Part shown: positions 1 through 44,755 of the stretch, one piece after another | How the letters are laid out: each line of letters begins with the position of its first letter | Position numbering within the stretch: the stretch's first letter is position 1 | DNA from: a virus | IMG/VR virus record: IMGVR_UViG_3300009610_000043 | Span: 1-44,755 of that record | Direction: 5' to 3' (one strand) | Length of the DNA: 44,755 nucleotides | Position numbers and translations under genes: made by a program | The notes under the pieces: model-generated | Database searches by the model: none | Told to the model about the DNA's origin: nothing | Seen by the model: only the letters and a program-made list of their open reading frames with translations

Positions 1-123
1 ACGACGGACTTAGTTACGACGTGTCTGATCTTAGATCTGTTATTCTTACATTTGCTTTAAGAAGTACGCATCAAGCAACGGCGTGCGTCAAGATGGTACA
101 GACAATGAAGTTTGTCGGTAAGA
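1..123. repeat. terminal direct repeat, left copy (circular overlap)
   Basis: Bases 1-123 are identical to 44633-44755. The repeat lies inside the helicase-primase-polymerase gene, and the reading frame continues exactly across the junction when the ends are joined. That is what a circular or circularly permuted contig gives; a real packaged terminal repeat would more often lie between genes. Confidence 0.97.
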
Positions 124-1850
124 ACAACATGCCAGAATCTAATCTTCCAGATAAGCCACTGATCTTCTTTGACGTCGAGGTTTATCCGAATCTCTTCATC
201 GTATGTTGGAAGTATCAAGATTCTGATACTGTTGTTCGAATGATCAACCCGACGGCTGAAGATATTGCTCCGCTCTTCAACCAAAGACTTATCGGCTTCA
301 ACAATAGACGTTACGACAATCACATTCTATATGCTCGATACATGGGGTATTCTCTTGAAGAACTATTTGACCTTTCTCAGCGCCTTATTAATAATGGATC
401 TAGCAATCCAAGCGGTCTTTTCGGAGAAGCCTACAACATCTCCTACGCCGACATTTTTGATTTTAGTTCTAAGAAGCAAGGACTGAAGAAGTTCCAGATT
501 GAACTAGGTATCCATCACCTCGAGTTGGATTTGCCGTGGGACGAACCAGTACCAGAAGGCGTGTGGTCCAAGGTAGAAGATTATTGCGTGAATGATGTCA
601 TTGCCACGGAGGCAGTCTTCAATTCTCGTAAGCAGGATTTCGTAGCTCGTGAGATCTTGGCTGAGTTGTCCGGACTCTCAGTAAATCACACGACACAGCA
701 ACATACTGCAAAGATCCTGTTTGGCGACGATAAGAATCCCCAAAAGAAATTCGTTTATACTGACCTGAGCGAGCGATTTCCAGGTTATAAGTTTGATGGG
801 AAGGAAAGCACTTATTGTGACGAAGTCACCGGTGAGGGTGGTTACGTCTATGCCGAACCAGGCGTTTATGAGAACGTCGCGCTTCTGGACGTGGCGTCTA
901 TGCATCCGACGAGTATCGAGCAACTTAATCTGTTTGGACCCTACACAGCAAACTTCAGTGCCCTCAAAGAGGCACGGATGGCGATCAAGCATAAAGATTA
1001 CGACAAAGCCCGTGGTCTTCTTGGAGGTCGACTCGCTAAGTTTCTGGAGCATGCTGAGAGTGACGATGAAGGTGTTGAAGCACTCGCGTATGCTCTCAAG
1101 ATCGTTATTAATATTGTCTACGGACTTACATCAGCTCGCTTCGAAAATCAATTCAGAGACAACCGAAACAAAGACAACATCGTAGCCAAGCGTGGTGCGT
1201 TGTTCATGATCGACTTGAAGCATGCAGTTCAAGATCGAGGATACCAGGTTGTCCATATCAAGACAGATTCAATCAAGGTAGTCATTCCTCCTGACTCGCC
1301 TAAAGGAGGTCAAGAAGTCATTGATTTCATTACAGATTTTGGAAAGGGATATGGATACGATTTCGAGTACGAAGGAACCTACGACAAGTTCGCTCTCCTC
1401 AACGATGCGGTATATGTTGCTCGTAGCGGTGGGAAGTGGACTGCTGTTGGGGCTCAGTTCCAAAACCCGTACGTCTTCAAGCAACTCTTTTCGCACGAAG
1501 ACATCGAATTTGATGACCTCTGTGAAGTCAAAAATGTCACGCAAGGCTCCATGTATCTCGGAGGAGGAGACGATGCTAATAGCCTTGACATGTCCGAGAT
1601 GCGGCATGTCGGGAGAACTGGAAGTTTCATGCCAGTTAGATACGACGGTAAACATCTATGGCGTATCAAGGATGGAAGACGCTACCACGTTTCTGGCACC
1701 AAGGGATATGAGTGGATTGAACGGGACTTGGCAAAACACCGGGATGAACTAGGTGAGCTGTTCACGGATATGGATTATTTCGAGAAGTTGAAGAACGACG
1801 CCATCAAATCCATTGAGCGTTTCATCCCCTTTGAGGAGTTTGTAGCATGA
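1..1850 (+). CDS. family B DNA polymerase, C-terminal half of a helicase-PrimPol-PolB fusion
   Basis: This is the polymerase part of a gene that starts at 42697 and crosses the circle junction in frame. Residues below count from the first in-window methionine codon candidate at base 21. The 3'-5' exonuclease motifs are visible: FDVEV near 50, GFNNRRYD at 92-99 and YCVND at 188-192. Palm motif A is DVASMHPTS near 290, motif B is KIVINIVYGLTS near 360, and motif C is KTDS at 414-417. These are family B signatures; in motif C a lysine replaces the first aspartate of the usual DTDS, while the metal-binding second aspartate is kept. No ribosome site precedes base 21, so a separate polymerase start there is unlikely. 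The stop overlaps the next start by 4 bp (ATGA). The protein should replicate phage DNA with its own proofreading. Confidence 0.93.
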   Translation, partial: DGLSYDVSDLRSVILTFALRSTHQATACVKMVQTMKFVGKNNMPESNLPDKPLIFFDVEVYPNLFIVCWKYQDSDTVVRMINPTAEDIAPLFNQRLIGFNNRRYDNHILYARYMGYSLEELFDLSQRLINNGSSNPSGLFGEAYNISYADIFDFSSKKQGLKKFQIELGIHHLELDLPWDEPVPEGVWSKVEDYCVNDVIATEAVFNSRKQDFVAREILAELSGLSVNHTTQQHTAKILFGDDKNPQKKFVYTDLSERFPGYKFDGKESTYCDEVTGEGGYVYAEPGVYENVALLDVASMHPTSIEQLNLFGPYTANFSALKEARMAIKHKDYDKARGLLGGRLAKFLEHAESDDEGVEALAYALKIVINIVYGLTSARFENQFRDNRNKDNIVAKRGALFMIDLKHAVQDRGYQVVHIKTDSIKVVIPPDSPKGGQEVIDFITDFGKGYGYDFEYEGTYDKFALLNDAVYVARSGGKWTAVGAQFQNPYVFKQLFSHEDIEFDDLCEVKNVTQGSMYLGGGDDANSLDMSEMRHVGRTGSFMPVRYDGKHLWRIKDGRRYHVSGTKGYEWIERDLAKHRDELGELFTDMDYFEKLKNDAIKSIERFIPFEEFVA

Positions 1851-2119
1851 AGCAGCTTGTCTCCATAGACATGATCAGCGGAGTTAATGAGGAAGGAAAA
1901 GGGTTTGTAACTGTTTCTTGTGTGTCGGACAAAGGTGATATCCTTATTGGACAGCTTCCCCCAAAAGAAGTAAGAGAACTCGGCCAGACATGCTTCGAAG
2001 CGGGTGAAGCAGCTGAAGTCGATGCCATCATCTTCAATCTATTGAAGACCAAATTCAATCTCCCAGATAATGCTATTGCCGCTTTCATCATAGATATTAG
2101 AAACGCTCGAGAGGAGTAG
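1847..2119 (+). CDS. small conserved actinophage-type protein of unknown function
   Basis: This 90-residue protein starts in the ATGA overlap with the polymerase stop, so it is translationally coupled to it. The pattern (GQLPPKEVRELG in the middle, an alanine-rich EAGEAAEVDA helix, ending IIDIRNAREE) resembles small proteins I know from actinobacterial phage replication regions, none with an assigned role to my knowledge. It has no membrane segment and no cysteine cluster; it looks like a compact alpha/beta soluble protein. Its position between the polymerase and an ssDNA-binding-like protein suggests an accessory role in replication. That is inference from context only. Confidence 0.85.
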   Translation: MKQLVSIDMISGVNEEGKGFVTVSCVSDKGDILIGQLPPKEVRELGQTCFEAGEAAEVDAIIFNLLKTKFNLPDNAIAAFIIDIRNAREE

Positions 2120-2121
2120 TC

Positions 2122-2601
2122 GTGTCTGAACTGGCCAAGACATTCATGGTGGAAGATGCTCGTATTATCTTCCGTAATTTCGCAGGGAAGGAGGGGCAGT
2201 ACAACCGTGAGGGAGATCGCAACTTCGCAGTGGTTCTCCCGGATGATGTCGCTCATCAGATGCTCGCTGATGGGTGGAATGTTCGATATCTAGACGCTCG
2301 AGAAGAAGGCGACGATCCCACAGCCTATATCTCAGTCGCAGTCAATTTCAGTAATCGACCCCCGAGGGTTATTCTCCTCACGTCTACAACTCGTACACAG
2401 CTCGATGAGAATTCAGTCGCAGTCCTTGATTGGTCGGACATCAAGACCGCAGATCTTATTGCTCGAGGCTATGAATGGAGCGTCAACGGTAAGACTGGGA
2501 TCAAGGCTTATCTACAATCACTCTTCGTCACCATTGAGGAAGATGCTCTAGAGCGGAAGTATGCTATTCACGACATTCCGCCTGATAATTTCAATGAATA
2601 A
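2122..2601 (+). CDS. ssDNA-binding-like protein (actinophage family)
   Basis: The protein has 159 residues and starts at GTG two bases after the previous stop. It contains the segment ARIIFRNFAGKEG followed by YNREGDRNF, then beta-rich stretches and NGKTGIKAYLQSLFVTI near the end. This pattern is typical of a widespread actinobacteriophage family often placed beside replication genes and sometimes annotated as single-stranded DNA binding. Alternating hydrophobic strands and aromatic residues fit an OB-like fold. The acidic end (IEEDALERKYAIHDIPPDNFNE) recalls the acidic tails of SSBs that recruit partners, although it is not a classical tail. The family is recognised with fair confidence; the biochemical role is inferred. 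Confidence 0.8.
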   Translation: MSELAKTFMVEDARIIFRNFAGKEGQYNREGDRNFAVVLPDDVAHQMLADGWNVRYLDAREEGDDPTAYISVAVNFSNRPPRVILLTSTTRTQLDENSVAVLDWSDIKTADLIARGYEWSVNGKTGIKAYLQSLFVTIEEDALERKYAIHDIPPDNFNE

Positions 2602-2643
2602 TCTTTGTAATCTTTCGCCGCCACAACAAAGATTGGAAACTAA

Positions 2644-2952
2644 ATGCAATTCACAACATTCGTTCGCAAGCCGTTCGTCGTTGATGCAGTAGAGGTCACA
2701 ACGGAGAACATTGCCGAAGTGGCTAAGTACGTTGGTGACTTGAGAGAGAAGGAGGACGGGACTCCTTATATTCTCGTGGATCGCCGCCTGGTTCCGAACG
2801 TGTTCCGGGTGTATCCAGGGTTCTTCATGACGAAGATGGGGGAGAACGTTCGCTGCTATTCGAGGAAGATCTTCAAGGAGCAGTTCATGGTGCAGACTGA
2901 TGAGATCAAGCCTTGGGTGGACTTCATGGCGAAGAGTGGGGATTCGCAATAA
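2644..2952 (+). CDS. conserved phage protein, unknown function
   Basis: The 102-residue protein opens with FVRKPFVVDAVEVTTENI, a pattern seen in many small phage proteins: a beta strand, then an alpha-helical segment with VAKYVGDL. It has no membrane segment and no visible catalytic motif. The stop lies directly before promoter element 1, so this gene closes the transcription unit running from the replication fusion. I recognise the general family from actinophage genomes but know no function for it. Upstream, 2602-2643 is a 42-bp gap with nothing notable. Confidence 0.82.
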   Translation: MQFTTFVRKPFVVDAVEVTTENIAEVAKYVGDLREKEDGTPYILVDRRLVPNVFRVYPGFFMTKMGENVRCYSRKIFKEQFMVQTDEIKPWVDFMAKSGDSQ

Positions 2953-2969
2953 AAACAACGATTATAATG
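2943..2969 (+). promoter_or_regulatory. promoter element copy 1 (TTCGCA-N14-TATAATG)
   Basis: TTCGCA lies at 2943-2948, then 14 bases, then TATAAT at 2963-2968 followed by G. The right part (AACGATTATAATG) is shared almost letter for letter with six other sites in the window. It is followed at once by a terminator-like hairpin at 2970-3000. Confidence 0.75.
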
Positions 2970-3000
2970 AAGGAGAGTGAGTGCACGCACTTTCCTTTTT
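2970..3000 (+). terminator. terminator-like hairpin overlapping promoter copy 1
   Basis: The arms AAGGAGAGTG (2970-2979) and CACTTTCCTT (2988-2997) pair over 10 bp with one G-T, around an 8-base loop, and are followed by a T-run and a pyrimidine-rich stretch. The 5' arm starts right after TATAATG, so a transcript initiated at copy 1 would lack part of the arm, while read-through transcripts from upstream would contain all of it. It could therefore stop upstream RNA but let local initiation pass. Confidence 0.6.
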
Positions 3001-3023
3001 CTTTCTCTAATTAAGGACTAATA

Positions 3024-3389
3024 ATGAATAATATGAATGTGGTTTTGGTCAAGATTGAGGATGATCGAGTCGTTGTTCTCAATGGAGAAAAGTACTTGGT
3101 TGTTGACAAGATTGCTTTAGAAGAGATTAATGAACTTGTTCCGACAAGAGTCTATACTCGAACCGAAGCTTTGCAGTCTGCAATTTTAGAAATCCTTAAA
3201 GCGCATCCGAATATTGCAAGTTCTGAGATTCGCAAACATCTTAACGAGAAATACGAGTTTCCAGAGTTCACTGGTAACACCATGCGCGGCTTGCTAGGTC
3301 GGATGAAAGATAAGGGATTGATTCGAGTTCATGGTAATAGGAATACCGCGACTTGGTCAATCATGCGTCGTCTGAGCGACGATAAATAG
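3024..3389 (+). CDS. winged-helix domain protein, putative regulator
   Basis: This 121-residue protein starts at an ATG behind AAGGA. Residues 1-45 are a short beta-rich domain (VVLVKIEDDRVVVLNGEKYLV). Residues about 50-115 look like a winged helix: helix AILEILKAHP, turn, helix SSEIRKHLNEKY, recognition helix TMRGLLGRMKDKGLI, then a wing RVHGNRNTATWSI. This is the usual shape of DNA-binding regulators and of replication-initiation winged helices. The gene stands directly downstream of promoter copy 1 and before the long structured non-coding stretch, so a regulatory role is plausible. The fold is read from the sequence pattern; the target is unknown. It is the only obvious regulator-like protein in the genome. 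Confidence 0.82.
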   Translation: MNNMNVVLVKIEDDRVVVLNGEKYLVVDKIALEEINELVPTRVYTRTEALQSAILEILKAHPNIASSEIRKHLNEKYEFPEFTGNTMRGLLGRMKDKGLIRVHGNRNTATWSIMRRLSDDK

Positions 3390-3827
3390 GCTTTAGGCTC
3401 AGAGCGTTGGTGTGCTAAGAATCGTCGGAGACGCTTGCCCGCCTCTTTGATGAAGTCTTACTGTCTGCAGTACCCCCGCCAGTACGTCAGACCACACCAT
3501 GTAGACTGTGAGGGTCACACAGCAGTCTTGAGGATCGATCCCCTCAAGTCGTTAAACAAAAAACCGCATTCGTGATCGGCGATGGGGAAATAAACCCACG
3601 TCGGATCGGAGACTTTTGTGTCTATCTTGTCTAGACATTGTCAAGGGTTCCTGGTGCACAAGACAGGAACCGCGAATGGACGCGGGGGGTAGGTGTACCG
3701 AGAGTTGCCTATCCCCTGCACTTTCTTTGATGGGGGCTAGCCGTTTTTCATCCAGCTGTCAGTTGTATGAGGCTAAGTCTTAAACGACAAAAATGCGCCC
3801 ATCATCTTCTCAACAAAGGAGAAACCA
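3390..3827 (+). ncRNA. structured non-coding region, candidate RNA(s)
   Basis: These 438 bp hold no credible gene but a dense run of hairpins: 3463-3473 with 3482-3492 (4+5 bp around a 2-base mismatch), GACTG 3504-3508 with 3523-3527, CTTGAGG 3527-3533 with 3542-3548, GGTTCCTG 3646-3653 with 3664-3671, and GGGGTAGG 3686-3693 with 3708-3716 (one bulge). A three-tier hairpin follows: 3728-3737/3795-3804, 3738-3742/3771-3775 and 3748-3751/3767-3770. The region looks GC-richer than its surroundings. I could not fit a tRNA cloverleaf. The element AAGTCGTTAAACAAAAAAC at 3546 has a looser echo near 3776. Whether this is one RNA or several, or DNA structure at an origin, cannot be decided by eye. Confidence 0.5.
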
Positions 3828-3908
3828 ATGGAACAGATCAACGTCAACACGCTTGCTAATTGTGTGACTGCGGTGTGCGCTGTGATCATTGCTATCAAGA
3901 TTTTCTAA
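3828..3908 (+). CDS. 26-residue single-pass membrane micropeptide
   Basis: An ATG behind a strong AAAGGAGAAACC ribosome site opens a 26-codon frame: a polar start (MEQINVNTLAN), a hydrophobic stretch (CVTAVCAVIIAI), then KIF and stop. It fits one short membrane helix with two cysteines. The near-perfect ribosome site, following a long structured leader, is the main reason to accept such a short gene. The next gene's ribosome site begins two bases after the stop. Function unknown; the window contains many similar one-helix proteins. Confidence 0.65.
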   Translation: MEQINVNTLANCVTAVCAVIIAIKIF

Positions 3909-3920
3909 TGGAGGAATGCT

Positions 3921-4157
3921 TTGGACGAAAACGAGACGTACACAGATCTCGCGGCCGTAATCGATTTTGCAGGGTTCAGCTTCGACAAGAACAACTATCG
4001 AGAAGAAGAGCTCAAGATTTTGCAACCGCGTTTGAAGGCTCGAGGCTACACAAGGATCAAGTGGATGCCAGGAGAAAGCGATTCGTTCGGTCCTTTGTCG
4101 AGGTTGTGCGAGTGCATGAGCCCTGATGGAAACATGGTGACATTCATCTATGGATAG
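3921..4157 (+). CDS. small hypothetical protein
   Basis: The protein has 78 residues with a TTG start placed 6 bases after GGAGG. It opens acidic (MDENETYTDLAAVIDF), contains NYREEELKILQPRLKARGY, and ends ECMSPDGNMVTFIYG. It has no membrane segment and no motif I recognise; it looks like a small soluble alpha/beta protein. The stop overlaps the next start at ATG 4150, so the two are coupled. I do not recognise the family. Confidence 0.72.
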   Translation: MDENETYTDLAAVIDFAGFSFDKNNYREEELKILQPRLKARGYTRIKWMPGESDSFGPLSRLCECMSPDGNMVTFIYG

Positions 4158-4302
4158 ACGTCCTGATCAACTTGACAAGATGGTGTACACCGAGACCCAT
4201 CAAATCCGTAACATGTACTACGAGGCATGCAAGCGTATTGGTTTGAAGCCCCGTGAGCTCACACCAGTGACGCTGATGCAAAGAAGTACTGCCGAGCTGT
4301 AA
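4150..4302 (+). CDS. small hypothetical protein, 50 aa
   Basis: The ATG lies inside the end of the previous gene and the frame gives 50 residues, polar and helical (DQLDKMVYTETHQIRNMYYEA, then CKRIGLKPRELTPVTLM). It ends in a TAATG overlap with the next start. The chain of overlapping starts and stops (4150-4157 and 4300-4302) is the main support for it being translated. No recognised family. Confidence 0.55.
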   Translation: MDRRPDQLDKMVYTETHQIRNMYYEACKRIGLKPRELTPVTLMQRSTAEL

Positions 4303-4454
4303 TGGTTAATGGGTACAGCTTCGGAGAAGAGTACATCAACGTTTACCCATGTGCATGCACTGAAACGTTATGTCTTAATCCAGGTTGTATCTTGCCTTGC
4401 TGTATCGCCCATGGGTGGGAACCAGAAATTGACGAAGAGGAGGACGATGTCTAG
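4302..4454 (+). CDS. cysteine-rich mini-protein
   Basis: Fifty residues starting in a TAATG overlap with the upstream stop. Six cysteines sit within a 20-residue core (PCACTE, LCLNPGC, LPCC), flanked by a polar start and a very acidic tail (EIDEEEDDV). The cysteine spacing could bind a metal or form disulfides. I recognise no family. It is supported by the translational overlap and the cysteine pattern, not by homology. Confidence 0.55.
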   Translation: MVNGYSFGEEYINVYPCACTETLCLNPGCILPCCIAHGWEPEIDEEEDDV

Positions 4455-4566
4455 TCGAAAGGAAGCGTGGTTTAGCTGAGGGGAGGACGCTCCGACCTTG
4501 GGACCCTGCGCGGATACCAGCACCTGGGCATGTGTTTAAAAGGCCCCCCTCGACGAAAGGACACTA
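4455..4566 (+). ncRNA. short structured intergenic region
   Basis: The 112 bp between two genes hold an outer helix GAGGGG (4478-4483) with CCCCTC (4546-4551), enclosing GGAG-GACG-CTCC, GGG-A-CCC and CCAG-CACC-TGG hairpins. It is GC-rich against AT-rich neighbours. It may be a folded leader for the gene starting at 4567, whose ribosome site (GAAAGGA) lies just outside the outer helix, or an independent small RNA. Confidence 0.4.
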
Positions 4567-4797
4567 GTGAAAGCTGTAGTGATCACAAAAGCAAATCAAC
4601 ACATGTTGATGGTTCGTTACAATAGTTCGGATTTTGAAGAGTTTCCACCTGGATACATTCTTCTTACCTGGTTTGGAGACAACGGAGATTTTAAATATCG
4701 TGGTGTTTTGACTGAGGCAAATTTCAATGCCAAATACATTAAAGGTGAAGCACTCGAAAATGGTTTTTTCGCAGTAAGGAAAATTAATGCCCGTTAA
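4567..4797 (+). CDS. small hypothetical protein
   Basis: The GTG start lies behind GAAAGGA and the frame encodes 76 residues: KAVVITKANQHMLMVRYN, an aromatic centre (PPGYILLTWFGDNGDF), then YRGVLTEANFNAKYIKG. It looks like a small beta-rich domain. I recognise no family. It overlaps the next gene by 11 bases. Codon use is AT-rich like the neighbours. Confidence 0.7.
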   Translation: MKAVVITKANQHMLMVRYNSSDFEEFPPGYILLTWFGDNGDFKYRGVLTEANFNAKYIKGEALENGFFAVRKINAR

Positions 4798-5125
4798 TGA
4801 AGAGAAGTACATCGTTTTCAAGCGTGAGACGTTGATTCAATTGTTCGGTGAGCTAGCGTTGCCTCGAGGCGATGTTGATTGCGCTCCTGTAGCTGAGCAC
4901 ATTCTCGAGCGTATCGCTGAGGAACAGTTACCAGATGCTGTAGTTATTCGTAGACAAGACAGTTTTGCAAGTCCATGCTTGCTTACGTACGCAGCAATGA
5001 TCTCAATGGTTGCTGAACACCATCCTGAGCGAAAAGTAGCTGAAGAACTGCTCGCTATTGCTGATTATTTCCATCACCAAGGTGTTTTGGCAGGAGAAGA
5101 AGGCTACAAACTCCCCACTTTGTAG
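4787..5125 (+). CDS. conserved phage protein (VIRRQD family), unknown function
   Basis: The 112-residue protein starts inside the end of the previous gene behind AAGGA. It carries EKYIVFKRETLIQLFGELALP, an acidic turn with a cysteine, then DAVVIRRQDSFASPCLLTYA and a helical C-terminus with ADYFHHQGVLA. I recognise this arrangement from actinobacterial phage genomes, where it is always hypothetical. No catalytic motif is evident, and it is soluble and helix-rich. Confidence 0.82.
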   Translation: MPVNEEKYIVFKRETLIQLFGELALPRGDVDCAPVAEHILERIAEEQLPDAVVIRRQDSFASPCLLTYAAMISMVAEHHPERKVAEELLAIADYFHHQGVLAGEEGYKLPTL

Positions 5126-5131
5126 TTGTCG

Positions 5132-5158
5132 TTCGCAGGATTTACAACGCTTATAATG
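5132..5158 (+). promoter_or_regulatory. promoter element copy 2
   Basis: TTCGCA at 5132-5137, a 14-base spacer, then TATAAT at 5152-5157 and G. It matches the consensus GTTCGCA...ACAACGCTTATAATGGAA. It drives a short unit with the small membrane protein at 5187, closed by the terminator at 5386. Confidence 0.75.
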
Positions 5159-5186
5159 GAAGAAAATCTACAAAGGAGTTATGAAA

Positions 5187-5372
5187 ATGAACGACACAAC
5201 TATGGAAGCAATCACTGCTGAAGTGGAGAGGGTTTTGGCTGAGAGAGACAAGATTTCGAAGGGTACCGTTATGGGAACCTTGGGGACCGCGTTGACCGCT
5301 GCCGGAACTTACATCCTCATCAGGAAGTGGGTTGACCGCCGTGTTGCGCGTCAGATTCGAAAGAACCGTTGA
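5187..5372 (+). CDS. small single-pass membrane protein
   Basis: Of two candidate ATGs (5181 and 5187), the second is 8 bases from AAAGGAG and is preferred; it gives 61 residues. A charged helix (EVERVLAERDKISKG) leads into a glycine/alanine-rich hydrophobic segment (TVMGTLGTALTAAGTYILI, about residues 28-46) and a basic tail rich in arginine. The topology resembles the small glycine-zipper membrane proteins in the 37-39 kb island, especially the one at 39092, and it shares their promoter type. It is expressed alone between promoter copy 2 and a strong terminator. Function unknown. Confidence 0.8.
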   Translation: MNDTTMEAITAEVERVLAERDKISKGTVMGTLGTALTAAGTYILIRKWVDRRVARQIRKNR

Positions 5373-5385
5373 GTTATTTCGGAAA

Positions 5386-5418
5386 GGGAATTAATGGAAA
5401 CATTGATTCTCCTTTTTT
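5386..5418 (+). terminator. intrinsic terminator
   Basis: An 11-bp stem with one bulged T (GGGAATTAATG with CATTGATTCTCC) closes a GAAA tetraloop and is followed by six T. It ends the unit started at promoter copy 2, just before the helicase gene. Confidence 0.85.
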
Positions 5419-5441
5419 CATTTAATATATAAGGAGGTGAT

Positions 5442-6641
5442 ATGGATATTGATTTAATGGAGCATCAGAGCGATGCCGTTGATCTTCTAGACAGCGGAAA
5501 GATCTTGTATGGGGGAGTAGGCGTAGGGAAGTCTGCAACCGCTTTGGCGTACTACATGAAGAAAGAAAAGGACTTAGATATTTATGTCATCACTACAGCA
5601 AAGAAACGTGACTCTCTCGACTGGACCGGTGAGGCCGCCAGATTTGGAATTGGCACTGAACGTAATGCAACGTTGGCTGGAATCATTAGTGTGGACTCCT
5701 GGAACAACATTGATAAGTATTGTAATGTCAGTGGAGCATTCTTCATTTTCGACGAGCAGCGTCTCGTGGGAAGTGGTGCTTGGGTACGATCCTTCCTTCG
5801 GATTGCTAAACGAAATAGATGGATCCTCCTCAGTGCAACACCCGGAGATACTTGGCTAGATTATGCCCCCGTCTTCATTGCAAACGGATGGTACAAGAAC
5901 ATCACTGAGTTCAAGCGTGAGCATGTGGTCTATGCTCCGTACGTAAAATTCCCAATGGTTGATCGTTACTTGGGGATCGCTAAGCTCGAGCGATTGCGCA
6001 ATGAACTCCTTGTGGAGATGCCGTACAAGTCACATACAGAACGGATCTTGAATTACTTGACTGTTGGGTATGATACCGAGCTGTGGGATATGGCTGTCAA
6101 ACGGCGTTGGCACCCTTACGAGAATAGACCCATTAAGGATGTTGCTGAGCTGTTTCGTGTCATGCGGAGAATTGTCAATACGGATCCGTCTCGTATGGAG
6201 ATGGTGCGGATGCTGATGAACACTCACCCGAAATTGATCATCTTCTACACGTTTAATTACGAGTTGGAGATTCTTAGGGACCTTGCGAATGAGACCGAAC
6301 TTGCGGAATGGAATGGTCATAAGAAGCAAAATGTCCCCAAAACTAATCGTTGGGTTTACCTTGTTCAGTATAATTCTGGGTCTGAAGGGTGGAATTGTAC
6401 AGAAACTGACGCTATGATTCTATATAGTTTAAGCTATTCTTATAAGAATCATATACAAGCTCAGGGTAGGATTGACCGTATTGATACGGCATTTACCAAT
6501 CTTTACTACTATATCTTAGAAAGTCAGTCCCCGATCGACAAAGCCGTTAAAAATGCTTTGCGTACGAAAAAATCGTTTAATGAGCGTGAGGCCATCAAAA
6601 AGTGGTCAAAATCGGCGAATAATTTCGACGTGCCGGTATGA
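5442..6641 (+). CDS. SNF2-type superfamily 2 DNA helicase/translocase
   Basis: The protein has 399 residues, with the ATG behind AAGGAGGTGAT. Walker A is GGVGVGKS near residue 24, the Walker B box is FDEQR at 103-107, motif III is SATPG near 131, and the motif VI arginine finger is QAQGRIDRID near 339-347. The two RecA-like lobes and the DEQR box fit a small phage SNF2/DEAD helicase that hydrolyses ATP to move along DNA. It is shorter than cellular SNF2 proteins (usually above 450 residues) and has no extra DNA-binding domain that I can see. Phage relatives usually lie with VRR-NUC and Cas4-like nucleases, as here, suggesting a role in replication fork restart or recombination. The stop overlaps a possible tiny frame at 6638. 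Confidence 0.92.
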   Translation: MDIDLMEHQSDAVDLLDSGKILYGGVGVGKSATALAYYMKKEKDLDIYVITTAKKRDSLDWTGEAARFGIGTERNATLAGIISVDSWNNIDKYCNVSGAFFIFDEQRLVGSGAWVRSFLRIAKRNRWILLSATPGDTWLDYAPVFIANGWYKNITEFKREHVVYAPYVKFPMVDRYLGIAKLERLRNELLVEMPYKSHTERILNYLTVGYDTELWDMAVKRRWHPYENRPIKDVAELFRVMRRIVNTDPSRMEMVRMLMNTHPKLIIFYTFNYELEILRDLANETELAEWNGHKKQNVPKTNRWVYLVQYNSGSEGWNCTETDAMILYSLSYSYKNHIQAQGRIDRIDTAFTNLYYYILESQSPIDKAVKNALRTKKSFNEREAIKKWSKSANNFDVPV

Positions 6642-6688
6642 ATGACGAGCCTTTGCATGAATATCTAGCAGGAAAAACGTACCTATAA
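6638..6688 (+). CDS. possible 16-residue leader/micropeptide
   Basis: An ATG overlaps the helicase stop (ATGA) and opens a 16-codon frame, MNDEPLHEYLAGKTYL. The overlap style matches the genome's coupled genes, but no independent ribosome site is seen and the length is too small for composition tests. It could be chance. Confidence 0.25.
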   Translation: MNDEPLHEYLAGKTYL

Positions 6689-6827
6689 GGCATCTTGGCA
6701 TTTATTTCTTTAAGAAGTTATAAGAGTATAAGGATTGTATATAACATATAATAAGTGAAGATTATTTAAGACTTTTTCAGATATATCTTTTTCGCCGAAA
6801 TGCCGGAAAGTGCCGAAAGGAAGAACT
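6689..6827 (+). other. AT-rich intergenic stretch
   Basis: This very AT-rich stretch contains several TATA-like strings (including TATAAT at 6747-6752) but no TTCGCA element and no good -35. Near its end, a GC-containing repeat (GCCGAAATGCCGGAAAGTGCCGAAAGG) supplies the ribosome site for the next gene. A weak promoter is possible; nothing else is seen. Confidence 0.4.
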
Positions 6828-7331
6828 ATGGACACAATTGTTGAATACGGAAGAACTATCGAAGGTTTTCCTAATTATGAGATTACTAATCGTGGTAGAG
6901 TTTTCAATATCAAGACTGGTAGAGAGATGGTCTTGTCCCCAACTTTAGCTGGTGATCTAACAGTTGGACTTACAAAGAATGGATATCAGCATCGATTCTC
7001 GGTGAAGTGTTTGGTAGCCAGAGTATTTGTTGTTGGAGAGACTGAAATCTTTAACACGCCGATTCTGTTGGATAACGACAAGCATAATCTTAGCTCTGAT
7101 AATATTGTTTGGAGACCTCGTTGGTTTGCTTGGAGATATACCAGACAGTTTGCAGAACCTCACAACTGGTATTTCTTTGGTCCATTGATTGATAGAGTTA
7201 GTATGACACAGTACGCCAATTATCAAGAAGCCGTGATGCGTAATGGACTTCTTTATGCGGACATTTTTGAATCCATTTACAATGACAAGTTGACATTTCC
7301 AACACATCAAAAATTTGCGTATATCCAATAA
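6828..7331 (+). CDS. NUMOD4/HNH-homing-like protein, catalytic His apparently lost
   Basis: I prefer ATG 6828 behind GAAAGGA to an in-frame GTG at 6810; this gives 167 residues. The N-terminus (IEGFPNYEITNRGRVFNIKTGRE, about 11-33) is a NUMOD4-type DNA-binding motif as in HNH homing endonucleases, followed by LTKNGYQHRFSVKCLVARVFV. Where active relatives carry an HNH core with VNH-DGNK-NN-NLEW, this protein has ILLDNDKHNLSSDNIVW: the scaffold remains but the first catalytic histidine is missing. The C-terminal half (WFAWRYTRQFAEPHNWYFFG onwards) is extra. Family knowledge suggests a homing enzyme origin; the missing residue suggests a domesticated DNA-binding protein. It is placed between the helicase and the nucleases. 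Confidence 0.8.
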   Translation: MDTIVEYGRTIEGFPNYEITNRGRVFNIKTGREMVLSPTLAGDLTVGLTKNGYQHRFSVKCLVARVFVVGETEIFNTPILLDNDKHNLSSDNIVWRPRWFAWRYTRQFAEPHNWYFFGPLIDRVSMTQYANYQEAVMRNGLLYADIFESIYNDKLTFPTHQKFAYIQ

Positions 7332-7344
7332 TATACATACCGAC

Positions 7345-7366
7345 CTACTAAACAACGATTATAATG
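7345..7366 (+). promoter_or_regulatory. promoter element copy 3 (right half only)
   Basis: CTACTAAACAACGATTATAATG shares the AAACAACGATTATAATGAAGGAGAG stretch almost exactly with copy 1 but lacks TTCGCA at the expected place (7340-7345 reads CCGACC). TATAAT is 7360-7365. It lies 33 bases before the VRR-NUC gene body and directly before a ribosome-site hairpin. Confidence 0.65.
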
Positions 7367-7368
7367 AA

Positions 7369-7407
7369 GGAGAGTAAGTATCTCCTATCGTTTTGGAGGT
7401 ACTTATG
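7369..7407 (+). promoter_or_regulatory. leader hairpin locking the VRR-NUC ribosome site
   Basis: TAAGTATCTCC (7375-7385) pairs with GGAGGTACTTA (7395-7405) over 11 bp, burying both the GGAGG ribosome site and the A of the start codon. GGAGA at 7369-7373 could instead pair with TCTCC (7381-7385) and free the ribosome site. Two exclusive folds are therefore visible. Confidence 0.6.
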
Positions 7408-7716
7408 AATGAGAGTGCATACCAAAGAAAACTTATTAAGAAAATTCGTGACCTTCTACCAGGGTGTATGATCCTTAAGAATGATCCGAGTTATATGCAG
7501 GGAGTTCCGGACATTATCATTTTGTTCGAAACGCAGTGGGCAATGCTTGAAATTAAGCGCGCTGTTGATGCGAACACGCAAGCAAACCAAGAGTATTACA
7601 TTACCCTTCTTGATGAAATGTCATATGCGTCATTCATTTATCCAGAAATTGAAGAGGCGGTATTAGATGATCTTCAACGCTCATTCGGAGTTATCGGGTC
7701 GTCACGCGTTTCTTAG
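7405..7716 (+). CDS. VRR-NUC domain nuclease
   Basis: The protein has 103 residues from the ATG behind GGAGG. It shows the compact VRR-NUC (PD-(D/E)XK) pattern: YQRKLIKKIRDLLPGC, then LKNDPSYMQGVPDIIILF (catalytic D in GVPD), WAMLEIKRA (ExK) and a following Q (NTQANQEYY). Phage VRR-NUC proteins are structure-specific endonucleases, often for branched DNA, and commonly lie beside an SNF2 helicase as here. Its start is buried in a hairpin. The last 50 bp overlap the next nuclease gene in another frame, which suggests tight co-expression. Confidence 0.9.
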   Translation: MNESAYQRKLIKKIRDLLPGCMILKNDPSYMQGVPDIIILFETQWAMLEIKRAVDANTQANQEYYITLLDEMSYASFIYPEIEEAVLDDLQRSFGVIGSSRVS

Positions 7717-8227
7717 TCCTAGCAGCTATCATTGGCTTAATTATTCTGATCAAAAGTTAGAAGCTCGTTTCATATCTGCCATGGCTGCTAAGCGAGGTAC
7801 TGATTTACATAATCTTGCGCATGAAGCTATTCGTCTAGGCGTTAAACTATCTAGAACAAATAAGTCATTATCAACATATGTTAATGATGCAATTGGTTAT
7901 AAAATGTTGTGCGAACAACCGCTATATTATTCTGATAATTGTTTTGGCACAGCGGATACGATTTGTTTCCGAAGGAACAAGCTAAGAATTCATGATTTGA
8001 AAACTGGTATTATTCATACATCTGAACACCAGCTAGAAGTCTACGCATCTCTGTTTTGTTTGGAATATTCTATCGATCCATTTGAAATTGAGATCGAACT
8101 GCGTATTTACCAAAGAGATGACATTAGAATTTTTGAGCCATACGGTGATACAATTGCTAGTATAATGTCCAGAATTATTGATTTCGATCAACAACTGGAA
8201 GAAATGAAAGCTTCGGATCGATACTAA
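7667..8227 (+). CDS. Cas4/RecB-like PD-(D/E)XK exonuclease
   Basis: The 186-residue protein starts 50 bp inside the VRR-NUC gene. Motifs: RGTDLHNLAHEAI (conserved H, about 43-55), FGTADTICF (D), IHDLKTG (DxK) and QLEVYASLF (QxxxY). This order is that of the RecB/Cas4 nuclease family. The four cysteines of the Cas4 iron-sulfur cluster are not arranged in the usual way, so an iron-sulfur enzyme is uncertain. Phage members are thought to process DNA ends for replication or recombination. There is no CRISPR array nearby, so a CRISPR role is not implied. Confidence 0.88.
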   Translation: MIFNAHSELSGRHAFLSPSSYHWLNYSDQKLEARFISAMAAKRGTDLHNLAHEAIRLGVKLSRTNKSLSTYVNDAIGYKMLCEQPLYYSDNCFGTADTICFRRNKLRIHDLKTGIIHTSEHQLEVYASLFCLEYSIDPFEIEIELRIYQRDDIRIFEPYGDTIASIMSRIIDFDQQLEEMKASDRY

Positions 8228-8238
8228 GGAGGTGATTT

Positions 8239-10893
8239 GTGTTCATTGACGAAGATGATTATCTAGCCCATTATGGAATTCTCCGTCGTTCTGGTCGATA
8301 TCCATGGGGTTCCGGTCAAAATGAAAATCAACGAAACAAGATCTTCCTTCAGACTGTTTCGGATTTGAGAAAGCAAGGCCTAACGGAAGTCGAAATTGCT
8401 AGAGGATTTGATTGCTCCACTACCGATCTTAGAGCAGCAAAGTCTGAAGCTAAAAATCAACAAAAGCAAGCTGATATTGCAATGGCTCAGCGGTTGAAGG
8501 AAAAAGGATATTCAACCAACGCCATTGCTAACAGAATGGGAATTCCAGAATCATCTGCTAGAAATCTCTTAAAGCCAGGCGAAGCAGATAAAAATGATGT
8601 TCTTATTTCAACAACCGCCATGCTTAAGGCTCAAGTTGATGAAAAAGGCTTTGTAGATGTTGGTAAGGGCGTAGAGAACTATATTGGTGTCACTTCTACA
8701 AGACTTGATACCGCGATATCTATGGTTCGTGGCCAAGGATATGAACTTCACTATGTTACGGTTAAGCAACTTGGTACAGGTCATGAAACTAAGATGAAGG
8801 TGTTAGGTCCTCCTGGATCTACTCAAAAAGATGTTTGGCAACATCCAGAAAAGATTCAACAGATTACTAATTATTCTGATGATGGTGGTCGATCTTATAC
8901 TAAGACCCAAACTCCTATTTCAATCAGCCCAAAGCGGGTTGGTATTGTTTACGCCGATCAAGGTGGTTCGAAAGCAGATGGAGTAGTTTATGTTCGGCCA
9001 GGAGTTGACGATATTGCTCTTGGCGGGTCAAAGTACGCCCAAGTTCGTATTCAGGTTGGAGATGGCCATTATATTAAGGGAATGGCTATGTACAAGGATG
9101 ATTTACCAGATGGTGTAGACCTTATGTTTAATACGTCTAAAAGAGATACTGGTAACAAACTCGATGCAATGAAGCCACTTACTGATGATCCAGATCTTCC
9201 GTTTGGTTCTATCGTTCGTCAAATTGTAGATAAGCCTGGATCTCCAAACGCCAAAGTAACTTCTGTTATGAATATTGTTAATGAAGAAGGAAACTGGGCT
9301 GATTGGTCTCGTACTTTGTCTTCTCAGATGTTGTCTAAGCAAAGCCCGCATCTCGCTAAGACACAGTTAGATATGACTTATGAACGTCGTCTAAATGATT
9401 ATGAAAATATCAGCAATCTTACAAACCCAACAGTTCGTAAGAAGTTGCTTATGGATTTTGCTGGTAGTACTGATTCGGCAGCCGTTCATCTAAAGGCTGC
9501 AGCAATGCCAGGTCAAGCAGTAAGAGTTATTCTTCCAGTATCTTCGATTCAACCAAATCAAGTTTATGCCCCCACTTTTAGAAATGGCGACACTGTTGTA
9601 TTGATTCGTCACCCACATGGTGGGACATTTGAGATTCCAAGATTAACGGTTAACAATAATCATGCTGAATCTAAGAAGCTTCTTGGGGATGCAAGAGATG
9701 CAATTGGTATTCATCACGAAACAGCTAAGAGATTGTCGGGTGCTGATTTCGATGGAGATACAGTTCTTGTAATTCCAGATTCCGCACGTAGGATTAAAGA
9801 TTCGCCTGCTCTAAAAGCGCTTAATGATTTCGATCCTAGAGCATCGTACCCAGCATATGAGGGTATGAAGCCTATGCGTAATACGCAAACAGAGATGGGG
9901 AAGATCTCTAATCTTATTACGGACATGACTATTCAAGGCGCCAGTCATGATGAAGTTGCCCGTGCTGTTAAGCATTCCATGGTTGTTATTGATGCGGAAA
10001 AACATAATCTTAATTATAAACTGTCTTATAATGATAACAACATTAGACAACTTAAAGAGAAGTATCAAAGACAACCCAGTGGTTCAACAGGTGCCGCCAC
10101 CCTTATCTCAAGGGCTAAGTCTGAGATACGGGTACCTGAAAGAAAAGAACGCAGCCAAGGTAAAGGTGGCCCTATTGATAAGGCTACTGGTGAACGCGTC
10201 TTTGAAGAAACAGGTAGGGTACATTGGAAGTCTGGTATGCCCATCACTACCACCACCACTAGGTTGGGTGAGGCTAAGGATGCGCATACTCTATCATCAG
10301 GTACCCCTATTGAACGGTACTATGCAGATCATTCTAATCAACTCAAGTCTTTAGCTAATACGGCTAGGCTTCAAGCAATTAATACCCCCCCTTCAAAGTA
10401 TCTGCCCTCTGCTAAGAAGGTGTATGCTAATGAAGTAGCCTCCCTCAATTCTAAATTGACCGTGGCTAAAAGTAATGCCCCTCTTGAACGACAGGCCCAG
10501 TTAATAGCCAACAGTATTGTTAAGACTAAGAAGAGTTACAATCCTAACATGGATAAGGATACGCATAAGAAGGTTGAATACCAGGCCCTTCAAGAAGCCC
10601 GTGCACGTACGGGTGCAGATAAACAACAGATCCGCCTCACTAATCAAGAATGGGACGCCATACAGGCGGGAGCTATCAGTGATTCTAAACTCTCCGAGAT
10701 CTTAACACATGCAGACATGGATGTAGTACGTAAGCTTGCAACACCTAAGACTGAGATACTAATGACAAGTAACATGACTAATAGAGCCAACGCTATGTTT
10801 GCATCTGGCTATACTAGATCAGAGGTAGCACAAGCACTTGGTGTATCAGTTAGTACATTGGATGTTGCAACAGTAGCAACAACAACTGAATGA
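8239..10893 (+). CDS. DFDGD-motif protein, putative single-chain RNA polymerase with HTH repeats
   Basis: The protein has 884 residues; GTG start behind AAGGAGGTGATTT. The N-terminus contains HYGILRRSGRYPWGSG (about 11-26), then two helix-turn-helix units (LRKQGLTEVEIARGFDCSTT and RLKEKGYSTNAIANRMGIPE, within about 43-113). The core holds VVLIRHPHGGTFEIPRLTV and then SGADFDGDTVLVIP with DFDGD at 503-507, the metal-binding signature of double-psi beta-barrel RNA polymerases (RNAP beta', YonO-like, RdRP-like). After it comes TEMGKISNLITDMTI and HSMVVIDAEKHNLNYK. A third helix-turn-helix (GYTRSEVAQALGVSVSTLD) ends the protein. The motif and size fit a phage DNA-dependent RNA polymerase; activity is inferred. 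The 3' quarter appears to use somewhat different codons. It lies immediately before the late-gene boundary. Confidence 0.82.
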   Translation: MFIDEDDYLAHYGILRRSGRYPWGSGQNENQRNKIFLQTVSDLRKQGLTEVEIARGFDCSTTDLRAAKSEAKNQQKQADIAMAQRLKEKGYSTNAIANRMGIPESSARNLLKPGEADKNDVLISTTAMLKAQVDEKGFVDVGKGVENYIGVTSTRLDTAISMVRGQGYELHYVTVKQLGTGHETKMKVLGPPGSTQKDVWQHPEKIQQITNYSDDGGRSYTKTQTPISISPKRVGIVYADQGGSKADGVVYVRPGVDDIALGGSKYAQVRIQVGDGHYIKGMAMYKDDLPDGVDLMFNTSKRDTGNKLDAMKPLTDDPDLPFGSIVRQIVDKPGSPNAKVTSVMNIVNEEGNWADWSRTLSSQMLSKQSPHLAKTQLDMTYERRLNDYENISNLTNPTVRKKLLMDFAGSTDSAAVHLKAAAMPGQAVRVILPVSSIQPNQVYAPTFRNGDTVVLIRHPHGGTFEIPRLTVNNNHAESKKLLGDARDAIGIHHETAKRLSGADFDGDTVLVIPDSARRIKDSPALKALNDFDPRASYPAYEGMKPMRNTQTEMGKISNLITDMTIQGASHDEVARAVKHSMVVIDAEKHNLNYKLSYNDNNIRQLKEKYQRQPSGSTGAATLISRAKSEIRVPERKERSQGKGGPIDKATGERVFEETGRVHWKSGMPITTTTTRLGEAKDAHTLSSGTPIERYYADHSNQLKSLANTARLQAINTPPSKYLPSAKKVYANEVASLNSKLTVAKSNAPLERQAQLIANSIVKTKKSYNPNMDKDTHKKVEYQALQEARARTGADKQQIRLTNQEWDAIQAGAISDSKLSEILTHADMDVVRKLATPKTEILMTSNMTNRANAMFASGYTRSEVAQALGVSVSTLDVATVATTTE

Positions 10894-10914
10894 TTAGGAA
10901 AGGATGAATGACTA

Positions 10915-11160
10915 ATGAAGAAGTCTATGCTTACTACTGTTGACAATCCTCATTCACCCTTTGACGAATTCTTAGCTTGGTACGCCCATGATGTTTCAAG
11001 TGGCCACCATACTTGTGCGTTCCTTGCAAGAATACTGAATGATTCAGATCAATTGTCAGATTCTGATCAAGATTTAGCTGTCAACCAAGCCATCGACGAG
11101 ATAGTAAGTGAGAACGTTTCTGGAATTTATAGAAAAGTTACACAAGAAGTTCCAGATTAA
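10915..11160 (+). CDS. small conserved phage protein next to DFDGD gene
   Basis: The 81-residue protein starts at ATG 10915 behind AGGAAAGGATG. It contains LTTVDNPHSPFDEFLAWYAHD, then HHTCAFLARILNDSDQLSD and a helical AIDEIVSENVSGIYRKVTQ. I recognise this as a small protein widely conserved in phages of Gram-positive bacteria that often sits beside the DFDGD gene; no function is known to me. It is soluble and acidic. Constant linkage would suggest a partner or regulator of the polymerase-like protein (inference). Confidence 0.82.
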   Translation: MKKSMLTTVDNPHSPFDEFLAWYAHDVSSGHHTCAFLARILNDSDQLSDSDQDLAVNQAIDEIVSENVSGIYRKVTQEVPD

Positions 11161-11344
11161 TTTATAAAAAAATATTTTTTAATTTAATATTTTATTCAAC
11201 AATCTTGAGAGGTCAAAGGGGGAGGGGGGGGCTTCGCATATACTACCCCCCCTATGCATCGCCCGACTCCATATTTTTTCCCCGGGGGGACTATTTGGAG
11301 AATGTTTCCGGAAAGCGAGCGAGGGAGTAAGGATGTATTAGCCC
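11161..11344 (+). promoter_or_regulatory. early/late boundary: AT-rich palindrome, G-tract/C-tract hairpin
   Basis: No gene is seen. An AT-rich start with the palindrome AAAAAATATTTTTT is followed by G5-A-G8 (11218-11231), a 14-base loop and C7 (11246-11252), which can pair. Next come CTCC, a T-run, CCCCGGGGGG (11280-11289) and GGAG. It separates the replication/transcription genes from the lysis and structural genes, so transcription stop and late start signals are likely here. I cannot point to a canonical -35/-10 pair. Confidence 0.5.
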
Positions 11345-11590
11345 ATGAAGGATCGTTCCGTAGTAGAAATTATTGTTCTTATGCTCACGTTTGTTGTGGG
11401 AATTGTGATAATTGGGTTATCTGCGGGGCTTATCTTTGTGGAAATTCGTGATCCAGAGACAGATACAACTATTCTTGCCACTACTTTAATGTCTTTGATC
11501 TCAGCTATTCTTGGTACCTTATTTGGGATGTTAATTAGTAAGGGTGACAAGATCAATGGTCGACATAAAGACAAGGAGGATGATACGTGA
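11345..11590 (+). CDS. two-helix membrane protein, holin candidate
   Basis: The protein has 81 residues: a short charged start (MKDRSVVE), TM1 ([20 protein letters not shown], about 9-29), a loop with [10 protein letters not shown]2 ([20 protein letters not shown], about 45-65) and a highly charged tail ([15 protein letters not shown]). Size, two helices and a charged C-terminus fit class II-type holins, and an endolysin lies 6 kb downstream in the same direction. It could instead be a membrane partner of the collagen-like protein, whose GTG start overlaps this stop by 4 bp. The ribosome site (GGGAGTAAGG) is a little far from the ATG. Confidence 0.65.
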
Positions 11591-12153
11591 ATCCAATACA
11601 TGTGTTAGCTCCAGTCGCTGCTGTGTCGGGCATCATGGTTGTTATAGCATTGATCGCTTCTGAACCTACGGAAGTAACAACTCCTTCTACTACAAGTATT
11701 GTTGTTATCACAACTAACGTTGATGGTGAACCTGAAGTAACAGTAGTTAATGGGGATGATGGATCAGATGGAGAAACTGGCGCAACCGGAGCTAGAGGAG
11801 AAGCTGGCGAATCAATTGTAGGGCCTCCGGGTCCACCAGGTCCGCAAGGTCCACCGGGTTCTATCGGTCCCCCGGGAGAATCTATTATCGGTCCACCAGG
11901 AGAGTCAGTTATTGGACCACCAGGTCCGGCCGGTGCTGATGGACAATCAATTGTAGGACCACCGGGTCCTCAAGGCGAATCGATAGTAGGTCCTCCTGGA
12001 CCTCAGGGAGAATCTGTTGTTGGTCCTCAAGGTCCAGCAGGTCCTAGAGGTCCAGCAGGATTAGAATGCCCATCTGGATTCTCTGCTCAATCATTTAGCG
12101 TTAAGCGACAGGGTAATGATGATGTGCAGGTCTTTGCTTGTGTTGCTGGATGA
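11587..12153 (+). CDS. membrane-anchored collagen-like protein
   Basis: The 188-residue protein has a GTG start in the overlap with the holin-like gene. Residues about 5-27 form a hydrophobic helix ([19 protein letters not shown]) acting as signal or anchor, followed by a threonine-rich stalk (30-42). From about 58 to 158 it is built of Gly-X-Y triplets ([22 protein letters not shown] units). The last 30 residues hold a small two-cysteine domain (CPSGFSAQ to FACVAG). Collagen-like triplets are common in phage fibres, but an N-terminal membrane helix is unusual for a virion protein. It may be displayed on the infected cell or act with the holin-like protein. Function not known. Confidence 0.8.
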
Positions 12154-12167
12154 ATTAAGGAGAATTC

Positions 12168-12542
12168 ATGACCCCTGGCAAGTTTGATTTGAACATGTAT
12201 CGTGGCGATACATACAGTTGGCGTTTTATTCTATGGATTGATGAAGAAAAGACAGATCCAGTTATTTTAACAGGGGCTGTTGTTGAAGCGGAGATCCGAG
12301 ATAAGCCTGGTGGTATGGCAATTATTGAGTTGCCTTGCACAATCGTTCCACCAAATATTATTGATGTGACTATGACACCTCAAAATTATGTTGGATGTCC
12401 TGCTAAAGGTGTGTGGGATATGCAAATTATCTACCCAAACGGCATTGTCAATACTCCTATTGGCGGATCAATTAGCATAACACCAGATGTAACTGGGTCA
12501 ACTGGAATGGTTTTAGATGCCTCAAGGAAGTGGGCCCCATGA
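12168..12542 (+). CDS. minor tail/baseplate protein, BppU-N/Ig-like
   Basis: This 124-residue protein has an ATG behind AAGGAGAATTC. It opens FDLNMYRGDTYSWRFILW, a pattern typical of small phage beta-sandwich proteins at the tip of the tail, with AEIRDKPGG and WDMQIIYPNG strands after it. Family relatives in actinophages are annotated as minor tail proteins or Ig-like. The stop overlaps the next start by ATGA, so it is produced with the collagen-like fibre. A fibre-base or chaperone role is inferred. A second protein of the same general kind is at 14421. Confidence 0.78.
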   Translation: MTPGKFDLNMYRGDTYSWRFILWIDEEKTDPVILTGAVVEAEIRDKPGGMAIIELPCTIVPPNIIDVTMTPQNYVGCPAKGVWDMQIIYPNGIVNTPIGGSISITPDVTGSTGMVLDASRKWAP

Positions 12543-14023
12543 GTGATATTCCTTCTGTTATTGTCGTTGAACATGGCGATACTTCAGTTGATGTAAGTGT
12601 TATTGGTACTAATTTTGAAGTAATTGAAATTGGTAATTTGAGTGGTCCGCCAGGGCCTCCGGGTCCGGCTTCAACGGTTCCAGGACCTCCAGGTCCAGCG
12701 GGAGCAACTGGTCCAGCATCAACTGTTCCAGGCCCACAGGGCCCAGCGGGTCCAACGGGTGAAACGGGTGCAACAGGACCTCCTGGTCCGAGTCTCACCA
12801 ACGGCGACAAGGGTGACATCACTGTTGCCGGTGGCGGAGCCACGCTAACTGTCGACAACGGTGCGATCACCTACGCCAAGATCCAAAACGTGACGGGCGA
12901 TCGAGTTCTTGGCCGGGACGGCAATGGCGGACCTATCATTGAGCTTCAATGCTTCTCGCCTGGGCGGACGATTCTCGGATCAGGGTCATACCTCGCCGTG
13001 CGGAACGCGTTGTCGTTGGATCAGGTCAACAATACGACCGACGCCAACAAGCCGATCTCGACTGCGACGCAGACAGCACTCAACCTCCTAGCTCCGAAAC
13101 TAAACCCGACGTTCCAGAATGTCGTGATAATTGATAGTGCAGCCCCAGGTATTTGGTTTGTAGATAATACCGCTGCTGTTGGCAATAAGAACTTCATGTT
13201 GACTCACAACGATGGGGTATTTCGACTTCTTGCGATGAGCGATGATGCTGCTACCACTCAGGGCGTCCCGGTGTCATTTGATCGCGTTACTGGCGTTCTC
13301 GCTTTCAATGGTACAGGCGTCACTGGTGTTCGGGTACCGACAGCGGTCAATGCTGCCGACGCTGTTACCAAGGCTCAACTTGATGCTGCGGCTGGCAGTG
13401 CAGTAGTTCCGATTGCAGTTTCGCCGATGAGCATGCAACCACCAACCTGGGTTGAGGGTATTTCAGTTACTTCTTCTGCTGGATTACCAGGAAGAGTCCT
13501 AAAGCCTGATGGTACTGCTAATAATAAAGTAGTTCGACTAGGTTGGTTCTATCTGGAACCATTTTACATGGTTGATACAGTTCAATTTCGTTCGTATTGT
13601 TTTGCTCCAGAGACAACAGATGCGAATGTGGTTGTTGACCTTGCCATTTATTCGGTTCCTAATTGGAAGCCATCTCAGACTGCCACTTTGGTTCCAAATA
13701 CGAGCGTGACGGCAGCTCCAGCTGGGACTACTGGAACTAAGTATGTCAACTTTCCCTCTACGTTGACACTTACTCCTGGTGCCTATTGGCTCGGCTTCGT
13801 TTATCGGGGCAGCGCCACGGCTACGTTTAACTGGACAGTTCTTGGCGATGCGGGATCATTCTTCAACGCTTCTATCCACAATACGCAAGGTCATAATCAG
13901 CCAACATGTGTTGAAAGTACAACCAGAACTGCTGGAATCCCAGCAGGTAATCTTGCATTACCAGGATCGTTCGGCGCTGCGCTTTCAACATTCGTCACCC
14001 TTCTAAAGAAGGAGGGCACATGA
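12539..14023 (+). CDS. collagen-like tail fibre protein
   Basis: I use ATG 12539, overlapping the previous stop, rather than the in-frame GTG 12530; 494 residues. Domains: N-terminal beta part (1-34); Gly-X-Y triplets (about 36-86, [20 protein letters not shown] type); a fibre-shaft segment with NGDKGDITVAGGGATLTVDN and RVLGRD; a region with NLLAPKLNPTFQ and a C-terminal beta-rich receptor-binding-like domain from about 305. Bases roughly 12790-13110 look much richer in G+C than both sides, suggesting an exchanged module. The protein likely forms trimers at the tail tip and contacts the host surface. Confidence 0.82.
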   Translation: MSDIPSVIVVEHGDTSVDVSVIGTNFEVIEIGNLSGPPGPPGPASTVPGPPGPAGATGPASTVPGPQGPAGPTGETGATGPPGPSLTNGDKGDITVAGGGATLTVDNGAITYAKIQNVTGDRVLGRDGNGGPIIELQCFSPGRTILGSGSYLAVRNALSLDQVNNTTDANKPISTATQTALNLLAPKLNPTFQNVVIIDSAAPGIWFVDNTAAVGNKNFMLTHNDGVFRLLAMSDDAATTQGVPVSFDRVTGVLAFNGTGVTGVRVPTAVNAADAVTKAQLDAAAGSAVVPIAVSPMSMQPPTWVEGISVTSSAGLPGRVLKPDGTANNKVVRLGWFYLEPFYMVDTVQFRSYCFAPETTDANVVVDLAIYSVPNWKPSQTATLVPNTSVTAAPAGTTGTKYVNFPSTLTLTPGAYWLGFVYRGSATATFNWTVLGDAGSFFNASIHNTQGHNQPTCVESTTRTAGIPAGNLALPGSFGAALSTFVTLLKKEGT

Positions 14024-14424
14024 CGATTTATCATGATGAGATCATCGAGAATGGTGTGGTGATTTATGCCACGATCTACGATACGGATACTAGCACTGCC
14101 ACGGTTGAGGAGAATGGTAGCGTAGTTGAGACTCGTCCGTTCACAGCAACAGAGCAAGAACGATTCGATGCTGTTCTTGGTGAAAAGAACGTTCATCAAA
14201 TGGAACAGGAATCTGGCGAGGCAGTCGATAAGTTACTCTTGGTAGTCGAAAATCTGAATGCCATTACGGATTTAACTAACTCAGAGATCAATGCTAATCC
14301 AGCAGCCATCATCAAGGATCTTGCCAGGGAATGTAAGACTATCGCTCGACAAGCCAATAGAGAAGCTCGTCTAACATCAGGTCGTACTGAAGATACTTAT
14401 ACTGGAGAAGAGGAGGTCGAATGA
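14020..14424 (+). CDS. hypothetical tail-region protein
   Basis: The protein has 134 residues, starting in an ATGA overlap. The first third is beta-rich (HDEIIENGVVIYATIYDTDTS), the rest helical (ERFDAVLGEKNVHQMEQESGEAVDKLL onwards), with a glutamate-rich end. I know similar proteins between tail-fibre genes of actinophages; none has a function I can name. Its placing inside a chain of overlapping fibre genes suggests a fibre-attachment or assembly role. Confidence 0.75.
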   Translation: MTIYHDEIIENGVVIYATIYDTDTSTATVEENGSVVETRPFTATEQERFDAVLGEKNVHQMEQESGEAVDKLLLVVENLNAITDLTNSEINANPAAIIKDLARECKTIARQANREARLTSGRTEDTYTGEEEVE

Positions 14425-14741
14425 GTAGTAAGATTATTGTTCATAAAGGTAGGACCAACATTCTCACAGTTAGCCTCGGAATTAATGTATCTGCTGACAC
14501 GATTACCAGTGAAATTCGTTCTGAACCTAACCAAGATTCTCCATTGATTGCCACTTGGGTTGTTTCCTTCAAGACAACTGGTGCAGATGGTGAGCTTATT
14601 TTGCGATTGGATGATAGTGTAACCAGCCAAATCAAGGCTAATAGTGGTTACATGGATTTGAAAAGAATCACCGGGGCAGAGCCGATTGCTGTTTTTGATA
14701 CGCCACTCGAGGTTAGTTTTAGAGGGACGGTGACAGTATGA
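14421..14741 (+). CDS. small beta-sandwich tail protein
   Basis: The 106-residue protein starts in an ATGA overlap and ends in another. It opens with KIIVHKGRTNILTVSLGINV and then alternates short strands (SEIRSEP, WVVSF, ELILRLDDSV) to the end. The layout matches the BppU-N/Ig-like minor tail protein at 12168 in size and position relative to a fibre gene, though the sequences differ. A fibre-base role is likely by analogy. Confidence 0.72.
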   Translation: MSSKIIVHKGRTNILTVSLGINVSADTITSEIRSEPNQDSPLIATWVVSFKTTGADGELILRLDDSVTSQIKANSGYMDLKRITGAEPIAVFDTPLEVSFRGTVTV

Positions 14742-15163
14742 GTGGCGAAATCAACGTAATTCAACGTACGCAAACCGTTATTGTTGAGCCAGCATCTTCA
14801 GCCGTATCGATTATCAATGCAGGCCCAGCCGGTCCAGGCGGGCCAGCCGGTTCCGCTAACTGGACTACAGCAAGAACCATCGAAACTGTATCGGCTGCTA
14901 CGTATTCAGTGGTTGCTGCTGATGCCGGGAAACTTAAGCGTCTAACTGTAGCTTGCACGATCACTCTTCCGTCTGGAGGAATCTCTGTTGGGCAGTTTGT
15001 CGATTTTGTTTGCATCACTGGCGTTTCCAATTTTGTTCTTGGCTCTGGTGCTACTTGGGATGTTCCACCAACTCCTACTGCGGTTGCTAGAACTGTTGGA
15101 TCGTTCGTAACAGCGATCAAGATGAGCGCTACTGCTTGGGCTCTGACTGGAGATCTCGCCTGA
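14738..15163 (+). CDS. minor tail fibre protein with short collagen stretch
   Basis: The protein has 141 residues and is coupled to both neighbours by start/stop overlap. It has a beta N-terminus, a very short triplet stretch (GPAGPGGPAG near 29-38), then a domain ending FVTAIKMSATAWALTGDLA, a type common at the C-termini of phage fibre and adhesion proteins (a capping beta-domain after TITLPSGGI). It probably forms a small trimeric tip or spike. Confidence 0.75.
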   Translation: MSGEINVIQRTQTVIVEPASSAVSIINAGPAGPGGPAGSANWTTARTIETVSAATYSVVAADAGKLKRLTVACTITLPSGGISVGQFVDFVCITGVSNFVLGSGATWDVPPTPTAVARTVGSFVTAIKMSATAWALTGDLA

Positions 15164-17739
15164 TGCCGTACACACTTGGGATCGTTTCATCGCATAGGAC
15201 GAAGATTGGTGCGACTTGGTTGGAGCCAATGACTGGAACAGCGTCAACTCCAGATGCGCCTGACTTAACGATCATTGATCCAGTTCGTATTGTGTTGCAT
15301 TGTCGTCCCTTCGATGATGTTGGGATTGTTGAACACTTTCCATTGGCGCAATGGGAAAACAGTGGTACTCCAGTATGGTTCTTCGGTCTGCGTCTCGCTG
15401 GATTGGTTCTTGGTAAGTACGATTCGGCTGGTGTCCGAGGCGATGTCACAACGATGAATGGTGCTGAACAAGGAGCTGCTCTTCATAAGAATCAAGATGG
15501 CTGGATTGGGTTAGAGGTTGAAAGAACAGCTGTTTCTGGGGTCAGTTCAATTGATGGTGTAAGTTGGACAGCAGTTCGGAAGACAGTAGTTGCTGCTTAT
15601 ACGATGCGTGATGGCACTTCTAAACTTACTATTGGTACACATGGTTCTAAGAATTTTAATGGCCGCATTTATTTAGCGAAGATGGAAGCAATTAAAAGAG
15701 CTAAACTTGTCTTTCCTGGGTATGCAGGAAATTGGGCCACAATTCCAGCTGCTGGAGCAATTGGCATTCCAACAGGTGATTGCGAAATCGTTGCTCGCGT
15801 GTCTAGTCCGGTGTGGGCTAATGCCGGGACCCCACAAGGCATTGCTATTGCTAAGAATGGCTCATACTATTTTCTTGTTGGGAGTTATATATCCTTCTGG
15901 ACGAATGGGGTATTTCCAGGTTCAACCGCTCATGGTTTCACGAATGGTTCAATTGGTTGGGTACGGGCAACACGTATAGCTTCGACTGGTGCGATAGCAT
16001 TTTACAGTGCACCAGATAGTCCTACAGAACCAACATCTTGGACAGCTCGTGGTACGGCGACTAGTACAGCTGGACCAATGACAGTTGGTGGTACTACTAT
16101 TTCATTGGGTGCGTATAATGCTGTGGCTAATCCATTCAATGGGCGCATATTACGTATTATTGTTCGTGATGGTATTGGTGGGACTGCGCTTACTGACGTT
16201 AGTGAGAATAATGCTGGGGTGATGTTAACTCCTACAACATTTGATGCTAATGTTGGTGGTACTGTAACAGTTAATACGAAGCAACCGCTTGCATTCGTTT
16301 TCCCTGGTATTGTTGGGAACTGGTTGAAGATTCCAAATGCTCAAGTAGCCGCGTTGCCAGCTGATGTTGAATTTGTTTTTAGATGTTCGATGCCCAATTG
16401 GTATGAAACAAGTGGTGTCGGGCATGGTATCGTTGGTAAGTTTATTACCGGTTCACGTATGTTTCTTATTCGACGCGTTTCCGGTAACATGCAACTTGTT
16501 TATACGCCAGCAGGTGGCGCAACACTTACGACATCCTACGCAGTTCCGCTTGGTTTTTCTCCAAATCAACTTATTTGGTTTCGTATTCGTCATGATGCTG
16601 ATAATGGAGCAAGTGGTCATACACAGACATTTGAATATTCAGCAGCTGACACGCCAACAAACGTCGAGCCTACTACGTGGACGTCGATGGGCGCAGCTAC
16701 TATTCGAACTCCAGCAGCAGCGTTAAGTTCGAATACGTATGATTATTTCATTGGCTCAGACGACCCATCTCGAAGTGCTTTGTGTCGTATTGATCGTGTT
16801 ATTATTCGTAATGGTTTTGCAGGCACTGTTGTACTTGATGTAAACAGCACTAACCCTTCTGCCGCAGGAGTATCATCGTTTACTGCGACAACTGGTGGAG
16901 TTGTTACAGTAGTTGATACTGGTATCAAGACGCACCTTGCGCCTCTTTACGGAACAGTAACGACCCCAGATCCTGTTACTTTGCCCGGGCAAGTTACGTT
17001 TGTCGCACGAGTGCGCGGTCCATCTGGCGGTACTGGCGATGTATCAATCGCTGGGCAATGGGCTACTAGCGGCCAATACTCTTGGTTGATTCAACGACGT
17101 GTGATTGGCGGAGCGCCTATTACTTGGTTGTCAACCAATGGAACCGCAAGTGCTCAAATCATTTCAACTGGCCCTGCGATTAGTCCAAACGATGAGTGGC
17201 TTGCGTTTGCATGGGATTTTGATAATGGTGTTCAACGTAGTGTTCAAATTTTGACATCTACTGATGGAATTACTTGGACTCCATACGGAAGCCCAATTAC
17301 TGGTGCTCGGTATCAACCTCTTGACAGTACTAGTGACATGCGTATTGGGGGTCATGGCGCTGGAGTCGGTTCTTCTTTCTTTGATGGGAACATCTATTCA
17401 GTTGAGGCGCGTACTGGGCTTGACCCAACAGCAGGAACACTTCTTTGGCGGTTTGATGCGGCTGAATACCCAGGTACAGGGACAGTGTTTACAGATCCTC
17501 GTGGTCGTGTATGGACGCTTACCGCAGCTGCTGCTATCGCGCAAGGCCATACGCATGTTGTGCAAAACGACCCACTGGTTCCCACGGTGAACATTGTCCA
17601 GCCACAGCCAGATTCAACAATTTGGGAATTCAATCCTAACGACTATCCACGTTACGGAACTGTTTATACCGATCCTCGTGGTCGAGTATGGACCTTAACT
17701 AGTGCTAACGCTATTCCGCAACCTCCGGTAGTTCCTTGA
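15163..17739 (+). CDS. large tail adhesion protein with LamG-like repeats
   Basis: ATG 15163 overlaps the previous stop (TGATG); 858 residues. After an N-terminal part with a concanavalin-like region, at least three further related modules follow: PGYAGNWATIPA (about 184), PGIVGNWLKIPN (about 381) and LYGTVTTPDPVTLPG (about 595). Each begins with a hydrophobic entry strand and ends near FNGRI or SIY-type strands, as LamG/concanavalin-like lectin folds do. Two copies of a 30-residue unit close the protein (YPGTGTVFTDPRGRVWTLT and YPRYGTVYTDPRGRVWTLT). Most likely this is a carbohydrate-binding tail protein for host surface glycans. Binding is inferred. Confidence 0.8.
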   Translation: MPYTLGIVSSHRTKIGATWLEPMTGTASTPDAPDLTIIDPVRIVLHCRPFDDVGIVEHFPLAQWENSGTPVWFFGLRLAGLVLGKYDSAGVRGDVTTMNGAEQGAALHKNQDGWIGLEVERTAVSGVSSIDGVSWTAVRKTVVAAYTMRDGTSKLTIGTHGSKNFNGRIYLAKMEAIKRAKLVFPGYAGNWATIPAAGAIGIPTGDCEIVARVSSPVWANAGTPQGIAIAKNGSYYFLVGSYISFWTNGVFPGSTAHGFTNGSIGWVRATRIASTGAIAFYSAPDSPTEPTSWTARGTATSTAGPMTVGGTTISLGAYNAVANPFNGRILRIIVRDGIGGTALTDVSENNAGVMLTPTTFDANVGGTVTVNTKQPLAFVFPGIVGNWLKIPNAQVAALPADVEFVFRCSMPNWYETSGVGHGIVGKFITGSRMFLIRRVSGNMQLVYTPAGGATLTTSYAVPLGFSPNQLIWFRIRHDADNGASGHTQTFEYSAADTPTNVEPTTWTSMGAATIRTPAAALSSNTYDYFIGSDDPSRSALCRIDRVIIRNGFAGTVVLDVNSTNPSAAGVSSFTATTGGVVTVVDTGIKTHLAPLYGTVTTPDPVTLPGQVTFVARVRGPSGGTGDVSIAGQWATSGQYSWLIQRRVIGGAPITWLSTNGTASAQIISTGPAISPNDEWLAFAWDFDNGVQRSVQILTSTDGITWTPYGSPITGARYQPLDSTSDMRIGGHGAGVGSSFFDGNIYSVEARTGLDPTAGTLLWRFDAAEYPGTGTVFTDPRGRVWTLTAAAAIAQGHTHVVQNDPLVPTVNIVQPQPDSTIWEFNPNDYPRYGTVYTDPRGRVWTLTSANAIPQPPVVP

Positions 17740-17749
17740 AAGGAGTAGC

Positions 17750-17956
17750 ATGCCTGAGATCGAATTCGGAGACATTACTCCAGACGATGTATACACTGAG
17801 GGCGATGAAGATGTTGATTGGTCTGAGGTAGATCTAATCGATAGTCAGATTCAAGACATTCAGGACATTGATGATGACGAGGAACGTCTAGAAGCCGCGA
17901 AACAATGGGTTGTCGAATTGAATGGAGGTGCTAATGGGGGCGTATTGGCTTCATGA
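17750..17956 (+). CDS. small acidic hypothetical protein
   Basis: The 68-residue protein has an ATG behind GAAAGGAGTAGC. It is strongly acidic (DDVYTEGDEDVDWSEVDLIDSQ, DDDEERLEAAKQW) and overlaps the endolysin start by 23 bp; the endolysin ribosome site lies within its last codons. Acidic small proteins at this place are common, and a partner of the lysis enzyme is conceivable. No family recognised. Confidence 0.7.
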   Translation: MPEIEFGDITPDDVYTEGDEDVDWSEVDLIDSQIQDIQDIDDDEERLEAAKQWVVELNGGANGGVLAS

Positions 17957-18785
17957 TATTGGGCATGCTCTTGCTGGTCTTCCTGTTGCTTATTACAGTG
18001 GATGGGAAACTCGTTCTCGATCGTCCGGTGGATTTGATAAGATTCTTGGCGTCTGTATTCATCACACAGCATCGAAGACCAGTCCAGAATCAGATATGAA
18101 CTACATGTGGAATGGTTCTCCAGATCGACCGGTTGGAAACCTTTACCTCGCTCGAGATGGAAACATCTGGATTGGAGCAGCTGGGGCAGCGAATACTCAG
18201 GGCAAGGGTGGACCACTCAATTGTCGAAACGGAACTGTTCCGTTGGACAAGGGTAATCAATACATGATTGCTATTGAGGCTGGGAACAATGGTACTGGAG
18301 AAGCATGGCCAAAGGCTCAAACTGATAGTTATGTGAAACTAGTTCGTCAACTGTGTGATCATTACGGTCTTAGTTACGGGCAAGATGTGTATGGCCATTA
18401 CGATTACACATTGCCTTCTTGTCCTGGACGTAAAGTTGATCCGTCTGGACCATCTCCATTTGGTTCTGTGAATGCGGGCCAAACGTGGGACATCGATGTT
18501 TTTCGTAGTGCTGTTGTAGATGTTTCACCCGAACCTGAACCCGAACCACCTAAGCCACCTGGCTGGAAGGATGACGACGTGCTTTTCGTAGTTGCTAAAG
18601 ACAGAGGTCCGGCTCTTGTTGGACCTGGATATTGGCATTACAGTCGTAACGATAACGAAGCTTTTGTTTGGCAAAAGATCTACGGTCCGCCAATTCAGCT
18701 TGACAATAGTTACGACTACGACACGCTTATGAGAACTATGGCTCTCGAGCCAGATGACGGTACTCTACTTGGGCCTGGCGCTTGA
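17934..18785 (+). CDS. endolysin, N-acetylmuramoyl-L-alanine amidase
   Basis: I use ATG 17934, 5 bases after GGAGGT; 283 residues. Residues about 35-170 form an amidase_2/PGRP-type zinc domain: IHHTAS (zinc His near 43-44), VGNLYLARDGNIWIGA, and GHYDYT...CPGRKVDP (His near 155, Cys near 163). A proline/glutamate hinge (EPEPEPEPPKPP) follows, then a C-terminal domain of about 70 residues (VVAKDRGPALVGPGYWHYSRND) that probably binds the cell wall. No signal peptide is visible, consistent with holin-dependent release. It cuts the amide bond between muramic acid and the stem peptide. It lies upstream of the terminase, distant from the holin candidate. Confidence 0.93.
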   Translation: MGAYWLHDIGHALAGLPVAYYSGWETRSRSSGGFDKILGVCIHHTASKTSPESDMNYMWNGSPDRPVGNLYLARDGNIWIGAAGAANTQGKGGPLNCRNGTVPLDKGNQYMIAIEAGNNGTGEAWPKAQTDSYVKLVRQLCDHYGLSYGQDVYGHYDYTLPSCPGRKVDPSGPSPFGSVNAGQTWDIDVFRSAVVDVSPEPEPEPPKPPGWKDDDVLFVVAKDRGPALVGPGYWHYSRNDNEAFVWQKIYGPPIQLDNSYDYDTLMRTMALEPDDGTLLGPGA

Positions 18786-18805
18786 TTAAATAGGAAGGAG
18801 GCCAA

Positions 18806-19138
18806 ATGAGTGCGAAACGTTCTCCAAAACGTCGACCAGCTACCACGGAAGAAAACCGTGAGAATCAAATGGTCTCACTTGCGATTGATTTGGCGGAAAA
18901 ACAACTTGCCGAGGGAACCGCTTCCGCTCAAGTTATTACGCATTATTTAAAACTTGGCTCTACAAGAGAACGACTTGAGCAAGAACGTCTTTATCGAGAG
19001 AATGAACTTCTCGGGGCTCGCGTGGACACCTTGGCTTCGGCGAAGAAGGTTGAGGAGCTATATTCAGCTGCTCTCGATGCTATGCGTTCTTATGCTGGCC
19101 GAGAAACACTGCAATACGACGATGATTATGATGATTAG
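18806..19138 (+). CDS. terminase small subunit-like protein
   Basis: The 110-residue protein has an ATG behind AGGAAGGAGG. It has a basic start (AKRSPKRRPATTEENRE), then VSLAIDLAEKQLAEGTASAQVITHYLKLGS, a long helical segment and an acidic end. This pattern is familiar from phages of Gram-positive bacteria, where the gene lies next to an HNH protein and the large terminase, as here. Probably it recognises the packaging site. I infer the role from place and pattern; no helix-turn-helix is obvious. Confidence 0.78.
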   Translation: MSAKRSPKRRPATTEENRENQMVSLAIDLAEKQLAEGTASAQVITHYLKLGSTRERLEQERLYRENELLGARVDTLASAKKVEELYSAALDAMRSYAGRETLQYDDDYDD

Positions 19139-19538
19139 GACATATTCAGAAGTAAAACGATTAGAAACATTCGAAGAAAGATTCGAATATTTGAAGTTAA
19201 ATGGTGAGGTTGGTCGTTCAACGTTTGGTTTTGATCGTTATGTTAATCAACAATTTTATGCATCACATGAGTGGAAAACAGTACGTCAAGCGGTTATATC
19301 TAGAGATAATGGGTGCGATTTAGGTATTTCTGGCTATGAAATTCATTCTAATATTCTTATTCATCATATCAATCCAATGAGTATTGATGACATAATCCAT
19401 GGTGAAGAGTGGATATTTAACCCAGAATATTTAATAACAACCACAAAAAACACGCATAACGCAATACATTTTGGTGATGATAAACTGCTTCCTAAGGTAG
19501 TTATTGCGCGTACTCGGAACGATACAAAGCTTTGGTAA
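19131..19538 (+). CDS. HNH endonuclease (packaging-associated)
   Basis: The start lies within the end of the previous gene; ATG at 19122, 19128 or 19131 are all possible in this frame and no ribosome site decides. About 135 residues. HNH pattern: HEWKTVRQAVISRDNGCDL, then ILIHHINPMSIDDI (catalytic HH), FNPEYLITTTKNTHNAIHFG (N and H). Small HNH proteins encoded beside terminases support DNA cutting during packaging in HK97-like phages. Codons are AT-richer than in the terminase. Phage-packaging function is likely; a free homing role is less so given the intact neighbours. Confidence 0.88.
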   Translation: MIRTYSEVKRLETFEERFEYLKLNGEVGRSTFGFDRYVNQQFYASHEWKTVRQAVISRDNGCDLGISGYEIHSNILIHHINPMSIDDIIHGEEWIFNPEYLITTTKNTHNAIHFGDDKLLPKVVIARTRNDTKLW

Positions 19539-19547
19539 AGGAGCAAC

Positions 19548-19664
19548 ATGGGTGATGAAGAAGAAGTAAGGGACGAAGATGTCCCTGAGGGTGCGGTTAC
19601 TGAGGAAAATCTGGTTAGTAATCAGACACCTGATCCGACCGACACAGAAGATGACGATGAGTAG
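19548..19664 (+). CDS. 38-residue acidic protein
   Basis: The ATG lies behind AAAGGAGCAAC and opens 38 codons rich in Asp and Glu (MGDEEEVRDEDVPEGAV, DTEDDDE). The strong ribosome site and clean spacing to the next gene support it. No family; it may be a DNA-mimic-like or head-assembly accessory peptide, which cannot be judged. Confidence 0.6.
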   Translation: MGDEEEVRDEDVPEGAVTEENLVSNQTPDPTDTEDDDE

Positions 19665-19681
19665 TATTTAAGGAGTTTGTA

Positions 19682-20068
19682 ATGGAAGAAAGCATTCTGA
19701 AAAGCACCAAGAAGATTCTCGGTCTTGCTGAAGATTACACTCCATTTGATTTGGATGTCATTACACACATTAATGCAGCTTTCTCCATTCTTAATCAATT
19801 GGGCGTTGGTTATGAAGATGGTTTTTGGATTGAAGATGAAGCTACTGTTTGGAATGACTACGGTGTTCCAGCCAATCAGCTTCATTTGGTCAAGACGTAT
19901 GTTTATTTAAAGGTTCGATCTTTGTTTGACCCTCCGGCTACTTCTTACCTCATTGAGGCTACGAACAATCAAATTAAAGAATACGAGTGGAGACTTAATA
20001 GCTTCCGAGAATGGGAGCTTGATCCCACAGATCCAATGGTAGAAGTACCGGATGAGGAGGTAGCATGA
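19682..20068 (+). CDS. head-tail connector (gp6-like) candidate
   Basis: The 128-residue protein has an ATG behind AAGGAGTTTGTA. It is helical throughout: SILKSTKKILGLAEDYTPFD, DVITHINAAFSILNQLGVG, LHLVKTYVYLKVRSLFDPP and a long acidic tail. This is the pattern of gp6-like head-tail connector proteins, with the short helix-turn-helix and the aromatic FDPP end. It stands before the terminase large subunit, a position seen in many relatives. The stop overlaps the next start. Confidence 0.78.
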   Translation: MEESILKSTKKILGLAEDYTPFDLDVITHINAAFSILNQLGVGYEDGFWIEDEATVWNDYGVPANQLHLVKTYVYLKVRSLFDPPATSYLIEATNNQIKEYEWRLNSFREWELDPTDPMVEVPDEEVA

Positions 20069-20445
20069 CGTCACCCGCTGTCAAAGAGTTTATCGAACAT
20101 CATGGCACTAAAGGAATGAAGTGGGGTGTTCGTAAAGCTCGAGGTGATAGAAGCGCGTTCAAGAAGCGCGGCAAAGAGCGAACTAAATTTGAAAAATCTC
20201 CGAAACGAATGACTTCTTCAGAACTTGAGAAGCGCATTCGTCGAATGGAGATTGAGAAGAGATACAACGAACTTAACAAGCGTGATGTATCTAAAGGCGA
20301 AGCTCTAGCATCTGAAATTCTTACAAACTCTGGTCGTAAGATCGCAACGACTGTTGTCGCTGGGGCTGGGTTGCTCGCAGTAAGAACTATCTTGACTAAG
20401 AAGATGGGTGCTGAAGCAGCAAACATGATTACCAGTAAGAAGTAG
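20065..20445 (+). CDS. small protein with HxGxxGMKWGVR tag
   Basis: The 126-residue protein starts in an ATGA overlap. Residues 12-23 read HHGTKGMKWGVR, a short motif I know from otherwise unrelated phage proteins of Gram-positive hosts (often head-linked). A very basic helical body follows (KKRGKERTKFEKSPKRM, ELEKRIRRMEIEKRYNEL) and one hydrophobic segment (IATTVVAGAGLLAVRTIL, about 93-110). It may be a virion or head-associated protein; the basic part could touch DNA. A related sequence, HYGILRRSGRYPWGSG, begins the DFDGD protein at 8239. Confidence 0.78.
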   Translation: MTSPAVKEFIEHHGTKGMKWGVRKARGDRSAFKKRGKERTKFEKSPKRMTSSELEKRIRRMEIEKRYNELNKRDVSKGEALASEILTNSGRKIATTVVAGAGLLAVRTILTKKMGAEAANMITSKK

Positions 20446-20462
20446 TTTATTGGAGGTAGGAG

Positions 20463-22208
20463 TTGACATTATCTAATACTGCAACTCCTTACTATTATGG
20501 AGAATTTCGTGACGCTGTAATTCGTGGAGACATTCCAGTTAATCGAGAAATCTCTATGGAGATGAATCGCATTGACGATCTCATTGCTAATCCTAATATT
20601 TATTATGATGACATGGCCGTTCATGGATTCATCAAGTATTGCGAGTTTGAACTTACACTTACTGACGGTAGTGATTTGCATCTTCTCGACACGTTCAAGC
20701 TTTGGGCTGAACAAATTTTTGGATGGTATTACTTCATTGAGCGAAGCGTTTATGAACCTGGCGCAGGTCCTGGCCAAGGACACTATGTGTCGAAGTCCAT
20801 CAAGAAGCGGCTCACTACAAAGCAATACCTGATTGTTGCAAGAGGCGCCGCAAAGTCAATGTATGCTAATTGTGTCCAAGCATACTTCTTAAATGTTGAT
20901 ACTGCAACTACCCATCAGATCACAACTGCTCCGACAATGAAGCAGGCCGATGAAGTAATGTCTCCCTTTCGAACGGCCATTACTAGATCAAGAGGCCCAC
21001 TCTTTCGATTCTTGACTGAGGGTTCTCTACAAAACACCACTGGGTCAAGAGCCCAAAGAGTGAAGTTGGCATCAACTAAAAAGGGTATTGAGAACTTTCT
21101 GACTGGATCTCTACTCGAGGTTCGGCCTATGACAATCAATAAGCTTCAAGGTCTTAGGCCTAAAGTATCAACGATTGATGAATGGTTGTCTGGAGACATC
21201 AGAGAAGATGTAGTTGGCGCCATTGAGCAGGGCGCTTCAAAGATGGACGACTATTTGATCGTTGCTGTTAGTTCAGAAGGAACTGTTCGAAACGGTTCTG
21301 GCGATACCATCAAAATGGAACTTTCTAGCATTCTTCGTGGTGAGTATCAAGCACCTCATGTTTCGATCTGGCACTACAAGTTAGACGAGATTGACGAAAT
21401 CGCTAATCCAGAGACTTGGTTAAAGGCGAATCCAAATCTTGGTAAGACTGTTACTTATGATGTTTATCATTTGGATGTTGAACGAGCTGAAAAAGCTCCT
21501 GCATCCAGAAACGACATCTTGGCAAAGCGATTTGGGATTCCAATGGAAGGCTATACGTATTTCTTTACGTATGAAGAGACGTTGCCGCATCGCGCAAGAG
21601 AGTTTTGGGGAATGCCCTGTGCTCTTGGTGCCGACCTCTCACAAGGTGACGACTTCTGTGCGTTCACACTTCTCTTTCCTTTTGCAAACTATTCGTTTGG
21701 CGTTAAAACGAGAAGTTACATTACATCCTTGACATTAATGAAACTTCCGGGAGCCATGCGTATGAAGTATGAAGAATTTATTACAGAAGGAAGCTTGCAA
21801 GTTCTGGATGGAACTGTTCTTGACATGATGGAGGTCTATGAGGACCTTGATCAGTTCATTCGTCAAAACGAGTATGATGTTCGTTGCTTCGGATTCGATC
21901 CATACAACGCGAAAGAGTTTGTTACTCGATGGGAAATGGAGAACGGATCTTTTGGAATTGAAAAAGTCATTCAGGGCGCTAGGACAGAATCGGTCCCGCT
22001 AGGTGAATTGAAAATCTTGTCGGAAGAACGCAAGTTGGTTTTCGATCAAGAGCTTATGTCATTCGCTATGGGTAATGCAGTTACTTTGGAGGATACGAAT
22101 GGAAACCGTAAACTTCTAAAGAAACGAGCTGAAGAAAAGATCGATAATGTCTCAGCCATGATGGATGCATACGTGGCTTACAAAGCCAACAAGGAGGCGT
22201 TCGAGTGA
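20463..22208 (+). CDS. terL: terminase large subunit
   Basis: The protein has 581 residues with a TTG start behind GGAGGTAGGAG. The ATPase part has a Walker A variant, ARGAAKS (126-132), a Walker B TIDEWL with D239-E240, and the coupling segment LIVAVSSEGT. The C-terminal nuclease shows ALGADLSQGDD (first metal aspartate near 391) and later FGFDPYNAKEF. This is the phage HK97/Sfi21-like large terminase that drives DNA into the head and cuts it. Length is normal. The gene follows small terminase, HNH and connector genes and precedes the portal, the usual packaging order. Confidence 0.95.
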   Translation: MTLSNTATPYYYGEFRDAVIRGDIPVNREISMEMNRIDDLIANPNIYYDDMAVHGFIKYCEFELTLTDGSDLHLLDTFKLWAEQIFGWYYFIERSVYEPGAGPGQGHYVSKSIKKRLTTKQYLIVARGAAKSMYANCVQAYFLNVDTATTHQITTAPTMKQADEVMSPFRTAITRSRGPLFRFLTEGSLQNTTGSRAQRVKLASTKKGIENFLTGSLLEVRPMTINKLQGLRPKVSTIDEWLSGDIREDVVGAIEQGASKMDDYLIVAVSSEGTVRNGSGDTIKMELSSILRGEYQAPHVSIWHYKLDEIDEIANPETWLKANPNLGKTVTYDVYHLDVERAEKAPASRNDILAKRFGIPMEGYTYFFTYEETLPHRAREFWGMPCALGADLSQGDDFCAFTLLFPFANYSFGVKTRSYITSLTLMKLPGAMRMKYEEFITEGSLQVLDGTVLDMMEVYEDLDQFIRQNEYDVRCFGFDPYNAKEFVTRWEMENGSFGIEKVIQGARTESVPLGELKILSEERKLVFDQELMSFAMGNAVTLEDTNGNRKLLKKRAEEKIDNVSAMMDAYVAYKANKEAFE

Positions 22209-22243
22209 CATTTAAGAAGAATCGATGAGGGGGGTGATGAATC

Positions 22244-23455
22244 TTGCCAGTTTTTGATCGAATTAAGAAAGCTTGGAACGCCTTTAAAAATCCTATCAGC
22301 GATGTTGGAGAAGTTGAATACGGCACTGAAGCTTATTACGGAAATATTTCACCCTCTAGGCCAAGACATAATATTTATAGTGAACGTTCTATCGTTTCGT
22401 CTGTTTATACAAGAATTAGTGTTGATGTCGCTGGTGTTCTCATCAAACATGTCAAAATTGATGATACTGGACGATACCTCGAAGATGTTCCTAGCGCATT
22501 GAATAATTGTCTAATTTGGGAACCGAATATTGATCAGTCGCCAAGACCATTTAGACAAGATATTGCGATGACTCTCTTTGATAAAGGTGTTGCTGCTGTA
22601 GTTCCGGTTGATACAACTCGAAATCCGCAAACTAATGAACTTTTTGACATTTATAGTTTGCGTGTGGGTGAGATTGTTACATGGTATCCAAAGCATGTTC
22701 GACTTAGCGTTTATAATGAGAATCGTGGTAAACGAGAAGAAATTACATTGGAAAAGCGATACGTAGCCGTTATCGAAAATCCTCTGTATTCGGTTATGAA
22801 TGAACCAAACTCGACTCTTCAACGATTGATTAGGAAGTTAAGTCTTCTTGATGCCGTTGATGAGCAGTCCGGTTCTGGGAAACTAGATCTTATCATTCAA
22901 TTGCCTTACGTTATTAAATCTGAAGCTAGACGACAGCAAGCTGAAAAGCGACGTGAGGATATTGAATTTCAACTTAAGGGAAGCCAGTATGGTATTGCCT
23001 ATACTGATGGTACCGAGAAGATTACTCAGCTTAACCGACCAGCTGAAAACAATCTTCTTAAGCAAGTTGAGTATTTAACGGGTATGTTGTACAACCAACT
23101 CGGTCTTACCGAGGAAGTAATGAATGGTACGGCTAATGAAGAAGTTATGCTTAACTACTTTAATCGTACAATTGAACCCATTGTTGATGCTATCATCGAA
23201 TCTATGCAAAGAGCGTTCCTTGGGCCCCAAGGTTCGCGTGGTGATGAACGAATTAACTACTTCCGAGATCCGTTCAAGCTGGTTCCAGTTGGTCAGATTG
23301 CTGAAATTGCTGATAAGTTTACCCGCAATGAAATTCTTTCAGCAAATGAAATCAGACACTTTATTGGAATCAAACCATCGGATGATCCGAAGGCAGACAA
23401 ACTCGTTAATAGCAACATGCCACAAGCAGAAGTAGAAGTAACTGAAGGGGCCTAG
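22244..23455 (+). CDS. portal protein
   Basis: The protein has 403 residues; TTG start behind GGGGGTGATG. It begins with FDRIKKAWNAFKN and shows the HK97-type portal layout: SSVYTRISVDVAGVLIKHV early, a wing domain with a KHVRLSVYN strand, GIAYTDGTEKITQLNRPAENNLLKQVEYLTG, and the clip/crown region LGLTEEVMNGTANEEVMLNYFNRTIEPI. The C-terminus contains EIRHFIGIKPSDDPKAD, typical for this family. It forms the dodecameric ring at the head vertex. Placement between the terminase and the capsid fusion supports the call. Confidence 0.94.
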   Translation: MPVFDRIKKAWNAFKNPISDVGEVEYGTEAYYGNISPSRPRHNIYSERSIVSSVYTRISVDVAGVLIKHVKIDDTGRYLEDVPSALNNCLIWEPNIDQSPRPFRQDIAMTLFDKGVAAVVPVDTTRNPQTNELFDIYSLRVGEIVTWYPKHVRLSVYNENRGKREEITLEKRYVAVIENPLYSVMNEPNSTLQRLIRKLSLLDAVDEQSGSGKLDLIIQLPYVIKSEARRQQAEKRREDIEFQLKGSQYGIAYTDGTEKITQLNRPAENNLLKQVEYLTGMLYNQLGLTEEVMNGTANEEVMLNYFNRTIEPIVDAIIESMQRAFLGPQGSRGDERINYFRDPFKLVPVGQIAEIADKFTRNEILSANEIRHFIGIKPSDDPKADKLVNSNMPQAEVEVTEGA

Positions 23456-23478
23456 CTCTTTTGAAAGGATCAGTCAAA

Positions 23479-25326
23479 ATGGAACCAGATTTCAGCGGTT
23501 ACGCAACTAAGGCTGGACTCCAATGTTCTGACGGTCGAACCATCATGCCTGGTGCTTTCAAGCATCAAGATAAGATGCGGGTTCCTCTCGTTTGGCAGCA
23601 CGGTCATTCAGACCCGGAGAACGTTCTTGGCCATGCCGTCCTCGAGAATCGAGATGATGGAGTTTATACATACGGATACTTTAATACGTCAGCAAAGGCC
23701 GTTCATTCCAAGCAGCTTCTCGATCATGGTGATATTACCATGCTTTCCATCTGGGCAAATGAACTCGTTGAACGAGCCGGCAAGGTTCTCCACGGAGCTA
23801 TTCGTGAAGTGAGTCTTGTTTTGTCCGGCGCTAACCCAGGCGCTCTCATCGAAAATGTCACGATTCACCACGGCGAAGGTGATGACGTCATGCTTGAAGA
23901 TGAGGTAATCATCTATACGGGCCTTGAGCTCGAGCATGCCGATGCTGATGAGAAGAAGGACGACGAAGAAGACGGCGAAGATGGAGAAACCATCCAAGAT
24001 GTCTATGATTCAATGTCCGATAAGCAGAAGCAGGTGCTTCATTACATGCTCAGTCAGACGCTTCCGTCTACTGAGACTGATGAAGAAGTAAAACAAGATA
24101 ATCTCAACGATGACTCCAACGGTACCACTCAGGAAGGTAACACAATGACCCGTAACGTTTTTGAGAAGGACGGGCAAGACGACACCAAGTCGCCAGTTCT
24201 CTCGCACTCTGACATGCAGGGCATTGTTGCCGATGCGACGAAGATCGGATCGCTCAAGGCGGCTGTTGAGAGTTATGCGCTTGCTCACGGTATCAATCAG
24301 ATCGACGTTCTCTTCCCAGAGGCGCAAGCTCTCACCACGGCGCCGGAGTTCTATACTCGTCGTCAGGAATGGGTGAACTCGGTTCTTGGTGGAGCTCGTA
24401 AGAGCCCCTTCAGTCGGGTGAAGACTCACTGGGCAGACCTCACCTATGATGATGCTCGTGCGAAGGGCTATATCACTGGCGAAGAGAAGCAGGAAGAGTT
24501 CTACGGAACTGCTCGTCGGGAAACTGCCCCGCAGACCATCTACAAGAAGCAGAAGCTGGATCGTGATGACATTCTTGACATCACGGACTTCGATGTCGTT
24601 GCCTGGATGAAGGGCGAGATGAGGCTTATGCTTGATGAGGAACTGGCTCGTGCAATTCTTCTTGGTGATGGGCGTGTGCTTCCGGATCCAGACAAGATTT
24701 TGGAGGAGCGCATTCGTCCGATCGCCAAGGATGATCCGCTGTTTGCCATTCAGGTACTGTGCGATTTCTCTACCATCGACAAGTTCGTCGATGCCGTTAT
24801 TCAGTGGCGTTCTCAGTATCGCGGCAGTGGACAACCTACGCTGTATACCAGTGAGGCCCTTCTTTCCAGCGTCATGATGCTCAAGGATACGCTTGGTCGT
24901 CGTATCTATTCGAATCTCGATCAGTTTGCTGCTGAGATTCGTGTTTCATCGATCGTTCCGGTTGATATCTTTGATCCAGCTGCTGGACAGCCGAAAGCGA
25001 TCATGGTCAACATGAACGACTACGTGATCGGTTCCGACAAGGGCGGACAGGTTAGTCTGTTCGATGATTTCGACATCGATTACAACCAGTACAAGTATCT
25101 GATTGAGACTCGGTGCTCCGGTGCTCTGGTCAAGCTCAAGTCTGCGTTGGTTTTCAAGCAGGGAACGTTTGTTGCGCCTCCTGGTGGTACCGGTCATATC
25201 ATTGTGCCTGAACCGCCGAATGAGCGTCAGAGTGTCCCGCCGGTCCATGGATCGCTGCCTGATGATACTGTGACGACGACGGCGACGGAGACCAAGGCTC
25301 CTAAGAAGTCTTCATCTGAGTCGTAA
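23479..25326 (+). CDS. capsid maturation protease fused to major capsid protein
   Basis: ATG 23479 behind GAAAGGA is preferred over TTG 23461; about 615 residues. Residues 1-150 form a HK97-type (U35) prohead protease: VWQHGHSDPENVLGHA holds the catalytic His and EVSLVLSGANPGA (near 112) the Ser. An acidic linker (about 155-210, DEKKDDEEDGEDGE) leads to a HK97-fold major capsid protein from about 223 (MTRNVFEKDGQD) with a helical delta-like domain and VWQ-type core strands. An internal ATG at 24145 lies 7 bases after AGGAAGG, so free capsid protein may also be made. The capsid half looks richer in G+C than its neighbours, as a highly expressed gene might be. Protease-capsid fusions are known in phages. 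Confidence 0.93.
   Translation: MEPDFSGYATKAGLQCSDGRTIMPGAFKHQDKMRVPLVWQHGHSDPENVLGHAVLENRDDGVYTYGYFNTSAKAVHSKQLLDHGDITMLSIWANELVERAGKVLHGAIREVSLVLSGANPGALIENVTIHHGEGDDVMLEDEVIIYTGLELEHADADEKKDDEEDGEDGETIQDVYDSMSDKQKQVLHYMLSQTLPSTETDEEVKQDNLNDDSNGTTQEGNTMTRNVFEKDGQDDTKSPVLSHSDMQGIVADATKIGSLKAAVESYALAHGINQIDVLFPEAQALTTAPEFYTRRQEWVNSVLGGARKSPFSRVKTHWADLTYDDARAKGYITGEEKQEEFYGTARRETAPQTIYKKQKLDRDDILDITDFDVVAWMKGEMRLMLDEELARAILLGDGRVLPDPDKILEERIRPIAKDDPLFAIQVLCDFSTIDKFVDAVIQWRSQYRGSGQPTLYTSEALLSSVMMLKDTLGRRIYSNLDQFAAEIRVSSIVPVDIFDPAAGQPKAIMVNMNDYVIGSDKGGQVSLFDDFDIDYNQYKYLIETRCSGALVKLKSALVFKQGTFVAPPGGTGHIIVPEPPNERQSVPPVHGSLPDDTVTTTATETKAPKKSSSES
24134..24147 (+). promoter_or_regulatory. internal ribosome site for the capsid protein
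   Basis: AGGAAGG followed by seven bases and an in-frame ATG (24145-24147) lies at the end of the acidic linker of the protease-capsid fusion. This spacing is as good as that of real starts in this genome, so capsid subunits free of protease could be translated here. Confidence 0.55.
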
Positions 25327-25340
25327 CTAAAGGAGTTTTG

Positions 25341-25670
25341 ATGGCTAGGTTTTACGGTGAAGTTGGCTATGGAGAATCTGTAGAAACTCCACCTGATTCT
25401 GGTGTATGGGAAGACGTTATTACTGAAACTGTATATTTCGGTGATGTCATTCGAGATACTAGAAAGCTAGAGCCAGGAGAAAATCTTAACGATGATATTA
25501 CTACTACTAATTCAATTAGTATCGTCGCGGATGACTATGCCATCAAGCATTTCTTTAAGATCAAATACGTGAGATGGGCGGGGACTTTGTGGACTATCAA
25601 AAATGTTGAAGTCAGAAGTCCCCGTCTCATCCTGAGTCTAGGGAGTGTATATAATGGCCCAACGCCATGA
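25341..25670 (+). CDS. head completion/stopper protein
   Basis: ATG 25341 behind AAAGGAG; 109 residues. It opens ARFYGEVGYGESVETPPDSGVWED and includes DYAIKHFFKIKYVRWAGTLWTIKNVEV and RLILSLGSVYNG, a pattern common for small beta-rich proteins that seal the head after packaging. The position directly after the capsid gene and before the tail terminator candidate fits. The family is recognised by pattern only. Confidence 0.82.
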   Translation: MARFYGEVGYGESVETPPDSGVWEDVITETVYFGDVIRDTRKLEPGENLNDDITTTNSISIVADDYAIKHFFKIKYVRWAGTLWTIKNVEVRSPRLILSLGSVYNGPTP

Positions 25671-25959
25671 ACTCCAAACTCTTTTGATCAATATATTAGG
25701 AACCAAAGACGTATATTTTCAACCACCGCCTAACGTGCTAATGAATTATCCTTGTATTGTATACCATCGTGATTATGAGTTAGTTAATCACGCTGATGAT
25801 TTAGTTTATAAGCGCAGAAAGCGTTATCTGGTGACTGTTATTGATCGAAATCCTGATAGTGTTGTTCCAGACAAGATCTCAGAACTACCACTATGCGTAT
25901 ACGATCGGTTCTTTACGGCCGATAATTTGAACCACGATGTTTACAAACTTTTCTTCTAA
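25654..25959 (+). CDS. tail terminator-like protein
   Basis: The GTG at 25645 is in frame, but GGGAG at 25641-25645 points to ATG 25654; 101 residues. It contains LLINILGTKDVYFQPPPNVLMNYPCIVY, RDYELVNHADDLVYKRRKRYLVTVIDR and ends DVYKLFF. The fold pattern (helix, P-x-YPCIVY strand, meander, D-R-N) is that of tail terminator or head-closure proteins. It overlaps the previous gene and directly precedes the major tail protein, the expected order. Confidence 0.82.
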   Translation: MAQRHELQTLLINILGTKDVYFQPPPNVLMNYPCIVYHRDYELVNHADDLVYKRRKRYLVTVIDRNPDSVVPDKISELPLCVYDRFFTADNLNHDVYKLFF

Positions 25960-25971
25960 GGAGAAAGCACA

Positions 25972-26703
25972 ATGCCCACACTTGTTTGGGATCTTGTTGG
26001 TGATCGTTACTACGAAACCGGCATTGATCATGGCGTCCTTTACAGTCCTGATGCGAGCGGCGTTTACGCCTCTGGTGTTGCTTGGAACGGTCTCACCAGC
26101 ATCTCAGAAACCCCTAGCGGAGCTGAGCCGAACGCTCAGTATGCCGACAACATTAAGTATCTGAACCTCATTTCGGTTGAGGAATTCGGTGCGACTCTCG
26201 AAGCGTTCACCTATCCGGAAGAGTTCGCCGAGTTCGATGGTCTTGGTGTTCCTAGTGACGGTGTCTTCGTTGGGCAACAGCCGCGCAAGACATTCGGTCT
26301 GTCCTATCGGACCAGGGTCGGCAATGACCTCGAGGGCGATGCTTACGGGTACAAGCTTCACCTCGTTTATGGTTGCATTGCCAGTCCTTCGGAGAAGGCT
26401 TACAACACCATTAACGATTCCCCAGAGGCCATCACCTTCAGCTGGGAGATCTCTACGACTCCTGTCCCAGTCACTGACTACAACCCTACGTCACTCATTG
26501 TCATCGACTCGGGCATTGTAGATCCAGCTGCACTCACTTCCCTCGAGGCGCTTCTGTACGGTAACACTCTTCCGGCCAAGCTTCCGCTTCCTGATGAAGT
26601 GATTGCGCTCTTTCCGGGGACTACCACGATGACGGCTGCGGAACGGGCTGAACGAGCTTCTCGTCGTAAGTCGGCTAAGACTAAGTCGAAGAGCGACGCT
26701 TAA
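25972..26703 (+). CDS. major tail protein (tail tube), copy A
   Basis: The protein has 243 residues with an ATG behind AAGGAGAAAGCAC. Segments LVWDLVGDRYYETGIDHGVLY, AWNGLTSISE, YPEEFAEFDG and RKTFGLSYRTRVGNDLEG form the conserved shape of siphovirus tube proteins of this kind. The C-terminus is basic (RSKSAKTKSKSDA-like, residues 225-243). The gene looks G+C-rich with strong codon bias like the capsid gene, consistent with high copy. A clear paralogue (copy B) lies at 27282. It forms the rings through which DNA passes. Confidence 0.9.
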   Translation: MPTLVWDLVGDRYYETGIDHGVLYSPDASGVYASGVAWNGLTSISETPSGAEPNAQYADNIKYLNLISVEEFGATLEAFTYPEEFAEFDGLGVPSDGVFVGQQPRKTFGLSYRTRVGNDLEGDAYGYKLHLVYGCIASPSEKAYNTINDSPEAITFSWEISTTPVPVTDYNPTSLIVIDSGIVDPAALTSLEALLYGNTLPAKLPLPDEVIALFPGTTTMTAAERAERASRRKSAKTKSKSDA

Positions 26704-26727
26704 TCGAAATTGATGGGAGATCAGAGA

Positions 26728-27270
26728 GTGCTTAAACTAACTATACTTGGAACAGAATACTTCAATGAAGAGACAGAAACATTTGAATCTGTCGGTGACT
26801 TCGAATTGGAGTTAGAGCATTCTCTGGTCTCACTGTCAAAATGGGAGTCAAAATTTCAAAAGCCTTTTTTGACAGCAACTACAAAAACGTCCGCAGAAGT
26901 TTTTGGATACATCGAAGCGATGATTCTTACTCCGGTTTATCCGGAAAACATCGTGGCTAGTTTCGATCAAAGAAATTTAGATAGAATTAATAATTACATT
27001 GAATCAAAAGAATCAGCAACAACTTTTGGGTCAATGCCAGAACGTCGTGGCAGAGGTGAAATAATAACTTCCGAACTAATTTATTATTGGATGGTTGCAT
27101 TTAACATTCCATTTGAATGTGAGCGATGGCATCTTAATAGATTATTTGCATTAATCCGCATATGTAACATTAAGAATTCGAAACCAAAGAAGATGTCTCG
27201 GAATGAAATGGCATCGAGAAATCGAGAGCTGAATGCTCGACGTAGAGCAGAACTCAACACGAAGGGCTGA
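26728..27270 (+). CDS. tail assembly chaperone-like protein
   Basis: I prefer GTG 26728, 7-8 bases after GGGAGA, over ATG 26713 or TTG 26710; 180 residues. It begins LKLTILGTEYFNEETETFESVGDFELELEHSLVSLSKWESKFQKPFL, a known pattern for proteins in the tail-chaperone place between the tube and tape-measure genes. Residues 85-150 are helical with EIITSELIYYWMVAFNIPFECE; the end is basic. I see no clear slippery frameshift, unlike the two-frame G/GT chaperones. It sits between the two tube paralogues, so copy B could be part of the same assembly. Confidence 0.78.
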   Translation: MLKLTILGTEYFNEETETFESVGDFELELEHSLVSLSKWESKFQKPFLTATTKTSAEVFGYIEAMILTPVYPENIVASFDQRNLDRINNYIESKESATTFGSMPERRGRGEIITSELIYYWMVAFNIPFECERWHLNRLFALIRICNIKNSKPKKMSRNEMASRNRELNARRRAELNTKG

Positions 27271-27281
27271 TTGGAGGGTAA

Positions 27282-28103
27282 ATGACTGCACTTATCTGGG
27301 ATGAAACTTCGAAACGCTTATATGAAACTGGCGTCAGTAAAGGCGTCTTTTATGATGTGAATGGTTATGGTGTTGCTTGGAATGGCCTTACTGCTATTGA
27401 GGAAGCTACGTCGAATCAAGTTCAAGCAGTTCATTTCGATGGTTTGAAATTCAATGATATTGTAACGCTTGGAGATTTCTCAGCTGTTATGCGAGCTTGG
27501 ACTTATCCAGATGAGTTTCTTCCGTATGAAGGAATTTTAGAAGATCAAACAGGTTTTTTCGTTACTGATCAGCCTTTAAGCAGATTTGGTTTGTCATATC
27601 AGACCAACATTGGAAATGATGTTGAAGGTTTGGAACACGGTTACAAGATTCATATCCTTTATAATTTGACTGCTATTCCCGCTCAAAAGATTTATCAAAC
27701 GATGTCTTTGGAAACAGCTCCGCTGGAATTTCAATGGACAATCACTGGGATTCCAGAAGCTATTGAGAATTTCCGGCCAACAGCTCATATCATTTTTGAT
27801 AGTACTAAAATGGATCAGTGGTTACTCGAGGATCTTGAAAGTATTATTTATGGAGATGCAGATAATCCCCCGCATCTCCCTCCATTGAAAGGTCTTGCCA
27901 CTTTCATTCGAAAGTGGGATCGTCTCATTATTACAGACAATGGCGATGGTACTTGGACGGCAGAGTCGCCTCGTGAAAGTCAAATCGTCATGCTTGATGA
28001 TACAACATTTGAAATCACAGCCGACACGGCAGTCTATCTGGATCCTGAGACATACGAAATTAGCAGTAGCGATAAGAACGAGGAGGATATATGGCTACCG
28101 TAA
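27282..28103 (+). CDS. tail tube paralogue with C-terminal extension, copy B
   Basis: The protein has 273 residues with an ATG behind TTGGAGGG. It aligns with copy A over the first 200 residues: LIWDETSKRLYETGVSKGVFY, AWNGLTAIEE, YPDEFLPYEG, RFGLSYQTNIGNDVEG. After about 205 it adds a beta-domain (TFIRKWDRLIITDNGDGTWTAESP onward) not found in copy A. Codon use is AT-rich, in contrast to copy A. A minor tube ring, a tail-terminal cap or a decoration is possible. A duplication followed by domain gain is the simplest history. Confidence 0.85.
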   Translation: MTALIWDETSKRLYETGVSKGVFYDVNGYGVAWNGLTAIEEATSNQVQAVHFDGLKFNDIVTLGDFSAVMRAWTYPDEFLPYEGILEDQTGFFVTDQPLSRFGLSYQTNIGNDVEGLEHGYKIHILYNLTAIPAQKIYQTMSLETAPLEFQWTITGIPEAIENFRPTAHIIFDSTKMDQWLLEDLESIIYGDADNPPHLPPLKGLATFIRKWDRLIITDNGDGTWTAESPRESQIVMLDDTTFEITADTAVYLDPETYEISSSDKNEEDIWLP

Positions 28104-28999
28104 CCGGTTTTACCGCTGAGAGAATGCTTGAAATCGAAGATGCTAGTGTTATTGATGGCGAAGTTCGTGTTAACAATCTTTTCTTGATTACTCGAGGCGG
28201 AACTGAAATTGATGCAGGTAATGTACGTGGGCCAATTGGTAATACTGGTCCTCCCGTTGCCGATGGTAATAAGGGTGATATTACCGTATCTTCTGCTGGT
28301 ACAAACTGGCAAATCAATGCTGACGCAGTAACTAATGCGGAAATGGCTGATATGGCAGCCAATCGTATTAAAGGTGCTGTTGTTGCAGGCAATCCTGTCG
28401 ATTTGACAGCGGCTCAAGTGAATACCCTGTTGTCGGCAGTAACCTCCGTTAATGAGCAAAATAACGGTGCAGTTTATGCGCCTCGTGTCTTTACTAGTAA
28501 AAGCTTGCTGGATGCATGGGCTGCGCCACGTGGCTCAATGGGTATTACTACCGATACTGATACTGTGTGGGTAAGAGGTGCTTCTTCTTGGTTTGTTGTG
28601 TATGGCCTTGGCACCAGACAATTCCCATCTGTTACAATTCCATCTGGCCAAACCGATGCTGGTAGCGGGTCACCAGCTGATTGGCTTGCCACAACAGTAC
28701 CAGTTCCTACGTGGGCGACAAAAGTTGTTGTACAAACTGGTGTTGTTGGTATTTATGAATCTGTTGGTCCTGGCTTGCCTTATACCTTGACGACGCGTGT
28801 TGGTGTTAATTCTGGATTTGCGGCTCCTGGTACTGGAAAAGGAATTAATATGCGATTTTCAGAAAGTTGGGGTGACGTGATCAATACTCCATCCACTGGA
28901 TCAATTGGTATTGCGATTATGGCCTCTAGATCAGGCGGCGGCGCTCTTCGTTTTGATGCAGCATGTCGTGCTACATTTGACTGCATATTCTTGTCCTAA
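28091..28999 (+). CDS. fibre-like structural protein
   Basis: The 302-residue protein starts inside the end of copy B. It contains a short triplet part (GPIGNTGPP, near 46-54), then ADGNKGDITVSSAGTNWQIN and NRIKGAV, matching in layout the shaft of the collagen fibre at 12539 (NGDKGDITVAGGGATLTVDN, RVLGRD). A beta-rich C-terminal half follows. Fibre-type proteins are unusual between tube and tape measure, so it may decorate the tail tube, perhaps attached to copy B whose gene it overlaps. Confidence 0.75.
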   Translation: MATVTGFTAERMLEIEDASVIDGEVRVNNLFLITRGGTEIDAGNVRGPIGNTGPPVADGNKGDITVSSAGTNWQINADAVTNAEMADMAANRIKGAVVAGNPVDLTAAQVNTLLSAVTSVNEQNNGAVYAPRVFTSKSLLDAWAAPRGSMGITTDTDTVWVRGASSWFVVYGLGTRQFPSVTIPSGQTDAGSGSPADWLATTVPVPTWATKVVVQTGVVGIYESVGPGLPYTLTTRVGVNSGFAAPGTGKGINMRFSESWGDVINTPSTGSIGIAIMASRSGGGALRFDAACRATFDCIFLS

Positions 29000-29008
29000 A
29001 GGGGATTC

Positions 29009-29386
29009 ATGTTTCACCTTACATCTCATGGTGATTTCAAGAAGACTACAAAATTTTTAGAATTCATGCAAAGCGGAGATGTATTCGATAATCTTGATAA
29101 ATATGGGCGTCAAGGAGTAGATGCTCTTTCAAGTGCTACTCCTCGAGATACTGGTGAAACAGCTAATTCTTGGAATTATCAAATCGGTCATACAAAAGGT
29201 ACATATTCAATAAGTTGGTTCAACACCCACAAAGAAGGTGGGGTAAACATTGCCGTCATTATTCAATATGGGCATGGAACTGGCACAGGTGGATGGGTTG
29301 AAGGAAGAGATTATATTAACCCAGCAGTTAGGCCCTTATTCGATAGGATCGTGAACGATATTTGGAGGCAGGTGACAAATGGCTAG
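29009..29386 (+). CDS. HK97 gp10-like tail completion protein
   Basis: The protein has 125 residues; an ATG after AAAGGGGATTC. Pattern: LDKYGRQGVDALSSATPRDTGETANSWNYQI, then IAVIIQYGHGTGTGGWVEGRDYINPAVRPLFDRI. The TPRDTG, then YG-GTG and PA-RP, are characteristic of HK97 gp10-type proteins at the head-tail interface or tail completion. Its gene is usually found before the tube gene; here it lies just before the tape measure and overlaps its start by 8 bp. Confidence 0.88.
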   Translation: MFHLTSHGDFKKTTKFLEFMQSGDVFDNLDKYGRQGVDALSSATPRDTGETANSWNYQIGHTKGTYSISWFNTHKEGGVNIAVIIQYGHGTGTGGWVEGRDYINPAVRPLFDRIVNDIWRQVTNG

Positions 29387-32300
29387 TGTAGACGACCGCA
29401 TTGTCCGGATGGAATTCGACAATGCCTCATTCGAAAGAAAAATCGGGAGCACGATCACTAGCCTTGGCCAGTTGGAAAAGGCCCTTAAATTCGATGCGGC
29501 TAAGCAAGGCTTCTCTGAGATTAGCTCAATGGCTGACAAATTCCATCTTACTGGAATGGGCTCAGCTATTGACGGTATCAGTACTAAGTTTCTTGCGCTC
29601 AGTACCATTGCCATTACTGCGCTTTCGAATATTGTAAACAAAGCTATTGATACTGGTCTTCAATTAGCTAAGCATCTCAGCTTGGACCAGGTTATTTCGG
29701 GGTTCAAAGAGTACGAACAGAATATGACGTCTATTCAGACGATTCTGTCTAATACTAAACAAGATGGCACTAATCTTGAAGATGTTAATGGCGCTCTTGG
29801 TACTTTGAACGAATACGCCGATAAGACCATTTATAATTTCGGTCAGATGACTCGAAACATCGGTACCTTTACGGCCGCTGGTGTTGATTTGGATACGTCG
29901 GTCCAGTCCATCAAGGGTATTTCGAACCTGGCTGCAATGTCCGGGTCAAGCGCTGATCAAGCTTCAAGTGCCATGTATCAGCTTTCACAGGCTGTTGCTA
30001 CTGGCTCTCTGAAGTTGATGGACTGGAACTCGGTTGTCAATGCTGGTATGGGCGGCGAAGTCTTCCAAAAGGCTTTGTTCGAAACCGGTAAAGCTATGGG
30101 AACTATTGCTGATGTTCCCATGGGTCAATCGTTCCAAGAGTGGACTGATTCTGGTCATTCGTTCAGAGAGTCTCTCCAAGAGGGTTGGGTTACTGCAGAC
30201 GTTTTGACTACCACTCTTCAGGGTTTCACTGGAGAGATGACCGAAGCACAACTCACAGCGATTGGTTATACGCAAGAACAAGCTGCTGAAATTATAGCTC
30301 TTGGGCAGACTGGCGTTGAAGCTGCTACGAAGGTTAGAACGCTTACTGGCCTTATTGAGACAACGAAGGAAGCAATTGGTTCTGGATGGTCAGAATCATT
30401 CAAAATCGTATTTGGTAACTTCGAAGAAGCGACGCAATTGTTCAGTGGTGCTAGTGGCATCATTGGTCATATTGTAAAGACGAATGCGGATGCTCGTAAC
30501 GAGTTGCTTCAAGGGTGGTCAGATCTCGGCGGCAGGACTCTGCTGTTTGAGTCTATACAAACTGCCCTCTTCAATCTATATGATATTATTAAGCCAATCA
30601 AAGAAGCTTTCCACGATATTTTCCCGCCGCTGACTGCGGAACGACTCTTTGAAATGACCCAACGTTTCTCTGAGTTTGCTGCCGCATTGAAGCCAAGCGG
30701 CGAGACTGTTGAGAAGCTTAAGGACATATTCAGAGGTCTTTTCGGAGCACTCGAAATTGGTTGGGAAATAGTAAAGGAAGGCGCCAAATTTATTGGCGAA
30801 CTGTTTACTAGTATTACTGGTGCTGGCAGTGGCCAATTTACTACGTTCTTGGCGAACATCGGTAATTTCCTCACGGAACTGAACGAGAAGCTTGTTGCTG
30901 GCGGCGGAATCAAGCAGTTCTTCGTTGATCTGAAGGAAAAGATTACCGAGTTCTTCAGCGCGGCTAGCGCCTGGGTTCAAGAATCTGGTATTATTCCGTT
31001 CTTTATTGATTTGAAAGATAATCTCGTCATCTTCTTTCAGGAAGCACAAAGATTTATTGACGAGTCCGGGATCAAGGATTTCTTTGAAGATCTCAAAGAC
31101 GCCATTAAAGATCCTGCTGAATTTGTAGACGATCTAAAGAACAACCTAATCGAGCTGTTTGATAATTTCAAGCCTGATATTCTCGAAAAGGCTGGCGGAG
31201 CCTTCGAGAGAGTTGGTCAAAGATTCGAAACGCTCAAGGGTATATTTAAGAAGGCTAAGGAACTTTGGGAACCATTTTCAGACGCTTTGTCTAAGGTCGC
31301 AGAGGTTTTAGACGATACGTGGGAAGCCATTAAGCGATGGTTCGAAGAGCTTGGTGACAAAATCGCTGCCGTCATGGGACCTGGCGATTTCGATGCAGCT
31401 GTTGACGCAATCAATGTGGGTCTTCTTGGCGCTATAGCTGGCCTTATCGCAAAGTTCATGAGCGATGGCTTCAACTTCGATATTGGAAGTGGACTCTTCG
31501 ATAAGATTGGTAAGTCGTTCGAAGAACTTACTGGCGTTCTTACAGCGATGCAGAGCAGTATTAAAGCTGATGCTCTGCTGAAGATTGCTGGAGCGATCGC
31601 TCTTTTGACAGCGTCTGTTGTTGTTCTCTCCTTGATCGACTCCGCTGCTTTGACGAAGTCGCTTACGGCAATGGCCATTGGCTTCGGTCAGCTTATGGCT
31701 TCGTTTGCGATCCTTACAAAGATGTCCGCTGGGCCAAAGAGTGCTGCTAGTTTGAGTCTTCTCGCTGGCGGCATGCTTCTTCTTTCTGGCGCTATCTTAA
31801 TTCTTGCTTTGGCTGCTGAGAGCTTGTCGGACATGGATTGGGGAGAACTCGCCAAGGGTCTCACTGGTGTTCTTGCTTTGATGACCATTATGACTGGCGC
31901 GGCAGTTATCCTGTCTCAGAACACAGGTGGGCTGGTTAAAGCCGGTCTAGGCATGATTGGGATTGCTGTCGCACTTGCCATTCTTGCTGGGGCAATGAAG
32001 ATCTTCGCCACAATGTCTTGGGAGGACATGGGTAAGGGTTTCACTGCTGTAGCAGGAGGCCTTCTCGTCATCGCTGGTGCACTACAGCTAATGCCTAATG
32101 GCGCAAGTATGGCCCTTCAAGGCGTTGGGCTTATGTTGGTTGCCACAAGCATGGCCATTCTTGCTGGTGTTGTTAAAATCTTCGCTGACATGGAATGGGG
32201 AGAGATGGGTAAGGGGTTCGCCGCAATTGCGGGCGGGCTTCTTATTATCGCCGGCGCAATGCAGCTCATGCCTCCTACTATGCCGCTCATTGGCGCAGGA

Positions 32301-34367
32301 TTGTTGCTTGTAAGCATTTCTCTTATCGCTATCGCTAAGGCGATGCAAATGATGGGAGGATTGTCTTGGAGCGAGATCGGTAAGGGGCTTGCCACGATGG
32401 CAGGAGCTTTGCTTATTCTTGCTGCTGCAACCATGGCGATGTCTGGTTCTATTGTTGGATCTATTGCTATTGGCATTGCTGCAGCTTCTCTATTACTTCT
32501 GGCCGAGGTGCTCGAGGCATTCTCTGGTATGAGCTGGGGAGATCTTATTCACGGCTTGGTTGGTATTGCTGCGATTCTAGGCGTGCTTGCTGCCGCAGCG
32601 TTGTTGCTCCAACCAGCGATCGGCCCGATGATGCTACTTGGCGCAGCTCTTGTTCTAATTGGCGCAGGGTTCGCTTTGTTTGGTTTTGGTGCGCAAATGG
32701 TTGCCACCGCATTCGAGAAGTTGGCAGAAGCAGGTGCAGAAGGTTCCGAAGCCCTTGTTGCATCTTTGGAAGCAATTGGTAAAGCTCTTCCAGCGCTTGC
32801 TACTGGGCTTGCCGAAGGTCTTATTGAATTCATAACGGTTATTGCTGAATTTGCTCCCGTTCTGGTTAAGGCTTTGGTTGAGATTCTTCAGCATCTCCTT
32901 GAGGGTCTTGCGAAGCTTATTCCAGAAGTTGTGAATGTAATCAGCGTGCTTATCACCGAGCTTCTTAATTTGATCACGGAGAAATATCCAGAATTCGTTG
33001 AAGCTGGCATAAGTCTTCTTATGTCGCTTCTTCAAGGTATTCGAGATCATATTGGTGAAGTTGTAACTCTGGTTGGCGAAATCATTGTTGAATTCCTTGA
33101 CGCGTTGTCAGTGGAAGTTCCAAGAATCATTGATTCGGTCGCTAATCTGATTATTCAGGTCTTCGAAGGTGCTGCTTTCGCAGCAGGCGAAGTTGCTGCC
33201 ACAATGATGTTTGGCGTTGCGATTAAGTTCATCGAAGGCTTTATGAGCGGCCTTTCAAACGCGCTTCCCGGCCCAATGTCTTGGTTCATGGAATTGGCTG
33301 GTAAGGTTCTTGGCTGGATCGGTAATGTTGCCAAAACACTTTGGGAAAAGGGGATCGATTTCATTGCCGGTCTTCTTGGTGGAATCATCAACAAAGCTGA
33401 GTCCGTTATTTCTTGGTTCAAAGAATTGGCTGGTAAGGTTCTTGGCTGGATCGGTAGCGTCGCAAGTACTCTGACCAATAAGGGTATTGATTTCATTAAG
33501 GGCCTACTTGATGGTATCAACCAGAAGATTACTTCTGTAACTTCATTCTTCACTGGCCTTGCTAGTGCTGTTATGGGCTGGGTTGGTAACGTAGCCAAGA
33601 CGTTGTTCACTAAGGGTCTTGGACTTATCACTGGGCTTTGGGACGGTATCAAAGACAAGTGGGGCGATGTTACTGGCTGGTTGGGTGGACTTGCCGGTAA
33701 AGTTCTGGGTGCAGTTGGTAATCTTGCAAATACTTTGTACAACATTGGTAAAGACATTATCAATGGTTTGTGGAACGGTATGAAAGCGGTTTGGGAGAGT
33801 GTTAGTAGTTGGCTCGGTGGAATTGGCAACGCAATTGCTGGCCTTAAGGGTCCGCCTAAGAAGGATAAGGTTATCCTTGTTAACAACGGCATGCTCATCA
33901 TGCAGGGCCTTCAAAGAGGTATGGAAGACGAATGGGATCACGTTGCAAGATGGCTGAGCACAGTTGATCCTGCTTCCGAAATGGATAATACCATGGGTGA
34001 TCGTATGGCTAATGTTCTTAATGCTGCCATTTCGACAATGATTGATCAACTTGAAACCATGAGTGACTTTAACCCAGTCATCACTCCAGTTTTGGACTTG
34101 ACTCGGCTGGCTGAGGACGCTAAGCAAATCGGTAGTTATATTCAGGCTTCTGAGAAGCTGTCGCCGTCGTATTCATACACTCAGGCACGTACCATTGCTT
34201 CCAGTTCTACTGAGCAAGAAGATACTGCCATCAAGGCTCCTGCTGGTTCTGGTGAAGTGAAATTCGAGCAGCATATTTATTCTCCGACGCAATTGTCAAC
34301 GAGTGATATATATAAGAATACTCGTAATCAAATCACTATGGCTAAAGAGGAGCTGAGTATTCCATGA
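29379..34367 (+). CDS. tape measure protein
   Basis: This is the longest gene within the window, 1662 residues, starting inside the end of the gp10-like gene. Residues 1-350 contain the tape-measure domain (QNMTSIQTILSNTKQDG, NRIGT-like FTAAGVDLDTS, SGSSADQASSAMYQLSQA). Residues about 460-680 are helical coiled coils. About 790-1110 hold roughly five hydrophobic repeats of about 65 residues (WGEMGKGFAAIAGGLLIIAGAMQ type). About 1300-1500 hold four repeats of about 44 residues (ELAGKVLGWIGNVAKTL type), with DNA identical over 34 bases between 33291 and 33423. It sets tail length and helps DNA cross the membrane. Tail length inferred from the family rule would be long. Confidence 0.95.
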   Translation: MASVDDRIVRMEFDNASFERKIGSTITSLGQLEKALKFDAAKQGFSEISSMADKFHLTGMGSAIDGISTKFLALSTIAITALSNIVNKAIDTGLQLAKHLSLDQVISGFKEYEQNMTSIQTILSNTKQDGTNLEDVNGALGTLNEYADKTIYNFGQMTRNIGTFTAAGVDLDTSVQSIKGISNLAAMSGSSADQASSAMYQLSQAVATGSLKLMDWNSVVNAGMGGEVFQKALFETGKAMGTIADVPMGQSFQEWTDSGHSFRESLQEGWVTADVLTTTLQGFTGEMTEAQLTAIGYTQEQAAEIIALGQTGVEAATKVRTLTGLIETTKEAIGSGWSESFKIVFGNFEEATQLFSGASGIIGHIVKTNADARNELLQGWSDLGGRTLLFESIQTALFNLYDIIKPIKEAFHDIFPPLTAERLFEMTQRFSEFAAALKPSGETVEKLKDIFRGLFGALEIGWEIVKEGAKFIGELFTSITGAGSGQFTTFLANIGNFLTELNEKLVAGGGIKQFFVDLKEKITEFFSAASAWVQESGIIPFFIDLKDNLVIFFQEAQRFIDESGIKDFFEDLKDAIKDPAEFVDDLKNNLIELFDNFKPDILEKAGGAFERVGQRFETLKGIFKKAKELWEPFSDALSKVAEVLDDTWEAIKRWFEELGDKIAAVMGPGDFDAAVDAINVGLLGAIAGLIAKFMSDGFNFDIGSGLFDKIGKSFEELTGVLTAMQSSIKADALLKIAGAIALLTASVVVLSLIDSAALTKSLTAMAIGFGQLMASFAILTKMSAGPKSAASLSLLAGGMLLLSGAILILALAAESLSDMDWGELAKGLTGVLALMTIMTGAAVILSQNTGGLVKAGLGMIGIAVALAILAGAMKIFATMSWEDMGKGFTAVAGGLLVIAGALQLMPNGASMALQGVGLMLVATSMAILAGVVKIFADMEWGEMGKGFAAIAGGLLIIAGAMQLMPPTMPLIGAGLLLVSISLIAIAKAMQMMGGLSWSEIGKGLATMAGALLILAAATMAMSGSIVGSIAIGIAAASLLLLAEVLEAFSGMSWGDLIHGLVGIAAILGVLAAAALLLQPAIGPMMLLGAALVLIGAGFALFGFGAQMVATAFEKLAEAGAEGSEALVASLEAIGKALPALATGLAEGLIEFITVIAEFAPVLVKALVEILQHLLEGLAKLIPEVVNVISVLITELLNLITEKYPEFVEAGISLLMSLLQGIRDHIGEVVTLVGEIIVEFLDALSVEVPRIIDSVANLIIQVFEGAAFAAGEVAATMMFGVAIKFIEGFMSGLSNALPGPMSWFMELAGKVLGWIGNVAKTLWEKGIDFIAGLLGGIINKAESVISWFKELAGKVLGWIGSVASTLTNKGIDFIKGLLDGINQKITSVTSFFTGLASAVMGWVGNVAKTLFTKGLGLITGLWDGIKDKWGDVTGWLGGLAGKVLGAVGNLANTLYNIGKDIINGLWNGMKAVWESVSSWLGGIGNAIAGLKGPPKKDKVILVNNGMLIMQGLQRGMEDEWDHVARWLSTVDPASEMDNTMGDRMANVLNAAISTMIDQLETMSDFNPVITPVLDLTRLAEDAKQIGSYIQASEKLSPSYSYTQARTIASSSTEQEDTAIKAPAGSGEVKFEQHIYSPTQLSTSDIYKNTRNQITMAKEELSIP

Positions 34368-35221
34368 GAGTTACCAACGTAGCATTATATTCTGGTACTA
34401 GTCCAGCAGCTGTTGAAGCTATTACATTTAGCCTAAGAGATTCGGATCCATCAGCTCAATACATGATTAGAACCATGATTGGTTTGGATGGAGAAGAACT
34501 GATTCCACGATTTTATGGATTTAGTTTGACAACCAAACAAAAGTTTTATGATTTCGGAATGAAGGCAAGAGAGATCGTTATTCGAATCGTCTTGAACCCA
34601 CGATTCAATTTGGATGAATCATATTCTGATGTTCGAGATACTCTCTATAGAGCTATTTCCTCTGTAAGAACTGGTGTAGTTGCATTACATTTCAATTCTG
34701 GTGGGGCAACCGTAGCGAGAATCTTCGGTTTCATTACGAAGTTCGAAGTTGCGCACTTTAGTCCACTTCCTGAGGTTCAACTCACCATTCGATGCGACGA
34801 TCCAATGCTCCGTGCTATCAACCCTGTGCGTTATGTTACCGCAGATCTTAAGACAACTAATCCGATTATCATCGCTGATAGTTTGTCAACAGCTCCTCAT
34901 GGGTTCCAAATGGAACTGACATTCAAAGTTAATGCGCCTTCGTTTACTGTTCAGGACGCATCGCTTCAACCCGAATGGCAGTTCAAGGTTATTCCTAGCG
35001 GTGGCTTTCTGAACGGTGATATTCTGAGATTCTCGAGTGACTATCTTAACAAATATTTGTTTATTAGTCGAGGCGCATCAACAATCTATCTAGTTGATAA
35101 GATTCAGCCAGAATCTGTTTGGCCAATTATCTTCCCAGGAACTACGTCATTCCACTTTGTGGACATTGCTAGTTTTAACTGGAACAAGATCGAATATTAC
35201 GCTGCCTATTGGGGGGTGTAA
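34364..35221 (+). CDS. distal tail protein
   Basis: The 285-residue protein starts in an ATGA overlap with the tape measure. It opens MRVTNVALYSGTSPAAVEAITFSLRDSD and continues beta-rich, with YDFGMKAREIVIRIVLNPRF and QLTIRCDDPMLRAINP. This fits the Dit/ORF17-like siphovirus distal tail proteins, which form the hexameric hub connecting tube and baseplate. It lies between the tape measure and the Gp37-like protein, the typical place. Confidence 0.87.
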   Translation: MRVTNVALYSGTSPAAVEAITFSLRDSDPSAQYMIRTMIGLDGEELIPRFYGFSLTTKQKFYDFGMKAREIVIRIVLNPRFNLDESYSDVRDTLYRAISSVRTGVVALHFNSGGATVARIFGFITKFEVAHFSPLPEVQLTIRCDDPMLRAINPVRYVTADLKTTNPIIIADSLSTAPHGFQMELTFKVNAPSFTVQDASLQPEWQFKVIPSGGFLNGDILRFSSDYLNKYLFISRGASTIYLVDKIQPESVWPIIFPGTTSFHFVDIASFNWNKIEYYAAYWGV

Positions 35222-35222
35222 G

Positions 35223-36335
35223 ATGGAACTCTTTAAATTTGTAACCGCTAATCCGTATATCACGATTTTCACTGAAGGCCGAATGATTATTGGCGCTACA
35301 AGTATTATGTGGGCAGAACGATATCGTGATGCTGGAGAATTTGAAATTGTAGCACCATTGAGTTCTGGTTTAAAAGATTTTCTTCCGATTGGGACATTCA
35401 TTTCGCATATCGATACTTATGAAATAATGGTTGTAGAGAATCAGGAAATCAAAGAAGAAAACGCTGAAGATCCTACAATTACAATCACTGGAAGATCTCT
35501 CGATAGTTATCTTGAAAATCGCATCGTTGGAATGAGTTTGGCCAGAGCATCTAATCTTATCCAAGAGTATCCTCTTGCTGCGATGTACAGCTGGAATCAA
35601 ATTGTCAACGTCATCAATGATCACATTCAGGGGTTGGCATATTCTGACGATAACATCGTTAATGTGGTTGCTGTAACTACCGTTACATATCCTCCTGGAA
35701 CAAATGAAGCTAGAACATTCAAGCATGTCGATCTTTACAAGACGGTTCTGGAACTTCTTTCTGTTGATGATCTAGGCATCAAGTCTGTTCGTATGAATAC
35801 GTTTGGCGCTCCTGATAGCAGTCCTATACAGACTCAATTGGTCGTTCATAGAGGTGTAGATCGGTCAAAGACTGTTATATTCTCTTGGAAGTCAGGAGAC
35901 ATTCAAGGCGCTGATTATTTGTGGAGCGACAAGAAGATGAAGAACTCCGCATTGGTTATGGGACGATATGTCAACACTGTTGTGGATACTCCAGGTATGA
36001 ACTGGGCTAATCGTCGTTCGATGCTTGTAACGGCTGATGATATTGATGGACACTTGGACACGGTTCCGACTGGCACAGCATTGACTGATATCGTAGCCAA
36101 AATGCAGGTGAGAGGTAGAGAAGCTCTCAAAAACCAAAATCGAGTAACTATTACAAGATCTGATCTAGCTAATATCTCAAAGTATCAGTATCGAAAGGAT
36201 TTTCAAGTCGGTGACTTGATCATGCTTGACGGTAACTTCGGTCAGATCGGTGTTATGCGAATTATCGAATACGTAGAGATTCAAGACGAAAATGGAGAGA
36301 CCGGTCACCCAACGTTGGCCGTAGTAGGAGAATAA
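35223..36335 (+). CDS. ReqiPepy6 Gp37-like baseplate hub protein
   Basis: ATG 35223 after GGGGGGTGTAAG; 370 residues. Segments ITIFTEGRMIIGATSIMWAERYRDAGEFEIVAPL, IMVVENQEIKEE, ITITGRSLDSYLENRIV and the C-terminal FQVGDLIMLDGNFG are typical of the Siphovirus ReqiPepy6 Gp37-like family, first named from a Rhodococcus phage. These proteins form the central hub of the tail tip. No lytic domain is visible in this copy. The stop overlaps the start of the next gene (TAATG), so that membrane protein is read with the late operon. Confidence 0.93.
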   Translation: MELFKFVTANPYITIFTEGRMIIGATSIMWAERYRDAGEFEIVAPLSSGLKDFLPIGTFISHIDTYEIMVVENQEIKEENAEDPTITITGRSLDSYLENRIVGMSLARASNLIQEYPLAAMYSWNQIVNVINDHIQGLAYSDDNIVNVVAVTTVTYPPGTNEARTFKHVDLYKTVLELLSVDDLGIKSVRMNTFGAPDSSPIQTQLVVHRGVDRSKTVIFSWKSGDIQGADYLWSDKKMKNSALVMGRYVNTVVDTPGMNWANRRSMLVTADDIDGHLDTVPTGTALTDIVAKMQVRGREALKNQNRVTITRSDLANISKYQYRKDFQVGDLIMLDGNFGQIGVMRIIEYVEIQDENGETGHPTLAVVGE

Positions 36336-36577
36336 TGGACGATTTTGTTTGGATATTGGCTATATGTATTCTTACGGTGATTTTAGTATGGCAGTTTCTC
36401 GTAGCTAGGCATAATCGAAAAAGTTACGGCCAAATCGTAATCACAGAAGCAATAGATGGAAAGAAGACGTTTTCCTTGGAGATAGATAAGAATCCTGACG
36501 AGATTGCGAGTATGGGTTTTATCACATTCAAGGTGACAAAAGAGACACCAGAGGATCTTGACGATCTCGCAAACTAA
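36335..36577 (+). CDS. membrane-anchored conserved phage protein
   Basis: The protein has 80 residues, with the start overlapping the hub gene stop (TAATG). An N-terminal helix (FVWILAICILTVILVWQFLV, about 4-23) anchors it; a soluble part follows, SYGQIVITEAIDGKKTFSLEIDKNPDEI, then FKVTKETPEDL. I recognise the soluble pattern (GQIVITE..DGKK.FSLE.DKNP) from many phages of Gram-positive hosts, where the gene also follows the tail genes. Function unknown. It opens the membrane-protein island and is the only member tied directly to the late operon. Confidence 0.85.
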   Translation: MDDFVWILAICILTVILVWQFLVARHNRKSYGQIVITEAIDGKKTFSLEIDKNPDEIASMGFITFKVTKETPEDLDDLAN

Positions 36578-36592
36578 ACATCGCTTATAATG
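36566..36592 (+). promoter_or_regulatory. promoter element copy 4
   Basis: CTCGCA at 36566-36571 (one mismatch to TTCGCA), 14 bases, TATAAT at 36586-36591 and G. It lies over the end of the 36335 gene and serves the gene at 36612. Confidence 0.7.
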
Positions 36593-36611
36593 AGACTACG
36601 AAAGGATTAGA

Positions 36612-36908
36612 ATGAGGCGATTTCTTGTGAGAAAGCCAACAGTTCTGGATGAGCCCATTGAAAAGGTTCTGACTGGGATGAACATGTATAGCCCGGAGGA
36701 TCCAGAGTATTTGACGTTGATGAATCATCTTGAACGGCTGAATCGAATGAAGGCGGAAAATCGCCAGACTCGAGTTAGCCCGGATACGATGGCAATCGTC
36801 GTCGGCAACATTCTGGGGATTCTGGTTATCGTGGCATACGAGCAGAAGCACGTCATGGTATCGAAGGGATTGGGGTTTGTAATCAAGGCTAAGGAGCCTA
36901 GAAGCTGA
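36612..36908 (+). CDS. conserved phage membrane-associated protein
   Basis: The 98-residue protein has an ATG behind GAAAGGATTAG. A soluble first half (PIEKVLTGMNMYSPEDPEYLTLMNHLERLNRMKAE) is followed by RVSPDTMAIVVGNILGILVIVAYEQKHVMVSKGLGFVI, which contains one membrane helix (about 62-78). The pair 'EKVL-MYSPDS-EY-HLERL' and 'VSPDT-AIV-GN-LGILIIVAYE' is a pattern I know from many phages; the role is unknown. It is expressed from promoter copy 4 and ended by the terminator at 36939. Confidence 0.87.
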   Translation: MRRFLVRKPTVLDEPIEKVLTGMNMYSPEDPEYLTLMNHLERLNRMKAENRQTRVSPDTMAIVVGNILGILVIVAYEQKHVMVSKGLGFVIKAKEPRS

Positions 36909-37151
36909 CCCAGATGTAGCGAAGAGCGTAGAGGCTGTGTAGAAATACATGGTTTCTACGTTTTTCGCTATATTTACATCGATTGTAATTTTTTCTAGCC
37001 TCTGTGTGGCGTTCTAAGCCACGAAAAAGGTTCGGTTGGTATGCCGGGTGCGGAAAATACGATTGCACGTCTCAGAACGGACTACAGAGGCCTCTCAGCG
37101 ATTTTGGCTGTTTTTGGTGTAAAAATTCCCGGGGGGAAGTTTCTGGGTGGG
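36909..37151 (+). ncRNA. structured non-coding region with competing helices
   Basis: No credible gene lies here. It begins with the terminator at 36939, enclosed by GATGTAGCGAA (36913-36923) against TTCGCTA (36964-36970) and a following TTTACATC. AGAGGCT (36930-36936) can pair with AGCCTCT (36997-37003), which can also pair with AGAGGC inside the palindrome 37086-37095. A GTGGC/GCCAC hairpin (37006-37022) follows. Several folds exclude each other, which suggests a small RNA or an attenuator. A G-rich stretch (CCCGGGGGG) ends it before promoter copy 5. Confidence 0.45.
36939..36965 (+). terminator. intrinsic terminator
   Basis: GTAGAAA (36939-36945) pairs with TTTCTAC (36953-36959) around a 7-base loop, then G and five T. 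It ends the transcript from promoter copy 4. Confidence 0.8.
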
Positions 37152-37178
37152 TTCGCAATATAAACAACGCTTATAATG
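37152..37178 (+). promoter_or_regulatory. promoter element copy 5
   Basis: TTCGCA 37152-37157, 14-base spacer with ATATAAACAACGCT, TATAAT 37172-37177, G. It is nearly identical to copy 2 and sits 26 bases before the start of the 69-residue gene. Confidence 0.78.
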
Positions 37179-37202
37179 GAACTATATTATAAGGAGTGAA
37201 GA

Positions 37203-37412
37203 ATGTTAAATCGCACACTTCGCGTGGATCTAGTGAAAAAGAATGAGTCGCATCAGGTTGATAAAAACCAAGATGATACCGACTTCGCCGACAAGGCCAC
37301 AATCGTGGGAATTGTTGTTGAAGGAGCTATCAAAAGGGTTGGCATCGCCGTGTGTGCGTACGTCGTCTTGGACACCATCCGCCGAGTCGCGGTTGCGTCA
37401 GCATCAAACTGA
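37203..37412 (+). CDS. small membrane protein
   Basis: The 69-residue protein has an ATG behind AAGGAGTGAAG. A polar N-terminus (NRTLRVDLVKKNESHQVDKNQDD) leads to ADKATIVGIVVEGAIKRVGIAVCAYVVLDTIRRVAVASA, with one membrane helix in the second half and positive charges around it. It is followed by a hairpin at 37420. It is another member of the island's set of small one-helix proteins; no named family. Confidence 0.78.
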   Translation: MLNRTLRVDLVKKNESHQVDKNQDDTDFADKATIVGIVVEGAIKRVGIAVCAYVVLDTIRRVAVASASN

Positions 37413-37419
37413 TATAACC

Positions 37420-37449
37420 AAAGGAGAGCTAGCAATGGCTTTCCTTTTT
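37420..37449 (+). terminator. hairpin with T-run, overlapping a ribosome site
   Basis: AAAGGAGAGC (37420-37429) pairs with GCTTTCCTTT (37438-37447) over 10 bp with one G-T and an 8-base loop, followed by TT. The 5' arm is a perfect ribosome site placed before ATG 37435, which opens only an 8-codon frame. It could be a terminator or a leader-peptide switch. Confidence 0.55.
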
Positions 37450-37461
37450 CTAAGGATCTAA
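37435..37461 (+). CDS. possible 8-codon leader peptide
   Basis: ATG 37435 lies 5 bases after AAAGGAGAGC and encodes only MAFLFLRI before TAA at 37459-37461. The next gene starts two bases later and has no other strong ribosome site except AAGGA inside this frame. Translation of the leader would melt the hairpin at 37420 and could supply ribosomes to the gene at 37463. Speculative. Confidence 0.35.
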   Translation: MAFLFLRI

Positions 37462-37462
37462 T

Positions 37463-37597
37463 ATGAGTGAAGGCGCGAGACTGCTTATTTTTACGATACT
37501 CGCTGGATTTATAATCGTTGATGTTGTGATTGAAATTGTCAGAATCCTAGTTCGCAAAAAAAACAAGGATTATAATGAGAGGAAGACGAGGCACTAG
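37463..37597 (+). CDS. 44-residue single-pass membrane protein
   Basis: ATG 37463 follows TAAGGATCTAAT. MSEGARLLIFTILAGFIIVDVVIEIVRILV is one hydrophobic helix with a few charges, followed by a basic tail (RKKNKDYNERKTRH). Promoter copy 6 lies inside its coding sequence. It is too short for family recognition and is supported by position and hydrophobic pattern. Confidence 0.6.
   Translation: MSEGARLLIFTILAGFIIVDVVIEIVRILVRKKNKDYNERKTRH
37551..37577 (+). promoter_or_regulatory. promoter element copy 6
   Basis: TTCGCA 37551-37556, 14 bases (AAAAAAACAAGGAT), TATAAT 37571-37576 and G. It overlaps the end of the 37463 gene and serves 37685 onward. Confidence 0.72.
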
Positions 37598-37684
37598 CTT
37601 TGTTGGTGAAAGACCCATATATCTAGTGTGGAAGCAAAATCCATGCACCGTCTACTTCTCATTTTACTTTTCACTGGAGGACCA

Positions 37685-37945
37685 ATGGCCGGGAAAGATC
37701 CCGTAAGTAATATGCTGTCAAACACTGACGACCCCATGGTTTGGGCCGAGGAGTTCTGTCGGTTGTTTCACGGTAAGATTGTTACAATGATTGAAAGCAG
37801 GGAAGAAGTAGATCCAGGTCTCATGGTCGGTTGGTTCGCCAATGCTATGATGGTAGGCGTTAATCATTATGAACGAAGAAAGCTTCAGGCTAAAGATGAA
37901 TTATCAAATATTTTTGAAGGAGACGCCAGTGTCGACCCGTCGTAA
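37685..37945 (+). CDS. conserved small phage protein
   Basis: I use ATG 37685, 5 bases after GGAGG (ACTGGAGGACCAATG), rather than GTG 37628; 86 residues. It contains DDPMVWAEEFCRLFHGKIV, then EVDPGLMVGWFANAMMVGVNHYE and a charged end. The WAEEFCR and GLM-GWFANA pattern recurs in phages of Gram-positive bacteria in the same context; the function is unknown. It is probably soluble with an amphipathic helix. The 3' end overlaps the next start. Confidence 0.83.
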   Translation: MAGKDPVSNMLSNTDDPMVWAEEFCRLFHGKIVTMIESREEVDPGLMVGWFANAMMVGVNHYERRKLQAKDELSNIFEGDASVDPS

Positions 37946-38045
37946 GTACGGGTTTTGGAAATTTCTCGGAGATGTGTTTCTGACATGTCTTACGGGAGGA
38001 TTCTGGTTGATTTGGATTTTCGTTAGGGAGATGCGAAATCGATGA
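37929..38045 (+). CDS. 38-residue conserved membrane protein
   Basis: The GTG start lies 6 bases after GAAGGAGA, inside the end of the previous gene, and the stop overlaps the next start (ATGA). The sequence begins STRRKYGFWKFLGDVFLTC and continues LTGGFWLIWIFVREMRNR: a basic start, two short hydrophobic stretches with GG, and a basic end. The pattern YGFW...GD.FLT..TGG.WLIW.F.REMR is one I know from other phages. Coupled at both ends, it is probably made in fixed ratio with the DUF6353-like protein that follows. Confidence 0.75.
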   Translation: MSTRRKYGFWKFLGDVFLTCLTGGFWLIWIFVREMRNR

Positions 38046-38797
38046 GTAAATTGTCTCGATTCAGTGGAACCGTTCTAAGGAACATAAAAGCTAATTCGCC
38101 CGTTATCTTGTCTGTTGCCGCTGGAGTTGGGACAATCGCTACCGCTTTGTTGGTAGGAAAAGCATCCTTTGAGGCAGCTAATGCTATTAGAGATCATGAA
38201 GAGCAGAATGCTCCAGCTATTAATCCGAAAGAACGGCTAAAGGATAGAACTAAACTTGTCTGGAAATTCTATATTCCACCGGCAATTTCGACCGTTTCTA
38301 CTATCATGTGTGTTGCTGGGGCTAATCGAGTGGGAGCTCAAAAAACCTTTGCCGCTAACGCTGCACTCTCTGTCATCGAACGAGCATATTCTGATTATAG
38401 AGAAAAAACGGTTGAAGAGCTTGGTCCACGTAAAGATCAATCCATTCGAGATAAGGTTGTTGCTGACCAAATAGCTAAAACGCCATCTCCATCTCAAGAT
38501 ATTCTGGTGACCGGTCCAGGAAACATTTTGTGTTGTGAGATGTTCACTATGCGATATTTCGCAAGTGATATGGAGAAGTTGAGAAAGGCTCAGAACGAAC
38601 TCAATTCTAAATTATTGAAACATGATTATGCTACATTCGATGATTTCTATTATATTATCGGATTGCAGCCAACCACAACTTCAGGAAATCTTGGATGGAC
38701 GTCAGATAAATTGATGGAGCTTGAATTCTCCACAGCATTGTCAGATGACGGCCGTCCATGCATCACGTTCACGTACAATTACACCAAAACACTATAA
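38042..38797 (+). CDS. DUF6353-like membrane protein, paralogue 1
   Basis: The protein has 251 residues; ATGA overlap start. The N-terminus has NSPVILSVAAGVGTIATALLVGKASFEAANAI (TM1, about 18-42), then a charged loop, KFYIPPAISTVSTIMCVAGANRVGAQKTFAANAALSVIERAYSDYRE (TM2 about 76-96 and a long helix), a soluble middle and a C-terminal domain (FDDFYYIIGLQPTTTSGNLGWTSD). The layout matches the phage family I know as DUF6353. Paralogue 2 at 40495 has the same order of parts. Function unknown; membrane location is visible in the sequence. Confidence 0.85.
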   Translation: MSKLSRFSGTVLRNIKANSPVILSVAAGVGTIATALLVGKASFEAANAIRDHEEQNAPAINPKERLKDRTKLVWKFYIPPAISTVSTIMCVAGANRVGAQKTFAANAALSVIERAYSDYREKTVEELGPRKDQSIRDKVVADQIAKTPSPSQDILVTGPGNILCCEMFTMRYFASDMEKLRKAQNELNSKLLKHDYATFDDFYYIIGLQPTTTSGNLGWTSDKLMELEFSTALSDDGRPCITFTYNYTKTL

Positions 38798-38809
38798 AGG
38801 ATATCTAAA

Positions 38810-38896
38810 ATGGACAACAAGTACAAGTACAGCATCATTCTTCTCATCATCCTCATTCTCACTGTCGGTGGGGTCGTTTGGAACAACAAGGACTGA
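38810..38896 (+). CDS. 28-residue single-helix protein
   Basis: ATG 38810 follows AAAGGATATCTAAA. MDNKYKYSIILLIILILTVGGVVWNNKD is one near-perfect hydrophobic helix flanked by polar ends. Good ribosome site and tight spacing to the DUF6353-like gene. No family recognised. Confidence 0.62.
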   Translation: MDNKYKYSIILLIILILTVGGVVWNNKD

Positions 38897-38901
38897 TCGC
38901 A

Positions 38902-39036
38902 ATGGACAAGTTTGATAGGACTGATATTGTAATCGCTAGTTTAATCGTAGGGTATGCTATCGGATCGCTTGTTACTCAGCGTCGAACACTAACTTTGTTG
39001 AAATTGGCTAAAATGGCTTCGGATATCGAAAAGTAG
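38902..39036 (+). CDS. 44-residue membrane protein
   Basis: The ATG follows the previous stop by 5 bases. MDKFDRTDIVIASLIVGYAIGSLVTQRRT contains a short glycine-zipper-like hydrophobic segment (IVIASLIVGYAIGSLV), then a basic helical tail with LLKLAKMASDIEK. No separate strong ribosome site; coupling to the 28-residue gene is likely. Family unknown. Confidence 0.62.
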   Translation: MDKFDRTDIVIASLIVGYAIGSLVTQRRTLTLLKLAKMASDIEK

Positions 39037-39039
39037 AGG

Positions 39040-39066
39040 TTCGCAGAAAAAACATGCGTTATAATG
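39040..39066 (+). promoter_or_regulatory. promoter element copy 7
   Basis: TTCGCA 39040-39045, 14 bases (GAAAAAACATGCGT), TATAAT 39060-39065 and G. It drives the 54-residue gene, which is closed by a strong terminator at 39266. Confidence 0.75.
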
Positions 39067-39091
39067 AGAGAATTACTAAAGGAGAAATATC

Positions 39092-39256
39092 ATGATCGAA
39101 GCTATGACAAATAGCGACAGTTCGTTGCCGATGAAGCATCAGATTTCCAAGCTCGTTCTCGGCACACTTGCCGGGTTCGCTGCTGGAAAGCTGACTGAAA
39201 AGGCTTACGACGCCGCACTTGCTTGCTATAAGAACAGGAAGATGATCGTAAAGTGA
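39092..39256 (+). CDS. 54-residue glycine-zipper-like membrane protein
   Basis: ATG 39092 behind AAAGGAGAAATATC. After a polar start (MIEAMTNSDSSLPMKHQ) comes ISKLVLGTLAGFAAGKLTEKAYDAALACY, with spaced Gly/Ala typical of helix packing, then a basic end. Placed alone between promoter copy 7 and a strong terminator, it resembles the promoter/gene/terminator cassette at 5132-5418. Confidence 0.75.
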   Translation: MIEAMTNSDSSLPMKHQISKLVLGTLAGFAAGKLTEKAYDAALACYKNRKMIVK

Positions 39257-39265
39257 TCAATCACA

Positions 39266-39295
39266 GGGAGAGCCTACATGGGTTCTCCCTTTTTT
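39266..39295 (+). terminator. strong intrinsic terminator
   Basis: GGGAGAGCC pairs with GGGTTCTCCC (6 bp GGGAGA/TCTCCC plus inner pairs) around a short loop, then six T. It ends the unit from promoter copy 7. Confidence 0.88.
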
Positions 39296-39313
39296 CAATT
39301 AGAAAGGTAAAGA

Positions 39314-39739
39314 ATGCTCAAGCGTGATATCACCTACGAGAACTTCGATGGTGAGCAAGTGACGGAAACGTTTTATTTCAATTTGACCAGAAGCGAATTG
39401 GTTGAACTCGAGGTTGGATATCAGGGAGGGCTTCAGGAGGCCATTCAAAGAATCATCAAGACGGATGATAAGCAAAGTTTGATCGCTGAATTCAAGAAGC
39501 TTGTGCTTTTGGCGTATGGTGTCAGGTCAGAAGATGGAAAGCGATTTATCAAAACTGACCAGCTTCGAGAGGAATTCTCTCAGACGGCTGCATACGACTC
39601 GTTGTTCATGGAGCTCGCCACGAGTGACGATGCTGCAGCCAATTTCATTAAGGGCGTAGTTCCGAAGGATTTCCAGAGGGAGATGGCGAAGGTCGAAACC
39701 GTTCCACTTCCGGCCATGCCGTCGGTGCCAAAGGAATAA
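39314..39739 (+). CDS. tail assembly chaperone-like conserved phage protein
   Basis: The 141-residue protein has an ATG behind AGAAAGGTAAAGA. It reads KRDITYENFDGEQVTETFYFNLTRSELVELEVGYQGGLQEAIQRIIK, then FKKLVLLAYGVRSEDGKRFIK and YDSLFMELATSDDAAANFIKGVVPKDF. This pattern ('Y-DF-G---TETFYFNLT--E' and 'AYG-RS-DGKRFIK') is common in phages of Gram-positive bacteria and I associate it with tail-chaperone-like proteins. Its position 3 kb after the hub, outside the tail block, is odd. Confident as a family, uncertain as to role. Confidence 0.78.
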   Translation: MLKRDITYENFDGEQVTETFYFNLTRSELVELEVGYQGGLQEAIQRIIKTDDKQSLIAEFKKLVLLAYGVRSEDGKRFIKTDQLREEFSQTAAYDSLFMELATSDDAAANFIKGVVPKDFQREMAKVETVPLPAMPSVPKE

Positions 39740-39740
39740 G

Positions 39741-40364
39741 ATGGATTATCAAGGTAACCCGAATAAAGCTAAAGAAGAAAAGCCAGCCAAGCAAATTGAA
39801 AAGGTCGTTACCGGAGAAGTTATCCAAAAGCCAAAGTCTATTGGACGTAAGTTCAAAGATATATTTCTTGGCGGTGATTTGAGGGCCTCAGCTAGATCTG
39901 TTACTGGGGATGTCATTCTTCCAGCTATTCGAGATTTGATTGTTGATGCCGTATCCAGTGGAGCTAAGCGACTCGTGTACGGTGAGTCGATGTATAGACG
40001 TCGCCCTACGGAGTATCGGCCTCGAGTTCAATACAGTAATCCGATTAATCCATCATATCGCGGGATGAGAGATCCGCGTGAGCGTCCAAATCTTCCAGAT
40101 CAACCAAGCTTAGTTAGACAACAGCGACGCGAAGCTAATGAAATCATCTTGGCTCAGCGAGAAGATGCAGAACTTGTCGTAGAGCGATTGATTGATATTA
40201 TCGATAAGTACGATGTGGCATCATTGGCTGATCTTTATGATCTTCTTGGGTGGCCCACAACTCCTATTGACAACAAATGGGGCTGGACATTCTTGAAGAA
40301 TGTAGAGATCCGTCAAGTTCGAGATGGATATTTGATCGATCTACCGCCATTGGAGGCTGTGTAA
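39741..40364 (+). CDS. conserved phage protein, unknown function (207 aa)
   Basis: The ATG follows the previous stop by one base. Parts: basic N-terminus (NPNKAKEEKPAKQIEKVVTGEVIQKPKSIGRKFKDIFLGGD), a helical region (TGDVILPAIRDLIVDAVSSGAKRLVYGES), an arginine/proline-rich linker (YRRRPTEYRPRVQYSN) and a C-terminal domain (ERLIDIIDKYDVASLADLYDLLGWPTTPIDNKWGW) close to the C-terminal domain of the DUF6353-like proteins ('DFY-IG-----GNLGW'). I know this protein from many phages where it travels with the DUF6353-like gene. Not membrane-spanning; perhaps a cytoplasmic partner of the island. Confidence 0.85.
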   Translation: MDYQGNPNKAKEEKPAKQIEKVVTGEVIQKPKSIGRKFKDIFLGGDLRASARSVTGDVILPAIRDLIVDAVSSGAKRLVYGESMYRRRPTEYRPRVQYSNPINPSYRGMRDPRERPNLPDQPSLVRQQRREANEIILAQREDAELVVERLIDIIDKYDVASLADLYDLLGWPTTPIDNKWGWTFLKNVEIRQVRDGYLIDLPPLEAV

Positions 40365-40498
40365 TGAGCAATCATGAACGTGACCAATTGAAGAGAGGCA
40401 ATCCTTCAAAGAAATGGGCAGAAGAAGTTGATAAAATGCGCCCTGAGGAAGTAGTCAACATTTACAACCGTCTGCGGGCAGAGGGAAAGTCAAAGTGA
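40364..40498 (+). CDS. 44-residue conserved phage protein
   Basis: ATG 40364 lies in a TAATG overlap with the previous stop. MSNHERDQLKRGNPSKKWAEEVDKM then RPEEVVNIYNRLRAEGKSK: short, basic and helical. This small pattern (KRG-PSKKWA..VDKM...-V--IYNRLR-EGK) recurs in phages near the same neighbours. It ends in a GTGA overlap with the paralogue 2 gene. Confidence 0.75.
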   Translation: MSNHERDQLKRGNPSKKWAEEVDKMRPEEVVNIYNRLRAEGKSK

Positions 40499-41379
40499 AG
40501 AACAAACTTATACGGATTATTCCGAATTCTGTGGTCGGCAAAGTTAGTCGGTCCATTCTGAAGGCCAAGAAGAATTCCCCTCATATCTTCTTTGCAGCGG
40601 GTATAGCAGGAACAATCACAAGTACGGTTCTGGCTTGTCGAGCAACCTTGAAGCTTTCTTCAACTCTCGATGAGATCAAGCATGACGTTGAGGTGCTTGA
40701 GACAGATCCGGTTCGAAACGAAATGCCAACTGAGGAATGGCGTCTTGATACGGTTTATATTTATGGTAAGGCTAGTCTCAGGCTCGTCAGGCTTTATGGG
40801 CCTGCGGCTGTGGTTGGCGTAGTTTCCATTGGAATGCTTACTGGTTCACACGTTCAATTGGTTCATCGTAACACCGCACTGATGGCAGCGTATGCAGCCG
40901 TTCAGAAGGCTTATGACGAGTATCGTGAACGAGTACGATATCAGTTCGGCGAAGAAGCAGAACTCGAGTTGTATCACGCATCAAGGACCGAGTTGGTTAA
41001 AGATGCTAGTGGCGAAGTCATTGAGGCAAGGGTAGTCGATCCAAACAGGTATTCTCCTTACGCAAAGTTCTTTGATGAGTATTCTCGTCATTGGAACAAG
41101 GATCCTGAATTGAATCGACTGTTCATTCAGTGTCAGCAGAACTATGCTAATGATCTTCTAAATGCTCGTGGTCATATTTTCCTCAACGAAGTATACGATC
41201 AGCTTGGCATTGATAGATCAAAGGCTGGTGCGGTTGTTGGTTGGGTGAAAGGTGGAGAAGGTGATAACTACATTGATTTCGGAATGTTCCAAGCATACAA
41301 TTCACAGTTCGTGAATGGGTGGGAGCGTAGCATTCTTCTTGATTTCAATGTCGACGGAGTTATCTACGACAAGATTTAG
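40495..41379 (+). CDS. DUF6353-like membrane protein, paralogue 2
   Basis: The protein has 294 residues with a GTG start overlapping the previous stop. KNSPHIFFAAGIAGTITSTVLACRATLKL (TM1), a loop with EVLETDPVRNEMPTEE, YGPAAVVGVVSIGMLTGSHVQLVHRNTALMAAYAAVQKAYDEYRERV (TM2 plus helix) and a longer C-terminal domain (NARGHIFLNEVYDQLGIDRS, then GAVVGWVKGG). The order of parts equals paralogue 1, with a longer inter-domain insert (about 165-210). The pair could form a hetero-oligomer. Confidence 0.86.
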   Translation: MKNKLIRIIPNSVVGKVSRSILKAKKNSPHIFFAAGIAGTITSTVLACRATLKLSSTLDEIKHDVEVLETDPVRNEMPTEEWRLDTVYIYGKASLRLVRLYGPAAVVGVVSIGMLTGSHVQLVHRNTALMAAYAAVQKAYDEYRERVRYQFGEEAELELYHASRTELVKDASGEVIEARVVDPNRYSPYAKFFDEYSRHWNKDPELNRLFIQCQQNYANDLLNARGHIFLNEVYDQLGIDRSKAGAVVGWVKGGEGDNYIDFGMFQAYNSQFVNGWERSILLDFNVDGVIYDKI

Positions 41380-41387
41380 GAGAAATT

Positions 41388-42149
41388 ATGAAACTTGAAC
41401 TAAAAGGATGGGTAATTCCGGCAAGTGTTGGCGTTGTCTCATTCGCAGCTGGTTTTGGCGTTGGTTATTTTATTTCAAAACATAAAAAGGTTGACGCCAA
41501 AATCGAAGAGGTAAAAGAAGAACTTCGTTCTGAGAATGTTCAACTCGAATTCAAATTTGAAGAAGTTGAACAACGCTTTGCTAGTGCGATGCAACAAGCT
41601 GATCATGTAGTCAAAAAATTAAAAGATGATGGTCAAGCATTTCTAAACAAGTTTAATGAGCCGGTTATCCAAGCAGCTAAGGATAACCATCCAAGTAATG
41701 ATAAAAGAGGTACCAACTTGGTTTCAATTAACAATATGGATGAGGAGGTTTTGACAACCAACGTCTTCCAAAGTGATGACGATGACGATTGGGACTACGA
41801 AGATGAACTTAGTCAGCGTAGCGAAGCAGCTCCTTACATTATTCACAGAGATGAATACGACCAAAACGAAGAAGATTACAGCACGTCGACCTTGATGTAT
41901 TACGAGGGCGATAATATTCTTTGTGATGAACACGATGTCCCTGTTTACAATCCCGACAAGGTAGTTGGCAAACTAATCTTCGGACATGGATCACGTGATC
42001 CTAGCATCTGTTATATTCGAAACGATCAACTTCTAGCTCTGTATGAAGTCATTATTGACCACGGATATTTTCAAACAGAAGTCCTTGGTCAACAAATTGA
42101 GCATGGTATCAGGAGACATCGTTCCCTTCCAAAATTTAGGATGGAATAG
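41388..42149 (+). CDS. membrane-anchored conserved phage protein (253 aa)
   Basis: The protein has 253 residues; ATG behind AGGAGAAATT. TM helix near 8-28 (VIPASVGVVSFAAGFGVGYFI), then charged coiled coil (KVDAKIEEVKEELRSENVQLEFKFEEVEQRF), a very acidic linker (SDDDDDWDYEDE) and a C-terminal domain PYIIHRDEYDQNE...STLMYYEGDNILCDEHDVPV then FGHGSRDPSICYIRNDQLLALYEVI. I know the C-terminal pattern ('PYVI--EEF-E--Y---SLTYYADGVL-D') from phages of Gram-positives. Function unknown. It looks like a membrane tether carrying a soluble domain on a long coiled arm. Confidence 0.87.
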   Translation: MKLELKGWVIPASVGVVSFAAGFGVGYFISKHKKVDAKIEEVKEELRSENVQLEFKFEEVEQRFASAMQQADHVVKKLKDDGQAFLNKFNEPVIQAAKDNHPSNDKRGTNLVSINNMDEEVLTTNVFQSDDDDDWDYEDELSQRSEAAPYIIHRDEYDQNEEDYSTSTLMYYEGDNILCDEHDVPVYNPDKVVGKLIFGHGSRDPSICYIRNDQLLALYEVIIDHGYFQTEVLGQQIEHGIRRHRSLPKFRME

Positions 42150-42151
42150 AT

Positions 42152-42685
42152 ATGGAGGGGCCTCTTGAAGATCTATATTTTCGGTGGCTCTGTGCAAAAG
42201 TTACGTATGTTACGAGTCCAACTCCATCATTAACACATTGGAACCTCCTTAAGATTCTTCATAATACTGAATTCGTATGGCTGTTATCTGGAGATGATAA
42301 TCGATCCGAAGACGGAAAAGAACTTCGAATAGATTTCTTGTTCGAGGGTAATATTCCAGATAATGTTGAATGGAGAGCTTTGCCTTGTTCTATTTTAGAG
42401 ATGCTCATTGCGTTTTCTCGAAGAGCTGAATTCCAAACAGATACTCCAGCTCGAGAATGGTTCTGGGAATTCATTGATAATCTAGGATTGAAAGAACTTA
42501 ATGATGGAGCTGAGATTGATCTTGATGAAGTCGAGATGATTTTGGATCGATTTATTTGGAGAACATATAATCCAAGAGGTGAGGGTGGTATATTACCAAT
42601 CAGCAATGTGAACGGTGATCAAAGAGGAATCGAAATTTGGTATCAGTTCTGTGACTACTTAGTAGATCATCAGCGTATGCCATGA
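42152..42685 (+). CDS. conserved phage protein (RAEFQTD family)
   Basis: The 177-residue protein has an ATG two bases after the previous stop. Segments LEDLYFRWLCAKVTYVTSPTPSLTHWNLLKILHNTEFVWLLSGDDNRSEDGKELR, LEMLIAFSRRAEFQTDTPAREWFWEFIDNLGL and EIWYQFCDYLVDHQRMP form a pattern I have often seen in phages of Gram-positive bacteria next to replication genes. Mostly alpha-helical and soluble, no catalytic motif visible. Placed between the membrane island and the replication fusion, it may belong to either. Function unknown. Confidence 0.87.
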   Translation: MEGPLEDLYFRWLCAKVTYVTSPTPSLTHWNLLKILHNTEFVWLLSGDDNRSEDGKELRIDFLFEGNIPDNVEWRALPCSILEMLIAFSRRAEFQTDTPAREWFWEFIDNLGLKELNDGAEIDLDEVEMILDRFIWRTYNPRGEGGILPISNVNGDQRGIEIWYQFCDYLVDHQRMP

Positions 42686-42696
42686 AAGGAGGGTTT

Positions 42697-44755
42697 GTGG
42701 ACTTTTATAAGATCAGGATAAAGGAGACTAAGGGAGTTCCACAAGCTTACCCGGATTGGATTGTTGATGGTGTTGATGATTTAATGGTTAGAGGAGGTTC
42801 ATTCTACGCTGTATGGGATGAATCTCTTGGTATGTGGTCCACAGACGAATTCAATGTTCGACGGCTTGTAGATGCTGACATTCACGATTTCGTTGAGAGC
42901 GCCAAACAAAAAGGTACTGTCTTCGAACCTCTTTTCACAAGAAACTTTAGCACAGGAACTTGGGAGCGATTTAATAAGTATATTCGGAATCTTCCAGACA
43001 GCGGTAATTACTATCCGCTTGACGAAACAATAACTTTTGCAAACACAGAGGTTAAGAAAAAAGATTATGTTAGTAAGCGACTGCCCTATTCCCTCGAGGC
43101 AGGAAAGACAGAAGCTTGGGATGAACTCCTGGGCGTGTTATATTCTGCTGATGAGCGAGATAAAATTGAGTGGGCCATCGGAGCAATCGTCTCAGGTGAT
43201 TCGAGATGGATCCAGAAATTCTTAGTATTCTATGGTCCTCCAGGAACCGGCAAGTCCACAGTAATCAGCATTATCGAGAAGCTCTTCGAAGGATACGTAG
43301 CTACGTTTGAAGCTAAGGCCTTGACGAGTAGCAATGGAACATTTGCTATGGAGGCGTTTGAGAGTAATCCGCTGGTAGCAATCCAACACGATGGCGATTT
43401 GTCTAGAGTCGAAGATAACACAAAGTTGAATTCAATCGTTGGCCACGATTCGATGCAACTCAACGTGAAGTATCGATCGGCTTTCACGATTCGTCCTAAT
43501 GCGTTTGTTATTGTTGGAACGAATAAGCCAGTAAAGATTTCAGACGCTAAGGCTGGTAATACACGACGCTTGATTGATGTGCATCCAACCGGAGCTAAGA
43601 TTGAACCAGGGCGATATCATATCCTTACGGAGAACATTAATTACGAGCTAGGCGCCATAGCTTATAAATGTCTCCAGCGGTATCGCGACATGGGTAAATT
43701 CTATTATGAGAATTATATCCCGACGAAGATGATGATGTTAACGGATACCTTCTACAACTTTGTGGAAGCTCACTTCGATATCTTCAAGTCTCAGGACGGA
43801 ATTCAACTCAAGCATGCCTGGGATCTGTACAAGCAGTATTGTGAGGATGCCAACATTGTCAAGCGTCTCCAGTATCATGAAGTTCGTGATGAGCTAACGA
43901 GTTATTTCGAAGACTTTAAGGATCGGCATTTCATGGGGGAGAAGGAATACAGAAGCGTTTACATTGGTTTTAAAGGTCTACCAGAGCAAGGACCTATACC
44001 ATTTGTACCAGATACTTCATACGTAATTGAACTGGATGATTACGATCCTGTTTATCATGGCTCAGCTTTTGATAACGCATATCCTGATCTACCAGCACAA
44101 GAAGCAAAGCCAAGTGGTTTCCCAGGTAAGAAATGGGAACGAGTCACAACAACCTTGCGAGATATAGATACAACAAAACTTCATTACGTGCAGGTCCCGG
44201 AACAGCATGTCGTCATTGATTTCGATTTGGTGGACGAAGATGGCGAAAAGGATCTTGAGCAGAACATAGAACGAGCGTCGAAGTTGCCGCCCACTTACAC
44301 AGAATTGAGTAAGAGTGGGAAAGGTCTTCATTTGCATTATATTTATAGTGGCGACGTTACTGAGTTGGATTCTGCTCTTGATGTTGGTATTGAGATTAAG
44401 ACCCTCTTGGGAGACAGTGCTCTCCGTAGGAAGCTTACAAAATGCAACAACCTTGATATTGCTGTTCTCAGTAGTGGCCTTCCAAGGAAAGAGAAAAAGG
44501 TGATTGAGACTAAGAGTATACAAAGTGAGCGGGGACTTCGTGAACTAATTGATCGCAATCTTCGTAAGGAGATTCATCCTGGAACAAAGCCCTCAATCGA
44601 CTTTATTCACCACATCCTTGAAGACGCTTATAACGACGGACTTAGTTACGACGTGTCTGATCTTAGATCTGTTATTCTTACATTTGCTTTAAGAAGTACG
44701 CATCAAGCAACGGCGTGCGTCAAGATGGTACAGACAATGAAGTTTGTCGGTAAGA
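42697..44755 (+). CDS. SF3 helicase and PrimPol part of helicase-PrimPol-PolB fusion (continues at base 1)
   Basis: GTG 42697 lies behind AAAGGAGGGTTT. Joined across the circle it gives about 1261 residues with no stop. Residues to about 160 are an N-terminal domain. The SF3 helicase has Walker A GPPGTGKST near 180, a Walker B-like HDGD near 231, motif C GTNKP near 274 and RRLIDVHP. After a linker, an archaeo-eukaryotic primase core follows: IDFDLVD near 507 (two metal aspartates), SKSGKGLHLHY near 538 and IEIK near 565. A helical stretch leads into the polymerase from about 690. The primase is placed after the helicase, the reverse of the usual order in primase-helicases. One chain would prime, unwind and copy DNA. 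The last 123 bases repeat the window start. Confidence 0.92.
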   Translation, partial: MDFYKIRIKETKGVPQAYPDWIVDGVDDLMVRGGSFYAVWDESLGMWSTDEFNVRRLVDADIHDFVESAKQKGTVFEPLFTRNFSTGTWERFNKYIRNLPDSGNYYPLDETITFANTEVKKKDYVSKRLPYSLEAGKTEAWDELLGVLYSADERDKIEWAIGAIVSGDSRWIQKFLVFYGPPGTGKSTVISIIEKLFEGYVATFEAKALTSSNGTFAMEAFESNPLVAIQHDGDLSRVEDNTKLNSIVGHDSMQLNVKYRSAFTIRPNAFVIVGTNKPVKISDAKAGNTRRLIDVHPTGAKIEPGRYHILTENINYELGAIAYKCLQRYRDMGKFYYENYIPTKMMMLTDTFYNFVEAHFDIFKSQDGIQLKHAWDLYKQYCEDANIVKRLQYHEVRDELTSYFEDFKDRHFMGEKEYRSVYIGFKGLPEQGPIPFVPDTSYVIELDDYDPVYHGSAFDNAYPDLPAQEAKPSGFPGKKWERVTTTLRDIDTTKLHYVQVPEQHVVIDFDLVDEDGEKDLEQNIERASKLPPTYTELSKSGKGLHLHYIYSGDVTELDSALDVGIEIKTLLGDSALRRKLTKCNNLDIAVLSSGLPRKEKKVIETKSIQSERGLRELIDRNLRKEIHPGTKPSIDFIHHILEDAYNDGLSYDVSDLRSVILTFALRSTHQATACVKMVQTMKFVGK
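44633..44755. repeat. terminal direct repeat, right copy
   Basis: Identical to bases 1-123. See the left copy; the repeat shows that the genome unit is 44632 bp and closes on itself inside the replication gene. Confidence 0.97.

Follow-up and report, generated by a model that had tools for sequence, protein, structure and literature searches.

A repeated three-box element as the probable promoter of a single-chain phage RNA polymerase

The window, by which we mean the whole stretch of viral DNA analyzed (44,755 nucleotides), contains a repeated element, YTCGCA-N14-TATAATG, and the question that it raises is which RNA polymerase reads it. A preliminary description had proposed either a host sigma factor with a phage helper or the phage's own polymerase. 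The window carries an exact 123-bp terminal repeat (1–123 and 44633–44755) and a DNA polymerase frame that crosses the junction, which shows a circularly closed contig, although its record lists no end repeats. The window thus probably represents an entire phage genome of ∼44.6 kb. All of the genes identified in it lie on the + strand, and its gene content groups it with the Gordonia cluster DJ, Rhodococcus ReqiPepy6, and Lactococcus 1706 phages.

Pattern matching revealed six copies of the element, on the + strand only. Five have the exact form TTCGCA-N14-TATAATG, and the copy at 36566 carries C for T with the N14 spacer kept. The copies and a half-copy are given below with their scores in a matrix built from 1,084 sites of other phages, the window excluded.

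2943–2969, + strand: element copy 1 (exact), 33.3 bits, predicted RNA start G2969, upstream of ORF 3024–3389
5132–5158, + strand: element copy 2 (exact), 37.6 bits, predicted start G5158, followed by ORF 5181–5372 and then the helicase gene
7352–7366, + strand: half-copy ACAACGATTATAATG, matrix score under 8 bits, followed downstream by the endonuclease-like, exonuclease, and RNA polymerase genes
36566–36592, + strand: element copy 3 (C variant), 36.7 bits, predicted start G36592, upstream of ORF 36612–36908
37152–37178, + strand: element copy 4 (exact), 36.0 bits, predicted start G37178, upstream of ORF 37203–37412
37551–37577, + strand: element copy 5 (exact), 39.5 bits, predicted start G37577, heading a structured RNA (RNA fold)
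39040–39066, + strand: element copy 6 (exact), 40.2 bits, predicted start G39066, upstream of ORF 39092–39256 and a terminator

These positions are in agreement with the preliminary description, which had reported six copies with an invariant 14-base spacer from YTCGCA to TATAATG, a seventh (7345) reduced to its right part, and no copy between 11 and 36 kb. The half-copy is probably a decayed element. At up to two mismatches, the window gives 7 matches compared with 1.29 expected from dinucleotide shuffles, and none of 100 shuffles reached 7. This argues against an equal frequency in shuffled sequence, the outcome named beforehand as counting against the element. The seventh of these matches, at 16580 with two mismatches, is probably due to chance. 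The matrix scan of both strands, a check that had also been proposed, returned exactly the six copies (33.3–40.2 bits) and no further site of at least 8 bits; first-order random sequence gives 0.1 sites per genome. A blind search of the window for gapped 5-mer pairs ranked TCGCA-N14-TATAA first, with 6 occurrences observed and 0.03 expected.

A sequence logo was drawn from 479 unique copies, with the G of TATAATG as position 0; letters that the search pattern specifies are invariant by construction, whereas the flanks are free. It reads Y−26 T C G C A−21, an A-rich stretch from −20 to −17, WW at −16/−15, and ACA from −14 to −12, followed by four variable bases, Y−7, TATAAT from −6 to −1, G0, A+1 (90%), R+2, and A+3. 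For the family as a whole, the conserved middle is WWACA, with four poorly conserved bases behind it, and this corrects the ACAACG(C/A)T noted earlier in the window. No −35 hexamer near TTGACA is conserved at 16–18 bp in the 479 copies. Upstream there is only a T-rich trend, which in many copies resembles the T tract of a preceding terminator.

Searches of related phages, as suggested in the preliminary description, showed that the element is common to a large siphovirus lineage with hundreds of relatives, whose hosts include Streptomyces, Gordonia, Arthrobacter, Rhodococcus, Microbacterium, Curtobacterium, and clostridial bacteria; a diverged form occurs in phages of Faecalibacterium and Lactococcus hosts. 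The pattern scan of viral contigs yielded 116 stretches, many contigs having two or three copies, compared with 10 for the more permissive reversed pattern. When 20 isolates or records bearing the polymerase described below were searched over the whole record, 15 had copies at up to two mismatches, all on the forward strand, and the reversed control pattern was found in none of them. The remaining five carry diverged forms. In its typical or a diverged form, the element is therefore present in all 20, almost without exception on the coding strand of the genome; one reverse-strand match was seen (Oengus). Curtobacterium phage Eevee has 8 diverged sites, and Siphovirus 29632 has 6 of varying strength. 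Lactococcus phages 1706 (11 copies) and CHPC971 (10 copies) share TTTTACA-N4-CTATAGTAGA, and Faecalibacterium phage Oengus has 12 copies of ACGCGAAAAAnnCA-N4-cCTTTATGGA. The TATAAT hexamer, which is that of a sigma-70 −10 box, drifts to TATAGT in the Lactococcus phages and to TTTATG in Oengus. Apart from related prophages, bacterial chromosomes hardly ever contain the strict motif: 257 billion bases of bacterial genomes yielded 17 stretches, and the polymerase gene is present in 10 of these 17 genomes. At up to three mismatches, the element is lacking from seven unrelated phages whose hosts belong to the same or related genera.

Within the window, copies 2, 3, 4, and 6 lie ∼20–26 nt before small ORFs with a good Shine-Dalgarno sequence, and copies 1 and 5 precede predicted short RNAs. 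The interval 39040–39290 has the layout of a complete promoter-gene-terminator cassette.

2969–2998, + strand: 30-nt hairpin-terminator RNA headed by copy 1, its stem beginning at the predicted first base
5181–5372, + strand: small ORF, first gene after copy 2, start possibly 5187, Shine-Dalgarno AAAGGAG at 5172
36612–36908, + strand: small ORF with a hydrophobic segment (phrog_5818), first gene after copy 3, Shine-Dalgarno AAAGGA
37203–37412, + strand: small ORF with a hydrophobic segment, first gene after copy 4, Shine-Dalgarno AAGGAG
37577–37672, + strand: structured small RNA behind copy 5, closing stem from the first base, fold z −3.83
39092–39256, + strand: 54-aa ORF, the lone gene between copy 6 and the terminator
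39265–39290, + strand: intrinsic terminator-like hairpin closing the copy 6 cassette

Two sequence tests suggest that the RNA 5′ end is the G of TATAATG. First, the Shine-Dalgarno sequence follows this G by 0–1 nt in 15 of the 324 Shine-Dalgarno-led copies (at the next base in 13 and after one base in 2), as in TATAATG-AAAGGAGGCTCTATG; a sigma-70 start, ∼7 nt past TATAAT, would strip it from these messages. Second, 109 of 495 copies have no recognized Shine-Dalgarno sequence and start codon behind them; of these, 96 have a T tract within reach, and 74 of the 96 can form a closing stem of 6 bp or more in which the first bases pair with the arm preceding the tract, these Shine-Dalgarno and terminator counts being approximate because both were assigned by simple rules. 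Compared with shuffled partners, pairing of the 5′ bases with the terminator arm is in excess at offsets −2 to +5 (z 2.6–5.1), most strongly at −1 to +4 (z 3.6–5.1), and is at chance level from −4 upstream and past +10. The outermost pair most frequently involves the G, and some stems extend 3–4 bases farther where AAT meets the tail's ATT. A first version of the pairing test, with poor terminator detection, had given a weaker signal in the same direction. In the window, the RNAs begun at G2969 and G37577 open their stem on the first base (z −2.5 and −3.8, respectively). A start at the G would place TATAAT at −6 to −1.

These results bear on the reading of the element as an ordinary host sigma-70 promoter with unusual spacing and no phage factor, which we regard as very improbable. 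The element resembles a sigma-70 (SigA) promoter in its TATAAT hexamer but differs from it in several respects: there is no TTGACA-like hexamer at 16–18 bp, and the upstream box instead stands at 14 bp, a distance that is indeed shorter than the usual spacing, as had been pointed out, and is fixed across hosts of two phyla; the putative start comes right after the hexamer rather than ∼7 nt downstream; and the element is nearly missing from bacterial chromosomes other than at related prophages. A scan of the window for sigma-70-like sites gave no excess over shuffles. We conclude from the sequence that the element is probably not a sigma-70 promoter.

Copies without a Shine-Dalgarno sequence often appear to head short structured RNAs with a closing stem that begins at the G; the window has two such predicted RNAs, and roughly a fifth of all element copies appear to head a small RNA. 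The RNA at 37577–37672 belongs to a family of ∼100 nt located directly behind the promoter, in which the alignment shows compensatory changes in the 3′ hairpin. The family model matches the window at 53 bits and Conley, Tanis, ReqiPepy6, and Paella at 50–98 bits; Conley was in the training set, and the other three were outside it. No Rfam family matches these RNAs at curated thresholds. Members are found at the following positions.

Conley 30556–30668; Tanis 29830–29942; ReqiPepy6 41340–41450: members of the ∼100-nt RNA family
L042:896; L033:3043; L348:5112: further members of the same family

By eye, one early hairpin of this family resembles a tRNA T-arm in some members. Other short RNAs behind the element consist of two or three tandem, near-identical hairpin modules whose sequence varies from phage to phage (L005:2828, L007:13033, L047:6486, L330:9083, L294:4255, L316:1205, L337:1592, and L060:3081); as a speculation, they could be decoys for a host factor. 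Inspection by eye also placed tRNA or tRNA-like sequences directly downstream of some copies (L309:187, L045:8007, L271:7056, Oengus ∼2936, and Lactococcus 1706 ∼31080). Separately, a Pistol ribozyme was detected in the window at 3366–3432, at the end of ORF 3024–3389 (46.4 bits against a gathering score of 34.5).

A candidate enzyme for reading the element is encoded in the window itself, next to a small gene of unassigned function.

8239–10893, + strand: predicted single-chain two-barrel RNA polymerase, 884 aa (phrog_4291, 1256 bits), DFDGD at residues 503–507
10915–11160, + strand: 81-aa protein (phrog_4303), function not assigned, nearly always adjoining the polymerase (9 of 10 relatives)

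The polymerase has helix-turn-helix (HTH) segments at residues ∼40–112 and 847–875, and Pfam RdRP matches, weak but consistent, occur in this protein as in its relatives. When 25 relatives were aligned, SGADFDGD proved invariant at residues 500–507; DxDxD is the metal-binding signature of two-barrel polymerases (PMC10770324). We built an AlphaFold2 model (mean pLDDT 79, pTM 0.65), for which Foldseek returned QDE-1 (E 4.6e-7), P74-26 gp62 as the second-best match (E 5.1e-6), and also plant RDR2. The TM-scores of these matches are 0.2–0.4 over long alignments with high rmsd, and the fold assignment therefore rests on E-value, probability, and active site together. By these data, the product is a QDE-1-like, two-barrel RNA polymerase with the DxDGD metal-binding motif in place, and catalysis is predicted. 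None of the scanned ORFs gave a Pfam match to a T7-type RNA polymerase, and the enzyme that is present has another fold. tblastn found the enzyme in 250 phage records, where its annotation varies: “helix-turn-helix DNA-binding domain protein,” “hypothetical protein,” and “RNA-dependent RNA polymerase” make up most of the labels, and “structural protein,” “tail fiber protein,” and “excise” also occur. Lactococcus 1706 orf75 and Siphovirus contig89 gp106 are among the copies concerned.

Every element-bearing isolate tested encodes an HTH-flanked, QDE-1-like polymerase of ∼880 aa. Among contigs chosen by the polymerase alone, 24 of 25 carry the motif, always on the polymerase strand. Conversely, the polymerase is encoded by all 20 motif-bearing viral contigs of at least 50 kb and by 16 of 20 at 40–50 kb (counted by hand from tables, with weak partial matches left out), compared with none of 10 control-pattern contigs, which are mostly shorter. 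The 40–50-kb contigs without a clear match are perhaps fragments. The motif is thus present with the polymerase and absent without it, but the cases come from one lineage and are not independent. The lineage shares its terminase, capsid, and replication genes as well; 243 records have the terminase at 60% identity or more, against 250 with the polymerase, and 9 of the 10 bacterial genomes bearing motif and polymerase carry the same terminase, the tenth (G131) being a fragmented assembly. Because these phages form one lineage with shared core genes, co-occurrence does not single out the polymerase, and the association is a property of the lineage, confounded by shared ancestry. The conserved non-structural genes of the lineage are the DNA polymerase, a single-strand annealing protein, a helicase, an endonuclease-like protein, an exonuclease, the RNA polymerase, and the 81-aa protein. 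Judged by sequence, the RNA polymerase is the only recognizable transcription enzyme in this set, and no sigma factor, MotA-like factor, or other activator was recognizable among the proteins scanned with Pfam and PHROG.

Taken together, the results make the element a likely promoter for the single-chain RNA polymerase that the phage itself encodes (8239–10893), an enzyme of the QDE-1/two-barrel type. Of the two readings offered in the preliminary description, this one is favored because the phage encodes such an enzyme and the deduced start misfits sigma-70. The polymerase would bind the upstream TYCGCA and WWACA boxes (−26 to −12), perhaps via its HTH domains; TATAAT would then melt, and RNA would begin at the G. 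Each copy would head a short cassette, made up either of a Shine-Dalgarno sequence with one or a few small genes or of a structured RNA with its own terminator. We infer that this enzyme, rather than another factor conserved in the lineage, reads the element and that the HTH domains make the contacts. The enzyme may act with a partner, for which the adjoining 81-aa protein is a possible candidate.

The second reading, a host sigma with a phage helper, is disfavored and, in our judgment, unlikely. Here host SigA would use TATAAT as its −10 box, and a MotA-like phage activator at TYCGCA/WWACA would replace the −35 contact; TATAAT is the consensus −10, and the upstream box is near where an activator could stand in for −35. 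This reading is made less likely by the apparent start, which puts TATAAT at −6 to −1, and by the drift of the hexamer to TATAGT and TTTATG, although the hosts of the Lactococcus phages and of Oengus have the same SigA −10 consensus. Furthermore, the conserved genes include no recognizable activator, phrog_4303 being a possible one, and the seven unrelated phages of similar hosts do without the element. A stoperator-like operator or protein-binding repeat with no promoter function is a highly doubtful reading: repeated intergenic sites in phages are often operators, but the element is non-palindromic, occurs on one strand only, stands at a constant place immediately ahead of Shine-Dalgarno sequences or RNA 5′ ends, and is accompanied by no conserved repressor that we could see in the lineage.

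The sigma-70 reading has a precedent in the genome announcements of the cluster DJ Gordonia phages Vardy and Conley, in which a 43–50-bp intergenic motif was read as containing a sigma-70 −10 box (PMC9671010, PMC10868162). That motif is almost certainly the same element: it is likewise repeated and intergenic, lies in the central membrane-protein region, and contains TATAAT, and our searches located 6 copies in Vardy and 8 in Conley, most of them within this part of the genome. The announcements differ from the present work in making no link to the polymerase (a “hypothetical protein” in both), to other phage groups, to a start site, or to small RNAs. Our literature search found no paper linking the motif to the polymerase; subscription papers were mostly outside the search, and earlier work may exist. 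The motif is not described in the passages retrieved from papers on Microbacterium and Rhodococcus phage diversity.

The closest parallel to a promoter read by the phage's own polymerase is Thermus phage P23-45, whose two RNA polymerases have their own promoter motifs, absent from relatives without the enzyme (PMC10770324). There, phage-specific motifs are read by single-chain two-barrel polymerases, the same presence/absence argument was used, and P74-26 gp62, the second-best fold match above, is a homolog of P23-45 gp64; the motifs are different, however, and the start sites come from experimental mapping. A further single-chain phage polymerase with a DxDGD active site is the well-studied two-barrel enzyme YonO of Bacillus phage SPbeta, a phage of Gram-positive bacteria, but its sequence is very remote (blastp E 0.009, with the match lying outside the active site). 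The promoter of YonO was stated in 2017 to be still to be determined (PMC5467207), and the SPbeta yonK upstream region contains no site when scored by the element matrix. The non-virion RNA polymerase of phiKZ starts at the G of TATG, and jumbo-phage RNA polymerases may need an extra factor (PMC7598289). The G start in TATG (phiKZ) and an upstream AACA box (AR9) resemble the element, but these enzymes are multisubunit and their boxes lie elsewhere, so the resemblance may be coincidence.

The polymerase gene lies downstream of copy 2 and of the decayed half-copy, suggesting that the enzyme transcribes its own gene. If so, the first polymerase transcript needs either a virion-carried enzyme or a host promoter. 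The annotation of Lactococcus 1706 orf75 as “structural protein” provides a lead toward the former; our literature search for the virion proteome of this phage found no paper. A broader proposal, to which we give somewhat less than even chances, is that in phages of actinobacteria and firmicutes a QDE-1-type polymerase with built-in HTH domains and no sigma reads a three-box promoter starting at G and expresses exchangeable one-gene or structured-RNA cassettes, with some members perhaps carrying the enzyme in the virion and acting at once after infection.

The assignment would provide a concrete promoter and a predicted start base for an enzyme kind related to YonO, in at least 250 sequenced phage records, so that a question of annotation would become a polymerase-promoter pair open to direct testing; isolates exist that grow on laboratory strains of Gordonia, Arthrobacter, Streptomyces, and Lactococcus. 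Because roughly one copy in five appears to head a small RNA, the element would also offer a way to find many small phage RNAs that are missing from catalogs. Finally, in most linear relatives, the genome end lies just past the polymerase gene and its small downstream neighbor; by these ends, the two motif regions of the window would fall mid-genome and toward the right end. The region following the promoters in the window also encodes two paralogous DUF6353 proteins (phrog_2152), at 38042–38797 and 40495–41379.

What the first reader, a model, noticed from the sequence alone, without database searches (positions are those of the whole stretch)
36335..42149. Membrane-protein island with two DUF6353-like paralogues
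Between the tail hub and the replication fusion there are about fourteen genes, roughly nine with a membrane helix: two DUF6353-like proteins, a 253-residue tethered protein with a coiled arm and acidic linker, and many one-helix peptides of 28-98 residues. The same set recurs in other Gram-positive phages as I know them, suggesting a unit. Possible jobs: a membrane scaffold for replication or head assembly, superinfection exclusion, or host membrane remodelling. Related C-terminal patterns (DFYYIIGL..GNLGW; DLYDLLGW..DNKWGW; EVYDQLGI..GAVVGW) in the 251-, 207- and 294-residue proteins suggest they assemble together.
Basis: partly seen in the sequence, partly recalled or inferred. Interest (0 to 1): 0.82.

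Follow-up and report, generated by a model that had tools for sequence, protein, structure and literature searches.

The report
Conserved phage membrane-protein block beside polymerase
A large family of viruses of Gram-positive bacteria carries, just in front of its DNA-copying enzyme, the same ordered block of membrane-anchored proteins of unknown function plus many tiny membrane proteins, and most copies of one shared promoter-like sequence lie here, so it is a real and testable unit, probably a membrane anchor for virus replication.

Summary
Window 36335-42149 carries 15 SD-led genes, ten with a predicted membrane helix. The 251- and 294-aa proteins are DUF6353 (E 1e-66, 1e-68), and the 207-aa protein shares their C-terminal motif. 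The block DUF6353A - 207-aa - DUF6353B - 253-aa - 177-aa - primase/PolB keeps its order in 33 of 35 viral and 29 of 30 bacterial-genome loci, from Actinobacteria to Clostridia. DUF6353A and B form separate, old clades.

The island is composite. The 141-aa gene is a displaced tail assembly chaperone (one relative has it at the canonical site), and the first gene shares the C-terminal region of relatives' Dp-1-type holins. The small membrane genes form a variable regulon: a lineage-specific promoter-like element, TCGCA-N6-ACA-N5-TATAATGAGA, precedes many of them. 85 of 113 element copies in 15 genomes lie between tail hub and primase/PolB (20.5 expected).

Function is not shown. Best guess (0.38): a membrane scaffold tethering phage DNA or replisome, working like phi29 p1/p16.7. 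Superinfection exclusion or envelope remodelling remains plausible for the small peptides. No solved structure or defence family matches convincingly. The lineage also encodes a YonO/RdRP-like RNA polymerase, a candidate but untested reader of the element.

The parts
36335..36577 (+). 80-aa one-helix protein; its C-terminal region (GQIVITE..GKKTFSLEI..DPDEI..ITFKV) is shared with relatives' Dp-1-type holins; probably a holin-derived protein rather than part of the core
   Evidence: family alignment by eye; relatives hit PF16938 at 1e-11 to 1e-27; window copy does not
36567..36592 (+). promoter-like element copy (TCGCAAACTAAACATCGCTTATAATG)
36612..36908 (+). 98-aa one-helix protein, phrog_5818, widely conserved in lineage
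37153..37178 (+). promoter-like element copy
37203..37412 (+). 69-aa one-helix protein, recurs in close relatives
37463..37597 (+). 44-aa one-helix peptide, window only
37552..37577 (+). promoter-like element copy
37685..37945 (+). 86-aa soluble protein, window only
37929..38045 (+). 38-aa one-helix peptide (GTG start with SD), motif YGFxxFLxDVFMTxxTxGFWLIWIFVREMRxR, recurs in about 30 relatives, usually directly before DUF6353A
38042..38797 (+). DUF6353 paralogue A, 251 aa, two predicted TM helices
38810..38896 (+). 28-aa one-helix peptide
38902..39036 (+). 44-aa one-helix peptide
39041..39066 (+). promoter-like element copy
39092..39256 (+). 54-aa amphipathic peptide family, recurs in about 20 relatives
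39265..39290 (+). intrinsic-terminator-like hairpin followed by T run, between small peptides and the chaperone
   Evidence: consensus match only
39314..39739 (+). tail assembly chaperone (Phage_TAC_17, PF23803), displaced from its usual site between major tail and tape measure genes
39741..40364 (+). 207-aa core protein, phrog_4079, C-terminal motif shared with DUF6353
40364..40498 (+). 44-aa conserved soluble protein (YPSKxWxxKVDKMSDxQVxAIYxRL)
40495..41379 (+). DUF6353 paralogue B, 294 aa: TM hairpin plus cytoplasmic C-terminal domain (model pLDDT 88)
41388..42149 (+). 253-aa core protein, phrog_4695: N-terminal TM helix, coiled coil, disordered acidic linker, conserved C-terminal domain
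42152..42685 (+). 177-aa soluble core protein, phrog_4678
42682..44755 (+). primase/helicase-PolB fusion, 5' part; continues at window 1-1850 (permuted record)
2944..2969 (+). promoter-like element copy outside the island
5133..5158 (+). promoter-like element copy outside the island, upstream of a 63-aa hydrophobic peptide
8239..10893 (+). YonO/RdRP-like (DFDGD) RNA polymerase with HTH ends; candidate reader of the element

Best explanation
SHOWN: the region is a conserved gene block (DUF6353A, 207-aa, 44-aa, DUF6353B, 253-aa, 177-aa proteins) kept in fixed order directly upstream of the primase-helicase/PolB gene across one phage supergroup of Actinobacteria and Firmicutes. It is interleaved with a lineage-variable set of small, mostly one-helix peptides, many headed by a copy of one lineage-specific promoter-like element. 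PREDICTED BY MODEL: DUF6353 proteins are two-helix membrane hairpins with N and C termini in the cytoplasm; the 253-aa protein is a membrane-tethered coiled coil with an acidic linker and a globular head. INFERRED: DUF6353A, DUF6353B and the 207-aa protein, which share a C-terminal motif, form a heteromeric membrane complex. With the 253-aa tether and 177-aa protein it anchors phage DNA or the primase/polymerase to the cytoplasmic membrane, working like phi29 p1/p16.7. INFERRED: the small peptides are an early or middle regulon that adjusts the host membrane around that site.
For: Fixed order with primase/PolB next in 33/35 viral and 29/30 bacterial-genome loci (maps). Same records carry all parts. 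Two old DUF6353 clades mean both copies are retained as distinct proteins. Shared C-terminal motif of DUF6353 and 207-aa protein. Topology: two TM segments, net positive N terminus and post-TM2 region, less positive or negative loop; AlphaFold model pLDDT 88, pTM 0.54. 253-aa model: helix 9-32, coiled coil 35-88, disorder 109-129, C-terminal domain. Promoter-like element: 85 of 113 copies in the hub-to-primase interval against 20.5 expected; almost only on the coding strand; small genes after it are more often TM proteins, 14/20 against 37/99, p = 0.007. phi29 precedent: p1 and p16.7 are proposed to anchor replication to the membrane (PMC4974454).
Against: No member has a known function and nothing matches a solved structure. 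No DNA-binding or polymerase-binding signature was found in the core proteins. Adjacency to the primase/PolB could be inherited synteny only. L169 keeps the block although its primase/PolB is reduced to a 71-aa stub, possibly a mosaic junction, and Lactococcus phage P162 has the polymerase with a much reduced block. A tail gene sits inside the island, so position alone is a weak guide to function.
Confidence: 0.38

Rival explanations
1. Superinfection exclusion or host-envelope remodelling: the small one-helix peptides, with or without DUF6353, act on the host membrane to block a second injection or alter host physiology; the promoter-like element gives them early, coordinated expression.
For: Many short single-helix peptides, lineage-variable, many of them promoter-led. 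The element also heads a 63-aa hydrophobic peptide in the early region.
Against: No match to Pfam exclusion families and only one weak PADLOC hit, of the coiled coil of the 253-aa protein. The core block is invariant in order across the supergroup, unlike typical accessory exclusion genes.
Confidence: 0.22
2. Membrane-associated virion assembly or packaging: the block organises tail or head morphogenesis at the membrane, which is why a tail assembly chaperone lies inside it.
For: A Phage_TAC_17 gene lies upstream of DUF6353B in 30 of 35 viral loci; the island follows the tail genes.
Against: No TAC_17 was detected in the upstream flank in any of 30 bacterial-genome loci that have the block; in L169 the chaperone is in its canonical tail position, so the link is positional and not universal.
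Confidence: 0.14
3. Genome-entry channel or virion-associated membrane proteins: DUF6353 proteins are carried in the virion or form the DNA entry site.
For: Two-TM hairpins with large cytoplasmic domain. The lineage's RNA polymerase is described as similar to a structural protein of phage 1706 (record note).
Against: No record annotation or proteomics available here places DUF6353 in virions; they lie away from the head and tail genes.
Confidence: 0.08
4. Synteny by descent only: unrelated genes that happen to sit together in one old phage lineage, with no joint function.
For: Nearly all occurrences fall in one supergroup that also shares RNA polymerase, tape measure and primase/PolB.
Against: Order is kept at 30-40% identity across Actinobacteria and Clostridia hosts, while the genes around it vary; shared C-terminal motif.
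Confidence: 0.18

Closest known systems
DUF6353 (PF19880) / phrog_2152
   Same: Both paralogues are clear members (E 1e-66, 1e-68; phrog_2152 6.9e-63, 2.1e-74)
   Different: The family has no function; not described as an A/B pair with a fixed neighbourhood in any paper found (no paper in the library names it)
Pepyhexavirus (Rhodococcus ReqiPoco6), Rimavirus, Scapunavirus, Nevevirus (Lactococcus P162) and related Arthrobacter and Gordonia phages
   Same: Same gene order (reduced in P162), same polymerases, same promoter-like element or a variant
   Different: The window's proteins are below 60% identical to all of them; its lysis amidase lies before the terminase genes instead of after the tail hub
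phi29 p1 and p16.7 membrane anchors of replication
   Same: Membrane proteins proposed to anchor the replication machinery; the 253-aa protein has a TM helix, coiled coil and globular C-terminal domain (the p16.7 domain plan is from my own knowledge) and neighbours the replication gene
   Different: No homology was tested or claimed; different replication mode (protein-primed in phi29); DNA binding untested
T4 middle promoters (MotA box plus -10)
   Same: A conserved motif near -30 with an excellent -10 element and no -35 hexamer at normal spacing
   Different: Different sequence; additional ACA block in the spacer and GAGA after the -10; no MotA or AsiA homologue was looked for
YonO, RNA polymerase of SPbeta
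   Same: The 884-aa protein has the DFDGD motif and is phrog_4291 'RNA-dependent RNA polymerase', the fold class to which YonO belongs
   Different: No direct alignment to YonO was made; YonO's promoter sequence is unknown (PMC5467207)

Membership tests
DUF6353 (PF19880) | Whole-protein score above the curated cut-off (25 bits) over most of the 253-position model | tested here: met
   251 aa: 224 bits, model 2-248; 294 aa: 229 bits, model 1-252
Phage_TAC_17 tail assembly chaperone (PF23803) | Score above curated cut-off (27 bits) | tested here: met
   141 aa: 156 bits, E 9.5e-46
Phage_TAC_17 tail assembly chaperone (PF23803) | Gene lies between major tail and tape measure genes (usual for tail chaperones, not part of the Pfam definition) | tested here: not met
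   Window copy lies 5 kb after the tape measure gene; the L169 homologue lies between major tail (phrog_2645) and tape measure (phrog_4372) genes, which supports the identity and shows displacement in the window
Dp-1 holin (PF16938), for the 80-aa protein | Two-TM holin domain above cut-off | tested here: not met
   Relatives of the family meet it; the window copy has one TM and no hit, sharing only the C-terminal region
ZapG-like (PF06295), for the 253-aa protein | Score above curated cut-off (33.5 bits) | tested here: not met
   20.3 bits, E 5.9e-4; explained by TM plus coiled coil
Superinfection-immunity-type peptides, for the 38-aa peptide | Pfam match of any member of the family | tested here: not met
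   30 members scanned at E up to 10, no such family
phi29 p16.7-type replication anchor, for the 253-aa protein | DNA binding by the C-terminal domain and interaction with the replication machinery | not testable with these tools
   No solved structure matched the model; only the domain plan agrees
YonO/RdRP-like RNA polymerase, for 8239-10893 | Double-psi-barrel catalytic DxDGD motif and family membership | tested here: met
   phrog_4291 E 0, 1256 bits over the whole protein; motif SGADFDGDTVLVIPD in the sequence
T4 middle-type promoter (sigma appropriation) | Host sigma factor plus a phage activator required | not testable with these tools
   Only sequence architecture compared

The most novel reading that the evidence does not exclude
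The lineage-wide element TCGCA-N6-ACA-N5-TATAATGAGA is the promoter of the phage's own YonO/RdRP-like RNA polymerase, which may be carried in the virion, so that the membrane island is an immediately expressed regulon that builds a membrane site for phage transcription and replication, independent of host taxonomy.
Probability: 0.17. Interest if true: 0.82.

Novelty: new variant of a known kind. Interest (0 to 1): 0.55.

Why it matters
If the block tethers replication to the membrane, it would be a widespread multi-protein anchor in phages of Gram-positive bacteria from soil, mouth and gut, found in about 240 phage records in which nearly every core gene is listed as hypothetical or just as a membrane protein. 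The promoter-like element gives an immediate handle: it defines a regulon, it is conserved with variants across hosts from Lactococcus to Rhodococcus, and it may be read by a YonO-like RNA polymerase, a class whose promoter was left open in the original YonO paper (PMC5467207).

Tried and rejected
Megablast of the region against phages: no match, all relatives are distant. Literature search for DUF6353: no paper; searches around 1706, ReqiPoco6, Arthrobacter and Gordonia phages gave nothing on this block in titles and abstracts; those papers were not read through. Simple sigma-70 scan: no excess of promoters (36 found, 35.4 expected), so the element was found by context, not by that scan. Two wrongly spaced versions of the element pattern gave zero hits and were corrected. 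Foldseek and VIA-align for DUF6353B gave only long-helix proteins without a clear relative (best E 0.47, Z 8.6); only its own family in BFVD. The 253-aa model gave no PDB match (best E 0.26, best Z 3.2). Sequence search against PDB for the chaperone and the 207-aa family: nothing meaningful. A frameshift fusion of the 141- and 207-aa genes was considered: the 207-aa frame is open upstream of its ATG, but the ATG has a good SD and no slippery heptamer is evident by eye at 39641-39760, so it was dropped. Superinfection-immunity identity of the 38-aa peptide, suspected from its TGGxWLI motif, was tested and not met.
Full report
CHECK. The window is a 44755-base IMG/VR virus record. It is a complete permuted genome: the two ends share a 123-bp direct repeat and the primase/PolB gene runs off the right end (from 42682) and finishes at 1850. 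In 36335-42149 I count 15 genes with an SD, ten with a hydrophobic segment by a simple hydropathy scan. Two starts differ from the longest ORFs: the '58-aa' peptide more likely begins at GTG 37929 (38 aa), and the 52-aa ORF at ATG 38902 (44 aa).

IDENTITY OF PARTS. The 251- and 294-aa proteins are DUF6353. In a tree of 91 DUF6353 proteins the B copies form a supported clade (99/88) and most A copies another (87/81), with a few long-branched copies unplaced; the duplication predates the spread over hosts. The 207-aa protein (phrog_4079) shares about 50 C-terminal residues with DUF6353 (hhalign E 2.3e-5 to 4.5e-4; the other island pairs 1.5e-3 or worse). The 141-aa protein is Phage_TAC_17. In most lineage members it sits in the island, but in L169, from a Lachnospiraceae assembly, it lies between a major tail protein (phrog_2645) and a tape measure protein (phrog_4372), the canonical place for a tail assembly chaperone. 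The 80-aa protein shares its C-terminal region with proteins that in relatives carry a Dp-1 holin domain.

CONSERVATION. tblastn against 50,697 phage records returns nearly the same 237-253 records for DUF6353A, DUF6353B, 207-aa, 177-aa and primase/PolB, from Arthrobacter, Gordonia, Streptomyces, Rhodococcus, Curtobacterium, Microbacterium, Lactococcus, Faecalibacterium, Bifidobacterium and human samples. TAC_17 gives 208 and the 253-aa protein, fast evolving, 154. Viral contigs and bacterial genome contigs, mostly Clostridia, give the same map. Among loci with at least 6 kb upstream and 5.5 kb downstream of DUF6353B, the complete order DUF6353 - 207-aa - DUF6353B - 253-aa - 177-aa - primase/PolB is present in 33/35 and 29/30. 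These loci were found by DUF6353B, so they do not test for loci that lack it. TAC_17 was found upstream in 30/35 viral but 0/30 bacterial-genome loci, so it is not core. In L169 the block remains while the primase/PolB is a 71-aa stub.

STRUCTURE. AlphaFold2 of DUF6353B on 57 sequences: pLDDT 88, pTM 0.54; two long helices (11-69, 79-151) and a mixed C-terminal domain. Hydropathy and charge place two TM segments (30-48, 97-115) with N and C termini inside. No related solved structure was found. The 253-aa model: helix 9-32, coiled coil 35-88, disorder 109-129, C-terminal domain about 137-235 (pLDDT 81); no PDB match.

A PROMOTER-LIKE ELEMENT. TATAATG occurs in similar context before several island genes. 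In the relatives the context is highly conserved: TCGCA, six bases, ACA, five bases, TATAATG. Downstream A, G, A are seen in 89, 84 and 84% of about 127 sites from loci that were not chosen by the pattern; one search includes pattern-chosen loci and is biased for GAG. Window: 6 copies at up to 3 mismatches, 0.04 expected. Of twenty records, 19 have it, in each record on one strand only, none for the reversed control pattern. In 15 records with mapped genes 85 of 113 copies fall between hub and primase/PolB, 20.5 expected; the binomial p of 1e-39 treats related genomes as independent and is only indicative. Exceptions: G006 has 9 of 12 outside and G011 3 of 3 outside. A start codon with SD follows at a median of 23 bases. 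Genes after it have median length 69 aa, 70 of 110 with a TM segment; among annotated small genes of five phages 14/20 with and 37/99 without the element are TM (p = 0.007). Lactococcus P162 has TTACA-N5-TATAATG (11 on the coding strand, 0 on the other) without TCGC; Clostridia loci have TCGC-N7-ACA-N5-TATAAT (14 against 0). Conservation across hosts points to a phage-encoded factor; this is inference. The architecture resembles T4 middle promoters, where a MotA box 12 +/- 1 bp upstream of the -10 replaces the -35 element (PMC2988021).

RNA POLYMERASE. The 884-aa protein at 8239-10893 is phrog_4291 'RNA-dependent RNA polymerase', found in 250 records of the same set, with DFDGD. The ReqiPoco6 record calls its homologue similar to a structural protein of Lactococcus phage 1706. 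Whether it reads the element is unknown. YonO transcribes late genes in SPbeta (PMC5467207), whereas the element is nearly absent from the structural genes here, which argues against a simple YonO analogy.

MECHANISM. Shown: conserved block, element, family identities. Model-based: membrane topology. Inferred: heteromeric complex, tethering of replication, early regulon. The replication-tether reading rests on constant adjacency to primase/PolB, on membrane topology and on the phi29 precedent (PMC4974454). I put it at 0.38, ahead of exclusion or remodelling (0.22), pure synteny (0.18), assembly (0.14) and entry (0.08).

VERDICT. New variant of a known kind; interest 0.55.

Noticed in passing
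window 8239-10893: YonO/RdRP-like RNA polymerase (DFDGD, HTH at both ends), in 250 phage records of this lineage; a homologue in phage 1706 is described as structural, so it may be virion-borne.
   Followed up: partly
window 3366-3432: Pistol ribozyme above Rfam gathering score (46.4 bits, E 1.9e-5), overlapping the 3' end of the 3024-3389 gene.
   Followed up: no
window 1-44755: Record ends share a 123-bp direct repeat; primase/PolB continues across the ends, so this is a complete permuted genome although classed as linear.
   Followed up: yes
window 25972-28103: Two paralogous major tail proteins (both phrog_2645) flank a phrog_4338 gene.
   Followed up: no
window 11587-14023: Two proteins with collagen-like repeats, 188 and 497 aa.
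   Followed up: no
window 17922-18785: Amidase_2 endolysin lies before the terminase genes, unlike relatives where hydrolase and holin follow the tail hub.
   Followed up: no
L169 12799-20885: Block followed by a 71-aa primase/PolB stub, RNA polymerase, then major tail, chaperone and tape measure genes: an alternative genome order.
   Followed up: partly
L006 21099-22188: In Streptomyces phage DrGrey three genes, one annotated as terminase small subunit, are inserted between the 44-aa gene and DUF6353B.
   Followed up: no
window 36909-37202: About 290 bases without a clear gene, with a long imperfect hairpin at 36920-36967, between the 98- and 69-aa genes.
   Followed up: no

Follow-up and report, generated by a model that had tools for sequence, protein, structure and literature searches.

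A GP55-type replicase joining helicase, primase and family B polymerase modules in one chain, encoded across the ends of a phage record

The window analysed here is the whole of one virus record, IMGVR_UViG_3300009610_000043, with a length of 44,755 bases. It almost certainly encodes a tailed-phage replicase of the HelPrimPolB (GP55) type, in which an SF3 helicase, an archaeo-eukaryotic (AEP) primase, an alpha-helical domain (aHD) and a proofreading family B DNA polymerase (PolB) are carried on one chain. The present analysis established the fusion and its modules, the conservation of the active sites and the gene neighbourhood, and the gene belongs, as a new member, to a replicase family that has already been named and tested biochemically.

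Results

As shown in Table 1, the replicase gene is divided between the two ends of the linear record, which share 123 identical bases. We infer that this repeat is an assembler leftover of a circular or circularly permuted genome. Joining 42697-44632 to 1-1850 gave a frame of 3786 nt whose only stop is its last codon. The frame has 1262 codons, the stop counted, and encodes 1261 aa, and the junction was located at residue 645-646. Both the 123-base overlap and the continuous 1262-codon frame of the original prediction were thus borne out by the identity of the ends and by translation. A second possible start, ATG 42682, lies upstream of GTG 42697 in the same frame. The GTG was preferred because an ATG start would place the ribosome-binding site within the gene, and nearly all full-length relatives started to align at residue 1 as counted from GTG 42697.

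Table 1 Replicase gene, its modules and selected neighbours in the window (positions of the 44,755-base record)
Feature	Position	Strand	Evidence or remark
Replicase 5' half, residues 1-645	42697..44632	+	GTG start; PHROG 4210 positions 1-701, E 2.3e-279
Replicase 3' half, residues 646-1261 and stop	1..1850	+	PHROG 4210 positions 665-1285, E 3.7e-274
Terminal copy of bases 1-123	44633..44755	+	exact 123-base identity; counted twice in the linear record
Ribosome-binding site AAAGGAGG	42684..42691	+	sequence; usual distance before GTG 42697
SF3 helicase domain, about residues 120-420	43054..43956	+	Pfam DUF5906 E 1.7e-13; fold match; conserved residues
AEP primase domain, about residues 470-605	44104..44511	+	D508, D510, H545, E566; sub-cut-off Pfam Prim-Pol
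aHD start, helices 611-622 and 630-646	44527..44632	+	AF2 model
aHD continuation, helices 654-665 and 671-679 (Y651, F663)	1..134	+	AF2 model
3'-5' exonuclease domain, about residues 697-880	153..704	+	Exo I D703/E705, Exo II D751, Exo III Y840/D844
Family B polymerase domain	762..1850	+	motif A D942; motif B K1012-N1016-Y1019; motif C KTDS 1066-1069
phrog_4678 protein, directly upstream of replicase	42152..42685	+	PHROG E 2.9e-57
DUF6353 protein, one modest hydrophobic segment	40495..41379	+	Pfam E 6.3e-68; hydropathy
Phage ssDNA-binding / single-strand annealing protein	2122..2601	+	Pfam Phage_ssDNA_bind 3.2e-62; homologue of 1706 GP66

The N-terminal part was predicted with a mean pLDDT of 82 (AF2 model), and the helicase fold matched the SaPI5 primase-helicase 7ola, the C-terminal region of NrS-1 and, among large DNA viruses, primase-helicases of the D5 type (AsfvPrimPol and MPXV E5). 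Walker A (residues 179-188, with K186), Walker B (D232), sensor 1 (N276) and the arginine finger (R290/R291) were all found intact. The SF3 motif residues were invariant or nearly so among 173 aligned proteins, with K186, sensor 1 and both arginines kept in 173/173. Most of the catalytic-motif residues counted across all modules did not vary; D232 and D234 of Walker B, as well as K1012 and Y1019 of polymerase motif B, each varied in 1-5 of the 173, and D234 was substituted in four.

The AEP catalytic residues, namely the DxD (D508 and D510), H545 and E566, were present and invariant in all 173 aligned proteins. The third acidic residue is probably E566, assigned by its invariance; D587, the aspartate of LDIAV, was considered for this position and rejected, since GP55 has P there and E566 is invariant. 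Pfam Prim-Pol matches under the curated cut-off were obtained in 11 of the 20 members tested, the best at 0.0024, and only weak, meaningless matches came up when the AEP/aHD alignment was searched against PDB sequences. The AEP module was assigned from its motifs and from the homologue GP55. Between primase and polymerase, four predicted helices within residues 611-679 in the AF2 model correspond to the GP55 aHD, and Y651 and F663 are the counterparts of the Tyr and Phe that GP55 needs for priming.

For the C-terminal part, the fold was that of a B-family polymerase with an exonuclease. Its nearest structures were 9N, KOD and E. coli Pol II, the last of which was also the PDB profile match of the polymerase part (1.2e-6). 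The Exo I-III residues were invariant in 173/173, as were the catalytic polymerase aspartates. Motif C deviates: it reads KTDS (window 1260-1271), with Lys in place of the first Asp of the usual DTDS in all 173 members. GP55 shares this KTDS and is an active polymerase with it (PMC12205980). The original prediction had placed the catalytic motifs correctly (Walker A 179-188, DxD 508/510, exonuclease and polymerase motifs 703-1069) and overlooked the aHD as a fourth module. HMM searches and structure prediction, which it had proposed as checks, supported the SF3 and PolB modules; for AEP, the Pfam matches stayed below the cut-off.

The family was sampled as 200 loci drawn from genome collections of viruses, phages and bacteria. 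The same fusion was found in relatives, as the original prediction had proposed to check: the order SF3-AEP-aHD-Exo-Pol was present in 174 complete single ORFs. A contig end cuts nearly all remaining members, and breaks away from contig ends were seen in three only: a stop separates the helicase from the rest of the replicase in L196, the frame shifts within Pol in L188, and the polymerase part carries an insert in L167. Split genes as a family rule were rejected, since only these three are interrupted away from contig ends, and no permuted module order was seen within the 200 loci. The order is identical in all the complete genes, with the key active-site residues kept. The insert in L167 (L167:10709-11851) is about 1.1 kb long and holds a BRO-N ORF and a NUMOD4/I-HmuI-like homing-endonuclease-like ORF; an Rfam search of it found no intron, and a mobile intron and a degraded copy are both possible explanations.

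The gene neighbourhood was also conserved, although its counts overstate independent support, since the loci were collected by similarity to the window replicase and close relatives dominate. A phrog_4678 homologue was found in 166 of 168 loci, at a median of 9 nt from the replicase ORF, and the genes upstream of the replicase included DUF6353 (166/168), phrog_4079 (164/168) and phrog_4695 (130/168). The phrog_4695 protein has one modest hydrophobic stretch, like the DUF6353 protein. Downstream of the replicase, the ssDNA-binding/annealing gene was present in 142 of 148 loci, and a helicase with a Helicase_C domain (window 5442-6641) was conserved in 121 of them. Among about 40 window ORFs, including part of the small ones, no further DNA polymerase and no DnaG primase or DnaB helicase was recognised by PHROG. 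The conserved upstream set itself occupies 38042-42685 in the window, in the order DUF6353, a tail-assembly-chaperone family match, phrog_4079, DUF6353, phrog_4695 and phrog_4678, and three proteins of this set have a hydrophobic stretch.

Several other features of the window were observed. An 884-aa protein (8239-10893) matched PHROG 4291 ('RNA-dependent RNA polymerase', 1256 bits) and has an ADFDGD motif near residue 503 together with helix-turn-helix matches; its homologues lie near the replicase in 38 of 148 loci, and the protein is probably an RNA polymerase of the phage single-chain type, similar to YonO/QDE-1. A Pistol self-cleaving ribozyme was detected at 3366-3432 on the + strand (46.4 bits against an Rfam gathering score of 34.5). 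It runs into the end of the 3024-3389 ORF, for which a weak match to penicillinase repressor was obtained. At 23461-25326, a head maturation protease and the major capsid protein are apparently fused in a 621-aa ORF, as judged from phrog_3270 over 7-568 and Pfam Phage_capsid at 330-562.

Discussion

The original prediction held that the order helicase-primase-polymerase was undescribed. This was refuted by the naming of the group, by the work on GP55, by the ReqiPepy6 record and by PHROG 4210. Kazlauskas et al. 2020 named HelPrimPolB after its domain organisation, placed its polymerase in the PolEpsilonN-like clade and attributed the architecture to their own 2016 paper (PMC7544198). PHROG 4210, annotated as DNA polymerase, spans both replicase halves end to end. 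There were 252 GenBank phage records covering at least 80% of either half, all with less than 60% identity and usually annotated as 'DNA primase/polymerase' or 'DNA polymerase', and the ReqiPepy6 record already states two domains, COG3378 and PolB, with similarity to a Lactococcus phage protein.

The suggestion that SF3 helicase, AEP primase and proofreading PolB make a 'one-gene replisome core' holds, and it has been demonstrated biochemically for the homologue GP55 (PMC12205980). Zhang et al. 2025 purified GP55 of Lactococcus phage 1706, a 'four-in-one replicase' with the same module order, and reported helicase, primase, polymerase and exonuclease activity as well as more than 1000 homologues (PMC12205980). 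Its unwinding depends on UTP/dTTP, and its RNA primer synthesis prefers GTP and the site CCAAC; the protein is a dimer, the aHD is required for priming, and its distinct primase and polymerase sites can cooperate in trans (PMC12205980). The D712A/E714A mutant loses the exonuclease (PMC12205980).

By homology with GP55, the helicase domain of the window protein would open the fork and provide strand displacement, and the AEP and aHD would lay short RNA primers for the PolB domain to extend and proofread. The replicase probably works as a dimer, together with the phage's own ssDNA-binding protein (2122-2601). Each activity of the window protein, its dimerisation, its RNA priming and the coordination of the modules would be expected from what GP55 does.

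Could the fusion be an artefact of joining unrelated contig ends, with helicase-primase and polymerase truly separate genes? The junction does fall within the gene. However, the complete relatives with the same order are in many cases contig-internal, and the nearest ones are 80-82% identical over the full length, the closest two (L015 and L016) showing 82% identity across the whole replicase. Relatives at most 82% identical carry the same frame unbroken inside contigs, often with the whole gene internal, and the alignment with relatives runs through the residue-645 junction with no gap specific to the window protein. The joined gene is genuine, since close relatives carry the uninterrupted frame inside contigs, and an artefactual fusion was rejected on these grounds, its probability being negligible.

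That the fused protein is made with only some modules active, for example with the helicase as an oligomerisation or DNA-binding platform or with a vestigial primase, would agree with the behaviour of GP55, which does not need its helicase domain for de novo synthesis on ssDNA but dimerises through it (PMC12205980), and with the replacement of Walker B D234 in the four family members mentioned above. It is nevertheless very improbable: the Walker A Lys, sensor 1, the arginines and the AEP, exonuclease and catalytic polymerase residues are kept throughout the aligned proteins, and GP55 loses unwinding with K189A and priming with D509A (PMC12205980). We also considered an extended reading, in which the replicase works with the upstream cassette (phrog_4678, phrog_4695 and DUF6353, some possibly membrane-bound), replication is membrane-anchored, and the main branch of the family differs from GP55 in the nucleotide preference of its helicase and in its partners. 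This was regarded as unlikely, and the HelPrimPolB replicase with all modules on one chain is the preferred reading.

Compared with GP55, the window protein has the four modules in the same order and is 38.6% identical over 1250 aa. All seven mutated GP55 residues checked are conserved: K189, D509, Y655, F667, D712, E714 and D949 correspond to K186, D510, Y651, F663, D703, E705 and D942 of the window protein. Phage 1706 and the window both have homologues of the ssDNA-binding protein and the helicase downstream of the replicase; no homologue of the phrog_4678 gene, which lies directly upstream in the window, was found in phage 1706. In a tree of the 173 proteins, made by a quick method with long branches flagged and a midpoint root for drawing only, GP55, P118 and D_HF5_2C formed a separate long branch, whereas the window protein lay deep among the other 170. 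Walker A reads GAKGTGKGT in GP55 and GPPGTGKST in the window protein, and Walker B reads IDADSDIS and IQHDGDLS, respectively. Because these surroundings differ, the UTP/dTTP dependence of GP55 need not extend to the main branch, and such details may differ between GP55 and the window protein. No mention of the separate GP55 branch or of the conserved upstream gene set was found in the GP55 paper or in the description of the group in the HelPrimPolB paper. The sole biochemically studied member lies on an outlying branch, and a main-branch enzyme such as the window protein would test the generality of its properties.

The HelPrimPolB group, as far as its published description goes, has the SF3 helicase and PrimPol N-terminal to PolB, as in the window, and a deviating motif C, which in the window is KTDS; no feature distinguishing the window protein was found in the text of that description (PMC7544198). 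The 'DNA primase/polymerase' genes of actinophages (Gordonia, Arthrobacter, Streptomyces and Rhodococcus phages) differ, as tested, only in sequence divergence and host, and ReqiPepy6 and RosaAsantewaa have the same gene neighbours as the window. Homologous helicase and PolB domains occur in Eggerthella phage EL753P1 and Listeria phage LP-083-1, but there the primase-helicase and PolB are separate adjacent genes, and the primase-side domains (NrS-1-type HBD and D5_N in EL753P1, PriCT-1 in LP-083-1) precede the helicase, whereas the primase follows it in the window. The phi29-type protein-primed PolB uses terminal-protein priming in place of a primase; the window chain carries a primase module, and general PHROG scans, which covered about 40 window ORFs, named no terminal protein. 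With the window protein, the recently characterised class of one-chain replicases gains an intact member.
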